Shown one piece after another: positions 1 through 57,452 of a stretch of DNA of 57,452 bases (positions are counted from its first letter, which is position 1; each line of letters opens with the position of its first letter). The DNA lies in assembly GCA_947090545.1 (NCBI GenBank), contig CAMUPC010000003.1, forward strand, positions 1-57,452. The letters are read 5' to 3'. Below the pieces are notes generated by a model, which saw only the letters and a list, made by a program, of their open reading frames with translations, was not told the DNA's origin and did no database searches. Origin of the DNA: an uncultured Eubacterium sp. (GTDB taxonomy: Bacteria > Bacillota > Clostridia > Lachnospirales > Lachnospiraceae). A program made the translations under genes and the position numbers.

Positions 1-2
1 GC

Positions 3-236
3 GGCGGTACTGGACGTACCCTCCATCCAGACAACATGGCAGCAGGCCCGGCTTCTTACGGCATGACTGACACGATGGGGCGTATGCATTCAGACGCACA
101 GTTTGCTGGTTCTTCCTCTGTTCCGGCACACGTAGAGATGATGGGCTTGATCGGCATGGGCAACAATCCTATGGTTGGCGCTACAGTGGCTGTAGCGGTT
201 TCTGTAGAGGAAGCAGCGAATGCTGGGAAGTTCTAA
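3..236 (+). CDS. 3' end of an unidentified gene (partial)
   Basis: The reading frame is open from the left edge and ends at a TAA at 234-236, giving about 77 residues of a C-terminus. It is rich in Gly, Met and Ala: a GGTGRTLHPDN stretch, then a Met-rich middle, then an alternating Val/Ala run (VGATVAVAVSVEEA) near the end. An internal ATG at 36 is not needed as a start because the frame continues upstream. I do not recognise the family and name no function. A good terminator follows directly, so this is the last gene of its transcript. It is probably an intact chromosomal gene into whose downstream flank the mobile debris of the next 6 kb was inserted. Confidence 0.7.
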   Translation, partial: GGTGRTLHPDNMAAGPASYGMTDTMGRMHSDAQFAGSSSVPAHVEMMGLIGMGNNPMVGATVAVAVSVEEAANAGKF

Positions 237-252
237 CAAATAGTGTATTTAT

Positions 253-296
253 AAGGGTTTCCGTTGATGCAAGTTGTCAGCGGAAGTCCTTAATTT
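253..296 (+). terminator. Rho-independent terminator after the first gene
   Basis: Arms 253-267 (AAGGGTTTCCGTTGA) and 277-291 (TCAGCGGAAGTCCTT) pair over 15 positions with a few G-T wobbles, around a 9-base loop. AATTTT follows. It starts 16 bases after the stop codon of the partial gene. Confidence 0.75.
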
Positions 297-533
297 TGCA
301 CGTAATAGACATGAGGCAATAGACAAAAAAAGTACCATCCTGCAACCCCTCTCGTAATTCTCTGATAATGCCGGATGCACCTGTAGCGGAATCTAATACC
401 CATTTGTCAGGCTTACCATTTCTGATACGTGGTTTTGTACTGGTTGGACGATTCATAAGATAGCCGCAGTGGGGACAGGCGCAGCTTTGTCTGATACATC
501 ATGTTTGCACTCTGGACACTTTAGTAGCGCCAT
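277..533 (-). pseudogene. Frameshifted zinc-ribbon protein remnant
   Basis: Reading leftward from an ATG at 533, the first frame gives MALLKCPECKHDVSDKA and then stops. A shift of frame at about 485 continues as CPHCGYLMNRPTSTKPR and stays open to a TGA at 277-279. The two halves make a CPEC...CPHC zinc ribbon, a design common in short proteins carried by Firmicute mobile elements. One frameshift separates the two cysteine pairs, so the gene is probably dead. The 3' end overlaps the terminator of the converging partial gene. Confidence 0.55.
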
Positions 534-921
534 TAGATTACTTCCTTTCTATAGACAGAGCCAAAGCCTTTAGATTGTTTCATCTGCATCACCTTCTTTT
601 ACCTTCAAATAGTTATTTCGTATTTCTCTTAAATATTTTTCTACTTACTTCCTACTACGGAAAAATAAGTTGGAAATGCCAAAAATCTTAAAAATCAAGA
701 TTGATATAGGCTTGAGAATATGTTAGACTGTATTCGTTTCAAATCAATGTGTCAGACATAGAGAAAGAAGTGATTTGTATGTGTATCAACACCAAAAAAA
801 GAAACAAAGCATTTCTCCATGCAAAGCCAGTAAATTGCGACAGTTGCATGGAGTAAAAGGGAGTCGCAAAATAAAAATGCTGGCTTTGCAACTTGACTAT
901 TATATCAAGGAGGAAGCCCGC

Positions 922-1185
922 ATGAAATATCTTAATGCACAAGTTATTCTTCCAGACGCATTGGTAAAGGAATTGCAAACTTATGTTCAAGGAGAATATA
1001 TCTATGTTCCTGTCGAACAGAAGCAACAAAAGCGTTGGGGAGAAGTTTCCGGCTATCGGCAAGAACTAAAGCAACGCAATCAGCAGATAAAAGAGGAGTA
1101 TCAAAACGGTATTTCTATGGAGTGTCTATCTGAAAAATATTGCTTATCTGTATATGCTGTCCGGAAAATCATATATCAAAAGTAA
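922..1185 (+). CDS. CD3324-like small protein with a helix-turn-helix-like tail
   Basis: 87 residues starting MKYLNAQVILPDALVKELQ. The ATG at 922 is preceded by AAGGAGG at 907-913 with good spacing, so the in-frame upstream extension to 775 is not used. The protein resembles the CD3324 family of clostridial proteins: an N-terminal LPxxLVKELQxYxxGEYIYVP segment, a basic middle, and a C-terminal ISMECLSEKYCLSVYAVRKIIY segment that looks like a recognition helix-turn-helix. The role is unknown; a small DNA-binding protein is a reasonable inference. It stands alone, with 134 bases to the next gene. Confidence 0.7.
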   Translation: MKYLNAQVILPDALVKELQTYVQGEYIYVPVEQKQQKRWGEVSGYRQELKQRNQQIKEEYQNGISMECLSEKYCLSVYAVRKIIYQK

Positions 1186-1319
1186 CCGTAAGGGGCTGCC
1201 AAGTTGCAGCCTCTTATTTTATACAAATTGTTTCGGTATTGTACGGTGTATAGAATATTTCTATGAATGGCGGTAAGATAAGAGCGAAGTATATAAATAT
1301 TTTGTGAAAGGCGGCTATT

Positions 1320-2024
1320 ATGTGTACAAGATTTGTTTATCGTGGAAATGACATGATAACAGGCTTTAATTTTGATATTGACCTTTCTGTATGGAAGCAT
1401 AAAGTGATTGAAGAACGAGAACGCTTCTATATCGGGATTTTGCGACCAGACGGGGTATATCATTCTTATCATGGAGTGAATCAAAATGGGAATGTCGGAA
1501 CGCTGTTATATGTGCATGGCAATCCTGCCGGAGAATATCAAAAAGGCAGAGAATTTATAACGATTGCAGATTTAACAGAACAGTTTATTAAAGCGCAAAT
1601 TTCCTTTGATGATGTTCTTCAAATTGCCAAGTCAAAGAAAATTGTTTATGCGCCAGATGCGACTATGCAGGCGATGTTGTCCGATGTTCAAGGGCGTACA
1701 TTAGTAATTGAACCGGGAATTGGGTATCGGGAAGAACAAAGTAAATATTCCTTGATAACAAACTATTCCTTGATGAAGCCAGAAAGCACGAAAGATTTTA
1801 TTGTGTCCGGCGATGATAGATACGAACGGGCATTGCCATTGTTGGATAATTGCAAAAATAAGTTTTCTCTTTCCAACGCATTTGAATTGCTTTATGCTGT
1901 CCGTCAAGAAGGCGAATGGGCGACCAGAGTTTCTTTTGTTTATTCAGCAAATAAACAAACAGTATATTATATAGAAAATAACAACTTTGAACATATCAGA
2001 AAATTCAAATTTTTGCCGGCATAA
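1320..2024 (+). CDS. Linear amide C-N hydrolase, choloylglycine-hydrolase-like
   Basis: 234 residues starting MCTRFVYRGNDMITGFNFDID; the start has an AAAGGCGG ribosome binding site. Cys2 after Met removal is the N-terminal nucleophile of the Ntn-hydrolase C59/C45-like superfamily, which includes bile salt hydrolase, penicillin V acylase and related amidases or acyltransferases. The protein is short compared with typical bile salt hydrolases (about 320-330 residues), and the usual Arg after the first strand (FGRTLDY-type) is missing, replaced by GFNFDID. The substrate is therefore uncertain and bile salt hydrolysis should not be assumed. It sits between small remnants of mobile elements, so it may have been transferred. 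Confidence 0.7.
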   Translation: MCTRFVYRGNDMITGFNFDIDLSVWKHKVIEERERFYIGILRPDGVYHSYHGVNQNGNVGTLLYVHGNPAGEYQKGREFITIADLTEQFIKAQISFDDVLQIAKSKKIVYAPDATMQAMLSDVQGRTLVIEPGIGYREEQSKYSLITNYSLMKPESTKDFIVSGDDRYERALPLLDNCKNKFSLSNAFELLYAVRQEGEWATRVSFVYSANKQTVYYIENNNFEHIRKFKFLPA

Positions 2025-2040
2025 CAAGAAAGGAATCATC

Positions 2041-2660
2041 ATGCCACAGAAGATTTATCCTCGTTCAAAAGACAGGGAAACAATTTATTTAAAAAGCGTT
2101 ATTAGCAACCCCAATATCTAGTTGGCGATTATACAATATATAATGATTTTGTCAGAGAACCAAGAGAATTTGAAAAGAATAATGTTTTGTATCAATACCC
2201 AATCAATCAAGATAAGCTGATAATTGGTAAGTTTTGTTCTATTGCCTGCGGAGCAAAGTTTATATTTAACAGTGCAAATCACAGTTTATCTTCTCTATCC
2301 ACCTATCCATTTCCCATATTTTTCGAGGAATGGAATTTAGATGTAAAAGATATTAAAAATGCGTGGGAGAACAAAGGTGATATAATTATCGGAAATGATG
2401 TTTGGGTTGGTTATGAAGCGGTCATTTTAGCAGGTGTTACGATTGGAGATGGTGCTGTTATCGGAACACGAGCTGTTGTTACAAAAGACATTCCCCCATA
2501 TACAATCGTTGGCGGTGTTCCGGCAAAGCCTATAAGAAAGCGTTTTACCCAAGAAACGATTGATTTGCTGCTTAAAATAAAATGGTGGAATTGGCCTGAA
2601 GAACATATCCGACAGCATATAACCGAGATACAGTCAGGAAAAATCGAATATTTGCGTTAA
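2041..2660 (+). pseudogene. Frameshifted Vat/CatB-type xenobiotic acetyltransferase
   Basis: An ATG at 2041 with an AAGAAAGGA site opens MPQKIYPRSKDRETIYLK and stops at the TAG 2119-2121. Missing one base there, the next frame continues VGDYTIYNDFVREPREFE and runs to 2660. Together they give about 206 residues with the left-handed beta-helix acetyltransferase landmarks IIGNDVWVGYEAVILAGVTIGDGAVIG, VVTKDIPPYTIVGGVPAKPI and a C-terminal WWNWP motif. This matches the length and motifs of streptogramin A (Vat) or type B chloramphenicol acetyltransferases. The distal piece from a TTG at 2187 lacks the N-terminal domain and is probably inactive. Confidence 0.75.
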
Positions 2661-2661
2661 A

Positions 2662-2820
2662 TTGCCGCACGACAGAAAAGAAAAACAGGGAGAGCCGGAA
2701 GCGGTAGACATAGTATTGCGGCACTATACCGGACGTATCAAGTACCTGTCTACCTATCAGGGGCATATCAACGACGATATACAGGACAGATTAAAGTAAA
2801 AACTGGTGGAAGCTATAGGG
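2662..2820 (+). pseudogene. Remnant of a conjugative-transposon helix-turn-helix gene
   Basis: In one frame this encodes LPHDRKEKQGEPEAV, then DIVLRHYTGRIKYLSTYQGH, then INDDIQDRLK, a stop, and KLVEAI. The pattern is typical of the short helix-turn-helix/sigma-like accessory ORF carried by Tn916-like elements of gut Firmicutes. A stop codon near 2796 and the missing start show it is a relic. It indicates that an integrative element once occupied this site. Confidence 0.5.
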
Positions 2821-3518
2821 TAAACTTTGCGCTTCGCGCCCTTGACAGCTTTTTTTGTCTTTGCTGATAGGCAGTCAAGAGGACGAAATCAGTAAACTGC
2901 TTTCGACCTCAATTTATTATGGGGATTGTTACGCAGTAGGGACTATTTTGTCCTTGATTTATGCGGCTTTGCGGGCATTGAAACGACAGGGTAAGGGTTT
3001 TATATGTCTGCCCTCAAAAACGGCGTTCTATTGCGTAACGTAACTACTGGTATAAAATAGGAACTAGCTATGTCTATAATGAAACAAGTGAAAGGCATTA
3101 AAATGCGGTATTTTTGTGTCTGGAGTTGAGGGATAGAATACAGACAGTGGAAGATGTATTTTATAAAAACAACAGTCAGAAATATTGACAGAACCAAATG
3201 GAAAGCATATATTATTATTACCGATATATATACATTCGCAGATGTGAAAAAATGTATGTACAAGTTCAAAGGCGCTGGATATTACGAGGGAGGAAAAGCA
3301 TGGAAAAGATTCTGTAAGTATCGTGATTCACGATGATGGAGACATGGAGCCATATAATTTGAGGGAATTGTCTCATAGTGAAGCCCATAGAAAGAGGTCA
3401 GAGGTGATTTGCCTGCATGGGCAAAGAGCAAGACGATTATTACGAAAAACAAAATGGGAGAATATTATGGGAGTTTATAGCCATAAATAAATAATAAAAG
3501 AAAGGTAAGGTGGTGTTC
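2821..3518. other. Degraded stretch without a supportable gene
   Basis: About 700 bases with only short broken frames. One open stretch (about 3245-3490, + strand) ends with a Lys/Arg-rich tail just before TAA, but has no recognisable family or convincing start. Frames at 2855-3043 and 3154-3336 lack good starts and family likeness. It looks like decayed mobile-element DNA. The last bases carry the ribosome binding site of the Panacea gene. Confidence 0.5.
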
Positions 3519-4013
3519 ATGGAAAAAATTCTTGATGTTGCTCAATATATTTATGATGAATACAAGCGGCAGTCGGGAGAAAACATCGATGAAATGAAGC
3601 TGCATAAACTGCTTTATTTTACGCAGCGGGAAAGCCTTGCAATTACAAATGAGCCATTATTTTTGGAAAATTTTGAAGGCTGGAAATATGGACCTGTGTC
3701 GAAAGAAGTGCGCGCACATTATGCGGATGATGGTATGCATTATGAAGATAAAAAGCCTCTTTCTGCTGAAGGGGCATATATTACAAAAAATGTAATACTC
3801 CAGTATGGCGCTTTAGCCTCATGGAAATTGAGTCAGCTTTCCCATAATGAGTTATCCTGGAAAAAATCCCGCAGGGGGTTTGCAGAAGAGGAAAACGGGA
3901 ATGTATTGCTTTTAATTGATGATATCAGAACGGATGCGAAAAAGGTCAGGCCGTATGATGCAGTGTATGATATGTATTATGATGAATTTGAGGATGCAGA
4001 GGTGACCCAATGA
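3519..4013 (+). CDS. Panacea-domain (DUF4065) antitoxin-like protein
   Basis: 164 residues starting MEKILDVAQYIYDEYKRQSG. The ATG at 3519 is preferred over in-frame GTGs at 3510 and 3513 because of the AAGGTAAGG site at 3503-3510. Family landmarks are the N-terminal ILDVAQYI helix, MKLHKLLYF, GWKYGPVSKEV and a C-terminal LSHNELSWKKSR. These are typical of the SocA/GepA/Panacea (PF13274) domain. That domain serves as a promiscuous antitoxin fused or paired to many unrelated toxins. The stop overlaps the start of the next gene by ATGA, so the pair is translationally coupled; the partner indicates a type II toxin-antitoxin role. Confidence 0.8.
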   Translation: MEKILDVAQYIYDEYKRQSGENIDEMKLHKLLYFTQRESLAITNEPLFLENFEGWKYGPVSKEVRAHYADDGMHYEDKKPLSAEGAYITKNVILQYGALASWKLSQLSHNELSWKKSRRGFAEEENGNVLLLIDDIRTDAKKVRPYDAVYDMYYDEFEDAEVTQ

Positions 4014-4381
4014 TAGGAAAGATGTATTGGGCTACTTTCAAATTTTATGATATTTCAAAACATAGAATGGCATTTAAAAAGCGTCCAGTGCTTATTATAG
4101 GAGAAGCTGACCAGAAAGATTATGTTATACTACCTGTTTCAAGGGTTACTAAGAAAGAACATCTGGATCTGAACTATGATTTTGAAATGCAAAGCAAGGA
4201 TTACCCTTCATTATCGTTAAAAGCAACATCTTATGTACGCACTCATAAGCAGGCTGTTGTGAATAATGGGGATCTTGCAGATTGCATTGCCGATTTTAAG
4301 GAGGAATACCCAGACGCATACATATCAGTAATAGCTTTAGTGGAAGAGTATCAAAAGGAATTAATTAACAGGGCGCTTTAA
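4010..4381 (+). CDS. PemK/MazF-like toxin partner of the Panacea protein
   Basis: 123 residues. The N-terminus KMYWATFKFYDISKHRMAFKKRPVLII followed by YVILPVSRVTKK resembles the beta-barrel of PemK/MazF endoribonucleases: a K-x-RPVLII core strand and a second strand with polar loop residues. A middle ATSYVRTHKQAVV matches the strand that usually carries a conserved Ser/Thr or His. Overlap by four bases with the upstream Panacea gene fits a toxin-antitoxin operon in antitoxin-toxin order. mRNA cleavage is inferred from the fold, not shown. Confidence 0.65.
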   Translation: MIGKMYWATFKFYDISKHRMAFKKRPVLIIGEADQKDYVILPVSRVTKKEHLDLNYDFEMQSKDYPSLSLKATSYVRTHKQAVVNNGDLADCIADFKEEYPDAYISVIALVEEYQKELINRAL

Positions 4382-4439
4382 TATTGAAAATGCCTAAAAT
4401 AGTTGTAAGAAGCGTTGAGGCATGATAACATTTGGTGAT

Positions 4440-4667
4440 TAACTGGTTTAACACCTGGTCCCAGTTCTTGTATCGCTGGTCCCATTTTTTTACTACATTT
4501 TCACTGGCCAGATACAGCATCTTTTCTAATGCAATGTCACTTGGGAAAACACTTTTTGTCACTTTCCTGTACTGTCGGTTCAGCCCTTCAATAATGTTTG
4601 TCGTGTACATGATCCTCCTGATATCATCCGAGAATTGGAAAAAGGAACTTATGCCATCCCAGTTGTT
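4440..4667 (-). mobile_element. IS256-family transposase C-terminal remnant
   Basis: The minus strand reads NNWDGISSFFQFSDDIRRIM, then YTTNIIEGLNRQYRKVTKSV, then FPSDIALEKMLYLA and KNWDQVLNQL. These are the hallmark C-terminal blocks of IS256 (Mutator) DDE transposases. Only this piece is present: the catalytic core and IS ends are missing. Downstream of NQL the frame runs out into unrelated codons opposite the toxin gene. Its 5' edge at about 4667 is exactly where homology to HicB stops. Confidence 0.8.
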
Positions 4668-4903
4668 CCGCTGTAATTATTTGGTGCTTCTGGAATTGGT
4701 ATAGGAAGATTATTTTCTATCTTTATTTCAATATATCCTTCCAATGCTTCATTAAGGCTTTCATATAATCCTTCAAGTGTATCACTGGTACTTTGGCATC
4801 CGTCAAGTTCCAAAATTCTGCCATAGAAATAGTGTCCGCTTTCATCATTTATTTCCTGCACTAATCTTGTATAGGGCAATCTCGTATAATCCGTAACTTC
4901 CAT
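4649..4903 (-). pseudogene. hicB: HicB antitoxin truncated by the IS256 remnant
   Basis: 84 codons starting MEVTDYTRLPYTRLVQEIND with an AGGAG site nine bases before the ATG. The N-terminal partial-RNase-H-like fold is complete: YFYGRILELDGCQSTSDTLE and LNEALEGYIEIKIENNLPIP are classic HicB blocks. The protein reads NNYSG and then loses homology at about 4667, where the IS256 fragment starts, and stops after GTTGMA. The C-terminal ribbon-helix-helix/HTH DNA-binding domain is absent. It might still bind HicA but should not repress the operon normally. Confidence 0.75.
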
Positions 4904-4950
4904 GCTTTCATGCTCCTTTCCGCTTGCTATAATATGCCAGGATAAGGGGA

Positions 4951-5097
4951 TTATTCCCTATTCAGATAATGCTTATGGCTTCCTTTTTGTCTTGCTGGAA
5001 TATAGCCGTATGCTGCTAAAACTTTGTCTATTTCTTCTGTCCGCATTCCATTTGGCTGCTGCTTCATTTTTTCAATCAGCTTTTTTACGTTTGGCAC
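4951..5097 (-). CDS. hicA: HicA-type mRNA interferase toxin
   Basis: 48 residues from a GTG at 5097 with AAGGAG upstream: PNVKKLIEKMKQQPNGMRTE, then EIDKVLAAYGYIPARQKGSH, then KHYLNRE. The dsRBD-like fold and catalytic GSH-x-H motif are typical of HicA. The form with PNG at the start of the second helix is the common clostridial type. It lies upstream of hicB in the usual toxin-first order, with 47 bases between them. With HicB truncated, toxin control may be altered. Confidence 0.75.
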   Translation of the reverse strand: MPNVKKLIEKMKQQPNGMRTEEIDKVLAAYGYIPARQKGSHKHYLNRE

Positions 5098-5118
5098 TGG
5101 GATTATCTCCTTTTCTAT

Positions 5119-5156
5119 ATTATAGTATTATATATAGTACTATATGTCAATGTCAA
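5119..5156 (-). promoter_or_regulatory. hicAB promoter with overlapping inverted repeat
   Basis: Read on the minus strand: TTGACA (5156-5151), an 18-base spacer, then TATAAT (5132-5127). Arms TATAGTA (5121-5127) and TACTATA (5138-5144) form an inverted repeat across the -10 element. Autoregulated HicAB operons place the HicB operator here. The repressor's DNA-binding domain is the part lost from this HicB copy. Confidence 0.55.
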
Positions 5157-5173
5157 AATAAAGTATTGTTTCT

Positions 5174-5370
5174 ATGTCTATTGAGCATCAAAAGTTATTA
5201 ACAACAAAGAAATTTATTGAAGCAAAGAAGCAGATACAGAAGCATAGCAGGGATTTTAATGGTGCATTGTCAGATGCAGATTGCATGAAGCTGATAGGGC
5301 TTGCAAGAAATACATTCTATAAATATAAGAGAGGCTCGTTTACGCTGATTTGCCGCTTTTTGCAGAGCCT
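5174..5370 (+). pseudogene. Probable serine-recombinase C-terminal fragment
   Basis: The frame reads KKFIEAKKQIQKHSRDFNGA, then LSDADCMKLIGLARNTFYKY and KR, then runs into low-quality codons to a TGA at 5401. The CMKLIGLARNTFYKYKR block resembles the terminal helix-turn-helix of resolvase/invertase-type recombinases. No catalytic domain is present upstream. From about 5402 to 5459 I see nothing. The identification is tentative. Confidence 0.4.
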
Positions 5371-5459
5371 GCTTTCCATACCAGATTTCTTTATAAGCTG
5401 ACGGACAAGAGGAGCTTTCAGGCAGCGAAGATGGGGATGGGCGACACCTTGCATTGATG

Positions 5460-6347
5460 TTACATCGAAAGCCCTATATCCCAAAGGGATAACTGCCTGG
5501 CTGCGTTTTTTTCTTCAAAGGTATGCAGATATTGGAAGATCTGTTCATTGTTGTGGACAATGCCGGCTTTCTGGCATGTTTGTTCAAACAATCGCATCAA
5601 ATCCTGATGGTTCGGGCTTTCGATCCAATACTGATTTTTGTATGTCTGCATATAGGTTTCTTTTAAGTGCGGAAACAGGCGGTCGAGCTGCGCATAAAAA
5701 TACTCCCTGTTTCCGTCGCGAAGCGTAAGCCCCATCCCGAAGCAAAGAATGCCATAGACATTTGCTTCGATGCACAGTTCTAAAATACCGGAAAGATTGT
5801 CTCTTGTATCGTTTACAAAAGGCAGGATCGGCGTCAGCCATACAATGGTAGGGATTCCTGCATCCCGCAGTTGCTTGAGCACTTCAAAGCGCCGCTTTGT
5901 CGTACTGACATTCGGTTCAATGTTCCGGCACATGCCTTCATCATACGTCGTCAGCGTCATCTGCACGACGCATTTTGTCTTTTCATTTATTTTTTGCAGC
6001 AGCGGCAGATCCCGCAAAATACGGTCTGATTTTGTAATGATAGTAACGCCGAATCCGTACTGTCCGATCAGCTCCAGCGCTTTTTTCATATGGCAAAGCT
6101 CCAGTTCCAAAGGAATATACGGGTCAGTCATAGAGCCTGTACCGATCATGCATTTTTTGCGTTTACGCTGTAACGCTGTCTCCAGAAGAGAAACGGCGTT
6201 TTCTTTAACCTCGATATCTTCAAAATCGTGTTTCATCTGGTAGCACTTGCTCCTGGAATCGCAGTAAATACAGCCGTGGGAGCAGCCGCGGTATAGGTTC
6301 ATGCCGTTGTTGGATGATAAGATTCCTTTTGCTGTTACAAAGTGCAT
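5460..6347 (-). CDS. SPL-family radical SAM protein (spore photoproduct lyase-like)
   Basis: The ATG at 6347 gives 295 residues starting MHFVTAKGILSSNNGMNLYRG. The frame remains open to a TTG at 6410, but ATG 6347 fits the family's usual N-terminus. The radical SAM cluster motif CSHGCIYCD (CX3CX2C) binds the [4Fe-4S]-SAM site. Later blocks MIGTGSMTDPYIPLE, TIITKSDRILRD, VQMTLTT and LTPILPFVND are typical of COG1533 (SplB/Rv2578c-like) proteins. It lacks the extra conserved cysteine context of true spore photoproduct lyase as far as I can judge, so the substrate is unknown. It is a single gene, divergent from the glycan operon. Confidence 0.8.
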   Translation of the reverse strand: MHFVTAKGILSSNNGMNLYRGCSHGCIYCDSRSKCYQMKHDFEDIEVKENAVSLLETALQRKRKKCMIGTGSMTDPYIPLELELCHMKKALELIGQYGFGVTIITKSDRILRDLPLLQKINEKTKCVVQMTLTTYDEGMCRNIEPNVSTTKRRFEVLKQLRDAGIPTIVWLTPILPFVNDTRDNLSGILELCIEANVYGILCFGMGLTLRDGNREYFYAQLDRLFPHLKETYMQTYKNQYWIESPNHQDLMRLFEQTCQKAGIVHNNEQIFQYLHTFEEKNAARQLSLWDIGLSM

Positions 6348-6716
6348 TTGTCTGATCCTCACTGTTTTCAATGATTTTTTTGCTGCTGCTATAGTTCTAT
6401 TATAACGCAAACGTTTTCCGGTTGGAATAGAATTTTTGTTTGGATTTGATAAATAAGCAGAAATTAAGGAAATGCTTGATCAGTTTTGGAGGAGATAAGG
6501 AAAGTAAAATAATGCTAAAACGCAACTTTTCATAATAATTTGTTATCTTTAAGTATTCTATACCAATTCGTATTTTTTTGCAATATAAATGAAAAAATTG
6601 TAAAAAATTACCTGAATCTTGTTTGGATCAGGCTTTGTTTTTATTAAAATAAACGAAAAAAACAACAGCAAAAGGAACATTCAGATCAATGTCAATCATT
6701 TAGGGATGTGAGGGAA

Positions 6717-6771
6717 ATAAACTGTGATTTGCAGCGGAAAATTTGCAAACGTACGGTTTTCCTTAGTTTAT
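6717..6771. promoter_or_regulatory. Nested inverted repeats in the operon leader
   Basis: Outer arms ATAAACT (6717-6723) and AGTTTAT (6765-6771) enclose inner arms GGAAAA (6736-6741) and TTTTCC (6757-6762). A T run (6776-6780) follows. The structure could be a leaky terminator or antitermination site ahead of the operon, or an operator. The unequal spacers weaken the case. Confidence 0.35.
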
Positions 6772-6799
6772 GCTGTTTTTAGGAGATCGAATGACATAT

Positions 6800-6838
6800 G
6801 AAAAGCATAACATTTTATTATGAAATGTTATGCTTTTC
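6800..6838. promoter_or_regulatory. Perfect 16-bp hairpin ahead of the XRE gene
   Basis: GAAAAGCATAACATTT (6800-6815) is followed, after a 7-base loop, by its exact reverse complement (6823-6838). There is no T run after it, so it is not a simple terminator. It lies 64 bases before the start of the XRE regulator and is a candidate operator or leader-RNA structure for the 20 kb operon. Confidence 0.55.
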
Positions 6839-6902
6839 GTGTACAGCCGTATGGCAGTCAGAGCATTGCCGTATGGGAAACACTGCGGAAAGGAGCAGAT
6901 GG

Positions 6903-7289
6903 ATGAAAGAACTGGATTACGGCAGAATGGGAATGCGTATCCGGCAGGTGCGCAAAGCAAGAGGATGGTCGCAGGAAGAACTTGCAAAAAGGTGCGGAAT
7001 TAGTATGTCATTTTTAGGGCATATCGAACGCGGGACAAGGATTATGAGCTTAGAGACGTTTGTAAATATATGCGGAGCGTTGGATGCTGGCGCAGATGAG
7101 ATTCTTTGGGGTGTGGCAATTGCATCAGATACCATTCTGCATCTGTGGAAGCCGTCGGATCAGGTAGTGAAACAGGATGCGAAAACGGCAGGCAAAAAAG
7201 ACGCGGACAGCTATTCCATGTATGTAAAGATCATGAAGTCCGTAGCTGAGATTATGAACGAAGCACAGGATGTGAACGCAGGATCATAG
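6903..7289 (+). CDS. XRE-family transcriptional regulator of the glycan operon
   Basis: 128 residues starting MKELDYGRMGMRIRQVRKAR. AGGAG at 6890-6894 sets the ATG at 6903. The helix-turn-helix covers about residues 8-62, with WSQEELAKRCGISMSFLGHI and ERGTRIMSLETFVNICGAL. The C-terminal half is short and polar with no ligand domain. Its stop codon is followed immediately by the ATG of the first glycosyltransferase, so it heads the operon. Regulation of the operon through the hairpin or nested repeats upstream is an inference. Confidence 0.8.
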   Translation: MKELDYGRMGMRIRQVRKARGWSQEELAKRCGISMSFLGHIERGTRIMSLETFVNICGALDAGADEILWGVAIASDTILHLWKPSDQVVKQDAKTAGKKDADSYSMYVKIMKSVAEIMNEAQDVNAGS

Positions 7290-8594
7290 ATGGTAAGTGA
7301 AAGGAATGAGGATAGCTTGGTACAAAGGGGCGCGAAGAAGCGGGTGCTTCTGCTTGCTTCAGTAGCTTCTATGATTGACCAGTTTCATATGCCAGGTATT
7401 TCGCTGCTGCTGGAGATGGGACTGGAAGTGCATGTAGCATGTAATTTTAAGGAAGGCAATACGTGTGATAAGAAGCGTTTGGAAAAATTAAAAGAACGGC
7501 TGACAACTATGCAGGCTAGGTGGCATCAGTGGGACTGCCCAAGAGATCTGCGCCTGTTTGCTCTGCAAAACCTGGCTGTGCCAAGTGCGGCAAGCTGTGC
7601 CAGGGCATATCGGCAGCTTTTAAAATGGTTCAGGCAGTATTCGTATGCGTGGATACACTGTCAGTCTCCGGTTGGCGGCGTGCTGGCAAGGCTGGCTGCA
7701 AAACGGTGCGGTATCCGGGTGATGTATACCGCGCATGGGTTTCATTTTTATCAAGGAGCGCCTTTGAAAAACTGGCTGCTGTACTATCCGGTGGAGAAGC
7801 TTCTTGCATACTGGACGGATATGCTGATTACGGTAAACCAGGAAGATTATTGTTTTGCGAAAAGAAATCTGCGGGCGGGGAATGTTTATAGTATCCCAGG
7901 TGTGGGCATTGCAGTTGAACGTTTTCAGAGACAGCCGATGGATGGACAATTAGCATTCGGAAAAGAAACGTGCCCTGAATGCTGCGGGACTGATCATTTT
8001 TTTGACTGCCGCAGGAAGTACCGGATTCCGCAGGATAGTTTTCTGCTGCTGTCAGTTGGAGAGCTGAGCAGGCGAAAAAACCATCAGGCTGTGATTGAAG
8101 CGCTTTCAAAGCTTTCCAGAAAAGATATCTATTATATCATCTGCGGGCAGGGAGCGTTAAAGGAGAAGCTGGTGAAACAGGCAAAAGAACTTGGCGTGGA
8201 AAAAAGGGTGAGGTTTGTCGGTTATCAGGAAGATACCGTACCCTTTTATCACGCGGCAGACCTGTTTGTTTTTCCGTCATTACAGGAAGGAATGCCGGTT
8301 GCGCTTATGGAGGCGATGGCTGCTGGGCTTGCCTGTGTAGTGTCGGATATCCGGGGAAACAGAGAGCTGATTGATACTGGCGGAGGAATACGGTTTTCTA
8401 TAAAAAAGAAGGAGCAGCTTTGCACAGCATTGGAGGCAATGCTTTCCAATCACGAATTTAGGAGCTTATGCGGCAGAAGGAACCAAAACAAGATCAAAAG
8501 CTATGGGCAGCAGGTGGTACAGGAGCGGATGAGGGAACTATATCGAAGAATGAACGAAAAGCAGCCGCAAAGAAAAAAATTGACAAAACCATAG
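7290..8594 (+). CDS. GT4-family glycosyltransferase (EpsD-like)
   Basis: 434 residues of GT-B fold. The N-terminal domain starts KRVLLLASVASMIDQFHMPG and has VMYTAHGFHFYQG, which is typical of EpsD/CapM-like capsule glycosyltransferases. The C-terminal donor-binding domain has FLLLSVGELSRRKNHQAVIE, VRFVGYQEDTVPFYHAADLF and the E-x7-E motif in LQEGMPVALMEAMAAG. It should transfer a sugar to a lipid-linked repeat unit at the cytoplasmic face. It has no membrane segment. An insert around residues 218-250 (CPECCGTDHFFDC) is unusual for the family. The 3' end overlaps the upstream extension of the next gene. Confidence 0.85.
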   Translation: MVSERNEDSLVQRGAKKRVLLLASVASMIDQFHMPGISLLLEMGLEVHVACNFKEGNTCDKKRLEKLKERLTTMQARWHQWDCPRDLRLFALQNLAVPSAASCARAYRQLLKWFRQYSYAWIHCQSPVGGVLARLAAKRCGIRVMYTAHGFHFYQGAPLKNWLLYYPVEKLLAYWTDMLITVNQEDYCFAKRNLRAGNVYSIPGVGIAVERFQRQPMDGQLAFGKETCPECCGTDHFFDCRRKYRIPQDSFLLLSVGELSRRKNHQAVIEALSKLSRKDIYYIICGQGALKEKLVKQAKELGVEKRVRFVGYQEDTVPFYHAADLFVFPSLQEGMPVALMEAMAAGLACVVSDIRGNRELIDTGGGIRFSIKKKEQLCTALEAMLSNHEFRSLCGRRNQNKIKSYGQQVVQERMRELYRRMNEKQPQRKKLTKP

Positions 8595-8611
8595 AAAATC
8601 GAGGAAAAGCA

Positions 8612-9451
8612 GTGAATCAAACACCGAAAATCTCTGTACTGATGGGAATTTATAATGAAAAAAGAAAGAATGCAAAGGCGGCAATCGATTCCGTGTTAAA
8701 GCAGACGTTTACGGATTTTGAGTTTTTGATCTGTGACGATGGATCTGATCCGGCATTTTATGAATGGCTGAAAAAATACTGCAAAAAAGACAAAAGAATC
8801 CGTCTTATACGCCAAAGAGAAAACAAAGGGCTGGCGGCCGCGCTGAACCGATGTTTTGTTTATGCGTCAGGGAATTTGATTGCCCGTATGGATGCAGATG
8901 ATATTTGTGTGCGTACGCGGTTTGAGAAGCAGGAGGCATTTTTGCGCAAGCACTCAGAATATGCAATGGTGGGCTGCAATGTTTATCTGGTCGCGGGCAG
9001 TAAGGTCTGGGGTGAGCGCAGGATGGAAGAAGTGCCCAAGGAGAGCTCGTTTTTAAAAACATCTGCATTTGTCCATCCGGCGGTGATGATTCGGCGGGAG
9101 GTGATGAAAACACTGTCAGGATATCGGGAGCAGAAGCGGTTTTTGCGTGTAGAGGATTATGATTTTTTTATGAGGATGTATGCGGCAGGGTACCGGGGCT
9201 ACAACCTACAGGAGCCGCTGCTGTTCTACCGGGAGGAAGCTGTGGCAAAGCAAACATATCGTTGCAGGGTAAATGAATGCCTGGTGCGCCTGCATGGTTT
9301 TTGGAACATGGGGATATTAAGAGGAAACCTGCGGTATGTGGGAAAGCCGTTAGCGGTAGGATTGCTGCCGGATTGGGTGATTCGGGAGGTTCATGTGAAA
9401 AGATATGCGATTCATAGGAAAATGGGAAAACAAGGGGATGATGCAAAATGA
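8612..9451 (+). CDS. GT2-family glycosyltransferase
   Basis: 279 residues from a GTG at 8612 preceded by GAGGA; the longer frame from 8468 would overlap the previous gene by 127 bases and adds a non-family tail. The GT-A fold shows SVLMGIYNEKRKNAKAAIDS, LICDDGSD, the metal-binding ARMDADD and EDYDFFMRM near the acceptor site. This is the WcaA/EpsE-like class used for repeat-unit assembly. The last four bases overlap the start of the ABC permease gene (ATGA), so the two are coupled. Confidence 0.85.
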   Translation: MNQTPKISVLMGIYNEKRKNAKAAIDSVLKQTFTDFEFLICDDGSDPAFYEWLKKYCKKDKRIRLIRQRENKGLAAALNRCFVYASGNLIARMDADDICVRTRFEKQEAFLRKHSEYAMVGCNVYLVAGSKVWGERRMEEVPKESSFLKTSAFVHPAVMIRREVMKTLSGYREQKRFLRVEDYDFFMRMYAAGYRGYNLQEPLLFYREEAVAKQTYRCRVNECLVRLHGFWNMGILRGNLRYVGKPLAVGLLPDWVIREVHVKRYAIHRKMGKQGDDAK

Positions 9452-10227
9452 TCGGAAGGCTGGAAAGGCTGTACAGTTTCAGGCATTTGTTAAAACAGTT
9501 GGTCGTTAAGGATATCAAATTAAAATACAGGCGAAGCTTTTTAGGGTATGTTTGGAGTGTGCTGAATCCGCTGTTGGTTATGTTTGTGATGCTGCTTGTA
9601 TTTTCACATATGTTCCGTTCGGATATTGAGAATTTTCCGGCTTATCTGATTATTGGGCAGACGTTGTTTAACTTTATGTCAGAGGCTACAAACCAGGCAA
9701 TATTTTCCATTACGGGAAATGCGGCGCTGCTGAAAAAAGTGTATGTGCCAAAATATATTTTTACTTTATCCAAAGTAACCAGCTCGCTTGTCAATCTGCT
9801 GTTTGCGATGGGAGCAATGGTGATTGTCCTGGTGGCAAGCAAGGTGCCGTTTTCGATATCGGCTTTGTTTGTGCCAGTTGTTTTGGCTGAGCTGTATTTG
9901 TTTTCGCTTGGGTTTGGTTTGTTTTTAGCACAGGGTGCGGTATTTTTCAGGGATATTCAGTATATTTATTCGGTACTGCTTACGGCGTGGACCTATCTGA
10001 CACCGTTGTTTTACCCGATGAGCCTGCTGCCGGAGGCAATGCAGAAGGGAATCAGGCTGTGTAACCCGATGTATCACTATGTTACACAGTTTCGGGAGGC
10101 TGTCATGTACCAGCGCCTGCCGGGATGGGATTCTGTAGCATACGGGTTTGCATTGGCGCTTTTGTTTCTTGGTATTGGGACATGGTCATTTTTGAAGTCT
10201 CAGGATCGGTTTATTTTGTATTTATAA
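9448..10227 (+). CDS. ABC-2 polysaccharide export permease (Wzm/TagG-like)
   Basis: 259 residues with an N-terminal amphipathic segment (RHLLKQLVVKDIKLKYRRSF), the family signature LGYVWSVLNPLLVMFVMLLV and about six membrane helices. It belongs to the ABC-2 exporters that move undecaprenyl-linked polysaccharide or teichoic acid across the membrane. The ATPase is the next gene, 29 bases downstream. An ABC exporter means that chain assembly, or at least its core, occurs in the cytoplasm rather than by a Wzx/Wzy route. Confidence 0.9.
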   Translation: MIGRLERLYSFRHLLKQLVVKDIKLKYRRSFLGYVWSVLNPLLVMFVMLLVFSHMFRSDIENFPAYLIIGQTLFNFMSEATNQAIFSITGNAALLKKVYVPKYIFTLSKVTSSLVNLLFAMGAMVIVLVASKVPFSISALFVPVVLAELYLFSLGFGLFLAQGAVFFRDIQYIYSVLLTAWTYLTPLFYPMSLLPEAMQKGIRLCNPMYHYVTQFREAVMYQRLPGWDSVAYGFALALLFLGIGTWSFLKSQDRFILYL

Positions 10228-10256
10228 GAGTTTTTAAGCTGTGAGCAGGAGGAGTT

Positions 10257-10994
10257 ATGGGCAGCGGCAGAGTCGTGATTGAGTTGACAGATGCAGCGGT
10301 GCGGTTTAATATTGCCGCGCAGCAGGTGAACAATTTAAAAGAATATGTCATTAAGCTTGTAAAAAGGGAGCTGATGTTCCAGGAATTTTTCGCATTAAAA
10401 GGCGTCAGCTTCCAGGTAAGGGAAGGGGAGGCATGGGGGATTATCGGTACGAACGGTTCTGGAAAATCCACGCTGTTAAAGCTGATCTGCGGTATTTTAA
10501 AGCCGTACAGAGGAAACGTATTTGTGCAGGGGACATTAGCGCCGCTTATTGAGCTGGGGGCAGGTTTTGACGGAGAACTGACAGCAAGGGAAAATATCTT
10601 TTTAAACGGGGCGCTGCTTGGGCATTCGGAGGAATTTATGAAGGAACATTTTTCCCAGATCGTGGATTTTGCAGAGCTTTGGGATTTTATGGATATGCCG
10701 ATTAAAAATTATTCGTCGGGAATGTCCGCAAGGCTTGGATTTGCGGTGGCAACGGTCGTGCAGCCGGATATTTTGATCTGCGATGAAGTGCTTTCCGTTG
10801 GGGATTTCCGGTTTCAGGAAAAATGTGAAAAACGGATGCAGCAGATGCTGCGGTCAGGAACGACGCTTTTGTATGTATCACATACAATGCAGTCGGTCAA
10901 GAAGCTGTGCAGCCACGCATTGTGGCTGGAAAAGGGGAGTGTTGTGATGGCTGGCAGTACGGAAGAAGTGTGTGCAAAATATATCGGACAATAG
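10257..10994 (+). CDS. ABC transporter ATPase for polysaccharide export (Wzt/TagH-like)
   Basis: 245 residues. Walker A GTNGSGKST is at residues 64-72, signature SSGMS at 153-157 and Walker B DILICDE at 171-177. The protein ends soon after the nucleotide-binding domain and has no C-terminal carbohydrate-binding domain like that of Wzt O9a, so export is probably not controlled by a capped chain end. It pairs with the preceding permease. The stop is 28 bases before the GT2-GT4 fusion gene. Confidence 0.9.
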   Translation: MGSGRVVIELTDAAVRFNIAAQQVNNLKEYVIKLVKRELMFQEFFALKGVSFQVREGEAWGIIGTNGSGKSTLLKLICGILKPYRGNVFVQGTLAPLIELGAGFDGELTARENIFLNGALLGHSEEFMKEHFSQIVDFAELWDFMDMPIKNYSSGMSARLGFAVATVVQPDILICDEVLSVGDFRFQEKCEKRMQQMLRSGTTLLYVSHTMQSVKKLCSHALWLEKGSVVMAGSTEEVCAKYIGQ

Positions 10995-11022
10995 AACAGA
11001 AAAGAAACAGGAGTGCGAAAGC

Positions 11023-13281
11023 ATGGAATTTGATTTTGAAAGGCAGCCGGGAAAGCAAAAAAATACCAGCAGAATCAGGAAGCAGCCAGCAAGTGAAATA
11101 TGGATGACGGTTATTACGCCTTATTACAATGCAGGAAAATATTTTGAGCAGACGTTTTGGTCGGTTATCAGCCAGACATTTCCGTGGTTTGAGTGGCTGA
11201 TTGTAGACGACGGGAGCGACCGTGAAGAGGATATCGCTGTTTTAGAGCGTTTTGCGGCTATGGACGCGCGGATACGGGTGATTCGGCAGAAGAACAGCGG
11301 GCTTGCCGCGGCGCGCAATACGGGGTTTTTCCATGCGGCGGCAGAGATTGTTGTACCGCTGGATGCGGATGACCTGCTTGCGCCGCAGTACCTGGAATAT
11401 ACGTTTTTCGGGCTGTATTTTCACAAAGACGCGGCATGGTGCTATACGGATACGGTTGGATTCGGGCAGCAGCAGTATTTGTGGCGGTATCCGTGGAATA
11501 CAAGGAAAGAGAAAAAGAACAATTTTCTTACAGCAACGGCAGCAATACGCAGGCAGGCGTTTCAGGCAGTGGGAGGCTATCCATGCCGGAGGGGGCATTA
11601 TTTTGAGGATTGGTGCTTTTGGCTGGCGCTTTTGGCAAAGCGGCAGTATCCGGTGCATGTAAAGGGGTTTTTGTTCTGGTACAGAAGGCGGCGGGATGGT
11701 ATGCTTTCGGGCATTTATGCACAGACACATCAGGAAAGGATCAGCAAGCGGATGGTTCTGTGGGCTGCTAAAAAAGCAGACGGAACCGTACGTGCCGTGG
11801 AATATCCTGTGCAGAAAAGCATGGAGCCATATTATAAGATGCGGGCAATTCAAATGTGCCAGGAATCTAAGGAATGGGACGGCTGCCAAATTTGCCGGGA
11901 TGAAACAAAAATACGGATTTTAATGCTGCTGCCGTGGCTTGTGATGGGAGGGGCCGACCGGTTGAATCTGGAGCTGGTATCAGGATTAGACAAAGAGCGT
12001 TTTTCATGCAGCATCCTTACAACCGTTCCCTCGGAGCATGAATGGCAGCATTATTTTGAGGAGCATACAGATGAAATTTTTCATCTGCCGGATTTTTTAG
12101 ACCCGGCGCATTATGCGGAATATGTAAGCTATTATATCAGGACACGAAAGATCCAGGTATTGTTTGTATCCAATTCTTATCGGGGATATTATATGCTGCC
12201 GTTTTTGCGAAAACAGTTTCCGAAGCTTTGCATCATTGATTATGTCCATATGGAAGAATGGTATTGGAGAGCCGGAGGTTTTGCAAGGCTGTCCGGGATC
12301 TTTGCGGGTATTTTGGACAAGACTTATGTATGCAGCAGTGCGGCAAAAAGGGTACTTGTAAGCCATTTTGAAAGAGAGCCGGAAAGTGTGGAAGTATGTT
12401 ATATCGGCGTAGATGAAAAACGGTTTGATCCGGCAAAGGTAAAAAAAGGGATGCTTTATCAAAAGCTTGGCATATCAAAAAAGCGTCCGATCATTTTATT
12501 TCCATGCAGAATCTGTGCACAGAAGCGCCCATTTCTTATGCTGGAGATTGCAGAACATGTCTGCCGCAGGATACCGGAGGCAGTATTTGTTGTCGCAGGA
12601 GAGGGGCCGCAGCGTGCGGAACTGGAGCGGGAAATTAAAAAAAGAAGGATGGGGCGGCAGGTGTATTGTATCGGTCAGTCCGCGCATTTGGAGGAGTGTT
12701 ACCAGGATGCAGGCGTTACACTGATCTGCTCGCTCAGAGAAGGGCTTTCGCTTACGGCGTATGAGTCATGCGCAATGGGGACGCCTGTAGTCAGCAGTGA
12801 TGTGGGCGGGCAGTCTGACCTGATTGATGCGTCATGCGGGATTCTGGTTCCGATGTGCCAGGAGGAGGCGAGGGATTTTGATCACCGTAAGTATGAGAAA
12901 CAAGAAGTGCTTGGGTATGTCAAAGCGATTGAAAAGCTGCTGCGGCATCAGGCATATTACAAAAGGTGCAGTGAAAATTGCAGGAAGAAGATTGAGGAGG
13001 GATTTACCATACGGATGATGCTGGAGTATATGGAGCGGGAGCTGGTATGGCTGGTGCGGGATGATGGAATGGCAAAACGGCGTGAAAAACGGTGTGAAAG
13101 GCTGCGGCAGCTTGGAGGCCTGGCGGAGGAGATTTACCGGGTGCAGATGACAGAAGAAGAGCGGGGAAGCGGAGGAGCTGCTGCGATGGAGATTTTGGGG
13201 AAGGTTTGCGAAAGATGGATGCCGGTTGGGAGCAGGAGGAGAGAGGCGGCGGTGCGGGTGTATGGGAAGCTAAAGAGATGA
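11023..13281 (+). CDS. Bifunctional GT2-GT4 glycosyltransferase
   Basis: 752 residues from the ATG at 11023 (MEFDFERQPG). This start matches the paralogue at 13321 (MDFDFSKEPG); the in-frame ATG at 10972 lies inside the ATPase gene. Residues about 25-280 are a GT-A domain (VITPYYNAGKYFEQTFWSVI, VDDGSD, VPLDADDL). Residues about 300-640 are a GT-B domain starting IRILMLLPWLVMGGADRLNL with the E-x7-E loop in SLREGLSLTAYESCAMG. The last 100 residues are charged and helical. Two transferases in one chain suggest consecutive sugar additions. Coding is G/C richer than the paralogue that follows. Confidence 0.85.
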   Translation: MEFDFERQPGKQKNTSRIRKQPASEIWMTVITPYYNAGKYFEQTFWSVISQTFPWFEWLIVDDGSDREEDIAVLERFAAMDARIRVIRQKNSGLAAARNTGFFHAAAEIVVPLDADDLLAPQYLEYTFFGLYFHKDAAWCYTDTVGFGQQQYLWRYPWNTRKEKKNNFLTATAAIRRQAFQAVGGYPCRRGHYFEDWCFWLALLAKRQYPVHVKGFLFWYRRRRDGMLSGIYAQTHQERISKRMVLWAAKKADGTVRAVEYPVQKSMEPYYKMRAIQMCQESKEWDGCQICRDETKIRILMLLPWLVMGGADRLNLELVSGLDKERFSCSILTTVPSEHEWQHYFEEHTDEIFHLPDFLDPAHYAEYVSYYIRTRKIQVLFVSNSYRGYYMLPFLRKQFPKLCIIDYVHMEEWYWRAGGFARLSGIFAGILDKTYVCSSAAKRVLVSHFEREPESVEVCYIGVDEKRFDPAKVKKGMLYQKLGISKKRPIILFPCRICAQKRPFLMLEIAEHVCRRIPEAVFVVAGEGPQRAELEREIKKRRMGRQVYCIGQSAHLEECYQDAGVTLICSLREGLSLTAYESCAMGTPVVSSDVGGQSDLIDASCGILVPMCQEEARDFDHRKYEKQEVLGYVKAIEKLLRHQAYYKRCSENCRKKIEEGFTIRMMLEYMERELVWLVRDDGMAKRREKRCERLRQLGGLAEEIYRVQMTEEERGSGGAAAMEILGKVCERWMPVGSRRREAAVRVYGKLKR

Positions 13282-13320
13282 GTAGTGTTTGTGGTACAAA
13301 AGATTAATGGGGAGTAGAGT

Positions 13321-15621
13321 ATGGATTTTGATTTTTCAAAGGAACCAGGAAGATATGCAAAAAAAAGAGAATATGATTCTGCTAGTGTGGCACTGATTTC
13401 TATTGTAACCCCTTTTTATAATGCAGGGCAATATTTTCAACAGACATTTTATTCTGTCATCAATCAGACGTTTCCATGGTTTGAATGGGTGATCGTAGAT
13501 GATGGATCAACACAAGAAAAAGATATTGAGCTGCTGCATATGCTGGCTGAGCAGGATGAAAGGATCAAGGTGATTACACAACAAAACGGAGGACTTGCCT
13601 ATGCAAGAAATACGGGTATACAGAATACTTCTACAGAGATTTTTATTCCACTAGATGCGGATGACCTGATATCGCCACAGTATATTGAATATTTATATTT
13701 TGGATTATTGTTTCATCAGGAAGCAGCATGGTGTTATTCTTCGAGTGTGGGATTTGGCGGACAGGAATATTTGTGGAAAAAACCATGGGATGCAGAACGA
13801 ATGAAAACAGAGAATATGCTGGTTGCAACAGCAGCAATCCGAAAAAAAGATTGAGCAGAGATCGGAGGTTACAAAACAGAGCGGTACGCTTACAATGAGG
13901 ACTGGAGATTTTGGCTGGAAATGATGTCAAATCATAAGATACCAGTGAGGACAGGGGGATATTTGTTTTGGTACCGTAGAACTGGCAGCAGTATGCTGAG
14001 TGGGATTACACAAGATTCAGAAAAGAAAAAATTTAACGATAAAATTATACGAGCTGCCGCAAGGAATGCAGATGAGACAATTAAAGCAATCGAGTATCCA
14101 AAGGAAAAAACACACAATCCTTATTATGAACCCGTACCTTTTTGCTTGGGAGAAGCATATAAAATAAAACAGGTATGCAAAAAAATACGAATTTTAATGA
14201 TGATTCCTTGGATGGTCACTGGCGGAGCTGATAAATTCAATCTGGAATTTGTATCAGGACTGAATAAAGAAAAATATGAAATAGGAATTCTAACAACGGT
14301 GGCGTCTGATAATGAATGGCATCAAAGATTTGAAGAATATACGGATGAGATTTTTCATTTGCCCGATTTTTTGGATGCAGCTCATTATGCTGAATTTGTT
14401 AGTCATTATATCAGTTCCAGAGAAGTTGACATTGTATTTTTATCTAATTCTTATTGTGGGTACTATATGCTTCCGTGGCTGAGAAAGCATTTTCCTAAAT
14501 TATTTATTATTGATTATGTACATATGGAAGAATGGTATTGGAAAGCTGGGGGATATGCAAGGATTTCAGGGATGATGGGAGGGTTTTTGGATAAATCTTA
14601 TGTATGCAATAGTGCTACCAGAGATGTTATGATACATAAGTTTGATAGGGATGCAGGAAGTGTAAAAACGATGTATATAGGAGTGGATGTGGAGAAATAT
14701 GAGAGAAGTCAAGTGAAATCGGGAGGACTTTATCAGAAGTTTCATATCCAGGAAGACAAGGAAATTGTATTGTTTCCATGTCGTATGCATCCGCAGAAAA
14801 GGCCATTTCTAATGCTTGATATTGCACAAAAAGTTTGTAGTAAGAAGGAAAACGTATTGTTTGTAGCTGTTGGGGATGGAGTACAGCTTGGAGAGCTAAA
14901 AGCAGCAATTCAGGATAGGAATCTTGAACAGTTTGTTATTTGCACAGGGCGCAGCGACAATATGAGAGAATTTTATAAAGATGCAAAACTAACATTGATT
15001 TGTTCACTGAAAGAAGGGCTGGCTTTAACTGCTTATGAATCGTGTGCTATGGGAGTGCCTGTAATCAGCAGTGATGTCGGAGGGCAGAAGGATTTAATCG
15101 ATTGTTCTGTTGGAAGATTAATAAAAACATGCCAAGATGAAAAAGATGGGATTGATAACAAAAAGTATGATTCAAAAGAAGTTGAGGAATTTACAGATGC
15201 AATTTTACTGTTTTTAGAAGATGCGCGGTTATATAAGGAATGCAGCAAAAATTGTAGAAAGAGGGTGGAAAAAAATTTTTCAACGAAGACGATGTGCCGG
15301 AATATGGAAAAAGAAATGGAGGAGCTGGTTTTAAATGTGAAGATTGCAAAGCAGCATGAGAAAATGACACAAATGCTTTGGAAGCAGCAAAAATATGCAG
15401 AAGAATTTTATATATCCTATATGGTTATGGAGGAACGGGAAAAAGAATGCGAAGAAGTATGGAATGCAAGATGTTATTTTGAGAGTAAATTTCTACAGTT
15501 AGAGAATAAAAGACGAATCAAAAGGTTTGATAAATATGCCTTGTTTCGATGTATAAAAAAGTATGTTTGCAAAATGTTTATAAAGTTGAAGAATCGAAAA
15601 AGTATGCGGTTATACAGATAA
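13321..15621 (+). pseudogene. GT2-GT4 fusion paralogue interrupted by an in-frame TGA
   Basis: The frame is continuous for 766 codons except for a TGA at 13852-13854. It encodes MDFDFSKEPGRYAKKREYDS at the start, VDDGSTQEKD and IPLDADDL in the GT2 part, then reaches AAIRKKD-stop-AEIGGYK. After the stop the same frame gives EDWRFWLEMM and the GT4 part (MMIPWMVTGGADKFNLEFVS, SLKEGLALTAYESCAMG). It aligns end to end with the gene at 11023, which has Phe at the stop position. As annotated, a 177-residue GT2 fragment and an orphan GT4 half would result. The first 177 codons end before the GT2 acceptor helix is complete. It is A/T richer than its paralogue. Confidence 0.8.
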
Positions 15622-15676
15622 AAATATTACCTGAAAAATGCGTGAGTTAAATTTTCGTAATATTGAGGAAGGAAAA

Positions 15677-17059
15677 ATGAAATTTGGATTAATGATTGTA
15701 AATAGTACAGATAATATAGGTGACGATATTCAGTCATATGCTGCTTCGAGATTTCTTCCTGAAATCAGTTTTTATATAGATAGAGAAAAGTTGGATGCAT
15801 TTTGTGGCAGCCAGAATGGGAATCAGGTAGCGGTTATTATGAATGCCTGGTATATGTATCATAAATTTCACTGGCCGCCGTCACCCTATATTTATCCGCT
15901 TTTTATTTCTATGCATATATCTGAAAATGATTATTATGGGATAGGAACAAGATTTTTGGATGGATTGGGTGGAACATTTTTGCGTCAATATGAACCCATC
16001 GGAGCAAGAGACTATGCGACTCAGAACATACTGGAGACAAAAGGAATAAAGTCTTATCTATCAGGATGCCTTACACTTACTTTGGATAAATTTGAGGATG
16101 TATCAAAATCGAATATTGTTTATTTGGTAGATCTTGAAGAAAAAGATAAACGAAGATTAAAAGAACAATTTCCAGATGAAAAATTTGAAGAAGTTACACA
16201 CGCTGTCAGTTATATAGGTGTTGGATATAAGGAACGAATGCTTAAAGTAGAGGAGCTTTTGAAAAAATACCAGGGAGCAAAATGCGTGATAACATCCAGG
16301 CTGCATTGTGCTTTGCCATGTCTTGCTTTGGAGACACCTGTATTGTTAGTTTATAAGGATGAATATAAACACAGGATGGAGATGTATGTGCAGTATCTGC
16401 ATGTTACCACATCACAGAATATAGAAGATGATAGGATTGGATTTGATCTAAAAAACCCTCCTGCAAATAAAGCGTATTATAAGTCCATTCGAGATAACCT
16501 GAAAAAGACATGTATGGATTTTGTTCTGAGGAGCCAGCAGAAGGACAGAAAGTGTGAACAGCAAGATTTTTATGAGATAAGGAACTGGCAGGATGATCTG
16601 GTAAATGGCGCAGAATTAAAGTTTAGGAATCAGATAGAAGAATTTAAGTGCTGGTGTGATCGTCTTGAGGAGGCGAAAGAATGGAATGAAAATCGATACA
16701 TAGAATTGAAAAAAGAATATGATAGTCTGCATCATTGGTGTGAAAGTTTAGAGAAGGCAAAAGAATGGAACGAGAGCCAGTATTTGGATCTGAAAAAAGA
16801 AAATGAGAAGCTAAGTGTGTGGTGTGATGATCTAAAACAAGCGAACGAGTGGAATGAAAACCGATATTTGAGTATAAGAAAAGAATATGAAGAATTGGGT
16901 GTTTGGTGTGACAGTTTAGAACGTGCGAAGAGGTGGAATAAAAACCAGTATCTGAATCTGAAAAAAGAGTACGAAGAGCTGGAAAACTGGTGCAGGGAAT
17001 TACAAAAGGGAAAGGTATGGATTTTAAATAAGTTGAGACAGATAAAAAGGAAGAGCTAA
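15677..17059 (+). CDS. Polysaccharide pyruvyltransferase-like protein with repeat tail
   Basis: 460 residues from the ATG at 15677 (MKFGLMIVNSTDNIGDDIQS) with GAGGAAGG upstream. Residues 1 to about 285 resemble the WcaK/CsaB polysaccharide pyruvyltransferase family (PF04230): N-terminal GDDIQSYAA, then ITSRLHCALPCLALETPVLL, the conserved S/TxRLH-AL-P block. These enzymes add pyruvate ketals from PEP to sugars. From about residue 326 there are four and a half copies of a 28-residue, four-heptad repeat with consensus WCxxLExAKEWNExxYLxLK. The repeat should form a long coiled coil that tethers or multimerises the enzyme. Confidence 0.75.
   Translation: MKFGLMIVNSTDNIGDDIQSYAASRFLPEISFYIDREKLDAFCGSQNGNQVAVIMNAWYMYHKFHWPPSPYIYPLFISMHISENDYYGIGTRFLDGLGGTFLRQYEPIGARDYATQNILETKGIKSYLSGCLTLTLDKFEDVSKSNIVYLVDLEEKDKRRLKEQFPDEKFEEVTHAVSYIGVGYKERMLKVEELLKKYQGAKCVITSRLHCALPCLALETPVLLVYKDEYKHRMEMYVQYLHVTTSQNIEDDRIGFDLKNPPANKAYYKSIRDNLKKTCMDFVLRSQQKDRKCEQQDFYEIRNWQDDLVNGAELKFRNQIEEFKCWCDRLEEAKEWNENRYIELKKEYDSLHHWCESLEKAKEWNESQYLDLKKENEKLSVWCDDLKQANEWNENRYLSIRKEYEELGVWCDSLERAKRWNKNQYLNLKKEYEELENWCRELQKGKVWILNKLRQIKRKS
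16652..17035 (+). repeat. 84-bp in-frame tandem repeat in the pyruvyltransferase tail
   Basis: TGG-TGT/C (Trp-Cys) codons recur at 16652, 16736, 16820, 16904 and 16988, exactly 84 bases apart. Four units are complete and the fifth is partial. The units have diverged at the DNA level while keeping W-C, L, A-K/N, W-N, Y-L and K-E-Y positions, so selection holds the protein pattern. Unit number could vary by recombination without breaking the frame. Confidence 0.9.
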
Positions 17060-17061
17060 GT

Positions 17062-17586
17062 ATGAAGTATATTGTATTTGGAAACATAGATTGTAATACA
17101 AGTGCAGTGTTACATAATATACCATATAAGATAGAATATGTTGTTACAAACAGTAATGGCTGCGAAGGGTGTGGAACTCAGCAGCTTAGAAAGTTTATTC
17201 CTGATACAATACATTATATTGGAGTGGACTATATAGGTAGGGGGAATGATACATTAACAGCAGATTTTAATAATATGCAGTTTCCGAGCCAGCAGGCAGA
17301 TACGGTATTTTGTTCAGGCTGCCTTGAGTATATTGAAAATGCAGATTGGTTTATCGAACGTATGTGCAAGTGTGAAAGTAACGAAATTATTGTTTCTTAT
17401 TGTTGCTTGGAATATTGTATGGATATTCAGCAAAGAAGAAGATGTGGATGGAAAAATCATATGACAATCAGACAAATTATTGCAAAGTTTGCTCAATATG
17501 GTTTTACATTGGAATATACCGAAAAATCTATTGGACTTAATTTGATTTTTAAGTTTGTAAAAAGTAAGGGGGGGGGGAGAGGCTAA
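17062..17586 (+). CDS. Small SAM-methyltransferase-like protein ending in a G10 tract
   Basis: 174 residues. The pattern YIGVDYIGRGNDTLTADFNN, MQFPSQQADTVFCSGCLEYI, a reactive MCKCESNEIIVSYCCLEY strand and a terminal NLIFKFVK strand resembles a short Rossmann SAM-dependent methyltransferase, although the glycine-rich motif I is atypical. It starts two bases after the pyruvyltransferase stop. The last codons read KSKGGGRG and are made by a run of ten G (17568-17577). With nine G the tail would be shortened and read GGGEANYVE; with eleven it would run past the next start to a stop at 17655-17657. The fold itself would stay complete in every state. Confidence 0.6.
   Translation: MKYIVFGNIDCNTSAVLHNIPYKIEYVVTNSNGCEGCGTQQLRKFIPDTIHYIGVDYIGRGNDTLTADFNNMQFPSQQADTVFCSGCLEYIENADWFIERMCKCESNEIIVSYCCLEYCMDIQQRRRCGWKNHMTIRQIIAKFAQYGFTLEYTEKSIGLNLIFKFVKSKGGGRG
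17568..17577 (+). repeat. G10 homopolymer, candidate phase-variable tract
   Basis: Ten consecutive G in the context GTAA-G10-AGAGG, in the last codons of the methyltransferase-like gene. Reading phase is AAG GGG GGG GGG. Length changes alter the tail and the position where ribosomes terminate relative to the next gene's ATG at 17638. Confidence 0.8.
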
Positions 17587-17637
17587 TTATGTCGAATAGT
17601 TATTTTTTCTATGCTTTGAAAATTAGGAGATGTATCT

Positions 17638-19155
17638 ATGCAGAAGCATCAAAATAATAAATTTATTTTTTATCTGGCTGGATTTAATTTACTTGTTTGT
17701 TTTTTTGTGATGAGTTTCTTTGTATTACAAAGACATTTTTCCATAGATGATTATTGGTTGTATCATCATCAAAGCAGTAGTGCGTTGAGTGATATTTCAA
17801 GTAATTTGCGGATTGTATCGGGCTGTTTATATTTTTTACTGGACAAAGCAGGAATTAATACTGTGAGTAATCAGATCGTATTTGGAGTATTTCTGATTGG
17901 TGCTTTTGCATGGGTAGCTACCTATCTGTCCTTAGAGGTGGCTGACAGTATGGATATACAAGGCGGAAATAAAAAGTTGTTGCTGCTGAATGCAGGAACA
18001 CTTGTAATGCTGCTGAATTCGTCATTAGGCGAGTATTTGTATTTTTCAGGAGTATATTTGCAATGGGCAATATCGTTGATCGGAATGGCGATTGCAGCAG
18101 TCTATATTGGAAAAAAGGAAAATTGTACCCGAAACTGGATACAAGGAGTAGCAGCATTGGTTATCACAGCAGGCAGTTATCAAATTTTTATGGCACAGTA
18201 TGTGTATTTAGTAATGTTTTTTATATTTGTAAAAGATAAAGGATGTGCTAGTATTCGATCCGTCTGGAAGTCGATAAGAGCGGCGGGAGCAGCATTTATA
18301 GCAGTTTTTTTCAATTACATGTGCGTTCAGGCGTTGGTAAAGGTTGGGGTCGTTGATCACAAAAGCAGAATGCAATTTAATTTTTCAGAATTACCGGAGC
18401 TTTTATTTGGAATTGTACAAGCACAAAAAGCAATATGGGTGGAAGGGATGGGGGTGTATCCTGAATATTCTTTGTGCCTGTCATTGTTTTTTATGCTGGG
18501 AGTCTTAAGTGTAATGCTCTATAGAAGAAAAGTTAAGATAGGAACGTATATTTTTGCGGGAATGGTGTTGATTTCAGGACAGTGTGTTATGTGGGCTGCA
18601 ACTGTTTTACAGGGGCATATTAGTATTTTGCTTCGGATGGTATCTCCTGTATTTTGTGTTTATACTGTTGGGGTATGGATGTTTTGCTATTATCATAAGC
18701 CGAATAGCCGGAACCTGGCTGAAAAAGTTGTATTGGCTGCCATAATTCTTTTTTTGGGATGTAGTAGTATTAAGATTCAGAAAATAGCAACAGACACGCA
18801 AGTAACAAATGCGGTAACGAAATGTTATGTACAGGAGATTGATCATCGAATAAGCAGTTATGAGAAAAAACATAACATCAAAATATCCAAAGTTGGATTT
18901 TGTACAGATATGTATATCAGCTATAAATTTTATAATTATATTCAGACTGATGCATATGGAGATTTTTGCTATAATCCATTTTTGCCGGACTGGTCGAATA
19001 TTGCTTGCTTTAATTATTATAGCGGAAGGGACTTGGTTTCTACAGAGGTACCGGAACATATTCAGAGATATTATAAAAATAAAAACTGGGATAGTGCTAA
19101 TTGGGATGAACAAATTTATTTTGATGATGATACGATTTATATATGCGCTTTCTAA
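17638..19155 (+). CDS. Polytopic membrane protein, GtrII/GT-C-like
   Basis: 505 residues with an N-terminal cytoplasmic stretch (MQKHQNNKF), a first helix at about residues 10-30, and many further helices up to about 385. The end is a soluble tail with IYFDDDTIYICAF. Just after the first helix is HFSIDDYWLYHHQ, an extracytoplasmic acidic loop like the catalytic loop of GtrII and other GT-C transferases using polyprenyl-phosphate sugars. I infer a transferase that decorates the glycan outside the membrane. GGAG lies eight bases before the ATG. It lies 51 bases downstream of the G10-tailed gene. Confidence 0.65.
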   Translation: MQKHQNNKFIFYLAGFNLLVCFFVMSFFVLQRHFSIDDYWLYHHQSSSALSDISSNLRIVSGCLYFLLDKAGINTVSNQIVFGVFLIGAFAWVATYLSLEVADSMDIQGGNKKLLLLNAGTLVMLLNSSLGEYLYFSGVYLQWAISLIGMAIAAVYIGKKENCTRNWIQGVAALVITAGSYQIFMAQYVYLVMFFIFVKDKGCASIRSVWKSIRAAGAAFIAVFFNYMCVQALVKVGVVDHKSRMQFNFSELPELLFGIVQAQKAIWVEGMGVYPEYSLCLSLFFMLGVLSVMLYRRKVKIGTYIFAGMVLISGQCVMWAATVLQGHISILLRMVSPVFCVYTVGVWMFCYYHKPNSRNLAEKVVLAAIILFLGCSSIKIQKIATDTQVTNAVTKCYVQEIDHRISSYEKKHNIKISKVGFCTDMYISYKFYNYIQTDAYGDFCYNPFLPDWSNIACFNYYSGRDLVSTEVPEHIQRYYKNKNWDSANWDEQIYFDDDTIYICAF

Positions 19156-19179
19156 ATATAACATAAGATAGGTGAAACT

Positions 19180-19716
19180 ATGATTTTAAGATGTTTGAGA
19201 CGGGAAGATATACCAAAGATGCTGGAATGGATGCATGATCCTGAGATTAATCGTTATTTTCAGTTTGATGCACAACAAATGACAGCAGAAAAAGTACAAG
19301 CATTTATTCAAAAAGCGGGCATTCAGGCGAAAACAAAGGAATGTTTTCATTTTGCGATAGCGGATGAAAATAATGAATATATGGGGACAATTAGTTTAAA
19401 ATATATAGATTGGGACGCAAAGTCTGCTGAGTATGCGATCAGTTTACGGAAAATTGCACAAGGACGTCAAATAGCTTTTTGGGCGACGTGGGAGGTGTTA
19501 AATTATGCGTTTGAGGTGCTTTTGCTTCAACAAGTTTATTTGACCGTTTTACCGGAAAACGCCAAAGCGATTCGCTTATATGAAAGGATTGGCTTTATTT
19601 ATGAAGGTGAATCTAAGGAATGTATTTCTATACGTGGAGAATATAAAAACTTGAGAAGGTATCGAATGCTGCTACAAGAATATTTAGATTATAAAAAAGA
19701 AAGCAAAAAATTATGA
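19180..19716 (+). CDS. GNAT acetyltransferase (RimJ/WecD-like)
   Basis: 178 residues covering a complete GNAT fold: ILRCLRREDIPKMLEWMHDP at the start, then FAIADENNEYMGTISLKYID, an acetyl-CoA loop (RKIAQGRQIAFWAT, atypical of the usual Q/RxxGxG/A) and VLPENAKAIRLYERIGFIYE. It probably N-acetylates the amino group of the 3-amino sugar made by the nearby ketoisomerase and aminotransferase. That role is usually played by a hexapeptide enzyme (FdtC/QdtC), so this would be a replacement. Its gene is 16 bases upstream of the GT2 gene. Confidence 0.75.
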   Translation: MILRCLRREDIPKMLEWMHDPEINRYFQFDAQQMTAEKVQAFIQKAGIQAKTKECFHFAIADENNEYMGTISLKYIDWDAKSAEYAISLRKIAQGRQIAFWATWEVLNYAFEVLLLQQVYLTVLPENAKAIRLYERIGFIYEGESKECISIRGEYKNLRRYRMLLQEYLDYKKESKKL

Positions 19717-19732
19717 AAGAAGGGGCGGCAAT

Positions 19733-20782
19733 ATGGATAGAATTGCAGTATTGGTTCCCTGTTACAATGAAGCAAATACGATTAGAAAAGTGATTAAAGA
19801 TTTTAAAGAGATTTTACCAGATGCAGTCATTTATGTATATGATAATAATTCATCAGATGGAACAGATAAAATTGCTCAAGATGCAGGAGCGGTTGTCCGT
19901 TATGAATATCAGCAGGGAAAAGGAAATGTTATTCGGAGAATGTTTGCGGAGATTTATGCAGAGTGTTACATTTTGGTCGATGGTGATGACACATATCCAG
20001 CAGAATGCGCCAGGCAAATGGTAGAATGCGTATTGGGGCATAAGGCGGATATGGTAATAGGTGACAGGCTTTCATCTACTTATTTTAATGAAAATAAGAG
20101 GCTTTTTCACAATGTTGGAAATTGTTTGGTTCGATGGGGAATAAATTTTCTATTTCAAAATGATATCAAAGATATTATGACAGGGTATCGAGCATTTAGT
20201 TTTCGGTTTGTTAAAACATTTCCTGTATTGTCGCAGGGGTTCGAGATTGAAACAGAAATGAGTATCCATGCGATTGATAAAAATATGTATGTGGAAAGCA
20301 TTATATGTAATTACAGGGATCGCCCGGAAGGAAGCATATCAAAGTTGAATACATTTGCTGATGGCATAAAAGTAATTTTAACAATATTACGTTTATTTCG
20401 TACTTATCGGCCGATGAAGTTTTTTAGTTTGATTGCGGCAATTTTAGGAGTTAGTTCTATTTTATTTTTTATTCCTGTATTCGAGGAATATATTAATACA
20501 GGATTGGTTCTTAAATTTCCAACATTGATTGTATGCGGTTTTGTAATAATTTCTGCGTTATATTCATTGTTCGCTGGAATTGTGCTACAAACAATATATC
20601 AAAAAAACAGACAGGATTTTGAAATGGAATTGTACCGAGTAACCAAAGAACAGCCATACATACCTGAAAATAAGGGGGGGGGGGAGAATGTAAGAAATTC
20701 TAAAATGCAAGGGATGAAGATAGAACAACTATATCAGAACAGAGTAAAAAAGAAGGGGCGAATATTATGTCAAAACATATAG
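19733..20782 (+). CDS. GT2 polyprenyl-phosphate sugar synthase-like protein with G11-dependent tail
   Basis: 349 residues. The GT-A domain (residues 1 to about 220) shows VLVPCYNEANTIRKVIKDFK, VYDNNSSDGT and LVDGDDTYP, as in dolichol-phosphate mannosyltransferase-like enzymes. Two membrane helices follow (about 225-250 and 262-290). The natural end appears to be near QTIYQKNRQDFEMELYRV. The remaining 40 residues pass through eleven G (20674-20684) and read on to a stop inside the next gene. Ten G would stop at 20691-20693 and twelve at 20701-20703. It probably makes a lipid-linked sugar donor for one of the polytopic membrane transferases. Confidence 0.8.
   Translation: MDRIAVLVPCYNEANTIRKVIKDFKEILPDAVIYVYDNNSSDGTDKIAQDAGAVVRYEYQQGKGNVIRRMFAEIYAECYILVDGDDTYPAECARQMVECVLGHKADMVIGDRLSSTYFNENKRLFHNVGNCLVRWGINFLFQNDIKDIMTGYRAFSFRFVKTFPVLSQGFEIETEMSIHAIDKNMYVESIICNYRDRPEGSISKLNTFADGIKVILTILRLFRTYRPMKFFSLIAAILGVSSILFFIPVFEEYINTGLVLKFPTLIVCGFVIISALYSLFAGIVLQTIYQKNRQDFEMELYRVTKEQPYIPENKGGGENVRNSKMQGMKIEQLYQNRVKKKGRILCQNI
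20674..20684 (+). repeat. G11 homopolymer, candidate phase-variable tract
   Basis: Eleven G in the context ATAA-G11-AGAAT within the GT2 tail. Reading phase is AAG GGG GGG GGG GAG. At eleven G the GT2 frame overlaps the ketoisomerase start at 20767 by 16 bases; at ten or twelve it stops 64-76 bases before it. Confidence 0.8.
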
Positions 20783-21183
20783 GGGCGCAGATGCTGGAAT
20801 TTTCAGAGTGCGGTGATGAAAGAGGGCATTTAGTTGTTGTAGAAGCAATGAAGGATATTTTATTTGATATAAAAAGAATATTTTATATGTATGGATCAGA
20901 TACGACTGTGGTCAGAGGCCAGCACGCAAATAAAAAGTCGGAATTTGTTTTGATTAATGTTTCGGGACAGAGTAAGGTCAGGGTAAAAGATGGTAAAGGA
21001 AATGAAGCGGTTTTTGTTTTGAACAGACCGCATACAGGCATTTATCTGCCAAGGATGATATGGAAGGATATGTATGATTTTAGTGAAGATTCCGTATTGC
21101 TCTGTCTGGCAAGCGAACATTATGATGCAGAGGAATATATCCGGGATTATGATGAATTTATGAATCTAATCAATAAGGAGTAA
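20767..21183 (+). CDS. dTDP-sugar 3,4-ketoisomerase-like (FdtA/QdtA, WxcM-like cupin)
   Basis: 138 residues forming a single cupin: EFSECGDERGHLVVVEAMKD, IKRIFYMYGS, the conserved RGQHANKKSEFVLINVSGQS with its catalytic histidine, and GIYLPRMIWKDMYDFSEDSV. The family (PF05523) converts dTDP-4-keto-6-deoxyglucose to the 3-keto isomer. With the DegT aminotransferase at 23882 and the GNAT at 19180 it defines a route to a 3-acylamino-3,6-dideoxyhexose (Fuc3NAc or Qui3NAc type). RmlA and RmlB are not in the window. The ribosome binding site AAGAAGGGG lies inside the GT2 tail. Confidence 0.85.
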   Translation: MSKHIGAQMLEFSECGDERGHLVVVEAMKDILFDIKRIFYMYGSDTTVVRGQHANKKSEFVLINVSGQSKVRVKDGKGNEAVFVLNRPHTGIYLPRMIWKDMYDFSEDSVLLCLASEHYDAEEYIRDYDEFMNLINKE

Positions 21184-21186
21184 GGG

Positions 21187-22128
21187 ATGAAGCTATCAAT
21201 TGTAATTCCTGTATATTATAATGAGAATAATTTGATGCCTTTGTATGACGATTTAAAAAGAAAAGTGATTGATGTGATTGATTACGAATATGAAATTATT
21301 TTCATAAACGACGGATCACAAGATAACAGCCTTGAACAGATGAAAGAGTTGGCAAAAAGCGATCGTAATATTAAGGTGATAAGTCTTTCAAGAAATTTTG
21401 GATCTCATGCTGCGATATTATGTGGTTTGTCAAAATGTACAGGTGATTGTGCTGTTATTAAAGCGGCTGATTTGCAGGAACCATCTGAACTGGTTTTAGA
21501 AATGGTTGACAAGTGGAAGGATGGCTGTAATGTTGTTTTGGCAGTCAGGAAAGACAGGAAAGAGAGCAGAAAACAGACGGTGTTTGCAAATATATATTAT
21601 GCTATGGTGCGTAATTTGGCTTTACCAGCCATGCCTAAGGGTGGATTTGACGTATATTTAATTGATAAGAAGGTGATTCATGTACTGCTGGCATTGGATG
21701 AGAAAAACAGTGCTTTGACCGGACAGATTTTGTGGAGTGGATTTCGCACTGAGCAGGTGTATTATACAAGGCTTTCCAGAAAGATTGGGACGAGCCGGTG
21801 GACGTTGAAAAAGAAGATAAGGTTAGTAACAGATACCCTGTTTTCGTTTTCAACATTTCCCATTCAGGTTGTCACTGCGGTTGGAGTATTTTCATTTTTA
21901 GGGTCTTTGTTATGGGCTGTATTTGTATTAATTCTCAAACTAAAAGGCGGAATTGAAGTTAATGGATGGACGACGCTGTTCATTTTTCAGTTGTTTGGCT
22001 TTGGAGTAATTATGTTGACATTGGGGATACTGGGAGAGTATTTATGGCGTACATTTGATGCAGCAAGAGGAAGGCCGGCTTATATTATTGAAGATGAAGC
22101 AGATGGGAAAGACTATCGGTCGGAATAA
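21187..22128 (+). CDS. GT2 polyprenyl-phosphate glycosyltransferase (GtrB/ArnC-like)
   Basis: 313 residues. The GT-A domain has SIVIPVYYNENNLMPLYDDL, IIFINDGSQDNS, LSRNFGSHAAILCGL (the GtrB/ArnC loop) and AADLQEP in place of the metal-binding D-x-D. Two C-terminal membrane helices (about 227-255 and 265-290) end with GEYLWRTFDAARGRPAYIIE, the usual end of bactoprenol glucosyltransferases. It should load a hexose onto undecaprenyl phosphate. A membrane protein follows 15 bases downstream, as in Gtr side-chain cassettes. Confidence 0.9.
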   Translation: MKLSIVIPVYYNENNLMPLYDDLKRKVIDVIDYEYEIIFINDGSQDNSLEQMKELAKSDRNIKVISLSRNFGSHAAILCGLSKCTGDCAVIKAADLQEPSELVLEMVDKWKDGCNVVLAVRKDRKESRKQTVFANIYYAMVRNLALPAMPKGGFDVYLIDKKVIHVLLALDEKNSALTGQILWSGFRTEQVYYTRLSRKIGTSRWTLKKKIRLVTDTLFSFSTFPIQVVTAVGVFSFLGSLLWAVFVLILKLKGGIEVNGWTTLFIFQLFGFGVIMLTLGILGEYLWRTFDAARGRPAYIIEDEADGKDYRSE

Positions 22129-22143
22129 GGCGGTTTTGAAATT

Positions 22144-23904
22144 ATGAAAAAGAAGATGATATTGCAGGGTGTGCTGATGTATTCTTGGATTTCATTATTG
22201 GTGGATACGGATGCATACTATGTGCCGTATTTAATTGTAGGTATTTTTTCTTTCGTATGCTTTTATATCAATTACAAAGAGGAACATGATATAGAGTATC
22301 AAATACATAAGTATGCTGTTAAAATTTGTTCTATTGTATTCTCTCTTATAATTGTGTTATCAAATTATTCATTATGGACTGAATTTGACGGAAGAATGGG
22401 GTATCAGTGTGTATTATTTTTATTGTTAAGTATAGGCGGCTATTTTACAGCACAAAATATATTGATTTTTTGTGCTGTAAAGGAAAAAAGTATTTCCTTG
22501 AAAGAAGTAAACAGAAGAAATATTTCATCTATAATGATATTTTGGATGTCTTTTGTGGCGATATCCTTTACAAATATTTTTATATTAATTACATGCAGAT
22601 ATCCCGGTGTTTTGTCACCTGATAGTATTTGGCAGGTCAATCAGCTAATGACAGGAAGTTATTCTAACCATCATCCTTTTTACCACACGATTACAGTAAA
22701 GATTTTGATCTCAGTAGGATTAAAGATATTTGGAAATATGAATGCAGCAGTAGCGATGTATCATATATTTCAAATATTGTTTATGGCAATGTGTTTTTCA
22801 ATGGTATCTTTAACTTTATATGAGATGAAGATTAAGTTAAAAATAATTCTATTTGTGACGTGTGGCTATATTCTGATGCCGTATCATATTATGTATAGTT
22901 TTACTATGTGGAAGGATGTTATGTTTAGCGGGTTTGTTACCTTGTTTGTGGCCTTTACATATCGAATGTTAAAAAACATTGGAAACAGAAGATTAGTCAA
23001 TTATTTTATGTTATTAATTTCTGCTATAGGAGTATGTCTGTTTAGGAGTAATGGATTTTTTGCTTTTTTGCTTACTTCGGTGATGTTTGTGCTATTTTTC
23101 TGGAAAAAGGAAAGAAAAGCTTGTTGGTTGCTTCTAGGAGTTTTATGTCTCAGTTTTTTTATGAAACACAGTGTATTGCGTATGGCAGGTGTAAGCCAGC
23201 CGGATACAGTTGAAGCACTGTCGATTCCTTTGCAGCAGATTGCACGAGTGGAGATAGAACATCATGATTTTACATACAAGCAAAAGGAGTTGTTAGAGCA
23301 AGTTCTTGATATAGAAGAGATTTCTGAAACGTATACAGCATGGTTGTCAGATCCTATGAAGGAACTTGTGCGAAAAAAAGGAAATCAGAAGTATTTAGTA
23401 GATCATAAGTTTGCATATATGAAATTATATTTGGAAACAGGTATCAAACATCCATGGACGTATTTAAAAGCGTGGATTGATCAAACAAAAGGATTTTGGA
23501 ATGCTGGTTACCCATATTGGCGATGGATGGAAGGGGTTGTAGACAATTCGTATGAGATTACAGAGGTTGTAAATTCTGCATGGCTAAACAGGATTTTCAA
23601 TCTGTATTTGTGGTTTTTTTCTAATAGCCGTTTTTTGCAGATATTTTTGTGTATAGGCTTTCATATCTGGATAGAACTGCTTTTATGCTTTATAAATATT
23701 TTAAAGAGAAATAAGGTTGAATTGTTTCTTAATGCACTTAATTTGGCACTTTTCATTTCGCTTGTAATAACAACTCCGGTATATGCGGAATTCAGATATG
23801 TATATTTTGTGTTTTGTAATCTGCCTTTTTTGGCAGTAACTACTTTTGCATCGGAAAGAAATAAAAAGAGAAAGGATAAAGATGATGAATACTATTCAAA
23901 ATAG
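22144..23904 (+). CDS. Large polytopic membrane protein, DUF6020-like
   Basis: 586 residues with about 12 predicted membrane helices. Between the fourth and fifth helices is CRYPGVLSPDSIWQVNQLMT followed by GSYSNHHPFYHT, a conserved acidic/histidine loop typical of DUF6020 and of GT-C-like transferases. FTMWKDVMFSGF follows. This loop is on the outer face and probably holds the active site for transfer from a lipid-linked sugar, plausibly the product of the GtrB-like enzyme just upstream. The stop overlaps the aminotransferase start by 23 bases. Confidence 0.65.
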   Translation: MKKKMILQGVLMYSWISLLVDTDAYYVPYLIVGIFSFVCFYINYKEEHDIEYQIHKYAVKICSIVFSLIIVLSNYSLWTEFDGRMGYQCVLFLLLSIGGYFTAQNILIFCAVKEKSISLKEVNRRNISSIMIFWMSFVAISFTNIFILITCRYPGVLSPDSIWQVNQLMTGSYSNHHPFYHTITVKILISVGLKIFGNMNAAVAMYHIFQILFMAMCFSMVSLTLYEMKIKLKIILFVTCGYILMPYHIMYSFTMWKDVMFSGFVTLFVAFTYRMLKNIGNRRLVNYFMLLISAIGVCLFRSNGFFAFLLTSVMFVLFFWKKERKACWLLLGVLCLSFFMKHSVLRMAGVSQPDTVEALSIPLQQIARVEIEHHDFTYKQKELLEQVLDIEEISETYTAWLSDPMKELVRKKGNQKYLVDHKFAYMKLYLETGIKHPWTYLKAWIDQTKGFWNAGYPYWRWMEGVVDNSYEITEVVNSAWLNRIFNLYLWFFSNSRFLQIFLCIGFHIWIELLLCFINILKRNKVELFLNALNLALFISLVITTPVYAEFRYVYFVFCNLPFLAVTTFASERNKKRKDKDDEYYSK

Positions 23905-24979
23905 GCTGGATCGAGGGTTTTACTTGTATCAGGAAGAATATGAACAGAAGGCATTAGAAGTGCTTCGTTCTGGCTGGTATGTGCTTGGAAAAGAAGGAGA
24001 ATGTTTTGAAGAAGAATTTGCACGGTATCTTGGAGCTAAATATTGTGTGGGCCTAGCGAGTGGACTGGATGCGCTTTGGATTGCATTTAAGATGTTAGGT
24101 ATTGGAGTGGGAGATGAGGTTATTGTCCAGGGAAATACCTATATTGCAAGTATAATGGGAATTACGATTAATGGTGCGGTTCCTGTATTTGTAGAGCCTG
24201 ATGAGTTTTTTAATATTGATGTTTCGCGTATTGAAGAGAAGATAACAGAAAAAACAAAGGCTATTTTAGTAGTGCACCTGTATGGCCAGGCTGCTGATAT
24301 GAAAGCGATTATGGAGATTGCAGAAAAATACCATATAAAAGTGGTAGAAGATTGTGCGCAATCACATGGTGCTTCTTTTTGTGGAAAAATGACAGGGACT
24401 TTTGGTGAAATAGGTTGCTTTTCATTTTACCCGACGAAGAATCTGGGCGCATTTGGAGATGGTGGTGCAATTGTCACAAACAATGAAAAAATTGCAGAAA
24501 ATGTGCGCATATTCCGCAATTATGGAAGTGAGAAAAAATATTATAATAAGATTGTCGGGGCAAATTCAAGACTGGATGAACTACAAGCTGGGATGCTACG
24601 TGTAAAACTTTCTCATATAGAAGAATTAAGAGCATACAGAAATAAGCTTTGTAAACGTTATCAAATGGAAATAAGGAATTCTGAACTGATTCTTCCACAA
24701 ATTAGAGATGGGGCGGATCATGTATGGCATCAATTTGTGGTTCGATCAAGGCATCGTGAAAGATTTATAGACGAATTGAATAAGAAAAGGATAGGCACAA
24801 TGATTCACTATCCAATTCCACCGCATCTGTCTCAGGCATATCGATATTTGAATATAAAAAAGGGAAGCCTTCCAGTTACAGAAGCTTATGCAGAAGAAGT
24901 ATGTTCGCTTCCGTTGTATGATGGAATGACAGAGGAAGAGCAGGATTATATTATACATGCAATCAATTCTTTAGAATGA
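23882..24979 (+). CDS. DegT/DnrJ/EryC1/StrS sugar aminotransferase (FdtB/QdtB-like)
   Basis: 365 residues from the ATG at 23882 (or 23885) with GAAAGGA upstream; the in-frame extension to 23846 has no ribosome site. PLP-enzyme features are LASGLDALWIAFK, VVEDCAQSHGA with the cofactor-ring Asp, and CFSFYPTKNLGAFGDGGAIV with the Schiff-base lysine. The C-terminus has IGTMIHYPIPPHL and CSLPLYDGMTEEEQDYII. This is the VioA/FdtB class that aminates 3-keto or 4-keto dTDP sugars with glutamate; the neighbouring ketoisomerase points to C3. It shares an ATGA with the next gene. Confidence 0.9.
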   Translation: MMNTIQNRLDRGFYLYQEEYEQKALEVLRSGWYVLGKEGECFEEEFARYLGAKYCVGLASGLDALWIAFKMLGIGVGDEVIVQGNTYIASIMGITINGAVPVFVEPDEFFNIDVSRIEEKITEKTKAILVVHLYGQAADMKAIMEIAEKYHIKVVEDCAQSHGASFCGKMTGTFGEIGCFSFYPTKNLGAFGDGGAIVTNNEKIAENVRIFRNYGSEKKYYNKIVGANSRLDELQAGMLRVKLSHIEELRAYRNKLCKRYQMEIRNSELILPQIRDGADHVWHQFVVRSRHRERFIDELNKKRIGTMIHYPIPPHLSQAYRYLNIKKGSLPVTEAYAEEVCSLPLYDGMTEEEQDYIIHAINSLE

Positions 24980-26505
24980 AAGTAAGGAAATTGAAAATGA
25001 AGGCATTTTTTATTTATTGCAGGAACCGTAGAAATTTTGTGGTATGGATATTTGCATTTGCGTTTTTGACGTACTTTTTTCTGGGATTTTGGAATTCTTA
25101 TTCACAGGCTTTTACAAAATGCACTTACTTTGGTTCCGACAACGAACGAGTATACGGGGATCTGACAAATATTGTATATAATCATTATCGAATAAAGGTA
25201 CATCCATTATTTTTGCTGGCTGCACAGACCATTACTGTTTTTTTGAATAAAATCATCAATGATCCCATTATGGCAGTTATCATAGAAGAGGCTTTCTGCG
25301 GTGCGATGTCAGTAGGTGTAGTGTATTTGATATTAAAAACTAAAAATATTGAAAAACATCTTTGTATATTTTTTACATTGATCTATGCAGCAAGTTTTTC
25401 GATGATGATATTTTCAGCAGTTCCAGAAACTTTTATTTTTGCTGGATTAGATTTGCTTAGTTACTGGTTTTTTATTACAGTAGCATTAAAATCGAAAGAT
25501 CCATTATCAGGAACAGAGTTTTTATTGCTTATTTTCTTTGGCGTAATATGTTTTGGAATTACATTTACCAATTTTTTAAGCTATATAATCGGTTTGATTG
25601 TTTTGCTATCATGCAGATATGATGTTAAGACAGCGGTCAAAGAATTTTTTCTGATCAATATAATGAATAGTATTGCAATAATCGTATTGTGCCTTTTTCA
25701 GCGGTATATTTGGGAGGATTGTCCGCTTTTTTGGACGAGTATTATAGGATGGATGCATGGAGAAGGATATGAAGAAACCATGTATATGGATTGGCAATTT
25801 ACAATTTCTAAAACAGTGGTATGGTTGAAAAATATTTTTTTGTATCCGTTATTTTCACCAAATGTATATGCAATAAAGATGAACGAGAAACTTGTCTGTA
25901 TTTTATTCGGAAGTTATTCAAATTTTATGATTAAATTATTATTGATCATTTTTTATACAGTGTCATTTACAGCCATCTTAAAAAAAATGTTAACGATAAG
26001 TAAGTTGTCCGAAAAAAATGAGAGAAAATATATTTTAGGGCTATTAGCTGCCTTTGGAAGTAATGCAGTTTTACATTATATTTATGGCTATATGGAAGCG
26101 TTTATTTATACGCCGCATTTTTTCTTTTTATTTATATTATTGACAGCATTATCATTGCAGGACATTAAAAATACAAAGTATCAGTATCTGCTAAAATCAG
26201 GATTCTTTTTCTTTTTGATTGTTGAGTTTGTTAATAATTTTTTGCGTTTTCACAATATGACAAGAGTAGCATCAAGGCTTGCGGAGACAGATCATTATCC
26301 AAGATTATCCGTAAAAGTTATTTTGCTGATGGGCGGAGGACTTGCCTTTTCTGTATATTATGTGTATAGCAAGTGGAAAAGAGTTCGAGTGGAAACACCT
26401 AAGGATAAACCAAATGGAAAGATGGATGGTTTATGTAGATTTGTTATTGCGTACATAGTTATAGTTTTTACTTCAGGTTTATATATTGTATTTTGGAAGG
26501 GATGA
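24976..26505 (+). CDS. Polytopic membrane protein, GT-C-like
   Basis: 509 residues. After the first helix (about 18-38) comes the extracytoplasmic segment CTYFGSDNERVYGDLTNIVY followed by NHYRIKVHPLFLL, an acidic/His loop like those of GT39/GT-C enzymes. Around ten further helices follow. AVPETFIFAGLDLLSY and FGITFTNFLSYI resemble other clostridial glycosyltransferase-like membrane proteins. ATG 24976 overlaps the previous stop; MKAFFIYC at 24997 is another possible start. It lies directly before the UbiA gene and may use its lipid-linked pentose product. Confidence 0.6.
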   Translation: MKVRKLKMKAFFIYCRNRRNFVVWIFAFAFLTYFFLGFWNSYSQAFTKCTYFGSDNERVYGDLTNIVYNHYRIKVHPLFLLAAQTITVFLNKIINDPIMAVIIEEAFCGAMSVGVVYLILKTKNIEKHLCIFFTLIYAASFSMMIFSAVPETFIFAGLDLLSYWFFITVALKSKDPLSGTEFLLLIFFGVICFGITFTNFLSYIIGLIVLLSCRYDVKTAVKEFFLINIMNSIAIIVLCLFQRYIWEDCPLFWTSIIGWMHGEGYEETMYMDWQFTISKTVVWLKNIFLYPLFSPNVYAIKMNEKLVCILFGSYSNFMIKLLLIIFYTVSFTAILKKMLTISKLSEKNERKYILGLLAAFGSNAVLHYIYGYMEAFIYTPHFFFLFILLTALSLQDIKNTKYQYLLKSGFFFFLIVEFVNNFLRFHNMTRVASRLAETDHYPRLSVKVILLMGGGLAFSVYYVYSKWKRVRVETPKDKPNGKMDGLCRFVIAYIVIVFTSGLYIVFWKG

Positions 26506-26511
26506 AAAAGG

Positions 26512-27294
26512 ATGGAAAACATAGTTTTGTTGATGCGGACGAAGCATTGGTTGAAAAATAGTTTAATTTTTTTCCCTGCCTTTTTTTCAAAAGAAATATG
26601 GAATAAGCAGATAATGATGAATCTATTTTGGGGATTTATGTGTTTTTGTTTTGTGACTTCCATTGTGTATATTTTTAATGATATTAAAGATATTGAAAGA
26701 GACAGGATGCATGAGGTTAAATGCAGGCGTCCGCTTGCAGTCGGACTTGTAAGTAAAAAGGAAGCAAAAATGATCGTTGTATTTTTAGGAATAGGAGCAA
26801 TGCTTTGTAATTATATGATAAGAGTTGACGGTGCTAGGATACATATGATTTGGTGTGGTATTTATATAATTTTAAATTTTTCATACAGCATATGGATAAA
26901 ACACATACCAATTTTAGATGTTTTCGTATTGGCAGCAGGGTTTATAATAAGAATTTTTTATGGTGCATCTGTAAGTGGGGTGTATGCTTCAGGTTGGCTG
27001 TGTTTGACAGTAATGTCATTTGCTTTATATATGGGAATTGGAAAAAGGAAAATCGAACTAGATAAGGAAAGTGGTAATTCCACAAGGCATGTATTGAAAT
27101 ATTACAGTATTGCGTTGCTTGACAGATATATGATAATAGCAGTTACGTTAGGAATAGTGTTTTATTCCTTGTGGGCGGGAATTGTGATAGAAAGCCGATG
27201 GATGATATGGACGGTACCTTTGGTTTTAATGATTATTATGAAATATGAAATGATTTTAAGGGGGGGGGGGGAGAAGCTTATGGAGATCCGGTAG
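26512..27294 (+). CDS. UbiA-family (DPPR-synthase-like) prenyltransferase, truncated by a G12 tract
   Basis: As read, 260 residues ending RGGGEKLMEIR. The first Asp-rich site is NDIKDIERDRMHEVKCRRPL and the second region is IPILDVFVLAAGFIIRI. The closest class I recognise is decaprenyl-phosphate phosphoribosyltransferase, which adds phosphoribose from PRPP to polyprenyl phosphate. The family normally continues with G-D/E-P-x-E-V-L-L-x-D and a last membrane helix. That segment exists here in another frame: GEAYGDPVEVLLSDRYLFGL, ending with a TAG at 27378-27380. Twelve G at 27260-27271 put it out of frame; 10 or 13 G would restore a 288-289 residue protein. The assembled state is probably OFF or impaired. 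Confidence 0.8.
   Translation: MENIVLLMRTKHWLKNSLIFFPAFFSKEIWNKQIMMNLFWGFMCFCFVTSIVYIFNDIKDIERDRMHEVKCRRPLAVGLVSKKEAKMIVVFLGIGAMLCNYMIRVDGARIHMIWCGIYIILNFSYSIWIKHIPILDVFVLAAGFIIRIFYGASVSGVYASGWLCLTVMSFALYMGIGKRKIELDKESGNSTRHVLKYYSIALLDRYMIIAVTLGIVFYSLWAGIVIESRWMIWTVPLVLMIIMKYEMILRGGGEKLMEIR
27260..27271 (+). repeat. G12 homopolymer that sets the UbiA reading frame
   Basis: Twelve G in the context TTTTAA-G12-AGAAG. The codon before is A+GG (Arg), then three GGG. Ten or thirteen G lead into GGA-GAA-GCT-TAT-GGA-GAT-CCG; eleven or twelve lead to early stops. The tract encodes a Gly-rich loop just before the last membrane helix. Confidence 0.85.
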
Positions 27295-27444
27295 AAGTTT
27301 TGTTGTCTGACAGGTATTTGTTTGGGTTGGTTATATTTTATATAACAGAACTGTATCTATTTATGTATATTATTGATTAGGCGGATGTGTAATATAGGTT
27401 TATTAAGATATGGTGATAGATAGGTATACAAAAACTTGTGTATG

Positions 27445-27493
27445 TTCAGGTGCTTCTGTTGTCATAACTTATCAGACGAAGCACCTGAATTTT
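27445..27493. terminator. Probable bidirectional terminator closing the glycan operon
   Basis: TTCAGGTGCTTC (27445-27456) and its exact reverse complement (27478-27489) flank a 21-base loop. TTTT follows on the plus strand, and the minus strand has a T-rich run further out. It separates the rightward glycan operon from the leftward WYL gene ending at 27506. Confidence 0.55.
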
Positions 27494-27505
27494 GCCATAC
27501 AGCAT

Positions 27506-28399
27506 TTAGGCCCGGTTATTCTCATAAATCAGCCTCGCCTGCTCTGCAATCACTTCCTTCAAATAAGCAGGCGAAACAATCTCCACCTGCGTCCCAAACG
27601 ACAGCAGGAACCCAGTCAGCCACGCATCCTCCGGCATCCTCGCCGAAGCGATCAAATCCCCATTCTCCATCCGCTGCACCAAAGACCGGTCAAATTCATC
27701 ATAAACCCGGTAAGCCATCTCTTTTGGAAAACGCAGGGTAATCAGGCTATATTCACCCTCGCTAACTTCCTCCGGCACCGAAATCCGGCGCGAAAAATGC
27801 TCCGTTAAAAGCTCCAGATCTAACATGCGATTCAACTTAAACAACCGCCAATCCTGCTTCTTTGTACAAAACGCTCTTACATACCAAGCTTTCGCTTTGT
27901 AGACGAGCTTGTGCGGCTCTATCACTCTTTCACTGACAGCTTCATAAGAGCTGGCATAACGAATCTTCACATACCTGCAATGAATCACGGCACATTTCAG
28001 CAATTCAAATTTTTCATTGTCAAATGCCGGATTCCCCCATCTGGAAAAATCAACCTCGATCCAATGCTCCGAATGCAGATGAAACAGAGCAGAAAGCTTC
28101 TGTAAGATGCCGCTGCTGTTACTATTTTGTGCGGCACTCATGCTCTGTAAGGCAGAGAGGATCTGCTGTTTTTCGTCTTGTGACAGGATCGCCTGGCCTA
28201 AGACAAAATCCGGCATCAAGTGAATACCGCCGTTTCTTCCGGCTTCCGCATAAATCGGAATGCCGGCGCCGCTTAGGGCATCGATATCTCTGTAAATAGT
28301 CCTGACGGATACCTCAAGCTTTTCTGCTAATTCCGGGGCGGTGGCATGTCCCTTGTCAAGCAAATAGTATACGATCTGAAATAGTCTGCTTTCCTGCAT
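27506..28399 (-). CDS. WYL-domain transcriptional regulator (YafY/DeoR-type HTH)
   Basis: 297 residues. Residues 1-60 are an HTH_11 winged helix (FQIVYYLLDKGHATAPELAE, LEVSVRTIYRDIDALSGAGI). Residues about 130-210 hold the WYL ligand-sensing domain (IEPHKLVYKAKAWYVRAFCT), followed by the C-terminal WCX extension. WYL regulators sense nucleotides or single-stranded DNA and often repress stress or defence genes. The gene is divergent from the patatin operon. An inverted repeat 39 bases upstream of its start is a likely operator. Confidence 0.85.
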   Translation of the reverse strand: MQESRLFQIVYYLLDKGHATAPELAEKLEVSVRTIYRDIDALSGAGIPIYAEAGRNGGIHLMPDFVLGQAILSQDEKQQILSALQSMSAAQNSNSSGILQKLSALFHLHSEHWIEVDFSRWGNPAFDNEKFELLKCAVIHCRYVKIRYASSYEAVSERVIEPHKLVYKAKAWYVRAFCTKKQDWRLFKLNRMLDLELLTEHFSRRISVPEEVSEGEYSLITLRFPKEMAYRVYDEFDRSLVQRMENGDLIASARMPEDAWLTGFLLSFGTQVEIVSPAYLKEVIAEQARLIYENNRA

Positions 28400-28437
28400 G
28401 ATGACATCCTCCTTCTATAACAGAATAGCATGGATAT

Positions 28438-28456
28438 CCTGACACGTTCTGTCAGG
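28438..28456. promoter_or_regulatory. Candidate WYL-regulator operator
   Basis: CCTGACA-CGTTC-TGTCAGG is a perfect 7-bp inverted repeat with a 5-base centre, just upstream of the WYL gene start. GACA/TGTC dyads are common for YafY-like regulators. It probably mediates autoregulation; control of the divergent patatin operon is possible. Confidence 0.5.
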
Positions 28457-28566
28457 GATGATAAGAATATAAGAAATTGCTTGTATTATTATACTGTATC
28501 GATCTGGCAATAGCAATGCCTGATGTTTCACTCATGCATTTATTCTGGATAGAACATAAAACATGA

Positions 28567-28595
28567 TTGTAGACTGGTCAAACATATGATATAAT
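28567..28595 (+). promoter_or_regulatory. Predicted sigma-A promoter of the patatin operon
   Basis: TTGTAG (28567-28572), a 17-base spacer and TATAAT (28590-28595). It gives a leader of roughly 150 bases before the patatin ATG at 28754. Confidence 0.5.
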
Positions 28596-28753
28596 TTTTA
28601 AAATATAATTGTGCTATCATATATGCCTGCGTTTGGCAAAATAAATCAGCAGCATTAAAATATCACTCATCTTCTGCCTGTATCAAACAATACAGTTGGA
28701 AGATTCATTTTTGTTAGACGTGCAGCAATATACTTGCGAAAGAGGAGCAAACG

Positions 28754-29722
28754 ATGAAAAAAATAGGACTTGTTTTCGCAGGCGGAGGCGGCAAGGGCGC
28801 CTACCATATCGGCGTATGGCGGGCGTTAAGGCAGACAGGATTAGACCAGTGGGTCGCCGCTGTCTCCGGGACGTCCGTCGGCGGCTTGAATGCGGCATTG
28901 TTTTTGCAGGGTGATTTAGAAATAGCAGAAGAAATCTGGAAACAGATATCCAAAGAAAAAATACTGACGCCGAAGAGAGGTTTCTCAAAGCCTGAATATC
29001 ATGACCATATGCATCTGTATCTTCGTGACGGCTTATTGGAAATCATAAGAAACCATCTGGATATGAGCGTGTTTGACAAAAGCAGCCGCAACTGCTATCT
29101 GGCATGTGTGCGAACCTTTTATCAAAAGGATTGGGACAGTTATGTGCAGATGACGACGTGCCCGGACGGTACAAAAGAGTATCAAAAGTACGTCAATGGA
29201 AAGGCGACCTATTTTAATATGCGCAGCTTTTCTTATGAGGACAGGGAAGGGATTTTATTAGCGACCTCTGCGATTCCTTTTATCTTTCCGAGAGAAAAAA
29301 TAGGCGGCTACTATTATATGGACGGATGCATGGCGGACAACGTGCCGATAGAGCCGCTGTACCGGCTGGAACATTGCGGGATTATCGTAGCGGTCCATCT
29401 GGATTGCAACAAAGGAACGCTTGATCACAAACTATTTCCGAATGCAAAGATTTTGGAAGTCCGTCCAACGCAGGACTTAGGCGGAGTGTTTTCCGGGGTA
29501 TTGAATTTTAACGCGGAGGATGCGGTGCGCAAAATGCGTCAGGGGTATGAGGATACGATTACGGTTTTTGACAAGATTGCACAAAGCGCCAGTATGGAAA
29601 GAGATGCAGCAAGGCAGTGGGAGGATGCAGCGGGGAGAGAAGCGCTTGCGGTGCAGAGGATGCAGCAGGGACGGGCAAACATACAAAAGATGCTGGATCG
29701 CTGGGACGATGGAAGGAGCTAA
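28754..29722 (+). CDS. Patatin-like phospholipase
   Basis: 322 residues. The oxyanion hole is GGGGKG (residues 10-15), the nucleophile elbow is GTSVG with Ser41 (39-43), and the catalytic dyad Asp is D190 in YYYMDGCMADN. The protein is soluble with no signal peptide. It should hydrolyse membrane phospholipid acyl esters inside the cell. A C-terminal extension after residue 260 is helical and charged. The stop is two bases before the next gene. Standalone patatins can be housekeeping or effectors of abortive-infection systems (CapV-type); the unknown partner below keeps the second option open. Confidence 0.85.
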   Translation: MKKIGLVFAGGGGKGAYHIGVWRALRQTGLDQWVAAVSGTSVGGLNAALFLQGDLEIAEEIWKQISKEKILTPKRGFSKPEYHDHMHLYLRDGLLEIIRNHLDMSVFDKSSRNCYLACVRTFYQKDWDSYVQMTTCPDGTKEYQKYVNGKATYFNMRSFSYEDREGILLATSAIPFIFPREKIGGYYYMDGCMADNVPIEPLYRLEHCGIIVAVHLDCNKGTLDHKLFPNAKILEVRPTQDLGGVFSGVLNFNAEDAVRKMRQGYEDTITVFDKIAQSASMERDAARQWEDAAGREALAVQRMQQGRANIQKMLDRWDDGRS

Positions 29723-29724
29723 CG

Positions 29725-31473
29725 ATGGTAGAATACGAACAGATGTTTTCCATAGAAGAGGATGAGTCGGAACGGTTTTTCATCCATGAGATTGATGTTC
29801 TGACAGCCGGGTGGAGCGAAGAGGAAATGATCGAATTGTTAGGAGAATGTGAGTTTATCCTTTCTCAGAACGAAGGCAGGCTTGCACAATTGGATGTCAG
29901 GGGACTGAAACGGCTTTGGCATGTAATAACTGGAATAAAGAGGAAAAATGAACAGGAAGTACGAAGAAATGTACAGGAGATCCAAAAGATTTCCTTTCAG
30001 ATTCAAAAGATTGTATTAAAAAGGATCAATTATCTGAGTAAGGTAGTGAGAGGATTAAATGACAAGCTAAATGAACAGGCTTTTTGGACACAGGAGACGA
30101 TTGACAGCCTATGTGAAAAAATTGACAGAAGGCTTAGGGATGTTGAGGTTATGAACCGCCTTCTGATGTGGTGCAATTCTGTGAAAAACCGTGTGGCGTG
30201 CAATGGAAAAAAGTACATAGAAGTATCAGATGGGCTGAAAATATTATTGGTTGCATCAGATGTATTTGAGATCGTGCGGGACAGAAACAGCCTGGTGGAA
30301 AAGCCGTTTCTGGAATCTGTCTTGCAGGAGCTTAAGCTGTGCGGGCAGGTTTCCTGCATTGATATTTACAGAGATTTCATCTATGAGAGAAAATGCCTGT
30401 CGCTGTATGAGAGGAAGTATTTCGTTTATGACAGCAGCAAAATCTCTATATATGGGCAACTGATCCATAAAATAGATGAGTTTTCCAAAGACCCGCATGT
30501 GAAAGAGCTGTCTGCATGTATCCATATGCCGCTGGAAAAAATGCTTATGGAAATGGCCAGCAGCAAGCTTAAGAAGAATAGGATAGAATCGGTGGAAGCA
30601 GTGGACTTGTGCCAGAGCCTGCTGGGTGATTTTGCGCGTTTCCATGCGGATATTCAGATAAAACGAAAAGAACAAGAAAGAATAGAAAAAGCAAGGATAC
30701 AAGAAAGAAAAAAAGAAAGAATAAAAGAAACAAAAAAGAAGAAGGAAACCGAAGCCTATAAAAAAAATCCGGCAGATTTTGCGAAAGCCGGTAACAGCCA
30801 TACCAGGCAGCAGGCAGTTTCTGTTCTGCGCATGACGCCGGAAGGATTTTGGATATGTAAGGATAGAGAAGCCATTTATAATCAGACGGACCATAATAAA
30901 AAATATGTTTTTCCGAGTGAGGAAATGGTAAAACAGTATCTGGACGAAGTTCATCCGTATTTGGTTACTGCTCCGGTTGGCTATCTGTCTGAGTGTACGC
31001 CGGAGATCAAAAAGATTCTGACATCGGATCAAATCATTTATGTGCCGTTAACGGACTATTATATGTACCTGTGGTTTCGCAGTATGACATGGAAGGAACG
31101 GCGAGGAAAGCATGTGGCTATGATTGAATACTATGATCATTGGCTGTATGTTTCGGGTTACGCTGTGGATGCATCAGGAGACAGCTATCGGAGAGGGTTT
31201 TGCGGGCTGAAAATAATATATAACCGTACACGCGGCAATATCATTAAAGATATTCTGAAGCAGAAAATTTTTTCCGGCAAGGAACGGGAAAAGGTGTTAA
31301 TTTTCAGGACATTTCAGGTAAATGCACATATTGATCACAAAATGGATGATAAAGAAGTGGATATAGTCAATGAAACCTGGGAGAATCTTTTTAAGACAGG
31401 ACAAAAAGAGATGAAGCAAACGATTTGGGATTTGTCTGACAGGACAAAAAAAGCTGCGAAAGGGGGTGCCTGA
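29725..31473 (+). CDS. Unknown 582-residue protein in the patatin operon
   Basis: The ATG at 29725 has GAAGGAG upstream; the long frame from 29617 overlaps the patatin gene and is not the start. Residues about 1-300 are helical and charged. Residues about 310-350 are a Lys/Glu/Arg-rich single-helix or coiled-coil segment (QERIEKARIQERKKERIKET). Residues about 375-582 look like a separate globular domain with many aromatic residues (YYMYLWFRSMTWKERRGKHV, MIEYYDHWLYVSGYAVD). I do not recognise a family. Its close spacing to the patatin and to the DUF3791-type gene suggests the three work together. Confidence 0.6.
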   Translation: MVEYEQMFSIEEDESERFFIHEIDVLTAGWSEEEMIELLGECEFILSQNEGRLAQLDVRGLKRLWHVITGIKRKNEQEVRRNVQEIQKISFQIQKIVLKRINYLSKVVRGLNDKLNEQAFWTQETIDSLCEKIDRRLRDVEVMNRLLMWCNSVKNRVACNGKKYIEVSDGLKILLVASDVFEIVRDRNSLVEKPFLESVLQELKLCGQVSCIDIYRDFIYERKCLSLYERKYFVYDSSKISIYGQLIHKIDEFSKDPHVKELSACIHMPLEKMLMEMASSKLKKNRIESVEAVDLCQSLLGDFARFHADIQIKRKEQERIEKARIQERKKERIKETKKKKETEAYKKNPADFAKAGNSHTRQQAVSVLRMTPEGFWICKDREAIYNQTDHNKKYVFPSEEMVKQYLDEVHPYLVTAPVGYLSECTPEIKKILTSDQIIYVPLTDYYMYLWFRSMTWKERRGKHVAMIEYYDHWLYVSGYAVDASGDSYRRGFCGLKIIYNRTRGNIIKDILKQKIFSGKEREKVLIFRTFQVNAHIDHKMDDKEVDIVNETWENLFKTGQKEMKQTIWDLSDRTKKAAKGGA

Positions 31474-31857
31474 ATGCAGCATCAGGAAAAAATTAAAACA
31501 GCACAGCAGCTTGAGTTTGCTATATTCTGTATTGAAAATACTGCTATCAGACTGGGCATAGATGTCAGACAGGTATACGAAGCACTGACCGAAAAAAGTG
31601 GAATTTTAAATGAATATCTGGTGCCGGAATACGAGGTTTTGCATACGCAGGGCAAAGAGTATATCGTGGATGATATTCTGGAATTATTGGAAGAGAGAGG
31701 CGTTAAGCTTGCCAACATTTCCCTGGACGATGCCCTTGCGTTTTTTTATCATTCCGACGTCTATATGTTAGTCAGCGAAGGCGTCTCAGATATGCACTGT
31801 ATGAGCGACGCTTACCTTGCCGACGAACTTCTGATGGAGTATCACGGGGTGCTTTAA
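31474..31857 (+). CDS. DUF3791-type small protein
   Basis: 127 residues. The N-terminal half, LEFAIFCIENTAIRLGIDVR followed by QVYEALTEKSGILNEYLVPE and YEVLHTQGKEYIVDDILELL, matches the DUF3791 pattern often found beside DUF3990 or other toxin-antitoxin-like genes. The C-terminal half (ISLDDALAFFYHSDVYMLVS) is a second short domain common in such pairs. The ATG follows the previous TGA directly, with AAAGGGGG as ribosome site. The function is unknown. Confidence 0.65.
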   Translation: MQHQEKIKTAQQLEFAIFCIENTAIRLGIDVRQVYEALTEKSGILNEYLVPEYEVLHTQGKEYIVDDILELLEERGVKLANISLDDALAFFYHSDVYMLVSEGVSDMHCMSDAYLADELLMEYHGVL

Positions 31858-32211
31858 ATTGTCACGCAATTCTAAAAACACCCCAAAATTCCACTTAATA
31901 TAATTAGGAATTTCCTAAAACCACTTTGAGATCAGGTTAACATAACGAAGATAAATAGCAAAAATAACACATATTATCAGACAACAAAGAAAAATACCAT
32001 CTATTTTGAAATAATCTGACAATTCAGCGCAAATCGCGTATTTACTTCCATTCTGAAAAGTTGTATAGTTGAACCAACAAAAATTGGGATTCCGGTTTGT
32101 ATACAAAATAACAGTCATACAGGACAGCAATAGATACAGAACAGCAGTCAGGGACAATTAGAAGTAATCAGTAGCAATCAGTAGCAATCAGAATAGAAAG
32201 GAACAGACATT
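31858..32211. other. AT-rich region upstream of gltB
   Basis: 354 bases with no convincing gene. Near the start is a palindromic TTAGGAATTTCCTAA (about 31903-31917). Before gltB there are direct repeats of AGTAGCAATC (32168-32187). Either could be a regulator-binding site for the glutamate synthase operon. AAAGGA at 32200-32205 serves gltB. Confidence 0.45.
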
Positions 32212-35200
32212 ATGATAAAATACGCACAAACCATGCAAAACGAAGCCAATCGGCATCCAATCGGCATGTACGACCCGCGTTTTGAACACGATAGCTGCGG
32301 CATCGGCGCGGTTGTCAATGTGAAGGGAAACGGTTCGCATACGACAGTGGAACATGCATTGCGGATCGTAGAAAACCTACAGCACCGGGCGGGCAAGGAT
32401 GCGGAAGGAAAGACCGGGGACGGTGTCGGCATTTTGTTGCAGGTTTCGTATCCGTTTTTTCAGAAAGCATGTGCGCCGCTTGGGATGGAGCTGGGCGGGG
32501 AGCGGGAGTTCGGCGTGGGGATGTTTTTCTTTCCGCAGGATGAGTTTTTGCGCCGCCGTGCGATGAAGATGTTTGAGGTAATTGTGGAAAAAGAAGGCAT
32601 GGAGTTCCTTGGATGGAGACAGGTGCCGACTGCGCCGCAAAAGCTTGGAAAAAAAGCGGTGGACTGTATGCCGTATATTATGCAGGGCTTTGTCAGGCGT
32701 CCGCAGGAGGTGGAACAGGGGCTGGCGTTTGACCGCAGGCTGTATGTGGCGCGGCGTGTGTTTGAGCAGTCGAATGATGTTACGTATGTCTGCTCGCTAT
32801 CAAGCCGTACGATTGTTTATAAGGGGATGTTTTTGGTCGGGCAGCTTCGGCAGTTCTTTTTGGATTTGCAGGACCCGTGCTATGAGAGCGCGATTGCGCT
32901 GGTGCATTCGCGGTTTTCTACGAATACGAATCCGAGCTGGGAGCGTGCGCATCCGAACCGCCTGATGGTGCACAACGGGGAGATCAATACGATCCGCGGC
33001 AATGTCGACAAGATGTTCGGCAGGGAGGAGACGATGACGCTCGGCGCGCTGGATGCGGAGCTGTCCAAGGTGCTCCCGATCGTCCATGCGGAAGGCTCGG
33101 ATTCGGCGCAGCTTGATAATACGCTGGAGTTTCTTCTGATGAGCGGGATGCCGCTGCCGCTTGCCGTGATGATTCTGATTCCAGAGCCGTGGGCGCACAA
33201 CGATACGATGTCGCAGAAGAAAAAGGATTTTTACCAGTACTATGCGACGATGATGGAGCCGTGGGACGGGCCGGCGTCGATTTTGTTTTCGGACGGGGAC
33301 CTGATGGGCGCTGTGCTTGACCGCAACGGGCTGCGTCCGTCCCGGTACTATCTGACGGATGATGATCAGTTAATTTTGTCGTCGGAAGTCGGCGTGCTGG
33401 ATATTGACCCGACGAAGATCTTGAAAAAAGACCGGCTGCGTCCGGGGAAAATGCTGCTTGTGGATACGGTAAACGGAAGGCTGATCGAGGACGATGAGCT
33501 TAAAGAGTATTATGCGGGAAAATGCCCGTACGGAGAGTGGCTCGACCGCAACCTTGTCAATCTTGCGGAGCTGAAAATTCCAAATGAGCGTGTGCCGCAG
33601 ATTACCAAGGAAGAGCTTCGCAAGCTCCAGCGCGCTTTTGGCTATACGTATGAGTCGATGAAGGAAGTGATTTTGCCGATGGCGTTAAACGGCGGGGAGT
33701 CCACGAGCGCGATGGGCATTGATATCCCGCTTGCGGTGCTTGCGAACGACCATCAGCCGCTGTTTGATTATTTTAAGCAGTTGTTTGCGCAGGTCACGAA
33801 TCCGCCGATCGATTCGATCCGGGAAAAAATTGTGACTTCTACGTGCGTGTATATTGGCGCTGACGGCAACCTGCTCGAAGAGCGCCCGGAAAACTGCCGG
33901 GTACTAAAGGTAAATAACCCGATCCTGACTAATACAGACCTGATGAAGATTCGTGCGATGAAGGTGGAAGGTTTTCACGTAGCGGAAATTCCGATGATCT
34001 ATTATAAAAATACGAGCTTAGAAAAAGCGGTAGACCGATTGTTTCTGGAAGCCGACCGCGCGTACCGGGAGGGTGCGAATATCCTGATCTTATCCGACCG
34101 CGGCGTAGACGAAAACCATGTGGCGATCCCGTCGCTGTTAGCGGTAGCGGCGCTGCATGAGCATCTGGTTATTACGAAAAAGAGGACGTCGCTTTCGCTG
34201 ATTTTAGAGTCCGGCGAACCGAGGGAGGTGCATCATTTTGCGATGCTGCTCGGGTATGGGGCGAGCGCGGTCAATCCGTATCTGGCGCACGAGACGGTTA
34301 GGGACCTGGTGGACTTAAATATGCTTGGCAAAGACCCGTATGCGGCAGTCGATGATTATAACCTCGCGGTCGTTTCCGGCATTGTAAAGATTGCTTCCAA
34401 GATGGGCATTTCCACGATCCAGTCTTACCAGGGCGCGAAGATCTTTGAAGCGGTCGGCATCGACCAGTCGGTCATTGACAAATATTTTACAAATACGGTC
34501 AGCAGGATCGGCGGCATTACGCTTGGCGATATTGAAAAAGACGCCGACCATCTGCATTCGCTGGCGTATGACCCGCTGGGGCTGGAGGTGGATGAATCGC
34601 TCGATTCCAAAGGGCGCCATAAAATGCGCAGCGGCGCAGGGCAGCACCTGTACAACCCGGCGACGATCCATATGCTGCAAAAGTCTACGAGGATGGGCGA
34701 TTACGGGCTGTTTAAAAAATATACGGATATGGTAAACGCGGAAGAAAAAGACGCCTATATCCGCGGGATGCTGGAGATTAACTATCCAAAGCAGGGCATT
34801 CCGATCGAACAGGTGGAAAGCGTAGACTCGATTGTTACGCGCTTTAAAACAGGGGCGATGTCGTATGGCTCGATCTCGCAGGAAGCGCATGAGACGCTTG
34901 CGGTTGCGATGAATCTGCTGCACGGCAAGTCGAATACCGGGGAAGGCGGAGAGAGCTTGGAGCGTCTTACTATCGGCGCCGACGGGCTGAACAAATGCTC
35001 TGCGATCAAGCAGGTGGCATCCGGGCGTTTTGGCGTGACGAGCCGCTACCTGGTCAGCGCCAAAGAGATCCAGATCAAGATGGCGCAGGGCGCAAAGCCG
35101 GGCGAGGGCGGGCATCTGCCGGGCAAAAAGGTGTATCCTTGGATTGCAAAGACAAGGCTTTCTACCCCGGGCGTTTCTCTGATTTCGCCTCCGCCGCACC

Positions 35201-36777
35201 ATGATATTTATTCGATTGAGGACTTGGAGCAGTTGATTTACGACTTGAAAAACGCGAACCGTGAGGCAGGTATTTCGGTCAAGCTTGTATCGGAAGCAGG
35301 CGTCGGTACGGTTGCGGCAGGCGTGGCAAAGGCGGGCGCGCAGCTTATCCTGATCTCAGGATACGACGGCGGTACCGGGGCGGCGCCGCGCAGCTCGATC
35401 CACAATGCCGGGCTTCCGTGGGAGCTTGGGCTGTCGGAAACACATCAGACGCTTATTTTAAACGGGCTTCGCAGCAAGGTGCGCATCGAGACAGACGGCA
35501 AGCTGATGACCGGGCGCGACGTAGCGGTTGCGGCGCTGCTTGGCGCCGAGGAGTTTGGCTTTGCGACGGCGCCGTTAGTAACGATGGGCTGCGTGATGAT
35601 GCGCGTCTGCAACCTGGATACCTGTCCGGCAGGCATCGCGACGCAGAATCCGAAGCTGCGCGCGCGTTTTGACGGCAAGCCGGAATATGTCGTAAACTTT
35701 ATGAGATTTATTGCCCAGGACCTGCGTGAGATTATGGCAAGGCTCGGCATCCGTACCGTAGACGAGCTGGTAGGGCGCAGTGACCTGCTGCGTGTGCGCA
35801 GCGATCTTTCCAGCCGCCAAAAGGAAATCGACCTGACAAAAATCCTGCACAATCCGTTTGCCGGGCGCAGTGAAAAGGTGATCTTTGACCCCAAAAAGGC
35901 ATATGATTTCCAGCTTGAAAAGACAAAGGATGAGCGGGTGCTGTTAAAGCAGCTTCACAGCGCGCTGGAAGCAGGGACAAAGCGCAGCATCGCCGTAGAA
36001 GTGGCGAATACGGACCGTGCGTTTGGGACGATGTTTGGCTCGGAGATTACGAAGCGCTATCCTGACGGGCTTTCGGAAGATACGTACCTTGTAAAGTGCA
36101 CAGGCGCGGGCGGGCAGAGCTTCGGCGCGTTTATTCCAAGGGGGCTGACGCTGGAATTAACGGGCGACTCCAACGACTATTTCGGCAAGGGCTTATCCGG
36201 CGGCAAGCTGGTGGTCTATGCCCCGGCTGGGACACGTTTTCGGCGGGATGAAAATATCATTATCGGAAATGTGGCATTATATGGAGCGACAAGCGGCAAA
36301 GCGTTTATCGGCGGCGTAGCAGGCGAACGGTTCTGCGTGCGCAATTCCGGTGCGAACGCGGTTGTCGAAGGCGTCGGCGACCATGGCTGCGAGTATATGA
36401 CCGGAGGGCGCGTTGTGATTTTGGGGCGTACCGGAAAAAACTTCGCGGCGGGCATGAGCGGCGGGATTGCCTATGTGCTGGATGAGGACAACGACCTGTA
36501 CAAGCGGCTGAACAAGGGCATGGTTTCTTCCGAAGAGATCACTTCCAAGTACGATGTAATCGAATTAAAACAAATGATCGAGGAGCATGTAAAGCTGACC
36601 AATTCGGAAAAAGGAAAGCAGGTGCTTCATCATTTCAGCGAATACCTGCCGAAGTTTAAAAAGATCGTGCCGCATGATTACAAGCGCATGATGATGGCGA
36701 TTGTCCAGATGGAAGAAAAAGGGCTGAACGCAGAGCAGGCTCAGATCGAAGCATTTTATGCCAACGCAGGCAGATAA
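32212..36777 (+). CDS. gltB: Glutamate synthase large (alpha) subunit
   Basis: 1521 residues. After a 28-residue propeptide the N-terminal nucleophile is Cys29 (FEHDSCGIGAVV) of the glutaminase domain. The central and FMN-binding synthase domains follow (TGAMSYGSISQEAHETLAVA, GEGGESLERL, GYDGGTGAAP). The 3Fe-4S cysteines are in GCVMMRVCNLDTCPAGIA. The C-terminal beta-helix has repeats of G-x-x-G-x-x (GKGLSGGKLVVY, FAAGMSGGIAYV). It converts glutamine plus 2-oxoglutarate to two glutamates with GltD. Length and domain order are normal. It is coding-G/C rich compared with the glycan operon. Start chosen by AAAGGA at 32200. Confidence 0.97.
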   Translation: MIKYAQTMQNEANRHPIGMYDPRFEHDSCGIGAVVNVKGNGSHTTVEHALRIVENLQHRAGKDAEGKTGDGVGILLQVSYPFFQKACAPLGMELGGEREFGVGMFFFPQDEFLRRRAMKMFEVIVEKEGMEFLGWRQVPTAPQKLGKKAVDCMPYIMQGFVRRPQEVEQGLAFDRRLYVARRVFEQSNDVTYVCSLSSRTIVYKGMFLVGQLRQFFLDLQDPCYESAIALVHSRFSTNTNPSWERAHPNRLMVHNGEINTIRGNVDKMFGREETMTLGALDAELSKVLPIVHAEGSDSAQLDNTLEFLLMSGMPLPLAVMILIPEPWAHNDTMSQKKKDFYQYYATMMEPWDGPASILFSDGDLMGAVLDRNGLRPSRYYLTDDDQLILSSEVGVLDIDPTKILKKDRLRPGKMLLVDTVNGRLIEDDELKEYYAGKCPYGEWLDRNLVNLAELKIPNERVPQITKEELRKLQRAFGYTYESMKEVILPMALNGGESTSAMGIDIPLAVLANDHQPLFDYFKQLFAQVTNPPIDSIREKIVTSTCVYIGADGNLLEERPENCRVLKVNNPILTNTDLMKIRAMKVEGFHVAEIPMIYYKNTSLEKAVDRLFLEADRAYREGANILILSDRGVDENHVAIPSLLAVAALHEHLVITKKRTSLSLILESGEPREVHHFAMLLGYGASAVNPYLAHETVRDLVDLNMLGKDPYAAVDDYNLAVVSGIVKIASKMGISTIQSYQGAKIFEAVGIDQSVIDKYFTNTVSRIGGITLGDIEKDADHLHSLAYDPLGLEVDESLDSKGRHKMRSGAGQHLYNPATIHMLQKSTRMGDYGLFKKYTDMVNAEEKDAYIRGMLEINYPKQGIPIEQVESVDSIVTRFKTGAMSYGSISQEAHETLAVAMNLLHGKSNTGEGGESLERLTIGADGLNKCSAIKQVASGRFGVTSRYLVSAKEIQIKMAQGAKPGEGGHLPGKKVYPWIAKTRLSTPGVSLISPPPHHDIYSIEDLEQLIYDLKNANREAGISVKLVSEAGVGTVAAGVAKAGAQLILISGYDGGTGAAPRSSIHNAGLPWELGLSETHQTLILNGLRSKVRIETDGKLMTGRDVAVAALLGAEEFGFATAPLVTMGCVMMRVCNLDTCPAGIATQNPKLRARFDGKPEYVVNFMRFIAQDLREIMARLGIRTVDELVGRSDLLRVRSDLSSRQKEIDLTKILHNPFAGRSEKVIFDPKKAYDFQLEKTKDERVLLKQLHSALEAGTKRSIAVEVANTDRAFGTMFGSEITKRYPDGLSEDTYLVKCTGAGGQSFGAFIPRGLTLELTGDSNDYFGKGLSGGKLVVYAPAGTRFRRDENIIIGNVALYGATSGKAFIGGVAGERFCVRNSGANAVVEGVGDHGCEYMTGGRVVILGRTGKNFAAGMSGGIAYVLDEDNDLYKRLNKGMVSSEEITSKYDVIELKQMIEEHVKLTNSEKGKQVLHHFSEYLPKFKKIVPHDYKRMMMAIVQMEEKGLNAEQAQIEAFYANAGR

Positions 36778-36790
36778 GGAGGAAAGCGAA

Positions 36791-38284
36791 ATGGGAAAAC
36801 CAACCGGATTTATGGAGTATAATAGAGTAACGGGCAGGGCGCTTGCTCCCAAAGAGCGTATTTTAAATTTCCACGAGTTTCATCTGCCGCTTTCTGAGAA
36901 AGAGCAGCAAAAGCAGGGCGCGCGGTGCATGGAGTGCGGCGTCCCGTTCTGCCAGGCAGGAATGATGATCGAGGGCATGGCGAGCGGCTGCCCGCTGCAC
37001 AACCTGATCCCGGAATGGAACGACCTCGTCTATACGGGCAACTGGGAGCAGGCATACCACCGCCTGAAAAAGACCAACAATTTCCCGGAATTTACGTCCC
37101 GCGTCTGCCCGGCGCTTTGTGAGGCGGCATGTACGTGCGGCCATTACACAGAAGCGGTTACGGCAAAGGAAAACGAGCACGGGATTATCGAATATGCCTA
37201 TGCAGCCGGGCTTGCAGGCGCGCATCCGCCCAAGGTGCGCACCGGAAAGCGCGTCGCGGTCATAGGCTCCGGCCCAGCCGGGCTTGCGGCGGCAGACCAG
37301 CTTAACAAACGCGGGCATCATGTCACGGTATACGAGCGCGACGACCGCATCGGCGGGCTTTTAATGTATGGCATCCCGAATATGAAGCTGGAAAAGTCAG
37401 TGATCGAGCGCAAGCTTGCCGTGATGCGGGAGGAAGGCGTGGAGTTTGTCACAAACGCCAACGTCGGCAAGGACATCAAAGCGGCAAAGCTGTTAAAGGA
37501 ATACGACCGTATTATTTTAGCGTGCGGCGCCAAGCAGCCGAGGGATATCCATGCGCCGGGACGCGACGCGGCAGGCATTTATTTTGCCGTCGACTATCTG
37601 GCAAGCGTGACCAAAAGCCTGCTGGATTCTAATTTAAAAGACCAGAAATTTGTCTCTCCCAAGGGCAGGCATGTCGTTGTCATCGGCGGAGGTGACACCG
37701 GAAACGACTGTGTAGGTACCTGCATCCGTCTCGGCGCCGCATCCGTTACACAGCTTGAAATGATGCCGAAGGCGCCGGATCAGCGCGCAGCCGATAACCC
37801 GTGGCCGGAATGGCCAAAAATCGCAAAGACAGACTACGGCCAGGAAGAAGCGATCGCGGTATTCGGGCATGACCCGCGTGTTTATCAGACGACCGTCAAG
37901 GAGTTTTACAAGGACAAAAACGGAAACGTAAACGGCATCCTTACCGTCCGCCTGGAACAGGCAAAGGACGAAAAGACCGGGCGCATGACGTTCAAAGAAG
38001 CCGCAGGAAGCGAGAAGAAAATGCCGGCAGGCCTTGTGCTGATTGCAGCGGGATTTTTGGGCTGTGAAAAATATGTTGCCGACGCGTTCGGCGTCAAGCA
38101 GGACGAACGGACGAATATACAGACAAAATCCGGCAAATACGAGACAGGCGCGGCGCATGTCTTTGCCTGCGGCGATATGCGCAAAGGGCAGTCGCTTGTC
38201 GTATGGGCGATCCGGGAAGGACGCGAGGCTGCGGTGGAAGTGGATGAAAGCCTGATGGGGTACAGTTATATGACGGTGCAGTAG
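36791..38284 (+). CDS. gltD: Glutamate synthase small (beta) subunit
   Basis: 497 residues from the ATG at 36791 with AAGGAGG; 13 bases after gltB. The N-terminal cysteine-rich 4Fe-4S region (CMECGVPFCQ, CPLHNLIPEW, CPALCEAACT) is followed by an FAD site (VAVIGSGPAGLAAADQLNKR) and an NAD(P)H site (VVVIGGGDTGNDCVG). It delivers electrons from NAD(P)H to GltB. No frame defects were seen. Confidence 0.97.
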   Translation: MGKPTGFMEYNRVTGRALAPKERILNFHEFHLPLSEKEQQKQGARCMECGVPFCQAGMMIEGMASGCPLHNLIPEWNDLVYTGNWEQAYHRLKKTNNFPEFTSRVCPALCEAACTCGHYTEAVTAKENEHGIIEYAYAAGLAGAHPPKVRTGKRVAVIGSGPAGLAAADQLNKRGHHVTVYERDDRIGGLLMYGIPNMKLEKSVIERKLAVMREEGVEFVTNANVGKDIKAAKLLKEYDRIILACGAKQPRDIHAPGRDAAGIYFAVDYLASVTKSLLDSNLKDQKFVSPKGRHVVVIGGGDTGNDCVGTCIRLGAASVTQLEMMPKAPDQRAADNPWPEWPKIAKTDYGQEEAIAVFGHDPRVYQTTVKEFYKDKNGNVNGILTVRLEQAKDEKTGRMTFKEAAGSEKKMPAGLVLIAAGFLGCEKYVADAFGVKQDERTNIQTKSGKYETGAAHVFACGDMRKGQSLVVWAIREGREAAVEVDESLMGYSYMTVQ

Positions 38285-38372
38285 GGGAGAAATTTTTATA
38301 GCAAGAACGGTAGTAATTGGGGAGCAGGATTTTGGCAGGATGCCTGACGGCCATGCAAAAGCCATCAAATGA

Positions 38373-38401
38373 TTGCAATTGTTTTCAAAACGGGGTATAA
38401 T
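38373..38401 (+). promoter_or_regulatory. Promoter of the RelB/PIN pair
   Basis: TTGCAA (38373-38378), a 17-base spacer and TATAAT (38396-38401), 28 bases before the relB ATG. The spacer contains the palindrome GTTTTCAAAAC (38381-38391), a possible site of autoregulation. Confidence 0.65.
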
Positions 38402-38428
38402 GTAGATATCACGAAAGGAGATGGTATT

Positions 38429-38722
38429 ATGGCAAGCTCATTAGTCCAGTTCCGTACAGACGATACTTCAAAAATCAAAGCAGCGGATATCTGTGAGCGC
38501 CTTGGGATTGACCTACAGACCTATATGCGTATGTGCATTTCAAGGCTGATCCAGGAAAACGGCATACCGTTCAGCATGAAGCTCCCAACGGAGCCAGAGA
38601 ACCGTGCAGTGGCGGCAATGAAGGCTGCCAGCCGTATTGCGGAGGAAAATGGTATATCTGATATGACGCAGGATGAAATCAATGCTGAAATTGCAGAGGC
38701 AAGGAAGCAGGGCAGTTTATGA
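38429..38722 (+). CDS. RelB/DinJ-family antitoxin
   Basis: 97 residues from the ATG at 38429 with AAAGGAG at 38414-38420. SLVQFRTDDTSKIKAADICE, then RLGIDLQTYMRMCISRLIQE is a ribbon-helix-helix domain of the RelB/DinJ type; the rest (SRIAEENGISDMTQDEINAE) is the toxin-binding tail. The stop overlaps the PIN-domain gene by four bases. RelB-like antitoxins usually pair with RelE/YafQ, so a PIN partner is a mixed pairing, though one seen in clostridia. Confidence 0.8.
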   Translation: MASSLVQFRTDDTSKIKAADICERLGIDLQTYMRMCISRLIQENGIPFSMKLPTEPENRAVAAMKAASRIAEENGISDMTQDEINAEIAEARKQGSL

Positions 38723-39139
38723 AATATTATGCAGTCATTGATACAAATGTACTTGTATCGGCGATGCTCAAATGGAATTCGATACCGGGCAGCGTTATGG
38801 AGCTGGCATTTGATGGACCTATTGTTCCTATATTGAATGAACAGATTGAAAAGGAGTACCGTGAAGTGCTTGCACGTCCCAAATTCCATTTTACAGAAGA
38901 AATTATCCGCGACGTGCTGGATAATATTCGGAGCAGAGGGATTTATGTGGATGCTAAACGCCTTGATATTGAGCTGCCCGATCCGAAGGACAGGGTGTTT
39001 TACGAGGTTGTTATGGAAGAACGGAAAACAGAGGGGGGCATACCTGGTAACAGGAAACATCAGGCATTTTCCTGTGAAACCGTTTGTTGTCACGCCAAGG
39101 GAAATGATAGACATTATTCTTTCGGACTCTGAGGGCTAA
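38719..39139 (+). pseudogene. PIN-domain toxin (COG1569-like) frameshifted at a G6 run
   Basis: The frame begins MKYYAVIDTNVLVSAMLKWN with the PIN Asp and proceeds through VPILNEQIEKEYREVLARP and LPDPKDRVFYEVVMEERKTE. At 39033-39038 six G shift the frame; the current reading ends in unrelated codons at 39132. One G fewer gives EGAYLVTGNIRHFPVKPFVV and an end at 39139, the usual COG1569 C-terminus. The family's D-A-Y-L-V-T-G-N has Gly where the acidic Asp is expected, so even the restored protein may be inactive. It may be a decayed toxin, or the run may vary in length. Confidence 0.7.
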
Positions 39140-39242
39140 ATTAACATTCAGAGCAGGCAGTCAATTATTATAGTTGCTCATTCGCCGGAAGCCGTAAAGA
39201 GCATCCGCCGAATGAGTACATAAGCCCGCTCCTGTGTTGCAG

Positions 39243-40376
39243 TTAGTATTGCTTATCCACCAAATCGACGCCATAGTCATTCAATTTGCCGTTTATTGCA
39301 TCGACAAGCCATCCAGAGACAGATTGTTTTTGCTCCTCAAACGGAAGCCACACGGCTGGAGTTGCGATGATGGTATGTGCTGTCATATTTCGTGGGTCAT
39401 CGTACCATGCCACGCCATCCCAGATAAACAGGCTCACATCAATTTCCTGAAACTGAGAGATCGTGTCTTTTAGTATCTGCTGATAAATGTCTGCTTCTTT
39501 TTCCGAGACGTCTATCACGCCTGTATCGAAGTAATTTTGAACTTTAGCAAGGTCGCCGTCTCTTGTAGAACAGTCAAACAGCAGATGGATATCGTCGCCG
39601 TATTTTTTACGCAAGGCAGCCAGGCAGTCCAGTGTGAGATTATTGCCGGTCAGTTTGTCGGATATTTCCTTCGGCGCCTGCCAGACGTCTGCTGCAATTG
39701 CCTGCCAGTCATCGTGCAGTAACAGCGAAGCATCTACCAAAACATTTTTGCTCTTTGCATATGGAAAGTAATTAGTAAAAATATCGTCAGAGAGAAGCGC
39801 AGCAGCAAAGCCCCCTGCGCTGTAGCCTGTTACGACAACAGCTTCAGGATCTTTCAGATCAGCAAGTTCCGTAATTATCTGCATCGCCTGCGTGTAGTTC
39901 ACATAGCCGTTGTGATAGAGAATTTTCTCTTTGCCGTCATGGTCGGTATAGTGAAACTCTCCTGTGCCTGCATGGAAATCCCCTGTTGCATATGGAAACA
40001 GGATGATGTTCCAGTTTTCAAACGGGCTGCCCTCCACTTCGGAGGCAATGCCTCCCATATTCATTGTGACATTTGCCAGCATATCAATAAAAATTTCTTT
40101 GGTGTTATAGGTGTCATCCCTTGCCGTCTCTTCGTTAATGCTGACCCCGCCGCCTGCAAAATACACCATTGTCTTATTTTCACTGCCTTTCTTGAAGAAG
40201 CAGCGGTATTTGCCGCCCTCGGAAGTTTTCATTTCGCTGTTTGTGACGCGATACCATTTTCCAACAGTCGGATTTTCCTTTAGGTTTGGGTATTGCAGGA
40301 CAAAAAAATATACAAATAAAGCTATTATGAGAAGAATCAAAAGCAGAATCCCTATGCCTTTTAATACTTTTTTCAT
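39243..40376 (-). CDS. Pectinacetylesterase/Notum-like alpha/beta hydrolase
   Basis: 377 residues from the ATG at 40376 (MKKVLKGIGILLLILLIIAL), with AAAGGA upstream. The N-terminus is a signal anchor. The catalytic serine lies in GYSAGGFAAALL, and MVYFAGGGVSINEE is the oxyanion/GGG block of the PF03283 family. DGVAWYDDPRNMTAHTI near the end probably carries the Asp and His. It should act outside the cell as an ester hydrolase; the natural ester is unknown. It converges with the PIN gene and shares a short intergenic region containing only a weak inverted repeat (39177-39216). Confidence 0.75.
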   Translation of the reverse strand: MKKVLKGIGILLLILLIIALFVYFFVLQYPNLKENPTVGKWYRVTNSEMKTSEGGKYRCFFKKGSENKTMVYFAGGGVSINEETARDDTYNTKEIFIDMLANVTMNMGGIASEVEGSPFENWNIILFPYATGDFHAGTGEFHYTDHDGKEKILYHNGYVNYTQAMQIITELADLKDPEAVVVTGYSAGGFAAALLSDDIFTNYFPYAKSKNVLVDASLLLHDDWQAIAADVWQAPKEISDKLTGNNLTLDCLAALRKKYGDDIHLLFDCSTRDGDLAKVQNYFDTGVIDVSEKEADIYQQILKDTISQFQEIDVSLFIWDGVAWYDDPRNMTAHTIIATPAVWLPFEEQKQSVSGWLVDAINGKLNDYGVDLVDKQY

Positions 40377-40721
40377 ATTGTGATCTTTCCTTTCGGCACA
40401 CCGGATTTTCATATAAGGCGTGCAGTGATATGCAAGACATCTGTATTGCTGATACTATTGTATCAGCAGTTTTGAAAATGTCAATAGGACAAGAAAAAAT
40501 GAGACAAAATAGGAAAACTGTACTACCGGAAGCTTTTGCGTATTTCCCTGCATTTTCTTTCCTTGCTTTTCTATATGGAATATGTAAAAATAAGATAATA
40601 AAAAGCGGTGAAGGAGGATGCGCTAGTGTGTGAAGCCAGAAGGAAAATGATTCCGAAACGGGGCATTACCGTCAAATACCGCACACAAGCGATATCTTAT
40701 TTAGAGCTTGCGACAACCAGC
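40377..40721. other. Intergenic stretch without a supportable gene
   Basis: About 345 bases upstream of the hydrolase. Short frames are present on both strands but lack family likeness. A strong AAGGAGG at about 40611 is followed by a GTG frame that soon reads through the repeat hairpin and terminator, so I do not call it a gene. Confidence 0.5.
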
Positions 40722-40776
40722 CGGAGGAAGGGGAGCGGAACCGCAAGCCAGTTCCACTCCCCTTCCTCCAGCGTCC
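40722..40776 (-). repeat. GC-rich dispersed repeat, copy A (full hairpin)
   Basis: On the minus strand it begins GGACGCTGGAGGAAGGGGAG. GGAGGAAGGGGAG pairs exactly with CTCCCCTTCCTCC, and inner GGAAC with GTTCC, making a stem of about 19 bp around a 9-base loop. The first 20 bases are identical to copies B (55699) and C (57356). It sits on the left edge of the kinase/GTPase locus. Confidence 0.8.
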
Positions 40777-40785
40777 TATACACGC

Positions 40786-40822
40786 AAAAAGCATTTGAAG
40801 CCCATGCCTTCAGGTGCTTTTT
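40786..40822. terminator. Terminator after the 408-residue leftward gene
   Basis: AAAAAGCATTTGAAG (40786-40800) pairs with CTTCAGGTGCTTTTT (40808-40822) over 15 positions with two G-T wobbles. Runs of A and T on both edges fit a bidirectional rho-independent terminator. It lies 82 bases past the leftward gene's stop. Confidence 0.7.
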
Positions 40823-40903
40823 ATTTGCAGCTAAAAAATGAAAATTACAAATCCAATCTGGAAACCTGCTAAAATAAAACCAGTCAAGCCCCATATAGAT
40901 TCC

Positions 40904-42130
40904 CTACGCCTCAGATTCCCAGGCAGCTTCCGTAAGTGCATCACGCAGCGCATCCAGAGGATGTTCCGTGGTGGATGCCCACAAAAAGAGCCAGTCATAA
41001 GGGTTTCCAGGATACAGCTCATCATAGCCGCAAGACGTTAAGAGCGCGTCTGTTTCTTCCTGGAATACATCAAAAAGGTCATATTCAGCCAGCGCAGGCT
41101 TTAGCAACAGGCTTGCCCAGAAATGGTAAAATTTCAGCAGGATCAGGCATTTGCGTATGGAGTCGTAAGAGGTCGAGGTCCCGGATTTGTTTAAAATATC
41201 CGAAAACGTCCGCTTGCTTGGGAAATTTGCCTTTACGATTGCAGGAATCACGGTATTTTTGGAAATGCCGGAGTTGGTCTTGATCATGCGGTTTAACATA
41301 AAATCGATCGAGGTAATGCTTTTGCCCCGGATGTAGTCAAGCATATGGTCACTGCGGCCGAACAGGTATTCCTGGATCACCAGCCCGCAGTCCTCGCATT
41401 CACTTGGCAGGATGGTTTTTCCGGCACGGCGTGCTTCGATCACAGCTTTGTCCGCAGGCTTACCCTGGATTGCCGTTACATAATAATCGATGCAGGACAG
41501 CGCGCTTTTGTTCCATTCGGCAAAGATGGCTTTGTTTTCCCGAAAGAAATCTAAAAGCTGCTGGTCATTTGTGCATTCGTCCAGGCGGTTGCGGATATCG
41601 GTCGTAAACACATGAGAGGCGGTATGGCAGATCGGCAAGGCAGGATAGCTGTTAATTGCCTCCAGCAGGCTTTTCGCATGGGCGTAGGAAAGCCTGTTGG
41701 AAAAGCAGTAGTAATAAACGGCTTCTTCTATCGTGTGGCAGTTGAAGCAGCGGTCAAAATAGACATGGTGAAAAAACCACCTGACATCCGCAAGGGAGGC
41801 AGACAGCGCAAAGCACAGGCAAAACATCAGCGTTCTGCTGTTGGACGCAAGGGAGGGACGGCGCTTGTCAAGGAACCAGTCCTTTACCGTGCTTTTGCTT
41901 ATCGAAGTGCCTGTCAGGGACAGCTTGTCAAGGACAAAGCGAGTTTTCGCTTCCAGGTCACAGGGATTTTCCTGATAGCCGTATGTGGTGATCAGTTCCG
42001 TCAGTCCCTGCGAAAAGGTGCGGAAATTGGCAGGGTTGTTTAAGTATTCCAAAGCATGTACAGGGGCATTGTCGTCGGTCTTTATGCACCAGATGCTGTC
42101 GTTGCTGTATGTGCTGTCATTTGCTGACAT
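40904..42130 (-). CDS. Unknown 408-residue protein divergent from the kinase gene
   Basis: The start has AAGGAGG directly upstream. Residues about 75-112 (ISKSTVKDWFLDKRRPSLAS) look like a helix-turn-helix with a following hydrophobic helix (TLMFCLCFALSASLADVRWF). A pair of cysteines sits in DRCFNCHTIEE, and another in SECEDCG. The rest is helical. I do not recognise a family. Divergence from the kinase-NB-ARC gene over a 111-base promoter region and a DNA-binding-like N-terminal part suggest a local regulator, but it could equally be a component of the system. Confidence 0.6.
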   Translation of the reverse strand: MSANDSTYSNDSIWCIKTDDNAPVHALEYLNNPANFRTFSQGLTELITTYGYQENPCDLEAKTRFVLDKLSLTGTSISKSTVKDWFLDKRRPSLASNSRTLMFCLCFALSASLADVRWFFHHVYFDRCFNCHTIEEAVYYYCFSNRLSYAHAKSLLEAINSYPALPICHTASHVFTTDIRNRLDECTNDQQLLDFFRENKAIFAEWNKSALSCIDYYVTAIQGKPADKAVIEARRAGKTILPSECEDCGLVIQEYLFGRSDHMLDYIRGKSITSIDFMLNRMIKTNSGISKNTVIPAIVKANFPSKRTFSDILNKSGTSTSYDSIRKCLILLKFYHFWASLLLKPALAEYDLFDVFQEETDALLTSCGYDELYPGNPYDWLFLWASTTEHPLDALRDALTEAAWESEA

Positions 42131-42241
42131 AGGTTTTTCCTCCTTAACTTGTAACTGAATGGATATGATTCCTTATTTTACAACAAAAAACGGGAAAGGT
42201 CGACAGTTTTTATTGAAGAAAGCGAAAAATGGGAGTTTTAG
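42131..42241. promoter_or_regulatory. Divergent promoter region of the kinase/GTPase locus
   Basis: 111 bases between divergent starts. TCGACAGTTTTTATTGAAGA (42202-42221) is a weak -35-like candidate toward the kinase gene; no clear -10 was found. The kinase gene's ribosome site is a weak GGGAG (42229-42235 area). Any switch for the locus should act here. Confidence 0.4.
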
Positions 42242-45200
42242 ATGTTAGACAACAGAAAAGCGATTGCCAGCGGAATCGAGCTGGTGTTTGATGAAAAAAG
42301 CAGATATACGGTATTGGAGGAACTGGGGCGGGGCGCCTCCTGCATTGTTTACAGCGCTTTTTATAAAGATCTGGTAGGATGCAGGCATCTGGTAAGGATC
42401 AAGGAATGCTGCCCGTACGATATGGGTGTCATAAGACAGGCGGACGGAAGCCTTTGTGTTCCGGCTGCTGTTCGGCATCGGTTTGTCAGGGCAAAGGAGA
42501 AGTTTTTAAAGGCGTATGAGAACCATGCAGCAGTAAAAGGAATGCTTGGGCTGGTCAACTCAACCGTGGATGCGGCGAACCTGTATGCTTATCGCGATAC
42601 GCTGTATGTCGTGACGGCGTGTGTGGAAGGGACGGATTACCGGGCGGATTTGGATGAGGACTTGAAATCAGTGTTTACACGGATTTATGCACTGGCAAGG
42701 ATTATCCAAAAATACCATGCGCATGGGCTGCTCCATCTGGACATTAAGCCGGAAAATATGCTGATCATTCCTGAGACAAAGGAACACCTTGTCTTGTTTG
42801 ACTTTGATTCGCTTTTGGCAAAGGACGAGCTATGCGAAGCCGCGGATGGGCGGATTTCCTTTTCCGACGGCTATGCGGCGCCGGAGCTTGTAAGCGGCAA
42901 TCGGAAAAAAATCAGCGAGGCTACGGATATTTATTCGATTGGTGCGGTGGTGTTTTACAAGCTGTTTGGAAGGACGCCGGATATGTTGGACGGCTCTGTA
43001 AGCACGGTTTATGATTTTACCAAGATGCATTATCAGGATGAGCGTTACCAGCCGGAATTGTATCGAAGGCTGAGCGAATTTTTGCACCGTTCGGTTGCGG
43101 CGTCTGTCGCTTACCGTTACCGTACTGTCGATGAGCTTAAGGAACAGCTTCAGATGCTGATTAGGCTGTCCGACTTAAGCCAGCCGTTTTTATACCATAA
43201 TTTCAGTTACCGCTGCGCGTGCTTTGCGGGGCGTTTAGCAGAGATCGAAGAAATAGGCGATATCTTCGCAGGAGGACAGCAGGTTTTGTTTTTATCAGGC
43301 ATTGGCGGTATTGGAAAGACGGAGCTTGCAAAGCGGTATGCTTATGAAAACGAAAGCAGGTACAAAAAGATCGTGTTTGTACCCTTTGCGGATTCCATTG
43401 AAAAGACAGTCTGCGCGGATGACCTTCGGATTCATCAGATGGAGCGCAACGAAGAAGAGAGTGACGAGGATTATTTTAAAAGGAAGCTAAAACTGCTCAA
43501 GGAAGTGGCGTCGCCGGACGACCTTTTGATTTTGGACAATTTTGACGTGGAGGCGGACGACTGCCTGGAAGCGTTGTTTGCGTGCCCATGCAGGTTTTTG
43601 GTTACGACAAGGAGAGATTTTCGGGATTATAACTATGTGCAGAAGGAGGTCGGCAGGATTACCCGGATGGAAGATCTGTTGCAGCTTTTTTGGAACTATT
43701 ACGACAAGGTATGTGCGCCGGAGGAGATGGAGCAGGCCGAGCATTTGATCGAGCTGGTAGACCGGCATACGATGACTGTGGAGCTGACCGCAAAATATCT
43801 GCGCATCAGCAGGGAGCCGGCAGCAAGCCTGTTAAACCGGATGATGAAAAAAGAAGGCATTTTAAGTATGCAGGAAATTAAAGTCCGGCACAGAAAAGAC
43901 CAGAAGCTTCGTGCCGCAAGCATCAACGAACACCTGCTGATGCTGTTTGACTTGTCTGTATTTTCCAGGGTGGAGTGTGAGCTGATCAGAAGCCTGTCCC
44001 TGCTTGGGTATGTACGGATCGTAAAGGGCAAATTTTTGAAGCTTTGCCCGGTAGAGGGAAACGCAGCCGCCCTGGAGACACTGATTCACAGGGGTTTTGT
44101 GGAGTATGAGGACGACTCCGGGAAGATCTCGCTGCACCAGATTATTTTAGACCTTGTCTACAATTACCTGCACCCGGATGCGGAAAACTGCCCGCATCTG
44201 GTGGAGGCATTGACAGCGTATGCAGCGCAAAAGCCCGCGAATGAAGCCGAGCGAAATGTCAGGAACAGGCTTTTGGAAAACGTAATGAAAAGGCTGTTCG
44301 GAAACGGAACCGCCTATGCGAAGCTCTGCCTGCGCTACTGTCAGAACGTCAGCAATCATGCCGAATATTTAGACCGTGCGTACCAGATCCTGGATGAAAA
44401 AGACACACCGGACCTGCTACAGCAGGTATGCCGCAGAAAAATCGCGTTGATCGGGGTTGCAGATGACCTGTTTGCGCAGATGTTTGCAAAAGAGGAGGCA
44501 GGAGGCACGTTTGATGATGGTGCGTATTTTGAGGAGCTGTCTTTGCAGATTTATGATTTGGCGCAAAAAGCATATGACTGTGCCAGAGCCTGCGGCATGG
44601 GTGCGGCATGGCTTGCGGAGTTTTGCGTAAGCCTTGCCTGGGAGTTAGACCAGGCGTCAACGGAAAATATGCTGCTGATGGATGAGGCGTACAGCAGGCA
44701 GATGGAACGGATTTTGGACTTTGCAGTACGTCTTTTGGATGATGCAGAGCTGTATTTGGACAAATGCCAGATGGAGCCGGAAAAAAAGAGAGAGCTGTAC
44801 CGCAGGATGGAGGAGTTTTTTTACAGCGCGGATTTCAGCAATCTGTACCGCCAGGAGCATTATGCCGATATGCGGCGGGTCCTGCATTACCAGGAAAAGG
44901 CAAAACGGGAGTGCGGGAAGGAAGACGTCTTTTGCTGCGGCAGCGTTTCAGCTCAGGATCTTGCGTATGACGCATTGGAAAAAAAGGACTATGCACAGGC
45001 GATCCGTATACACGAACAGGCGAGAGCGCAGGGAGAGGAAGATCATGAGCAGGCATGGTATCAAATCGCATTGATCTATATGGAAATGGGAGAGACAGAC
45101 AAGGCGGTATCAAGCCTGCAAAAAATACTGGAGGCTGACCGAAGCATAATCGAACAAACCGGAGATTACAGGAACTATACCAGCTATGCCTGCGCGGAGT

Positions 45201-46561
45201 TGATCTGCCTTCTGATGAAACAGCAAAGGCGCAGGGAGGCAGGGCAGTATGCGAAAGAGCTGTTATTTTATAACCAGGACGATGCGGAACAAAACGGCAG
45301 CGCCTGTGCCCTGAAATGGATGGCAGTCGGCAGCTTCCGGCTGTACGGGCTGGCAGAACAGGAAGCGGAGCGGGAATCACTCTGGCAGGATTGCCTGCGC
45401 TATGTGAAAGGGCTGTCCAAGGATGAGGTGCTGGAGGAGGAACTGGCGGATTTCCTGCTGGCTTATATAGACAGGCTGGAAACAACGGAACAGAAATTAC
45501 AGACGGCATTTGCCTGTGAAAAAGCCTATCCCTTGCTCTGTAAAAAAAAGACAACGCCTTTATTTCTGGGCTATATTTTAAACCTGTGTGCAGGCCGCAG
45601 GGAATACGCACAACCACGTATGCTGGCTCTGCTGCGGTACAGCGAGTTTTTTATGCAGGGAATGTATACCGATCAAGAGCGCGAACAGGCGCTTGTCTGC
45701 TGCGAGCAGGCGCAAAAGCTGTATCAGGATGCAGGGATTCAAGATGCCTACCTGGAAAGCCTGCTCTATCAGACGCTTGGCAGGTATTGGGAAGGATGCG
45801 GCAGCGGCTGTGACAGTGAAAAAATTACAGAATATAAAAACAAATGCAATTATTATCTTCTTGCCGAGCACGACAGCGCCGAAAGGACGCAAAAAGAGCA
45901 GGCTGGCATCTGGGAGGACGCGGCGGCAGAGTATCACAGCATTGGCAATTACGCGATGGAAGCAGCGTGCTATCAAAAGCTGTTTGCGTTGGAGGAGGCG
46001 CTTTGCACAATGGAATTTACAGAGTACGCAGAGCTTGCCACAGGACAGGTTCTGTGTGATTTGAAACGCGGCAATAAGCAGCAGGCGTGCCGAAGAATCT
46101 GGGATTTGTATCAGCGTGCGGTTTCCTGTTTGCTACAGGCACAAAAAGGGGAGGAAACACAGCAGCGTCCAGAAGGATTCCGGCGGCAGGCACAAGTGTG
46201 CGCGGAACAGTTTCGGCAGCAGGCAGAGAGTTGCGCGGCGTTATTTGGGCAGGCAGGGATGAAGAAGGAAGCGGCATTGCTGTATGTCGCCGCAGTTATT
46301 GCAGCACTCGAACCCGTGCCCGATGCCGACATGCTGCTTTTGGCAAGGGGATGCGATGCAGAGGAATGCAGCCGCTTGGTTAAGGAGGCAGTAAGGCTGC
46401 TGCATGGCGGGATTACGGCGGACGAGGTGGACGTAGTGCTTGGGATTTTTGAAAAGCTGGCGCCGCTTTTGGAGGAAGAGGGGGCTTTTTTAGGGATGAA
46501 GGAGGAGATGGAGTGGTTTGTGAAGGTGTATCAGTATGGGGACGTGGAGTTTAAAAGATAG
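42242..46561 (+). CDS. Ser/Thr kinase-NB-ARC (STAND)-TPR signalling protein
   Basis: 1439 residues. Residues about 18-310 form a eukaryotic-like kinase: glycine loop GRGASCIVY (29-37), Lys54 (VRIKE), catalytic HLDIKPEN (165-172, Leu instead of Arg in HRD), FDFDS in place of DFG, and YAAPEL. Residues about 330-600 form an NB-ARC NTPase: P-loop GIGGIGKTE (353-361), Walker B LLILDNFD, sensor TTRRDF, then a winged helix. The C-terminal 800 residues are TPR-like helical repeats (YQIALIYMEMGETDKAVSSL). Such STAND proteins sense a trigger through the repeats and switch by nucleotide exchange; the fused kinase would be the output. It starts the operon. Confidence 0.85.
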   Translation: MLDNRKAIASGIELVFDEKSRYTVLEELGRGASCIVYSAFYKDLVGCRHLVRIKECCPYDMGVIRQADGSLCVPAAVRHRFVRAKEKFLKAYENHAAVKGMLGLVNSTVDAANLYAYRDTLYVVTACVEGTDYRADLDEDLKSVFTRIYALARIIQKYHAHGLLHLDIKPENMLIIPETKEHLVLFDFDSLLAKDELCEAADGRISFSDGYAAPELVSGNRKKISEATDIYSIGAVVFYKLFGRTPDMLDGSVSTVYDFTKMHYQDERYQPELYRRLSEFLHRSVAASVAYRYRTVDELKEQLQMLIRLSDLSQPFLYHNFSYRCACFAGRLAEIEEIGDIFAGGQQVLFLSGIGGIGKTELAKRYAYENESRYKKIVFVPFADSIEKTVCADDLRIHQMERNEEESDEDYFKRKLKLLKEVASPDDLLILDNFDVEADDCLEALFACPCRFLVTTRRDFRDYNYVQKEVGRITRMEDLLQLFWNYYDKVCAPEEMEQAEHLIELVDRHTMTVELTAKYLRISREPAASLLNRMMKKEGILSMQEIKVRHRKDQKLRAASINEHLLMLFDLSVFSRVECELIRSLSLLGYVRIVKGKFLKLCPVEGNAAALETLIHRGFVEYEDDSGKISLHQIILDLVYNYLHPDAENCPHLVEALTAYAAQKPANEAERNVRNRLLENVMKRLFGNGTAYAKLCLRYCQNVSNHAEYLDRAYQILDEKDTPDLLQQVCRRKIALIGVADDLFAQMFAKEEAGGTFDDGAYFEELSLQIYDLAQKAYDCARACGMGAAWLAEFCVSLAWELDQASTENMLLMDEAYSRQMERILDFAVRLLDDAELYLDKCQMEPEKKRELYRRMEEFFYSADFSNLYRQEHYADMRRVLHYQEKAKRECGKEDVFCCGSVSAQDLAYDALEKKDYAQAIRIHEQARAQGEEDHEQAWYQIALIYMEMGETDKAVSSLQKILEADRSIIEQTGDYRNYTSYACAELICLLMKQQRRREAGQYAKELLFYNQDDAEQNGSACALKWMAVGSFRLYGLAEQEAERESLWQDCLRYVKGLSKDEVLEEELADFLLAYIDRLETTEQKLQTAFACEKAYPLLCKKKTTPLFLGYILNLCAGRREYAQPRMLALLRYSEFFMQGMYTDQEREQALVCCEQAQKLYQDAGIQDAYLESLLYQTLGRYWEGCGSGCDSEKITEYKNKCNYYLLAEHDSAERTQKEQAGIWEDAAAEYHSIGNYAMEAACYQKLFALEEALCTMEFTEYAELATGQVLCDLKRGNKQQACRRIWDLYQRAVSCLLQAQKGEETQQRPEGFRRQAQVCAEQFRQQAESCAALFGQAGMKKEAALLYVAAVIAALEPVPDADMLLLARGCDAEECSRLVKEAVRLLHGGITADEVDVVLGIFEKLAPLLEEEGAFLGMKEEMEWFVKVYQYGDVEFKR

Positions 46562-46572
46562 AGGGAGGAACA

Positions 46573-49533
46573 ATGGATAAGAAAAGTGTGCCGCAGATGC
46601 AGGAGCAAATCGGCCAAATGAATGATACAGACGGGCTGTTTAAACTATTTCATTTTATACAAAAGATAGATATTGATCAGGATTATGCACAGATCGAAGA
46701 TATCGGCTATCCGAAAGGAGACGGGTTGGATGTCAGTACGGATATGTGTTTTTATCAGATTAGAAAGCTTGCTTATGATGAAGAATATCCCAGAAGGGAG
46801 GCATTTGAAAATGTGCTGAATGCCTTGGATAATGAAGCATATAATTTTGTTTATATTCTTTCAGGAAACCACTATGGGGTGGAACTGTATATCGGTGTTG
46901 TGAAAAACCACCGGAAAAACTGTAAAACTTTGTCTACCGTTAATTATGGTGAAATCATAAAAAGCGCTTTTACAGGCAACTTTAATGGAAGTTTTTTAGA
47001 AAAGCTGGAAGCAGATGAGCTTAGAGAAAAGATCTTAACAAAGGCATGGGAATATAAAAGTGCGGGTGTGATTTCTGGAATTCCGTCTATGAATGAAAAT
47101 GAAACAGGAAAAGAATTAGATTTCCAGGGCATAGACCGCCTGATCAACAGTATGCTTGGACAGAACTGGAGGATTGCTGTTATTTGCGAGCCGGTAAGCC
47201 GGCAGGAGATACTGAAAATGAAAGACGATGCTTATGAACTGTATAATCGGCTTTCGGTATATTCTAAGGTTTCTGTCCAAGAATCAATCAATAATGGAGA
47301 CAGTATTTCCTTTGGAAGAAATGCTTCAGATTCTACAGGGAAAAACAGAAATTGGAGTCAAAGCGATACACAAACAAAGGGTAGTGCAAATGACAGAGGC
47401 ACAAAAAACAACTCCTCTTCCAAGCTTTTCGGAAAGGGAGGCGGCGACAGCAAAGACCACAGTGAAGGAAAAAATTGGAGCTATAATCAAAACAGAGGTA
47501 CATCTTTGGCAGTGACAATGGAAATGGCGAATAAACATGCACAGGATCTGATGCAGTATATAGAGGAGGATCTACTGCCGCGTATGAAGCAGGGATATGG
47601 GAAAGGGATGTTTCGGACATCACTGTATTATATGGCAGATAAGGTCACAACGGCAAACAGGCTCAGATTATCTATTATGTCATTGTTTCAGGGAAACCAG
47701 TCAACATTCAGCCCGCTGCTTGCGCAGGAACTGAATTTGAAAGATCCTCTTGGACAAAAGGCATTAAGAACATTTCAGAACAGCTTTTATGCAGAGAAAG
47801 ATTATCCTCTGGATGCAGCGGTGCTTTTGAGCAAAACAGCGGATACACAGTTTGGGCTTGAAGTATCAGCTTGCCTGACAGCGAAGGAAGCAGGGATTTT
47901 GGCTGGGCTTCCACAAAAAGAGGTGCCTGGAATTGTACTGAGCGAGAGTGTGGATTTTGGGCTGAATGAACATGTAATCAGAAAGGAGGATGCCATAGAT
48001 CTCGGTGTGTTTGTACAAAAAGGAAGAAAATTAGATATCCGCTTTTTACTGAAAAAAGATTCGATGATGAAACATACATTTATTGCAGGCGTTACAGGCA
48101 TGGGCAAAACGACTACTTGTCACAGGCTGCTGGCAGCGGCAGGCATTCCGTTTTTGGTGATAGAGCCTGCAAAGACAGAATACCGGACACTTGCGAAGAA
48201 GGAGAGGTTTGGACAGGTATATGTCTTTACGCTTGGAAACGAAAGTATAGCACCATTTCGGCTGAATCCGTTTGAACTGATGGAAGGAGAGGTTATTTCC
48301 GCGCATATTGATATGCTCAAAGCAGCGTTTACCTCGGCGTTTCCGATGGAAGCATCTATGCCGCAGATTTTGGAAGAAGCAATGATCAGGTGCTATGAAG
48401 AGAAAGGATGGAATCTCGATACAAATGAAAATACAAAATATGGGAGGATAGATAAAAGAAATAAAGATAAGTGCTTTCCTATGATGTCAGATCTTTTAAA
48501 AACAATGAAAGAGATCGTAAAGGAAAAGGGATTTAGCGCTCAAATGCAGGCAGATTATGAAGGATCTTTGGTAAGCAGGCTGTCTAATCTTACGGTAGGA
48601 GCAAAGGGACGTATTTTGAACTGCCCATATTCCATTGACTTTCATTTTATCGTGCATCATCATGTGGTTATTGAGATGGAGGAACTAAAATCTCCAGAAG
48701 ATAAGGCATTGTTTATGGGATTTATTTTATCAAGGCTGTCGTCTGTTATTAAAGCAGAACATAGAGAAAATCCACAACTTCGGCATTTGACCTTGATTGA
48801 AGAGGCGCATCGCCTTCTTGCAAAAGCTGATTATGCAGACAGCGGAGCAAAAAAGGCAGCCGTTGAGACGTTTACAGATTTGCTTGCGGAAATACGAAAA
48901 TATGGTGAAGGACTGATTGTCGTAGACCAAATTCCAAATAAACTTGCGCCGGAAGTACTGAAAAATACAAACACGAAGATTATTCATAAAATTCTGGCAA
49001 AAGATGACAAAGAAGCAGTGGGAGATACGATGCTTATGGATGATAAGCAAAAGGAATATCTCTCTGCACTGGAGCTTGGACATGCAATTGTATTTTCAGA
49101 AGACACGGACAAGCCGGTTCATATATATGTAGAACGAGAAACGGATACGAATGAAGAGGAAATAGAGGATAGATTGGTTCAGGAGCTGTTTGAAAGCAGT
49201 CGAAATGATTTTGGAGATATCTATGAAGAGCGGGAGATACTTAAGATATATGAAATTTATCTTAACTATGCGGACAAAATAAGAAAACGGCAGGCAATTG
49301 ATCCTGAGTTTCATAAAGTATGGAAGGAAAAGATTCAGAATATTTTAAAACGTACAAGATTTAGTGAAAAGGAAATTTTTATGCGGCTGTATGCAAATAG
49401 GGAGCGTCAGCTTGGATTTTCTATCGATGAGAAGCTGACGACGGAAATGGGTGAATTTTTGTATGAAATATATCAGCAGGATATGGTCGTATTTAAAAAT
49501 TTGGATTACAAAAAATGCCAGGCAATTATATAG
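46573..49533 (+). CDS. HerA/VirB4-like DUF87 ATPase
   Basis: 986 residues, 11 bases after the kinase gene. Residues 1-230 are an unrecognised N-terminal domain. Residues about 245-315 are a low-complexity Ser/Asn/Gly/Lys-rich linker (NASDSTGKNRNWSQSDTQTK). The RecA-like core has Walker A GVTGMGKTT (506-514), Walker B HLTLIEEAHR (738-747) and the HerA-type VVDQIPNKLAPEVLKNTNTK. The last 130 residues are helical. HerA/VirB4 ATPases form hexamers that pump DNA or protein; several bacterial defence systems use one. Neither a NurA nuclease nor other type IV secretion genes are present. Confidence 0.8.
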   Translation: MDKKSVPQMQEQIGQMNDTDGLFKLFHFIQKIDIDQDYAQIEDIGYPKGDGLDVSTDMCFYQIRKLAYDEEYPRREAFENVLNALDNEAYNFVYILSGNHYGVELYIGVVKNHRKNCKTLSTVNYGEIIKSAFTGNFNGSFLEKLEADELREKILTKAWEYKSAGVISGIPSMNENETGKELDFQGIDRLINSMLGQNWRIAVICEPVSRQEILKMKDDAYELYNRLSVYSKVSVQESINNGDSISFGRNASDSTGKNRNWSQSDTQTKGSANDRGTKNNSSSKLFGKGGGDSKDHSEGKNWSYNQNRGTSLAVTMEMANKHAQDLMQYIEEDLLPRMKQGYGKGMFRTSLYYMADKVTTANRLRLSIMSLFQGNQSTFSPLLAQELNLKDPLGQKALRTFQNSFYAEKDYPLDAAVLLSKTADTQFGLEVSACLTAKEAGILAGLPQKEVPGIVLSESVDFGLNEHVIRKEDAIDLGVFVQKGRKLDIRFLLKKDSMMKHTFIAGVTGMGKTTTCHRLLAAAGIPFLVIEPAKTEYRTLAKKERFGQVYVFTLGNESIAPFRLNPFELMEGEVISAHIDMLKAAFTSAFPMEASMPQILEEAMIRCYEEKGWNLDTNENTKYGRIDKRNKDKCFPMMSDLLKTMKEIVKEKGFSAQMQADYEGSLVSRLSNLTVGAKGRILNCPYSIDFHFIVHHHVVIEMEELKSPEDKALFMGFILSRLSSVIKAEHRENPQLRHLTLIEEAHRLLAKADYADSGAKKAAVETFTDLLAEIRKYGEGLIVVDQIPNKLAPEVLKNTNTKIIHKILAKDDKEAVGDTMLMDDKQKEYLSALELGHAIVFSEDTDKPVHIYVERETDTNEEEIEDRLVQELFESSRNDFGDIYEEREILKIYEIYLNYADKIRKRQAIDPEFHKVWKEKIQNILKRTRFSEKEIFMRLYANRERQLGFSIDEKLTTEMGEFLYEIYQQDMVVFKNLDYKKCQAII

Positions 49534-49545
49534 GAGGAAGAGATT

Positions 49546-50181
49546 ATGTTTGGAATTATAGCAGGGGCGTTAGGAACTTTAGTTGCGGGGGCAGTATCCG
49601 TTTCAAAGGCGTTAGGTGTTATCGGGCTGGCTGTACAGGGGTTAAAGGCGATAGGCAATGCCATTGCGTCAATTGCTAAGGCTCTTGGTATCGTGAAACC
49701 GGAAACAGATATAGAGGAAATTGGTGACAGAGCTTTGCAGGCAGAGCAGTACGGCATTCAGCCGGAAAATTACGAATCTTATGAGGCATGGATAAAAAAG
49801 ATCGAAGGCGATGATTGGGGATATGACCCGGAAAAAAACCGGGAAATAAGCTCCGAAGAAAAGATTTTAAAGGGAACAGAGGTTTCGGTAGCAGCTACGA
49901 TGGAAAGGTTCCCAGAGTTTCCGATTTCAGAATTTTTAACTGTTACAGAAAAAAATCAGGATTTCTTTTCTACAGAAAGGATGTACGAAATAGGAAAGCT
50001 TGCGAAAACGGACCAGGATGCTTTTGGAAAGGTTGTGAACTATGTAACGGGGTCAGCAAAAGACCATACTACTGTGAATGATGCGATAGGACTTTTGATG
50101 GACATTGAAAAAACGATTGAGCCGGAGATCAGCGATGATAATGCATACGATAAAGCGGCGTCTTTTTATGTGATGGAATAG
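49546..50181 (+). CDS. Unknown protein with glycine/alanine-rich hydrophobic N-terminus
   Basis: 211 residues. Residues 1-50 are almost entirely Gly, Ala, Ile, Val and Leu with small-residue spacing (FGIIAGALGTLVAGAVSVSK, ALGVIGLAVQGLKAIGNAIA), like glycine-zipper or pore-forming peptides. There is no signal-cleavage site. The rest is soluble and acidic (YESYEAWIKKIEGDDWGYDP). It lies 12 bases after the ATPase gene. It may insert into membranes as an effector or structural unit; that is inference from composition alone. Confidence 0.6.
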   Translation: MFGIIAGALGTLVAGAVSVSKALGVIGLAVQGLKAIGNAIASIAKALGIVKPETDIEEIGDRALQAEQYGIQPENYESYEAWIKKIEGDDWGYDPEKNREISSEEKILKGTEVSVAATMERFPEFPISEFLTVTEKNQDFFSTERMYEIGKLAKTDQDAFGKVVNYVTGSAKDHTTVNDAIGLLMDIEKTIEPEISDDNAYDKAASFYVME

Positions 50182-50198
50182 GCGGAAAGGGAAGACAT

Positions 50199-50666
50199 AT
50201 GAAATTTTTAACAGTAATAGGGAAACACGGATTGTATACATACCAAAAAGATGGGGAGAGATATCAGCTTCAGTATATTGAAGGCAGCGAAGCATACCCA
50301 TATAACAGCAGCAGTGCGAATGAGGATATTTTTGCGTATATGGAGGCTTTGGCGAATGAAAAAAACCTGGGTACAGTAGCAAAACTGGAATTTGATGTTT
50401 TGGAGAGTTCGGATCAGTTTTGCAATAAGGCAGTCATTCAGGCTTTGGAAGAATATGTGGACAGGCGGTATTCGTTTGATGAAGCCTTGACAGCCGTATT
50501 AAAAAAACTGTCAAGAGATAAAAAGCTGCTGATTTCTGAGTATGGGATCAATTATGATGGCAGTTCTTACCAGATGGTAAACGGAAATGTAGAAAATAGA
50601 GAATTTGATTTGCTGGCGTATACCATACATAGTACAGATATGGTTGAATTGATGAACTTAGAATAG
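50199..50666 (+). CDS. Unknown 155-residue protein
   Basis: Starts MKFLTVIGKHGLYTYQKDGE. The first strands (FLTVIGKHGLYTY, YQLQYIEGSEAYPY) and a later KLLISEYGINYDGSSYQMVN suggest an alpha/beta fold of the actin/RNase-H sort in miniature, but no catalytic motif is convincing. It sits 17 bases after the glycine-zipper gene and 19 before the GTPase gene, so it belongs to the same transcript. I do not recognise a family. Confidence 0.55.
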   Translation: MKFLTVIGKHGLYTYQKDGERYQLQYIEGSEAYPYNSSSANEDIFAYMEALANEKNLGTVAKLEFDVLESSDQFCNKAVIQALEEYVDRRYSFDEALTAVLKKLSRDKKLLISEYGINYDGSSYQMVNGNVENREFDLLAYTIHSTDMVELMNLE

Positions 50667-50685
50667 ATTCGGGAGGATTAAAAGG

Positions 50686-52212
50686 ATGGAATCAGTGATT
50701 TGTGCATCATGCGGGTGCCAAAATAACTTAAATGCGTATTTTTGCAAACAATGCGGACGCTTTTTCATGGCAGACAGTATTGAAAAAACACAAATTTTTG
50801 CCAATGAGGAAATGAAACTGAGCCGTATCATAGGCAATCTAAAGGAGAATCCGCATGTTGATATTTTGTGGAATCAAGCAATTGATACATATAGCAGAAA
50901 AGTGGAGCGTATACAGAGCCTGCTTAGGATCGAGGATATAGGGATTGAGTCACAGGAGCTCAGTCAGAAAATCAGTCAGTTTTTAAAACTCTGCCGGAAA
51001 CCGGATTTTGAAATTGCTTTTGTAGGTACGATTAAGACAGGAAAATCCACTTTAATCAACGCGCTGCTGGGACATAATTATGCGTCTATGGATGTAACTC
51101 CTGAAACCGCAGTGCTTACAAAGTTTAGAAGCAGCGAACAGGATTATGTACATGTAACTTTTTACACAGAAAGGGAATGGAAAAAGCTGTGGGCTTCACT
51201 GGAAAAAGGCGCGGATAAGTTTTTGGAAGAATATCGTGAGCTGAAAGCCGAGCAGCAGAAGGGAAAGTGGATAGGACATGCACAAGAGCATATTGAGTTA
51301 GCAAATAGCCAGGTCAAAGAGGAATTGTCTAAATGGTCGTCCTCGAAAAGCGCGGTGCACTATTTTGTAAAGGAGATTGAGGTGGGGATCTCTACCCTGT
51401 CGAAAGAGTTTCCAAAGCAGGTAGTCTTTGTTGATACGCCGGGACTGTCCGATCCTGTCGCATATCGGTCTCAGATTTCCAGAGCATACATACGGAGTGC
51501 AAATGCCGTTTTAGTATGTGTGGAAGCAGCAAAAATCCATAAAGAAGAAGTGGAGACGATCGCTTCGGTGTTTTCTTTTTCTGCGCACAAGAAAAACAAA
51601 GTGTATTTAATCGCAACGCATTGGGATAAGCTGAATGATCCTTCTGCTGATTGGAAAAAGCAGAAAACGTATATGGTGCAGCAGCTTACCGGAAAAGGCT
51701 TTTATGATACAAAGCAGGATGCAGATGCAAATATTTTCCATGCGTCCGCCTATATGTACAATCTGCTGAGGGCGTATAAGACACTGGACAGGAGCGGAAA
51801 GAGGGCAGTCCAGATGTTTATATTTACACTGGATTTGGATATGGAGATGGGAGCGTTGACAGACGCGGACCTGAAAAAACTTATGGGCATGACCAATATC
51901 GGCAATATTCAAAAGATGATTACCGATGAGCTGGTAAACCAGTACGCACAGATTCTGCACCGTGATATTGAGAATTTATATGCAGATATTATGCATATGG
52001 CATCACGGGTAGCAGAAGAACGCAAAAATGCATTGGAGGAGAGGATTGCCATTTCTAATGCTGATATCAAAAAGGTGGAAATGAAAATGGAAGAGACGAA
52101 GAAGAACAGGGACCGTATTCTGCAATGCCAAAAGCAGTTGGACGCTGCGCTAAGCAGCGTAGATAAAAGTACGAAGAAGCGGCTGGATATGATCGTTTCA
52201 AAATTGGTGTAG
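50686..52212 (+). CDS. Zinc-ribbon dynamin-like GTPase
   Basis: 508 residues. Cys6-x2-Cys9 and Cys20-x2-Cys23 form an N-terminal zinc ribbon. The GTPase has G1 GTIKTGKST (114-122), G2 Thr in TPETAVLT, G3 DTPGLSDP (from residue 250) and G4 THWDKLND. A coiled-coil stalk follows (VAEERKNALEERIAISNADI). It resembles bacterial dynamin-like proteins, which bind and remodel membranes, rather than translation GTPases. The usual paddle/amphipathic tip is not obvious. The stop is three bases before the next start. Confidence 0.8.
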   Translation: MESVICASCGCQNNLNAYFCKQCGRFFMADSIEKTQIFANEEMKLSRIIGNLKENPHVDILWNQAIDTYSRKVERIQSLLRIEDIGIESQELSQKISQFLKLCRKPDFEIAFVGTIKTGKSTLINALLGHNYASMDVTPETAVLTKFRSSEQDYVHVTFYTEREWKKLWASLEKGADKFLEEYRELKAEQQKGKWIGHAQEHIELANSQVKEELSKWSSSKSAVHYFVKEIEVGISTLSKEFPKQVVFVDTPGLSDPVAYRSQISRAYIRSANAVLVCVEAAKIHKEEVETIASVFSFSAHKKNKVYLIATHWDKLNDPSADWKKQKTYMVQQLTGKGFYDTKQDADANIFHASAYMYNLLRAYKTLDRSGKRAVQMFIFTLDLDMEMGALTDADLKKLMGMTNIGNIQKMITDELVNQYAQILHRDIENLYADIMHMASRVAEERKNALEERIAISNADIKKVEMKMEETKKNRDRILQCQKQLDAALSSVDKSTKKRLDMIVSKLV

Positions 52213-52215
52213 CTT

Positions 52216-53154
52216 ATGCGGGCATCAGAACTGGCAGGACGCCTGGACTATGATATGGTCGGGAAAGACCGTGATATCAGCGGGATATCTTACTGTAAAC
52301 AAGCAAAGCGAAACGAGCTTGCAGTAGTCAGGCATAAAGCGGAAATAGCAGATACACAAGCAGACGTTTTGCTGACGCTGCCTGTATTTACAGACACGGG
52401 TAAAACACTTCTGGTCAGCTATGACAGTATAGAAACGGCGCTTATCAGAGTATGCCGCATCTTTGTGGAAGAAGGCATCTTAAAAGATTACCGGCTGCCG
52501 GTTCACATGGAGAAAACAGAAAATGGAGCTTTTATCGGAAAGAATGTGAGCCTGGGCAGTTCTGCTGAGGTCTGCCCGGGAGCTGTGATCGGCAATGATG
52601 CCAGCATAGGAGAACGCTGCGTAATCGAGCCGTTTGCTGTCATTGGTTCTGGCACGGTGCTTGCAGACGATGTGTTTATCGGGTCAGGAAGTAAAATCGG
52701 GGCAGAGAGCTTTTTTCATTCTTACGATAAGCTTTCAGGATTTTCGCATTTTGCAGGCTGCGGAAGGACAAGGATCGGCGAAGGAACGCATATTGGCAGC
52801 CAAACGGTCATACAAAGAGGCACGATATCCGATACGGTCATCGGAAAGCGCTGTATGATCGGAAACTGTATCGATATTGGGCATGATGTCAGGATCGGAA
52901 ACGACTGCAAGATTGTGTCCCAGGCGGGAATCGCGGGAAATGCAGTATTGGGAAACGAGGTCATCGTATATGGGCAGGCTGGGATTGCCAATGACGCAGT
53001 TATAGGTAACGGTGTCATTGTAAAAGCAAAAACATTGGTCAGCAGGGCTGTAAAAGACCATCAGGTTATCTTTGGCAGGTTTGGCAGAGACTATCAGGAA
53101 GAACTCAGGGTTGCTGCAAAAATCAGGCGTTATTTTAACAGAAAGGACGGATAG
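52216..53154 (+). CDS. LpxD-like left-handed beta-helix acyltransferase
   Basis: 312 residues with the LpxD layout. An N-terminal domain (residues 1 to about 95) contains ISGISYCKQAKRNELAVVRH. About ten hexapeptide coils follow (VSLGSSAEVCPGAVIGNDAS, IGERCVIEPFAVIGSG), with GTHIGSQTVIQRGTISDTVI and CIDIGHDVRIGNDCKIVSQA near the active centre. The C-terminal helix follows. LpxD uses acyl-ACP to N-acylate UDP-3-O-acyl-glucosamine in Gram-negative lipid A synthesis. In this Gram-positive context lipid A is not expected, so the acceptor is probably something else. It overlaps neither neighbour but is two bases from the next gene. Confidence 0.75.
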   Translation: MRASELAGRLDYDMVGKDRDISGISYCKQAKRNELAVVRHKAEIADTQADVLLTLPVFTDTGKTLLVSYDSIETALIRVCRIFVEEGILKDYRLPVHMEKTENGAFIGKNVSLGSSAEVCPGAVIGNDASIGERCVIEPFAVIGSGTVLADDVFIGSGSKIGAESFFHSYDKLSGFSHFAGCGRTRIGEGTHIGSQTVIQRGTISDTVIGKRCMIGNCIDIGHDVRIGNDCKIVSQAGIAGNAVLGNEVIVYGQAGIANDAVIGNGVIVKAKTLVSRAVKDHQVIFGRFGRDYQEELRVAAKIRRYFNRKDG

Positions 53155-53156
53155 TT

Positions 53157-53891
53157 ATGGGTGGAGGATGCTGTATAGGAGATTTTTTGGGCTGCTGTGT
53201 GGGAGATTTTCATCTTCCGTGTTTTTTTGATTCTGGCTGTTGTGTTGGGAATAGCTGCTGTGTGGGAAATTCATCAAACCCTTCTGAATCAGAGCAGCAC
53301 GCAAAAAAAATCGCGGAGGAACTGGCGGATATGAAAGAAGAGATCCAGGCATCGACAAGGAAGCAGGAGACGGAGATTATAGACTATATCAACAAGTCTA
53401 TGAATACATTTATGGAGGAGATCGAACAGTTAAATCAGCAGTCTTTTGGCGGAGAACGCTTAAGAATTAATACCTCTGCGATTAACAAGAAAAATGAGGA
53501 GTTAAAGAATCGTGTCGTCGGCTGCGTAGGCGACGTGATGAATGACCGGCTGGTTCAGACAGACAAGGAATTAAGCGCCATACTGGAAGAACGGAAAGAT
53601 AAAAAAAGAAAGAAAAATTTTGAAGCATTTGTAAAACGCGTGAAAAAAGAGGCGTTGGAGCAATTTAAAAAAGAAGTGGAAAAGACAGTTGCCGCACAGT
53701 CCAAGGTGGTTTCTGATGAGATCAGGACCAGAAAGAAAGAGATCAACAAAAGGCTGGAGGAATCGATAACGGAGCTGACAGAAATTATGGAAATCAAAGA
53801 GAAGAATGATTCTGAGCTTGCCCAAAAACAGATTGGGTATATGTACCAGAGCAGTCTTTGTGATTTGCTGATCAATGAAGCGGCAGGATAA
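53157..53891 (+). CDS. Coiled-coil protein with repeated CC[IV]G[DN] N-terminus
   Basis: 244 residues. Within the first 38 residues CCIGD, CCVGD, CCVGN and CCVGN occur at 5, 13, 28 and 34, with a ninth Cys at 22. The N-terminus is MGGGCC. From about residue 45 the protein is a highly charged coiled coil (KKIAEELADMKEEIQASTRK, RKKNFEAFVKRVKKEALEQF). Cys-rich ends of this kind can bind metal, be lipidated or be substrates of radical SAM maturases; all three have a possible partner here (LpxD-like enzyme before, SPASM enzyme after). No transmembrane segment is present. Confidence 0.7.
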   Translation: MGGGCCIGDFLGCCVGDFHLPCFFDSGCCVGNSCCVGNSSNPSESEQHAKKIAEELADMKEEIQASTRKQETEIIDYINKSMNTFMEEIEQLNQQSFGGERLRINTSAINKKNEELKNRVVGCVGDVMNDRLVQTDKELSAILEERKDKKRKKNFEAFVKRVKKEALEQFKKEVEKTVAAQSKVVSDEIRTRKKEINKRLEESITELTEIMEIKEKNDSELAQKQIGYMYQSSLCDLLINEAAG

Positions 53892-53936
53892 GTAGGGATG
53901 CAAAGAGATCACAGAAGGTAAAGGAGTTTGAATATT

Positions 53937-54101
53937 ATGCAGATCATCATATCCGCAAATGAAGAGATCCTTGCAATAACGGCAAATACGAAAGCCGCTG
54001 TTTCAGAGGATATGGAGGAAGAAGCATATTGGAATTGGCTTCGTGGGGCAGGAAAGGATGAAAATGGGAATACAGAAGGCTTACAAAAGATCCCGGTTTA
54101 A
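53937..54101 (+). CDS. 54-residue ORF, candidate peptide precursor with WNWLR motif
   Basis: AAAGGAG at 53919-53925 precedes the ATG by 11 bases. The peptide starts MQIIISANEEILAITANTKA, has an acidic stretch (SEDMEEEAY) and then W32-N33-W34-L35-R36-G37-A38, followed by a polar tail to IPV. Its last 38 bases overlap the start of the radical SAM gene, so the two are coupled. Small acidic leader, aromatic core and adjacent SPASM enzyme fit a ribosomally made, enzyme-modified peptide. W-N-W-x-R/K-x-x matches the core pattern of darobactin-type peptides (WNWSKSF). The length is too short for automatic certainty. Confidence 0.5.
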   Translation: MQIIISANEEILAITANTKAAVSEDMEEEAYWNWLRGAGKDENGNTEGLQKIPV

Positions 54102-55290
54102 TTATGTTTGCAGCAAGGAAAACGGGCATTTGATCTATAATACACTTTATAATTCTCTGTCCAGATTAAAGGAAGAGGAATATCAGCAATACAGGCGGCT
54201 TGACACAGCAAAAGAAGAGCTTGTCCGTGAATTTGCCAGCCAGGGCATCGTTGTCAGAAAAGAAACGGATGAATTGCGTCTTTATCGGATCTACATGCTT
54301 TTGGCTGCGAAGTACCAAAAACCAAAGCCGAATATTACGGTTGCGCCGACCATGGAATGTAACGCGAGATGTTTTTATTGTTATGAACAAGGCGTCAGAT
54401 GTACAAAAATGCCAGAGGGCTATGCAGAAAAAATCTTAGAGTTTTTAAAAAAGATGGATATAAGCAATGGCATCCATCTTACCTGGTTTGGCGGCGAACC
54501 GCTGCTCAACCAGCAGTGGATGGATTCTTTTTGCGAATGTTTAAGGAAGGAAAAGATCGCGTTTACATCGTTTATGATTACAAACGGCAGTAAGATCGAT
54601 GAGCAAGTGATCAGTAAAATGCGGGACTGCTGGAATATCAAAAGCATACAGGTTACACTGGACGGAAGCGATGAAGAATATATCAAAAGAAAACAGTATA
54701 TTGACCAGGATGAGTCTGTATATGGCAGGATTCTGCAAAATATAAAGAAGCTTTCAAGAGCAGGAATTTTTGTGCAGATACGCCTTAATATAGACAGAGA
54801 AAATACAGAAAGTGTTTTGGAGCTGGTACAGGATCTGCAACAGGGCTTTTATAAAAATACGAACGTTACGTATTATCCGGCTTTTTTAACCGGCAGCAAA
54901 AACGCATTGTCCGAACGCGAAAAAATTGATATTATAAAGCAGATCTTAAGGGCAGATAAAAACAAGCTTCCGGTAAACAGCTATTTATATAAGCTGCCCA
55001 AAACAACAGCCTGTTATTATCATCAAAAAGGAGCCTATTCCATAGATGCAAACGGAGATATTTTTATATGTGAGCGAATGCTGGGGCATTCTGATATGGC
55101 ATTGGGCAATGTGAATGATCATTTTGAGCCTGGTATTGAAAGGAGGGAACTGTCCGCCGGCGAACAGTCCTGCCAAGCGTGCGTATTCCTTCCAAAATGC
55201 CTGGGAGGGTGCCAGGATGCCAGGATACATGGAGATGCGCCATGCTTTATTGACCGATATATGATCATGGCATATTTGGAAATGCTGTAA
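54064..55290 (+). CDS. Radical SAM/SPASM peptide-maturase-like protein
   Basis: 408 residues from the ATG at 54064 (AGGAAAGGA upstream); ATG 54058 and GTG 54043 are in-frame alternatives. The cluster motif is CNARCFYC (Cys99, 103, 106), followed by YE and WFGGEPLLN. The C-terminal SPASM cysteines fit the pattern CX13GX4C (CYYHQK...FIC), CX2CX5CX3C (CQACVFLPKCLGGC) and a final Cys. The N-terminus (RSRFNYVCSKENGHLIYNTL) is the usual start of clostridial anSME-like maturases. It should install Cys- or aromatic-based crosslinks or activate a protein; the Cys-rich protein and the 54-residue ORF just upstream are the obvious substrates. Confidence 0.85.
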   Translation: MGIQKAYKRSRFNYVCSKENGHLIYNTLYNSLSRLKEEEYQQYRRLDTAKEELVREFASQGIVVRKETDELRLYRIYMLLAAKYQKPKPNITVAPTMECNARCFYCYEQGVRCTKMPEGYAEKILEFLKKMDISNGIHLTWFGGEPLLNQQWMDSFCECLRKEKIAFTSFMITNGSKIDEQVISKMRDCWNIKSIQVTLDGSDEEYIKRKQYIDQDESVYGRILQNIKKLSRAGIFVQIRLNIDRENTESVLELVQDLQQGFYKNTNVTYYPAFLTGSKNALSEREKIDIIKQILRADKNKLPVNSYLYKLPKTTACYYHQKGAYSIDANGDIFICERMLGHSDMALGNVNDHFEPGIERRELSAGEQSCQACVFLPKCLGGCQDARIHGDAPCFIDRYMIMAYLEML

Positions 55291-55308
55291 TATAGGAGAG
55301 TGGATATA

Positions 55309-55692
55309 GTGGAAAACAGAAGTGATTTAGAAAGCCGACTGGATCAGATAGAAAGTGTCCTTAAGATGCTGCTTGTCAGCACTGTGCTAAATAAAGACGT
55401 AGAGGAAAAATTACGAAGGGAGAGCGAACAGAAGGCAAGAAGCCTGTTAGAGCCGTTAGGGTTTTTGAATATTCGCCTGAATTGCATTGAGAATGATTTT
55501 TATGTGTTTGTCGGGCTGGATAAAAATAAATCGTTAAAATCGATCAAGGAAATGTATTTGCAGGCGGAGAAATTGCTGGATGGCATAAAAATAGTGTTTG
55601 TATTTGAACAGCTATCTCAAAAAAGAAAGAACATATTTGAAAATAGTCGGATTTCTTATTGTGTTGTGGGCGGAGAAATAAGAATATTTTAA
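55309..55692 (+). CDS. Small unknown protein after the maturase
   Basis: 127 residues from a GTG at 55309 (GGAG at 55294-55297); an in-frame GTG at 55300 is too close to the ribosome site. Residues 1-50 are a coiled coil (DLESRLDQIESVLKMLLVST). The rest (FLNIRLNCIENDFYVFVGLD, KIVFVFEQLSQKRKNIFENS, ISYCVVGGEIRIF) is a short alpha/beta unit. I do not recognise a family. It is the last gene of the locus; repeat copy B follows six bases later. Confidence 0.6.
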   Translation: MENRSDLESRLDQIESVLKMLLVSTVLNKDVEEKLRRESEQKARSLLEPLGFLNIRLNCIENDFYVFVGLDKNKSLKSIKEMYLQAEKLLDGIKIVFVFEQLSQKRKNIFENSRISYCVVGGEIRIF

Positions 55693-55698
55693 TAAAAG

Positions 55699-55736
55699 GA
55701 CGCTGGAGGAAGGGGAGCGGGGCTTGCTTCCTGTTT
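55699..55736 (+). repeat. GC-rich dispersed repeat, copy B
   Basis: Starts GGACGCTGGAGGAAGGGGAG and continues CGGGGCTTGCTTCCTGTT, matching copy C (57356) at all but one position over 38 bases. It lacks the second arm of copy A. It marks the right edge of the kinase/GTPase locus. Confidence 0.8.
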
Positions 55737-55995
55737 TTGAAACTGTGCAGATCAATAAAATTATTTTCGTCATATTTGCCAGTTTACAGAAAGCCGTCTG
55801 TGTGCTACACTTGGTTTAATTCAGGTTCAGCTTGGATTTTGTTTTCGGTTTTGTTTTTTCTTATTTCTGTATCCGGCGTTTCGCCAGATTTTTCATGTAT
55901 TTGTGTTCCATTGGTCAATAAGACGGCGGACCAGCCAGAGGGGGATTTGCTTGGACAGGCAAAGCAGCGGGTTTAAGAAATGACCAAAACAAACA
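55737..55995. other. Region between repeat copy B and the recA promoter
   Basis: Only a hydrophobic frame (to 55976, + strand) without a start site of its own is visible; it reads through the repeat and looks accidental. No terminator or RNA was recognised. Confidence 0.45.
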
Positions 55996-56024
55996 TTGAC
56001 AAAACCGCAAAATTATAATAAGAT
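55996..56024 (+). promoter_or_regulatory. recA promoter
   Basis: TTGACA (55996-56001), 17-base spacer, TAAGAT (56019-56024). A TATAAT at 56014-56019 overlaps but would give only a 12-base spacer. Confidence 0.6.
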
Positions 56025-56038
56025 AAAACCAAGAAAGC

Positions 56039-56050
56039 GAACATTTGTTC
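56039..56050. promoter_or_regulatory. LexA/SOS box of recA
   Basis: GAAC-ATTT-GTTC, a perfect dyad with the half-sites of the Firmicute LexA box, lies just downstream of the predicted -10 and 26 bases before the recA ATG. LexA bound here would block transcription start or clearance, as is usual for recA. Confidence 0.8.
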
Positions 56051-56076
56051 ATGGAATGGGATAAAGGAGACGGAAT

Positions 56077-57282
56077 ATGGCAAAGGAATCAAAGGAAATC
56101 AAAGAGATGAAAGAAAGCAGGGAAGAAAAGCTAAAAGCGCTTGACGCAGCGATCCTCCAGATCGAAAAACAATATGGTTCAGGCTCAGTCATGCGGCTTG
56201 GAGATAAATCCAGCCATATGGATGTGGAAACAGTGCCGACCGGGTCTCTCAGCCTGGACCTTGCCCTGGGGCTCGGCGGCTTGCCAAAGGGCAGGATTAT
56301 CGAGATCTACGGTCCAGAATCAAGCGGTAAGACGACCGTTGCCCTGCATGTAGTAGCAGAGGTGCAGAGGACAGGCGGGATCGCCGCGTTTATCGATGCC
56401 GAACACGCGCTTGACCCGGCTTACGCACGCAAAATCGGCGTCCAGATCGAAGATCTGTATATTTCACAGCCAGACAACGGAGAACAGGCTTTGGAAATTA
56501 CGGAAACAATGGTGCGTTCCGGCGCGGTAGATGCCGTGATCGTGGACTCCGTAGCGGCGCTTGTGCCAAAGGCAGAGATTGACGGCGATATGGGCGATTC
56601 CCATGTCGGCCTACAGGCACGCCTGATGTCCCAGGGGCTTCGCAAGCTGATCGGAATCATCAGCAAGACAGACTGTATCGTGATTTTTATCAACCAGCTC
56701 CGCGAAAAGATCGGCGTGATGTTCGGCAACCCAGAGACGACGACAGGCGGACGGGCGCTAAAGTTTTATTCTTCAGTACGCCTGGACGTTAGAAAAATTG
56801 AGACACTAAAACAGGGCGGCGTGATGGTAGGCAACCGGACAAGAATTAAGGTTGTAAAAAATAAGATCGCACCGCCATTCAAAGAAGCGGAATTTGATAT
56901 TATGTTCGGCGAAGGCATTTCCAGAGAGGGAGATATTTTGGATATTGCAGCGAATGTCGGTATTGTCAGCAAGTCCGGCGCATGGTATGCCTATGAAGGA
57001 GAAAAGATCGGGCAGGGCAGGGAAAACGCGAAGCAGCTTTTAAGAGAACGCCCGGAGCTTTGTGAAGAAATCGACCAGAAGGTGCGTGCGCACTATGAGA
57101 AGGTGCGCAGGGAGGAAGCGGAAAAAGCGGAGGCGCTGGCGGCAGCGAAGGCAAACAGGGCGGTGTTTGGAAGTGGTGCTGCGGTTAAAGAGGATGCGGA
57201 TAAGATGTCTGCGAAGAAAGTGGATGCGGCAGGGAAGGCGGGAGAAAGTGCTGTAGAACAGACGGTGCCAGGGAAAAATTAA
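56077..57282 (+). CDS. recA: Recombinase RecA
   Basis: 401 residues. Walker A is GPESSGKT (79-86); [20 protein letters not shown] and the MAW-like loop region [40 protein letters not shown] and [20 protein letters not shown] are all canonical. The tail from about residue 345 is longer than usual and rich in Ala, Glu and Lys ([20 protein letters not shown]). It forms filaments on ssDNA, drives strand exchange and triggers LexA cleavage. AAAGGAG precedes the ATG. Confidence 0.98.
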
Positions 57283-57355
57283 GAGGTATATGCAGGGGGC
57301 AGAAATGTTTTTGGTGCAGTGAGATTGAATAGATGGGCGGTATTTTTTGATGGAG

Positions 57356-57400
57356 GGACGCTGGAGGAAGGGGAGCGGGGCTGGCTTCCTGTTCCGGTTC
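57356..57400 (+). repeat. GC-rich dispersed repeat, copy C
   Basis: Starts GGACGCTGGAGGAAGGGGAG, continues CGGGGCTGGCTTCCTGTTCC and then GGTTCC, 73 bases after recA. Close match to copy B. The rest of the window (to 57452) shows nothing recognisable. Confidence 0.8.
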
Positions 57401-57452
57401 CAAAATGTAAGGAGCCCTAAGCATCCTGCGTTTACGCTGAGGCACCGTCCGG

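What the first reader, a model, noticed from the sequence alone, without database searches (positions are those of the whole stretch)
26512..27380. G12 tract switches a UbiA/DPPR-synthase-like enzyme between full length and truncated
The gene ends prematurely at 27294 because twelve G at 27260-27271 place the remaining codons out of frame. The other frame encodes the missing family C-terminus (GDPVEVLLSDRYLFGL plus a hydrophobic helix) and ends at 27380. Ten or thirteen G restore 288-289 residues. G runs of this length are known slippage hotspots (Campylobacter, Neisseria, Bordetella). Phase variation by poly-G in a gut Firmicute surface-glycan operon is not something I know to be described. 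The enzyme would gate supply of a lipid-linked pentose.
Basis: partly seen in the sequence, partly recalled or inferred. Interest (0 to 1): 0.87.

Follow-up and report, generated by a model that had tools for sequence, protein, structure and literature searches.

The report
Poly-G switch in sugar-coat gene
A run of twelve Gs cuts short an enzyme gene for building the sugar coat of an unnamed bacterium, and it is one of dozens of similar G-runs in the same genome and genus that look like random genetic on/off switches.

Summary
G12 lies at 27260-27271 and the UbiA/DPPR-synthase-like ORF stops at 27294. The family's missing C-terminus (YGDPVEVLLSDR plus a hydrophobic segment) is intact in another frame to 27380. 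All 36 complete relatives examined run past the truncation point; none has a G run of 8 or more.

The finding is larger than reported. The window's glycan cluster holds three tracts (G10, G11, G12), all on the coding strand. The genome has 93 runs of G>=9, and 13 of 13 species held for the genus have some. Run lengths are bimodal. In-ORF tracts of exactly 9 G read through in 53 of 71 cases, other lengths in 6 of 38. At 16 aligned tract pairs from two species, length differs in 13 and reading state in 9.

Best explanation: slipped-strand contingency loci that diversify the surface glycan, with this UbiA OFF as sequenced. Switching in a clone was not observed, and the window's own tracts have no orthologous tract to compare. 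Poly-G phase variation is known; ten library searches listed no report in Firmicutes, the nearest being Bifidobacterium pili. Unexplained: TA follows about half of the genus's tracts, in every codon phase.

The parts
26512..27294 (+). UbiA-superfamily (DPPR-synthase-like) ORF as sequenced, 260 aa, truncated
   Evidence: Pfam PF01040 E 1.4e-20; NF008978 E 4.8e-47, 160.5 bits against a cut-off of 207; PDB 8j8j E 8.9e-24
27260..27271 (+). G12 tract
27272..27380 (+). C-terminal tail of the UbiA family in another frame (YGDPVEVLLSDR..., hydrophobic segment)
   Evidence: 36 of 36 complete relatives have residues past the truncation, with a recognisable tail in nearly all
17568..17577 (+). G10 tract at the 3' end of methyltransferase-like ORF 17062-17586; one of its frames would end 20 nt inside the next gene
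   Evidence: Pfam Methyltransf_11 E 1.8e-4
20674..20684 (+). G11 tract at the 3' end of AglJ-like GT2 ORF 19733-20782; as sequenced its stop overlaps the next start by 16 nt, the other two frames stop 63 and 73 nt before it
   Evidence: TIGR04182 E 3.2e-62, 210.6 bits against a cut-off of 325
7290..27380 (+). surface-glycan gene cluster that holds the three tracts
   Evidence: for the scanned genes (GT4, pyruvyl-transferase-like, weak GtrII, GT2, DUF6020, DegT aminotransferase, UbiA); ABC export pair, other GT2s and acetyltransferase are read from the translations by recall

Best explanation
The G12 run is a slipped-strand (replication slippage) contingency tract, one of dozens in this genome. 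Gain or loss of G moves the last ~36 codons of a membrane UbiA-type polyprenyl-phosphate phosphoribosyltransferase in or out of frame. As sequenced the enzyme lacks its final hydrophobic segment and is most likely OFF. Together with the other tracts of the cluster and genome, it would let a clone draw many surface-glycan variants at random, by switching decorating enzymes (methyl-, acyl- and glycosyltransferases) and donor-lipid synthesis. Shown: the tract, the frames, the intact displaced tail, the genus-wide excess of long G runs, the coupling of tract length to reading frame, and length differences between two species at aligned tracts elsewhere. Inferred: slippage as the cause, reversibility within a clone, loss of activity of the short form, and the sugar affected.
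For: (1) Displaced tail kept open and conserved: YGDPVEVLLSDR is identical in the two nearest relatives (G004 and the own-genome paralogue); 36 of 36 complete relatives run past the truncation and none has a G run of 8 or more. (2) Bimodal run lengths in the sampled stretches of G000 and three congeners. (3) In-ORF tracts with at least 120 nt open on both sides: G9 reads through in 53 of 71, other lengths in 6 of 38; ordinary G4-5 runs read through in 77-89%. (4) 16 aligned tract pairs, G000 against G002: length differs in 13, reading state in 9. (5) 13 of 13 species of the genus held have runs of G>=9, 3 to 116 each; in a family sample 8 of 299 genomes have 20 or more and 115 have none. (6) Of 50 tract-gene pieces scanned in Pfam, 19 matched methyltransferase families (3 of them below the gathering score), 5 acyl/acetyltransferases, 2 deacetylases, 2 GT2, 2 sugar kinase/epimerase families, 10 other families and 10 nothing. 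(7) MutS1 and MutL are present over cut-off in G000, so loss of mismatch repair is not needed to explain the tracts.
Against: No reads, strains or single-colony data: switching is unobserved. The window's three tracts have no orthologous tract among the relatives compared; the nearest UbiA relatives have none. The assemblies compared are drafts of 100-500 contigs, except G001 (6 contigs), whose mutS and mutL are split, so its indels are suspect. G9 does not always read through (18 of 71 shift). The length-frame test is not significant on its own in G002 (p 0.066) or G001 (p 0.43). One of the nine state differences comes from a flanking indel at equal tract length. The window's tracts lack the genus's common TA context. 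The cut form keeps the invariant motif regions of the alignment, so partial activity is possible. Two of the three window tracts lie beyond the recognised domain and may not inactivate their own protein.
Confidence: 0.82

Rival explanations
1. Fixed frameshift: this UbiA copy is a young pseudogene and the tract is only where the indel happened to fall.
For: A paralogue with an intact tail exists in the same genome (58% identical), which could cover the function. A neighbouring GT gene (13321-15621) is split by an in-frame TGA.
Against: The tail is still open and conserved. Half of the in-ORF tracts sampled in G000 (23 of 46) are in the shifted state yet have at least 120 nt open downstream, which is not what scattered decay gives.
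Confidence: 0.1
2. Sequencing or assembly error in the run length; the real genome is in frame.
For: G runs are error-prone in sequencing. Several contig ends in this assembly are very long G runs (C172, C196, C206), which look artefactual. PMC9187656 itself warns about annotated G-tract lengths (passage read).
Against: Many tracts lie well inside contigs and recur at the same sites in another species' assembly, often with other lengths. Length and reading frame are correlated as biology predicts. An error of length would not remove the tract itself.
Confidence: 0.07
3. Transcriptional or ribosomal slippage on the run makes both protein forms from one DNA length (programmed frameshifting) rather than DNA-level switching.
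For: Long homopolymers can slip at RNA level (general knowledge). The two 3'-end tracts in the window sit where a frame change would alter overlap with the next start.
Against: If every length worked through slippage there would be no reason for lengths other than 9 to be out of frame so often (6 of 38 through) while 9 is in frame (53 of 71).
Confidence: 0.12
4. The 3'-end tracts (17568, 20674) switch translational coupling to the next gene, not the activity of the protein that carries them. This can hold beside the main explanation.
For: As sequenced the GT2 stop at 20782 overlaps the next start (20767) by 16 nt and the other frames stop 63 and 73 nt before it. At 17568 one frame would overlap the next gene by 20 nt and the others stop 38 and 51 nt before it. 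Two similar GT2 genes in the same genome (L133 7189 G9, L140 7578 G10) carry tracts at the corresponding 3' end.
Against: No expression data. It does not apply to the UbiA tract, which has no following gene of the cluster.
Confidence: 0.35

Closest known systems
Bifidobacterium breve UCC2003 pilus G-tracts (bbr_0113, bbr_1889; PMC9187656, passages read)
   Same: Gram-positive gut commensal; a homopolymeric G tract separates two ORFs; replication slippage joins them; surface function
   Different: Actinobacteria (recall); pilin genes, one or two clusters per genome; slippage measured by deep sequencing. Here mostly glycan-modifying enzymes, dozens of loci, switching not measured
Campylobacter jejuni poly-G contingency genes such as Cj1295 (PMC3068675, listing and start of abstract seen; details recalled)
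   Same: Homopolymeric tracts inside genes that modify surface or flagellar glycans
   Different: Gram-negative; here ON length is mostly 9 in every codon phase, with a common TA 3' context
Decaprenyl-phosphate phosphoribosyltransferase (DPPR synthase; PDB 8j8j, 8j8k; mycobacterial by recall)
   Same: Aligned over residues 4-252 of the window protein (E 8.9e-24); the tract falls at its Gly-Gly near residue 269 of 302
   Different: Full length; arabinan pathway partners were not looked for in the window
Vibrio cholerae O1 phase-variable O-antigen genes (PMC3441752, listing and start of abstract seen)
   Same: Phase-variable surface-polysaccharide genes; link to phage and immunity
   Different: Gram-negative O antigen; few loci (recall)

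Membership tests
Poly-G contingency (phase-variable) locus | Long G run inside an ORF whose length decides the reading frame | tested here: met
Poly-G contingency (phase-variable) locus | Such runs are far commoner than expected, with a gap at shorter lengths | tested here: met
Poly-G contingency (phase-variable) locus | Run length differs between relatives at the same site, other tracts of the genome | tested here: met
   13 of 16 aligned pairs G000/G002 differ
Poly-G contingency (phase-variable) locus | Run length differs between relatives at the window's own UbiA site | tested here: inconclusive
   no relative with a tract at this site was found; G004 has GGAGATTC there
Poly-G contingency (phase-variable) locus | Reversible switching within a clone | not testable with these tools
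   no reads or colonies
UbiA superfamily | Match to the family profile over its gathering score | tested here: met
   PF01040 74.1 bits against 34.2
Decaprenyl-phosphate phosphoribosyltransferase (NCBIfam equivalogs) | Score over the curated cut-off | tested here: not met
   NF008978 160.5 bits against 207; the protein is truncated
Decaprenyl-phosphate phosphoribosyltransferase (NCBIfam equivalogs) | Conserved C-terminal GDPxEV-type tail and last hydrophobic segment | tested here: not met
   absent from the protein as sequenced, present in another frame
Decaprenyl-phosphate phosphoribosyltransferase (NCBIfam equivalogs) | Transfers phosphoribose from PRPP to a polyprenyl phosphate | not testable with these tools
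   needs an assay

The most novel reading that the evidence does not exclude
The genus runs a genome-wide poly-G contingency programme, of the scale known from Campylobacter (recall), in a gut Firmicute-like lineage. Its tracts tend to obey a DNA-level rule (A/T-rich stretch, ~9 G, then TA) in all three codon phases, pointing to a dedicated sequence context that sets the slippage rate or created the tracts, rather than chance expansion. Some 3'-end tracts would act as switches of translational coupling between neighbouring genes.
Probability: 0.35. Interest if true: 0.87.

Novelty: new variant of a known kind. Interest (0 to 1): 0.74.

Why it matters
Poly-G phase variation is a textbook trick of mucosal pathogens. 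If a gut Firmicute-like genus carries dozens of such switches in surface-glycan enzymes, a single species would present a shifting set of surface structures to phages and host immunity. Reference genomes, many glycan 'pseudogenes' in draft genomes and antigen studies would then need rereading. It can be tested directly with existing sequencing reads.

Tried and rejected
Assembly artefact for the whole set: rejected for in-contig tracts (same sites in another species' assembly, frame-length coupling), kept for the very long G runs at contig ends. Tracts in an intergenic repeat ('G9 ACGCTGG(A/G)GG...', often near contig ends) and other tracts were set aside by the rule of at least 120 nt open on both sides. 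That rule dropped 27 of 73 tracts in G000, 16 of 46 in G002, 23 of 48 in G003 and 10 of 18 in G001.

TA as a stop-codon device: rejected as a full account. TA follows in all three ON phases, and its third base gives TAA 30, TAT 20, TAC 10, TAG 8 among 124 deduplicated tracts.

Loss of mismatch repair as the cause: not supported. MutS1 and MutL are over cut-off in 12 of 13 genomes each; the one without (G007) has only 3 tracts.

G001 as a finished reference: weakened, because its mutS, mutL and one UbiA are split.

Exact-match look for the UbiA site in viral contigs: none. Structure prediction: tool switched off, so the loss of the last segment rests on alignment to 8j8j and on the sequence. 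Plasmid tblastn gave 96 records, all under 60% identity.

Full report
Observation. The window (57,452 bases, GC 43%) has exactly three G or C runs of 7 or more: G10 at 17568-17577, G11 at 20674-20684 and G12 at 27260-27271, all on the + strand of one gene cluster. The UbiA ORF 26512-27294 encodes 260 aa and ends ...ILRGGGEKLMEIR. Another frame through the tract reads ...GGGGEAYGDPVEVLLSDRYLFGLVIFYITELYLFMYIID and stops at 27380.

What the gene is. Pfam UbiA matches residues 37-249, E 1.4e-20. The best NCBIfam models are decaprenyl-phosphate phosphoribosyltransferases, E 4.8e-47, below their cut-offs. The solved relative is 8j8j, a decaprenyl-phosphate phosphoribosyltransferase (mycobacterial by recall): residues 4-252 align to 17-269 of its 302. 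A full-length relative shows the tail aligning onward from DVDGGLAGEPED. The tract therefore lies in a Gly-rich loop before the last hydrophobic segment. I surveyed 40 fetched relative loci by tblastn. L116 and L118 run off contig ends, and L084/L086 are one disrupted locus of G001. The remaining 36 all continue 22 or more residues beyond their match, past the truncation point, with a recognisable tail in nearly all; none has a G run of 8 or more from the match start to its stop (longest 7). The nearest, G004 (62% identical), reads ILKGDSYGDPVEVLLSD and the own-genome paralogue reads IRGNSYGDPVEVLLSD. So, among those seen, the short form is peculiar to this copy.

Neighbourhood. Scanned genes of the cluster match GT4, a pyruvyl-transferase family (PF04230), GT2, DUF6020, DegT aminotransferase and weakly GtrII; the ABC export pair and other genes are read by recall. 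The G10 tract ends a methyltransferase-like ORF. The G11 tract ends an AglJ-like GT2; two similar GT2 genes elsewhere in the genome also carry tracts there, G9 and G10. As sequenced the GT2 stop overlaps the next start by 16 nt, and the other frames stop 63 and 73 nt short. For the G10 tract one frame would overlap the next gene by 20 nt. This suggests, but does not show, a switch of translational coupling.

Genome and genus. The genome (4.42 Mb draft, 380 contigs) has 93 runs of G>=9 preceded by another base, intergenic and contig-end ones included, and 37 of exactly 7. All 13 species held for the genus have some: 93, 16, 64, 97, 37, 116, 4, 3, 34, 63, 15, 47 and 7 for G000-G012. In 299 genomes of the family, 115 have none and 8 have 20 or more. 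In 728 kb of tract-bearing stretches of G000, counts by length 5-12 and 14 are 292, 13, 2, 10, 41, 14, 5, 2 and 1. The stretches of G001, G002 and G003, chosen in the same way, show the same gap and second peak.

Length and frame. I took tracts of G>=8 with at least 120 nt open on both sides and asked whether the longest frame entering is the longest frame leaving. G9: 21 of 28 (G000), 10 of 15 (G002), 18 of 22 (G003), 4 of 6 (G001). Other lengths: 2 of 18, 4 of 15, 0 of 3, 0 of 2. Fisher p is 4.6e-5 for G000, 0.066 for G002, 0.015 for G003 and 0.43 for G001. G4-5 runs read through in 85, 89, 85 and 77%. Paired tracts of G000 and G002 aligned by blastn: 16 pairs counted, lengths differ in 13, reading state in 9, once through a flanking indel at equal length. 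Pairs from duplicated methyltransferase genes (three of the 16) are partly arbitrary; two further paralogous pairings of the same genes (one, one only) were not counted. Some relatives have interrupted runs at the same place (GGGGTGGGG, GAGGGAGGG, GGGGGGAGGG), as expected of tracts that lost slippage.

Genes. Of 54 pieces of 90 or more residues next to G000 tracts outside the window, I scanned 50 in five calls: 19 matched methyltransferase families (three below the gathering score), 5 acyl or hexapeptide acetyltransferases, 2 deacetylases, 2 GT2, 2 sugar kinase/epimerase families and 10 others. The others include two LytTR response regulators, a solute-binding protein and Ig-like/YDG surface proteins. 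Ten had no match.

Context motif. Among 124 deduplicated in-ORF tracts of four species, TA follows in 68, against 5% of 2505 G4-5 runs. AAAA or TTTT lies within 14 nt upstream in 51% against 19%. ON phases are evenly spread (22, 22, 23). By species TA follows 44 of 73 (G000), 26 of 46 (G002), 14 of 48 (G003) and 5 of 18 (G001) tracts of G>=8. In small samples of nine other genera of the family it is 11 of 21, 3 of 6, 1 of 6, 3 of 3, 0 of 2, 1 of 2, 0 of 2, 3 of 3 and 1 of 3. In 149 genomes of the phylum, G9TA against its reversed control is 28 to 2 in G000 and, by my sum of the rows, 36 to 21 in the other 148. The window's own three tracts are followed by AGA instead. I cannot explain the motif.

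Mechanism. Slipped-strand mispairing at the G run is the simplest account. Mismatch repair genes are present. Switching in a clone is not shown. The short UbiA is inferred to be inactive because it lacks the conserved tail.

Literature. Ten counted searches of the held library were run. Judged from their listings, none returned a report of poly-G phase variation in a Firmicute. The nearest was Bifidobacterium breve pilus G-tracts (PMC9187656, passages read). Passages of PMC12413058 and PMC13317340 had nothing on this. PMC6437147, PMC3068675 and PMC3441752 were seen in listings with the start of the abstract only. Most subscription papers and all bioRxiv preprints are outside the library.

Noticed in passing
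window 13321-15621: A GT2/GT4 fusion gene, similar to the intact 10972-13281, is split by an in-frame TGA at 13852-13854; the frame is otherwise open on both sides.
   Followed up: partly
G000-G003 tracts: TA follows about half of the long in-ORF G runs in every codon phase and an A/T-rich stretch often precedes them; no explanation found.
   Followed up: partly
L216-L221 (G157, another genus of the family): A 1.6 Mb, 68% complete genome has 126 runs of G>=9. In the 120 kb sampled both G8 and G9 read through in ORFs (G9 7 of 11, G8 5 of 6), unlike the window's genus; one looks like gpsA (recalled motif).
   Followed up: partly
L148 16279, L150 113, L157 102, L158 47 and others: An intergenic-looking repeat in G000 begins with G9-G10 followed by ACGCTGG(A/G)GG...; it often lies near contig ends.
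   Followed up: no
L141 17498, L152 9355: Two LytTR-type response regulators carry G tracts (G9, G10), so regulators as well as enzymes may be switched.
   Followed up: no
L126 8141, 11915 and 17359: Large Ig-like/YDG-domain surface proteins in tandem carry G8-G9 tracts; downstream open frames of up to 3.5 kb hang on them.
   Followed up: no
G007: The only species of the genus without MutS1 and MutL over cut-off has just 3 long G runs.
   Followed up: no
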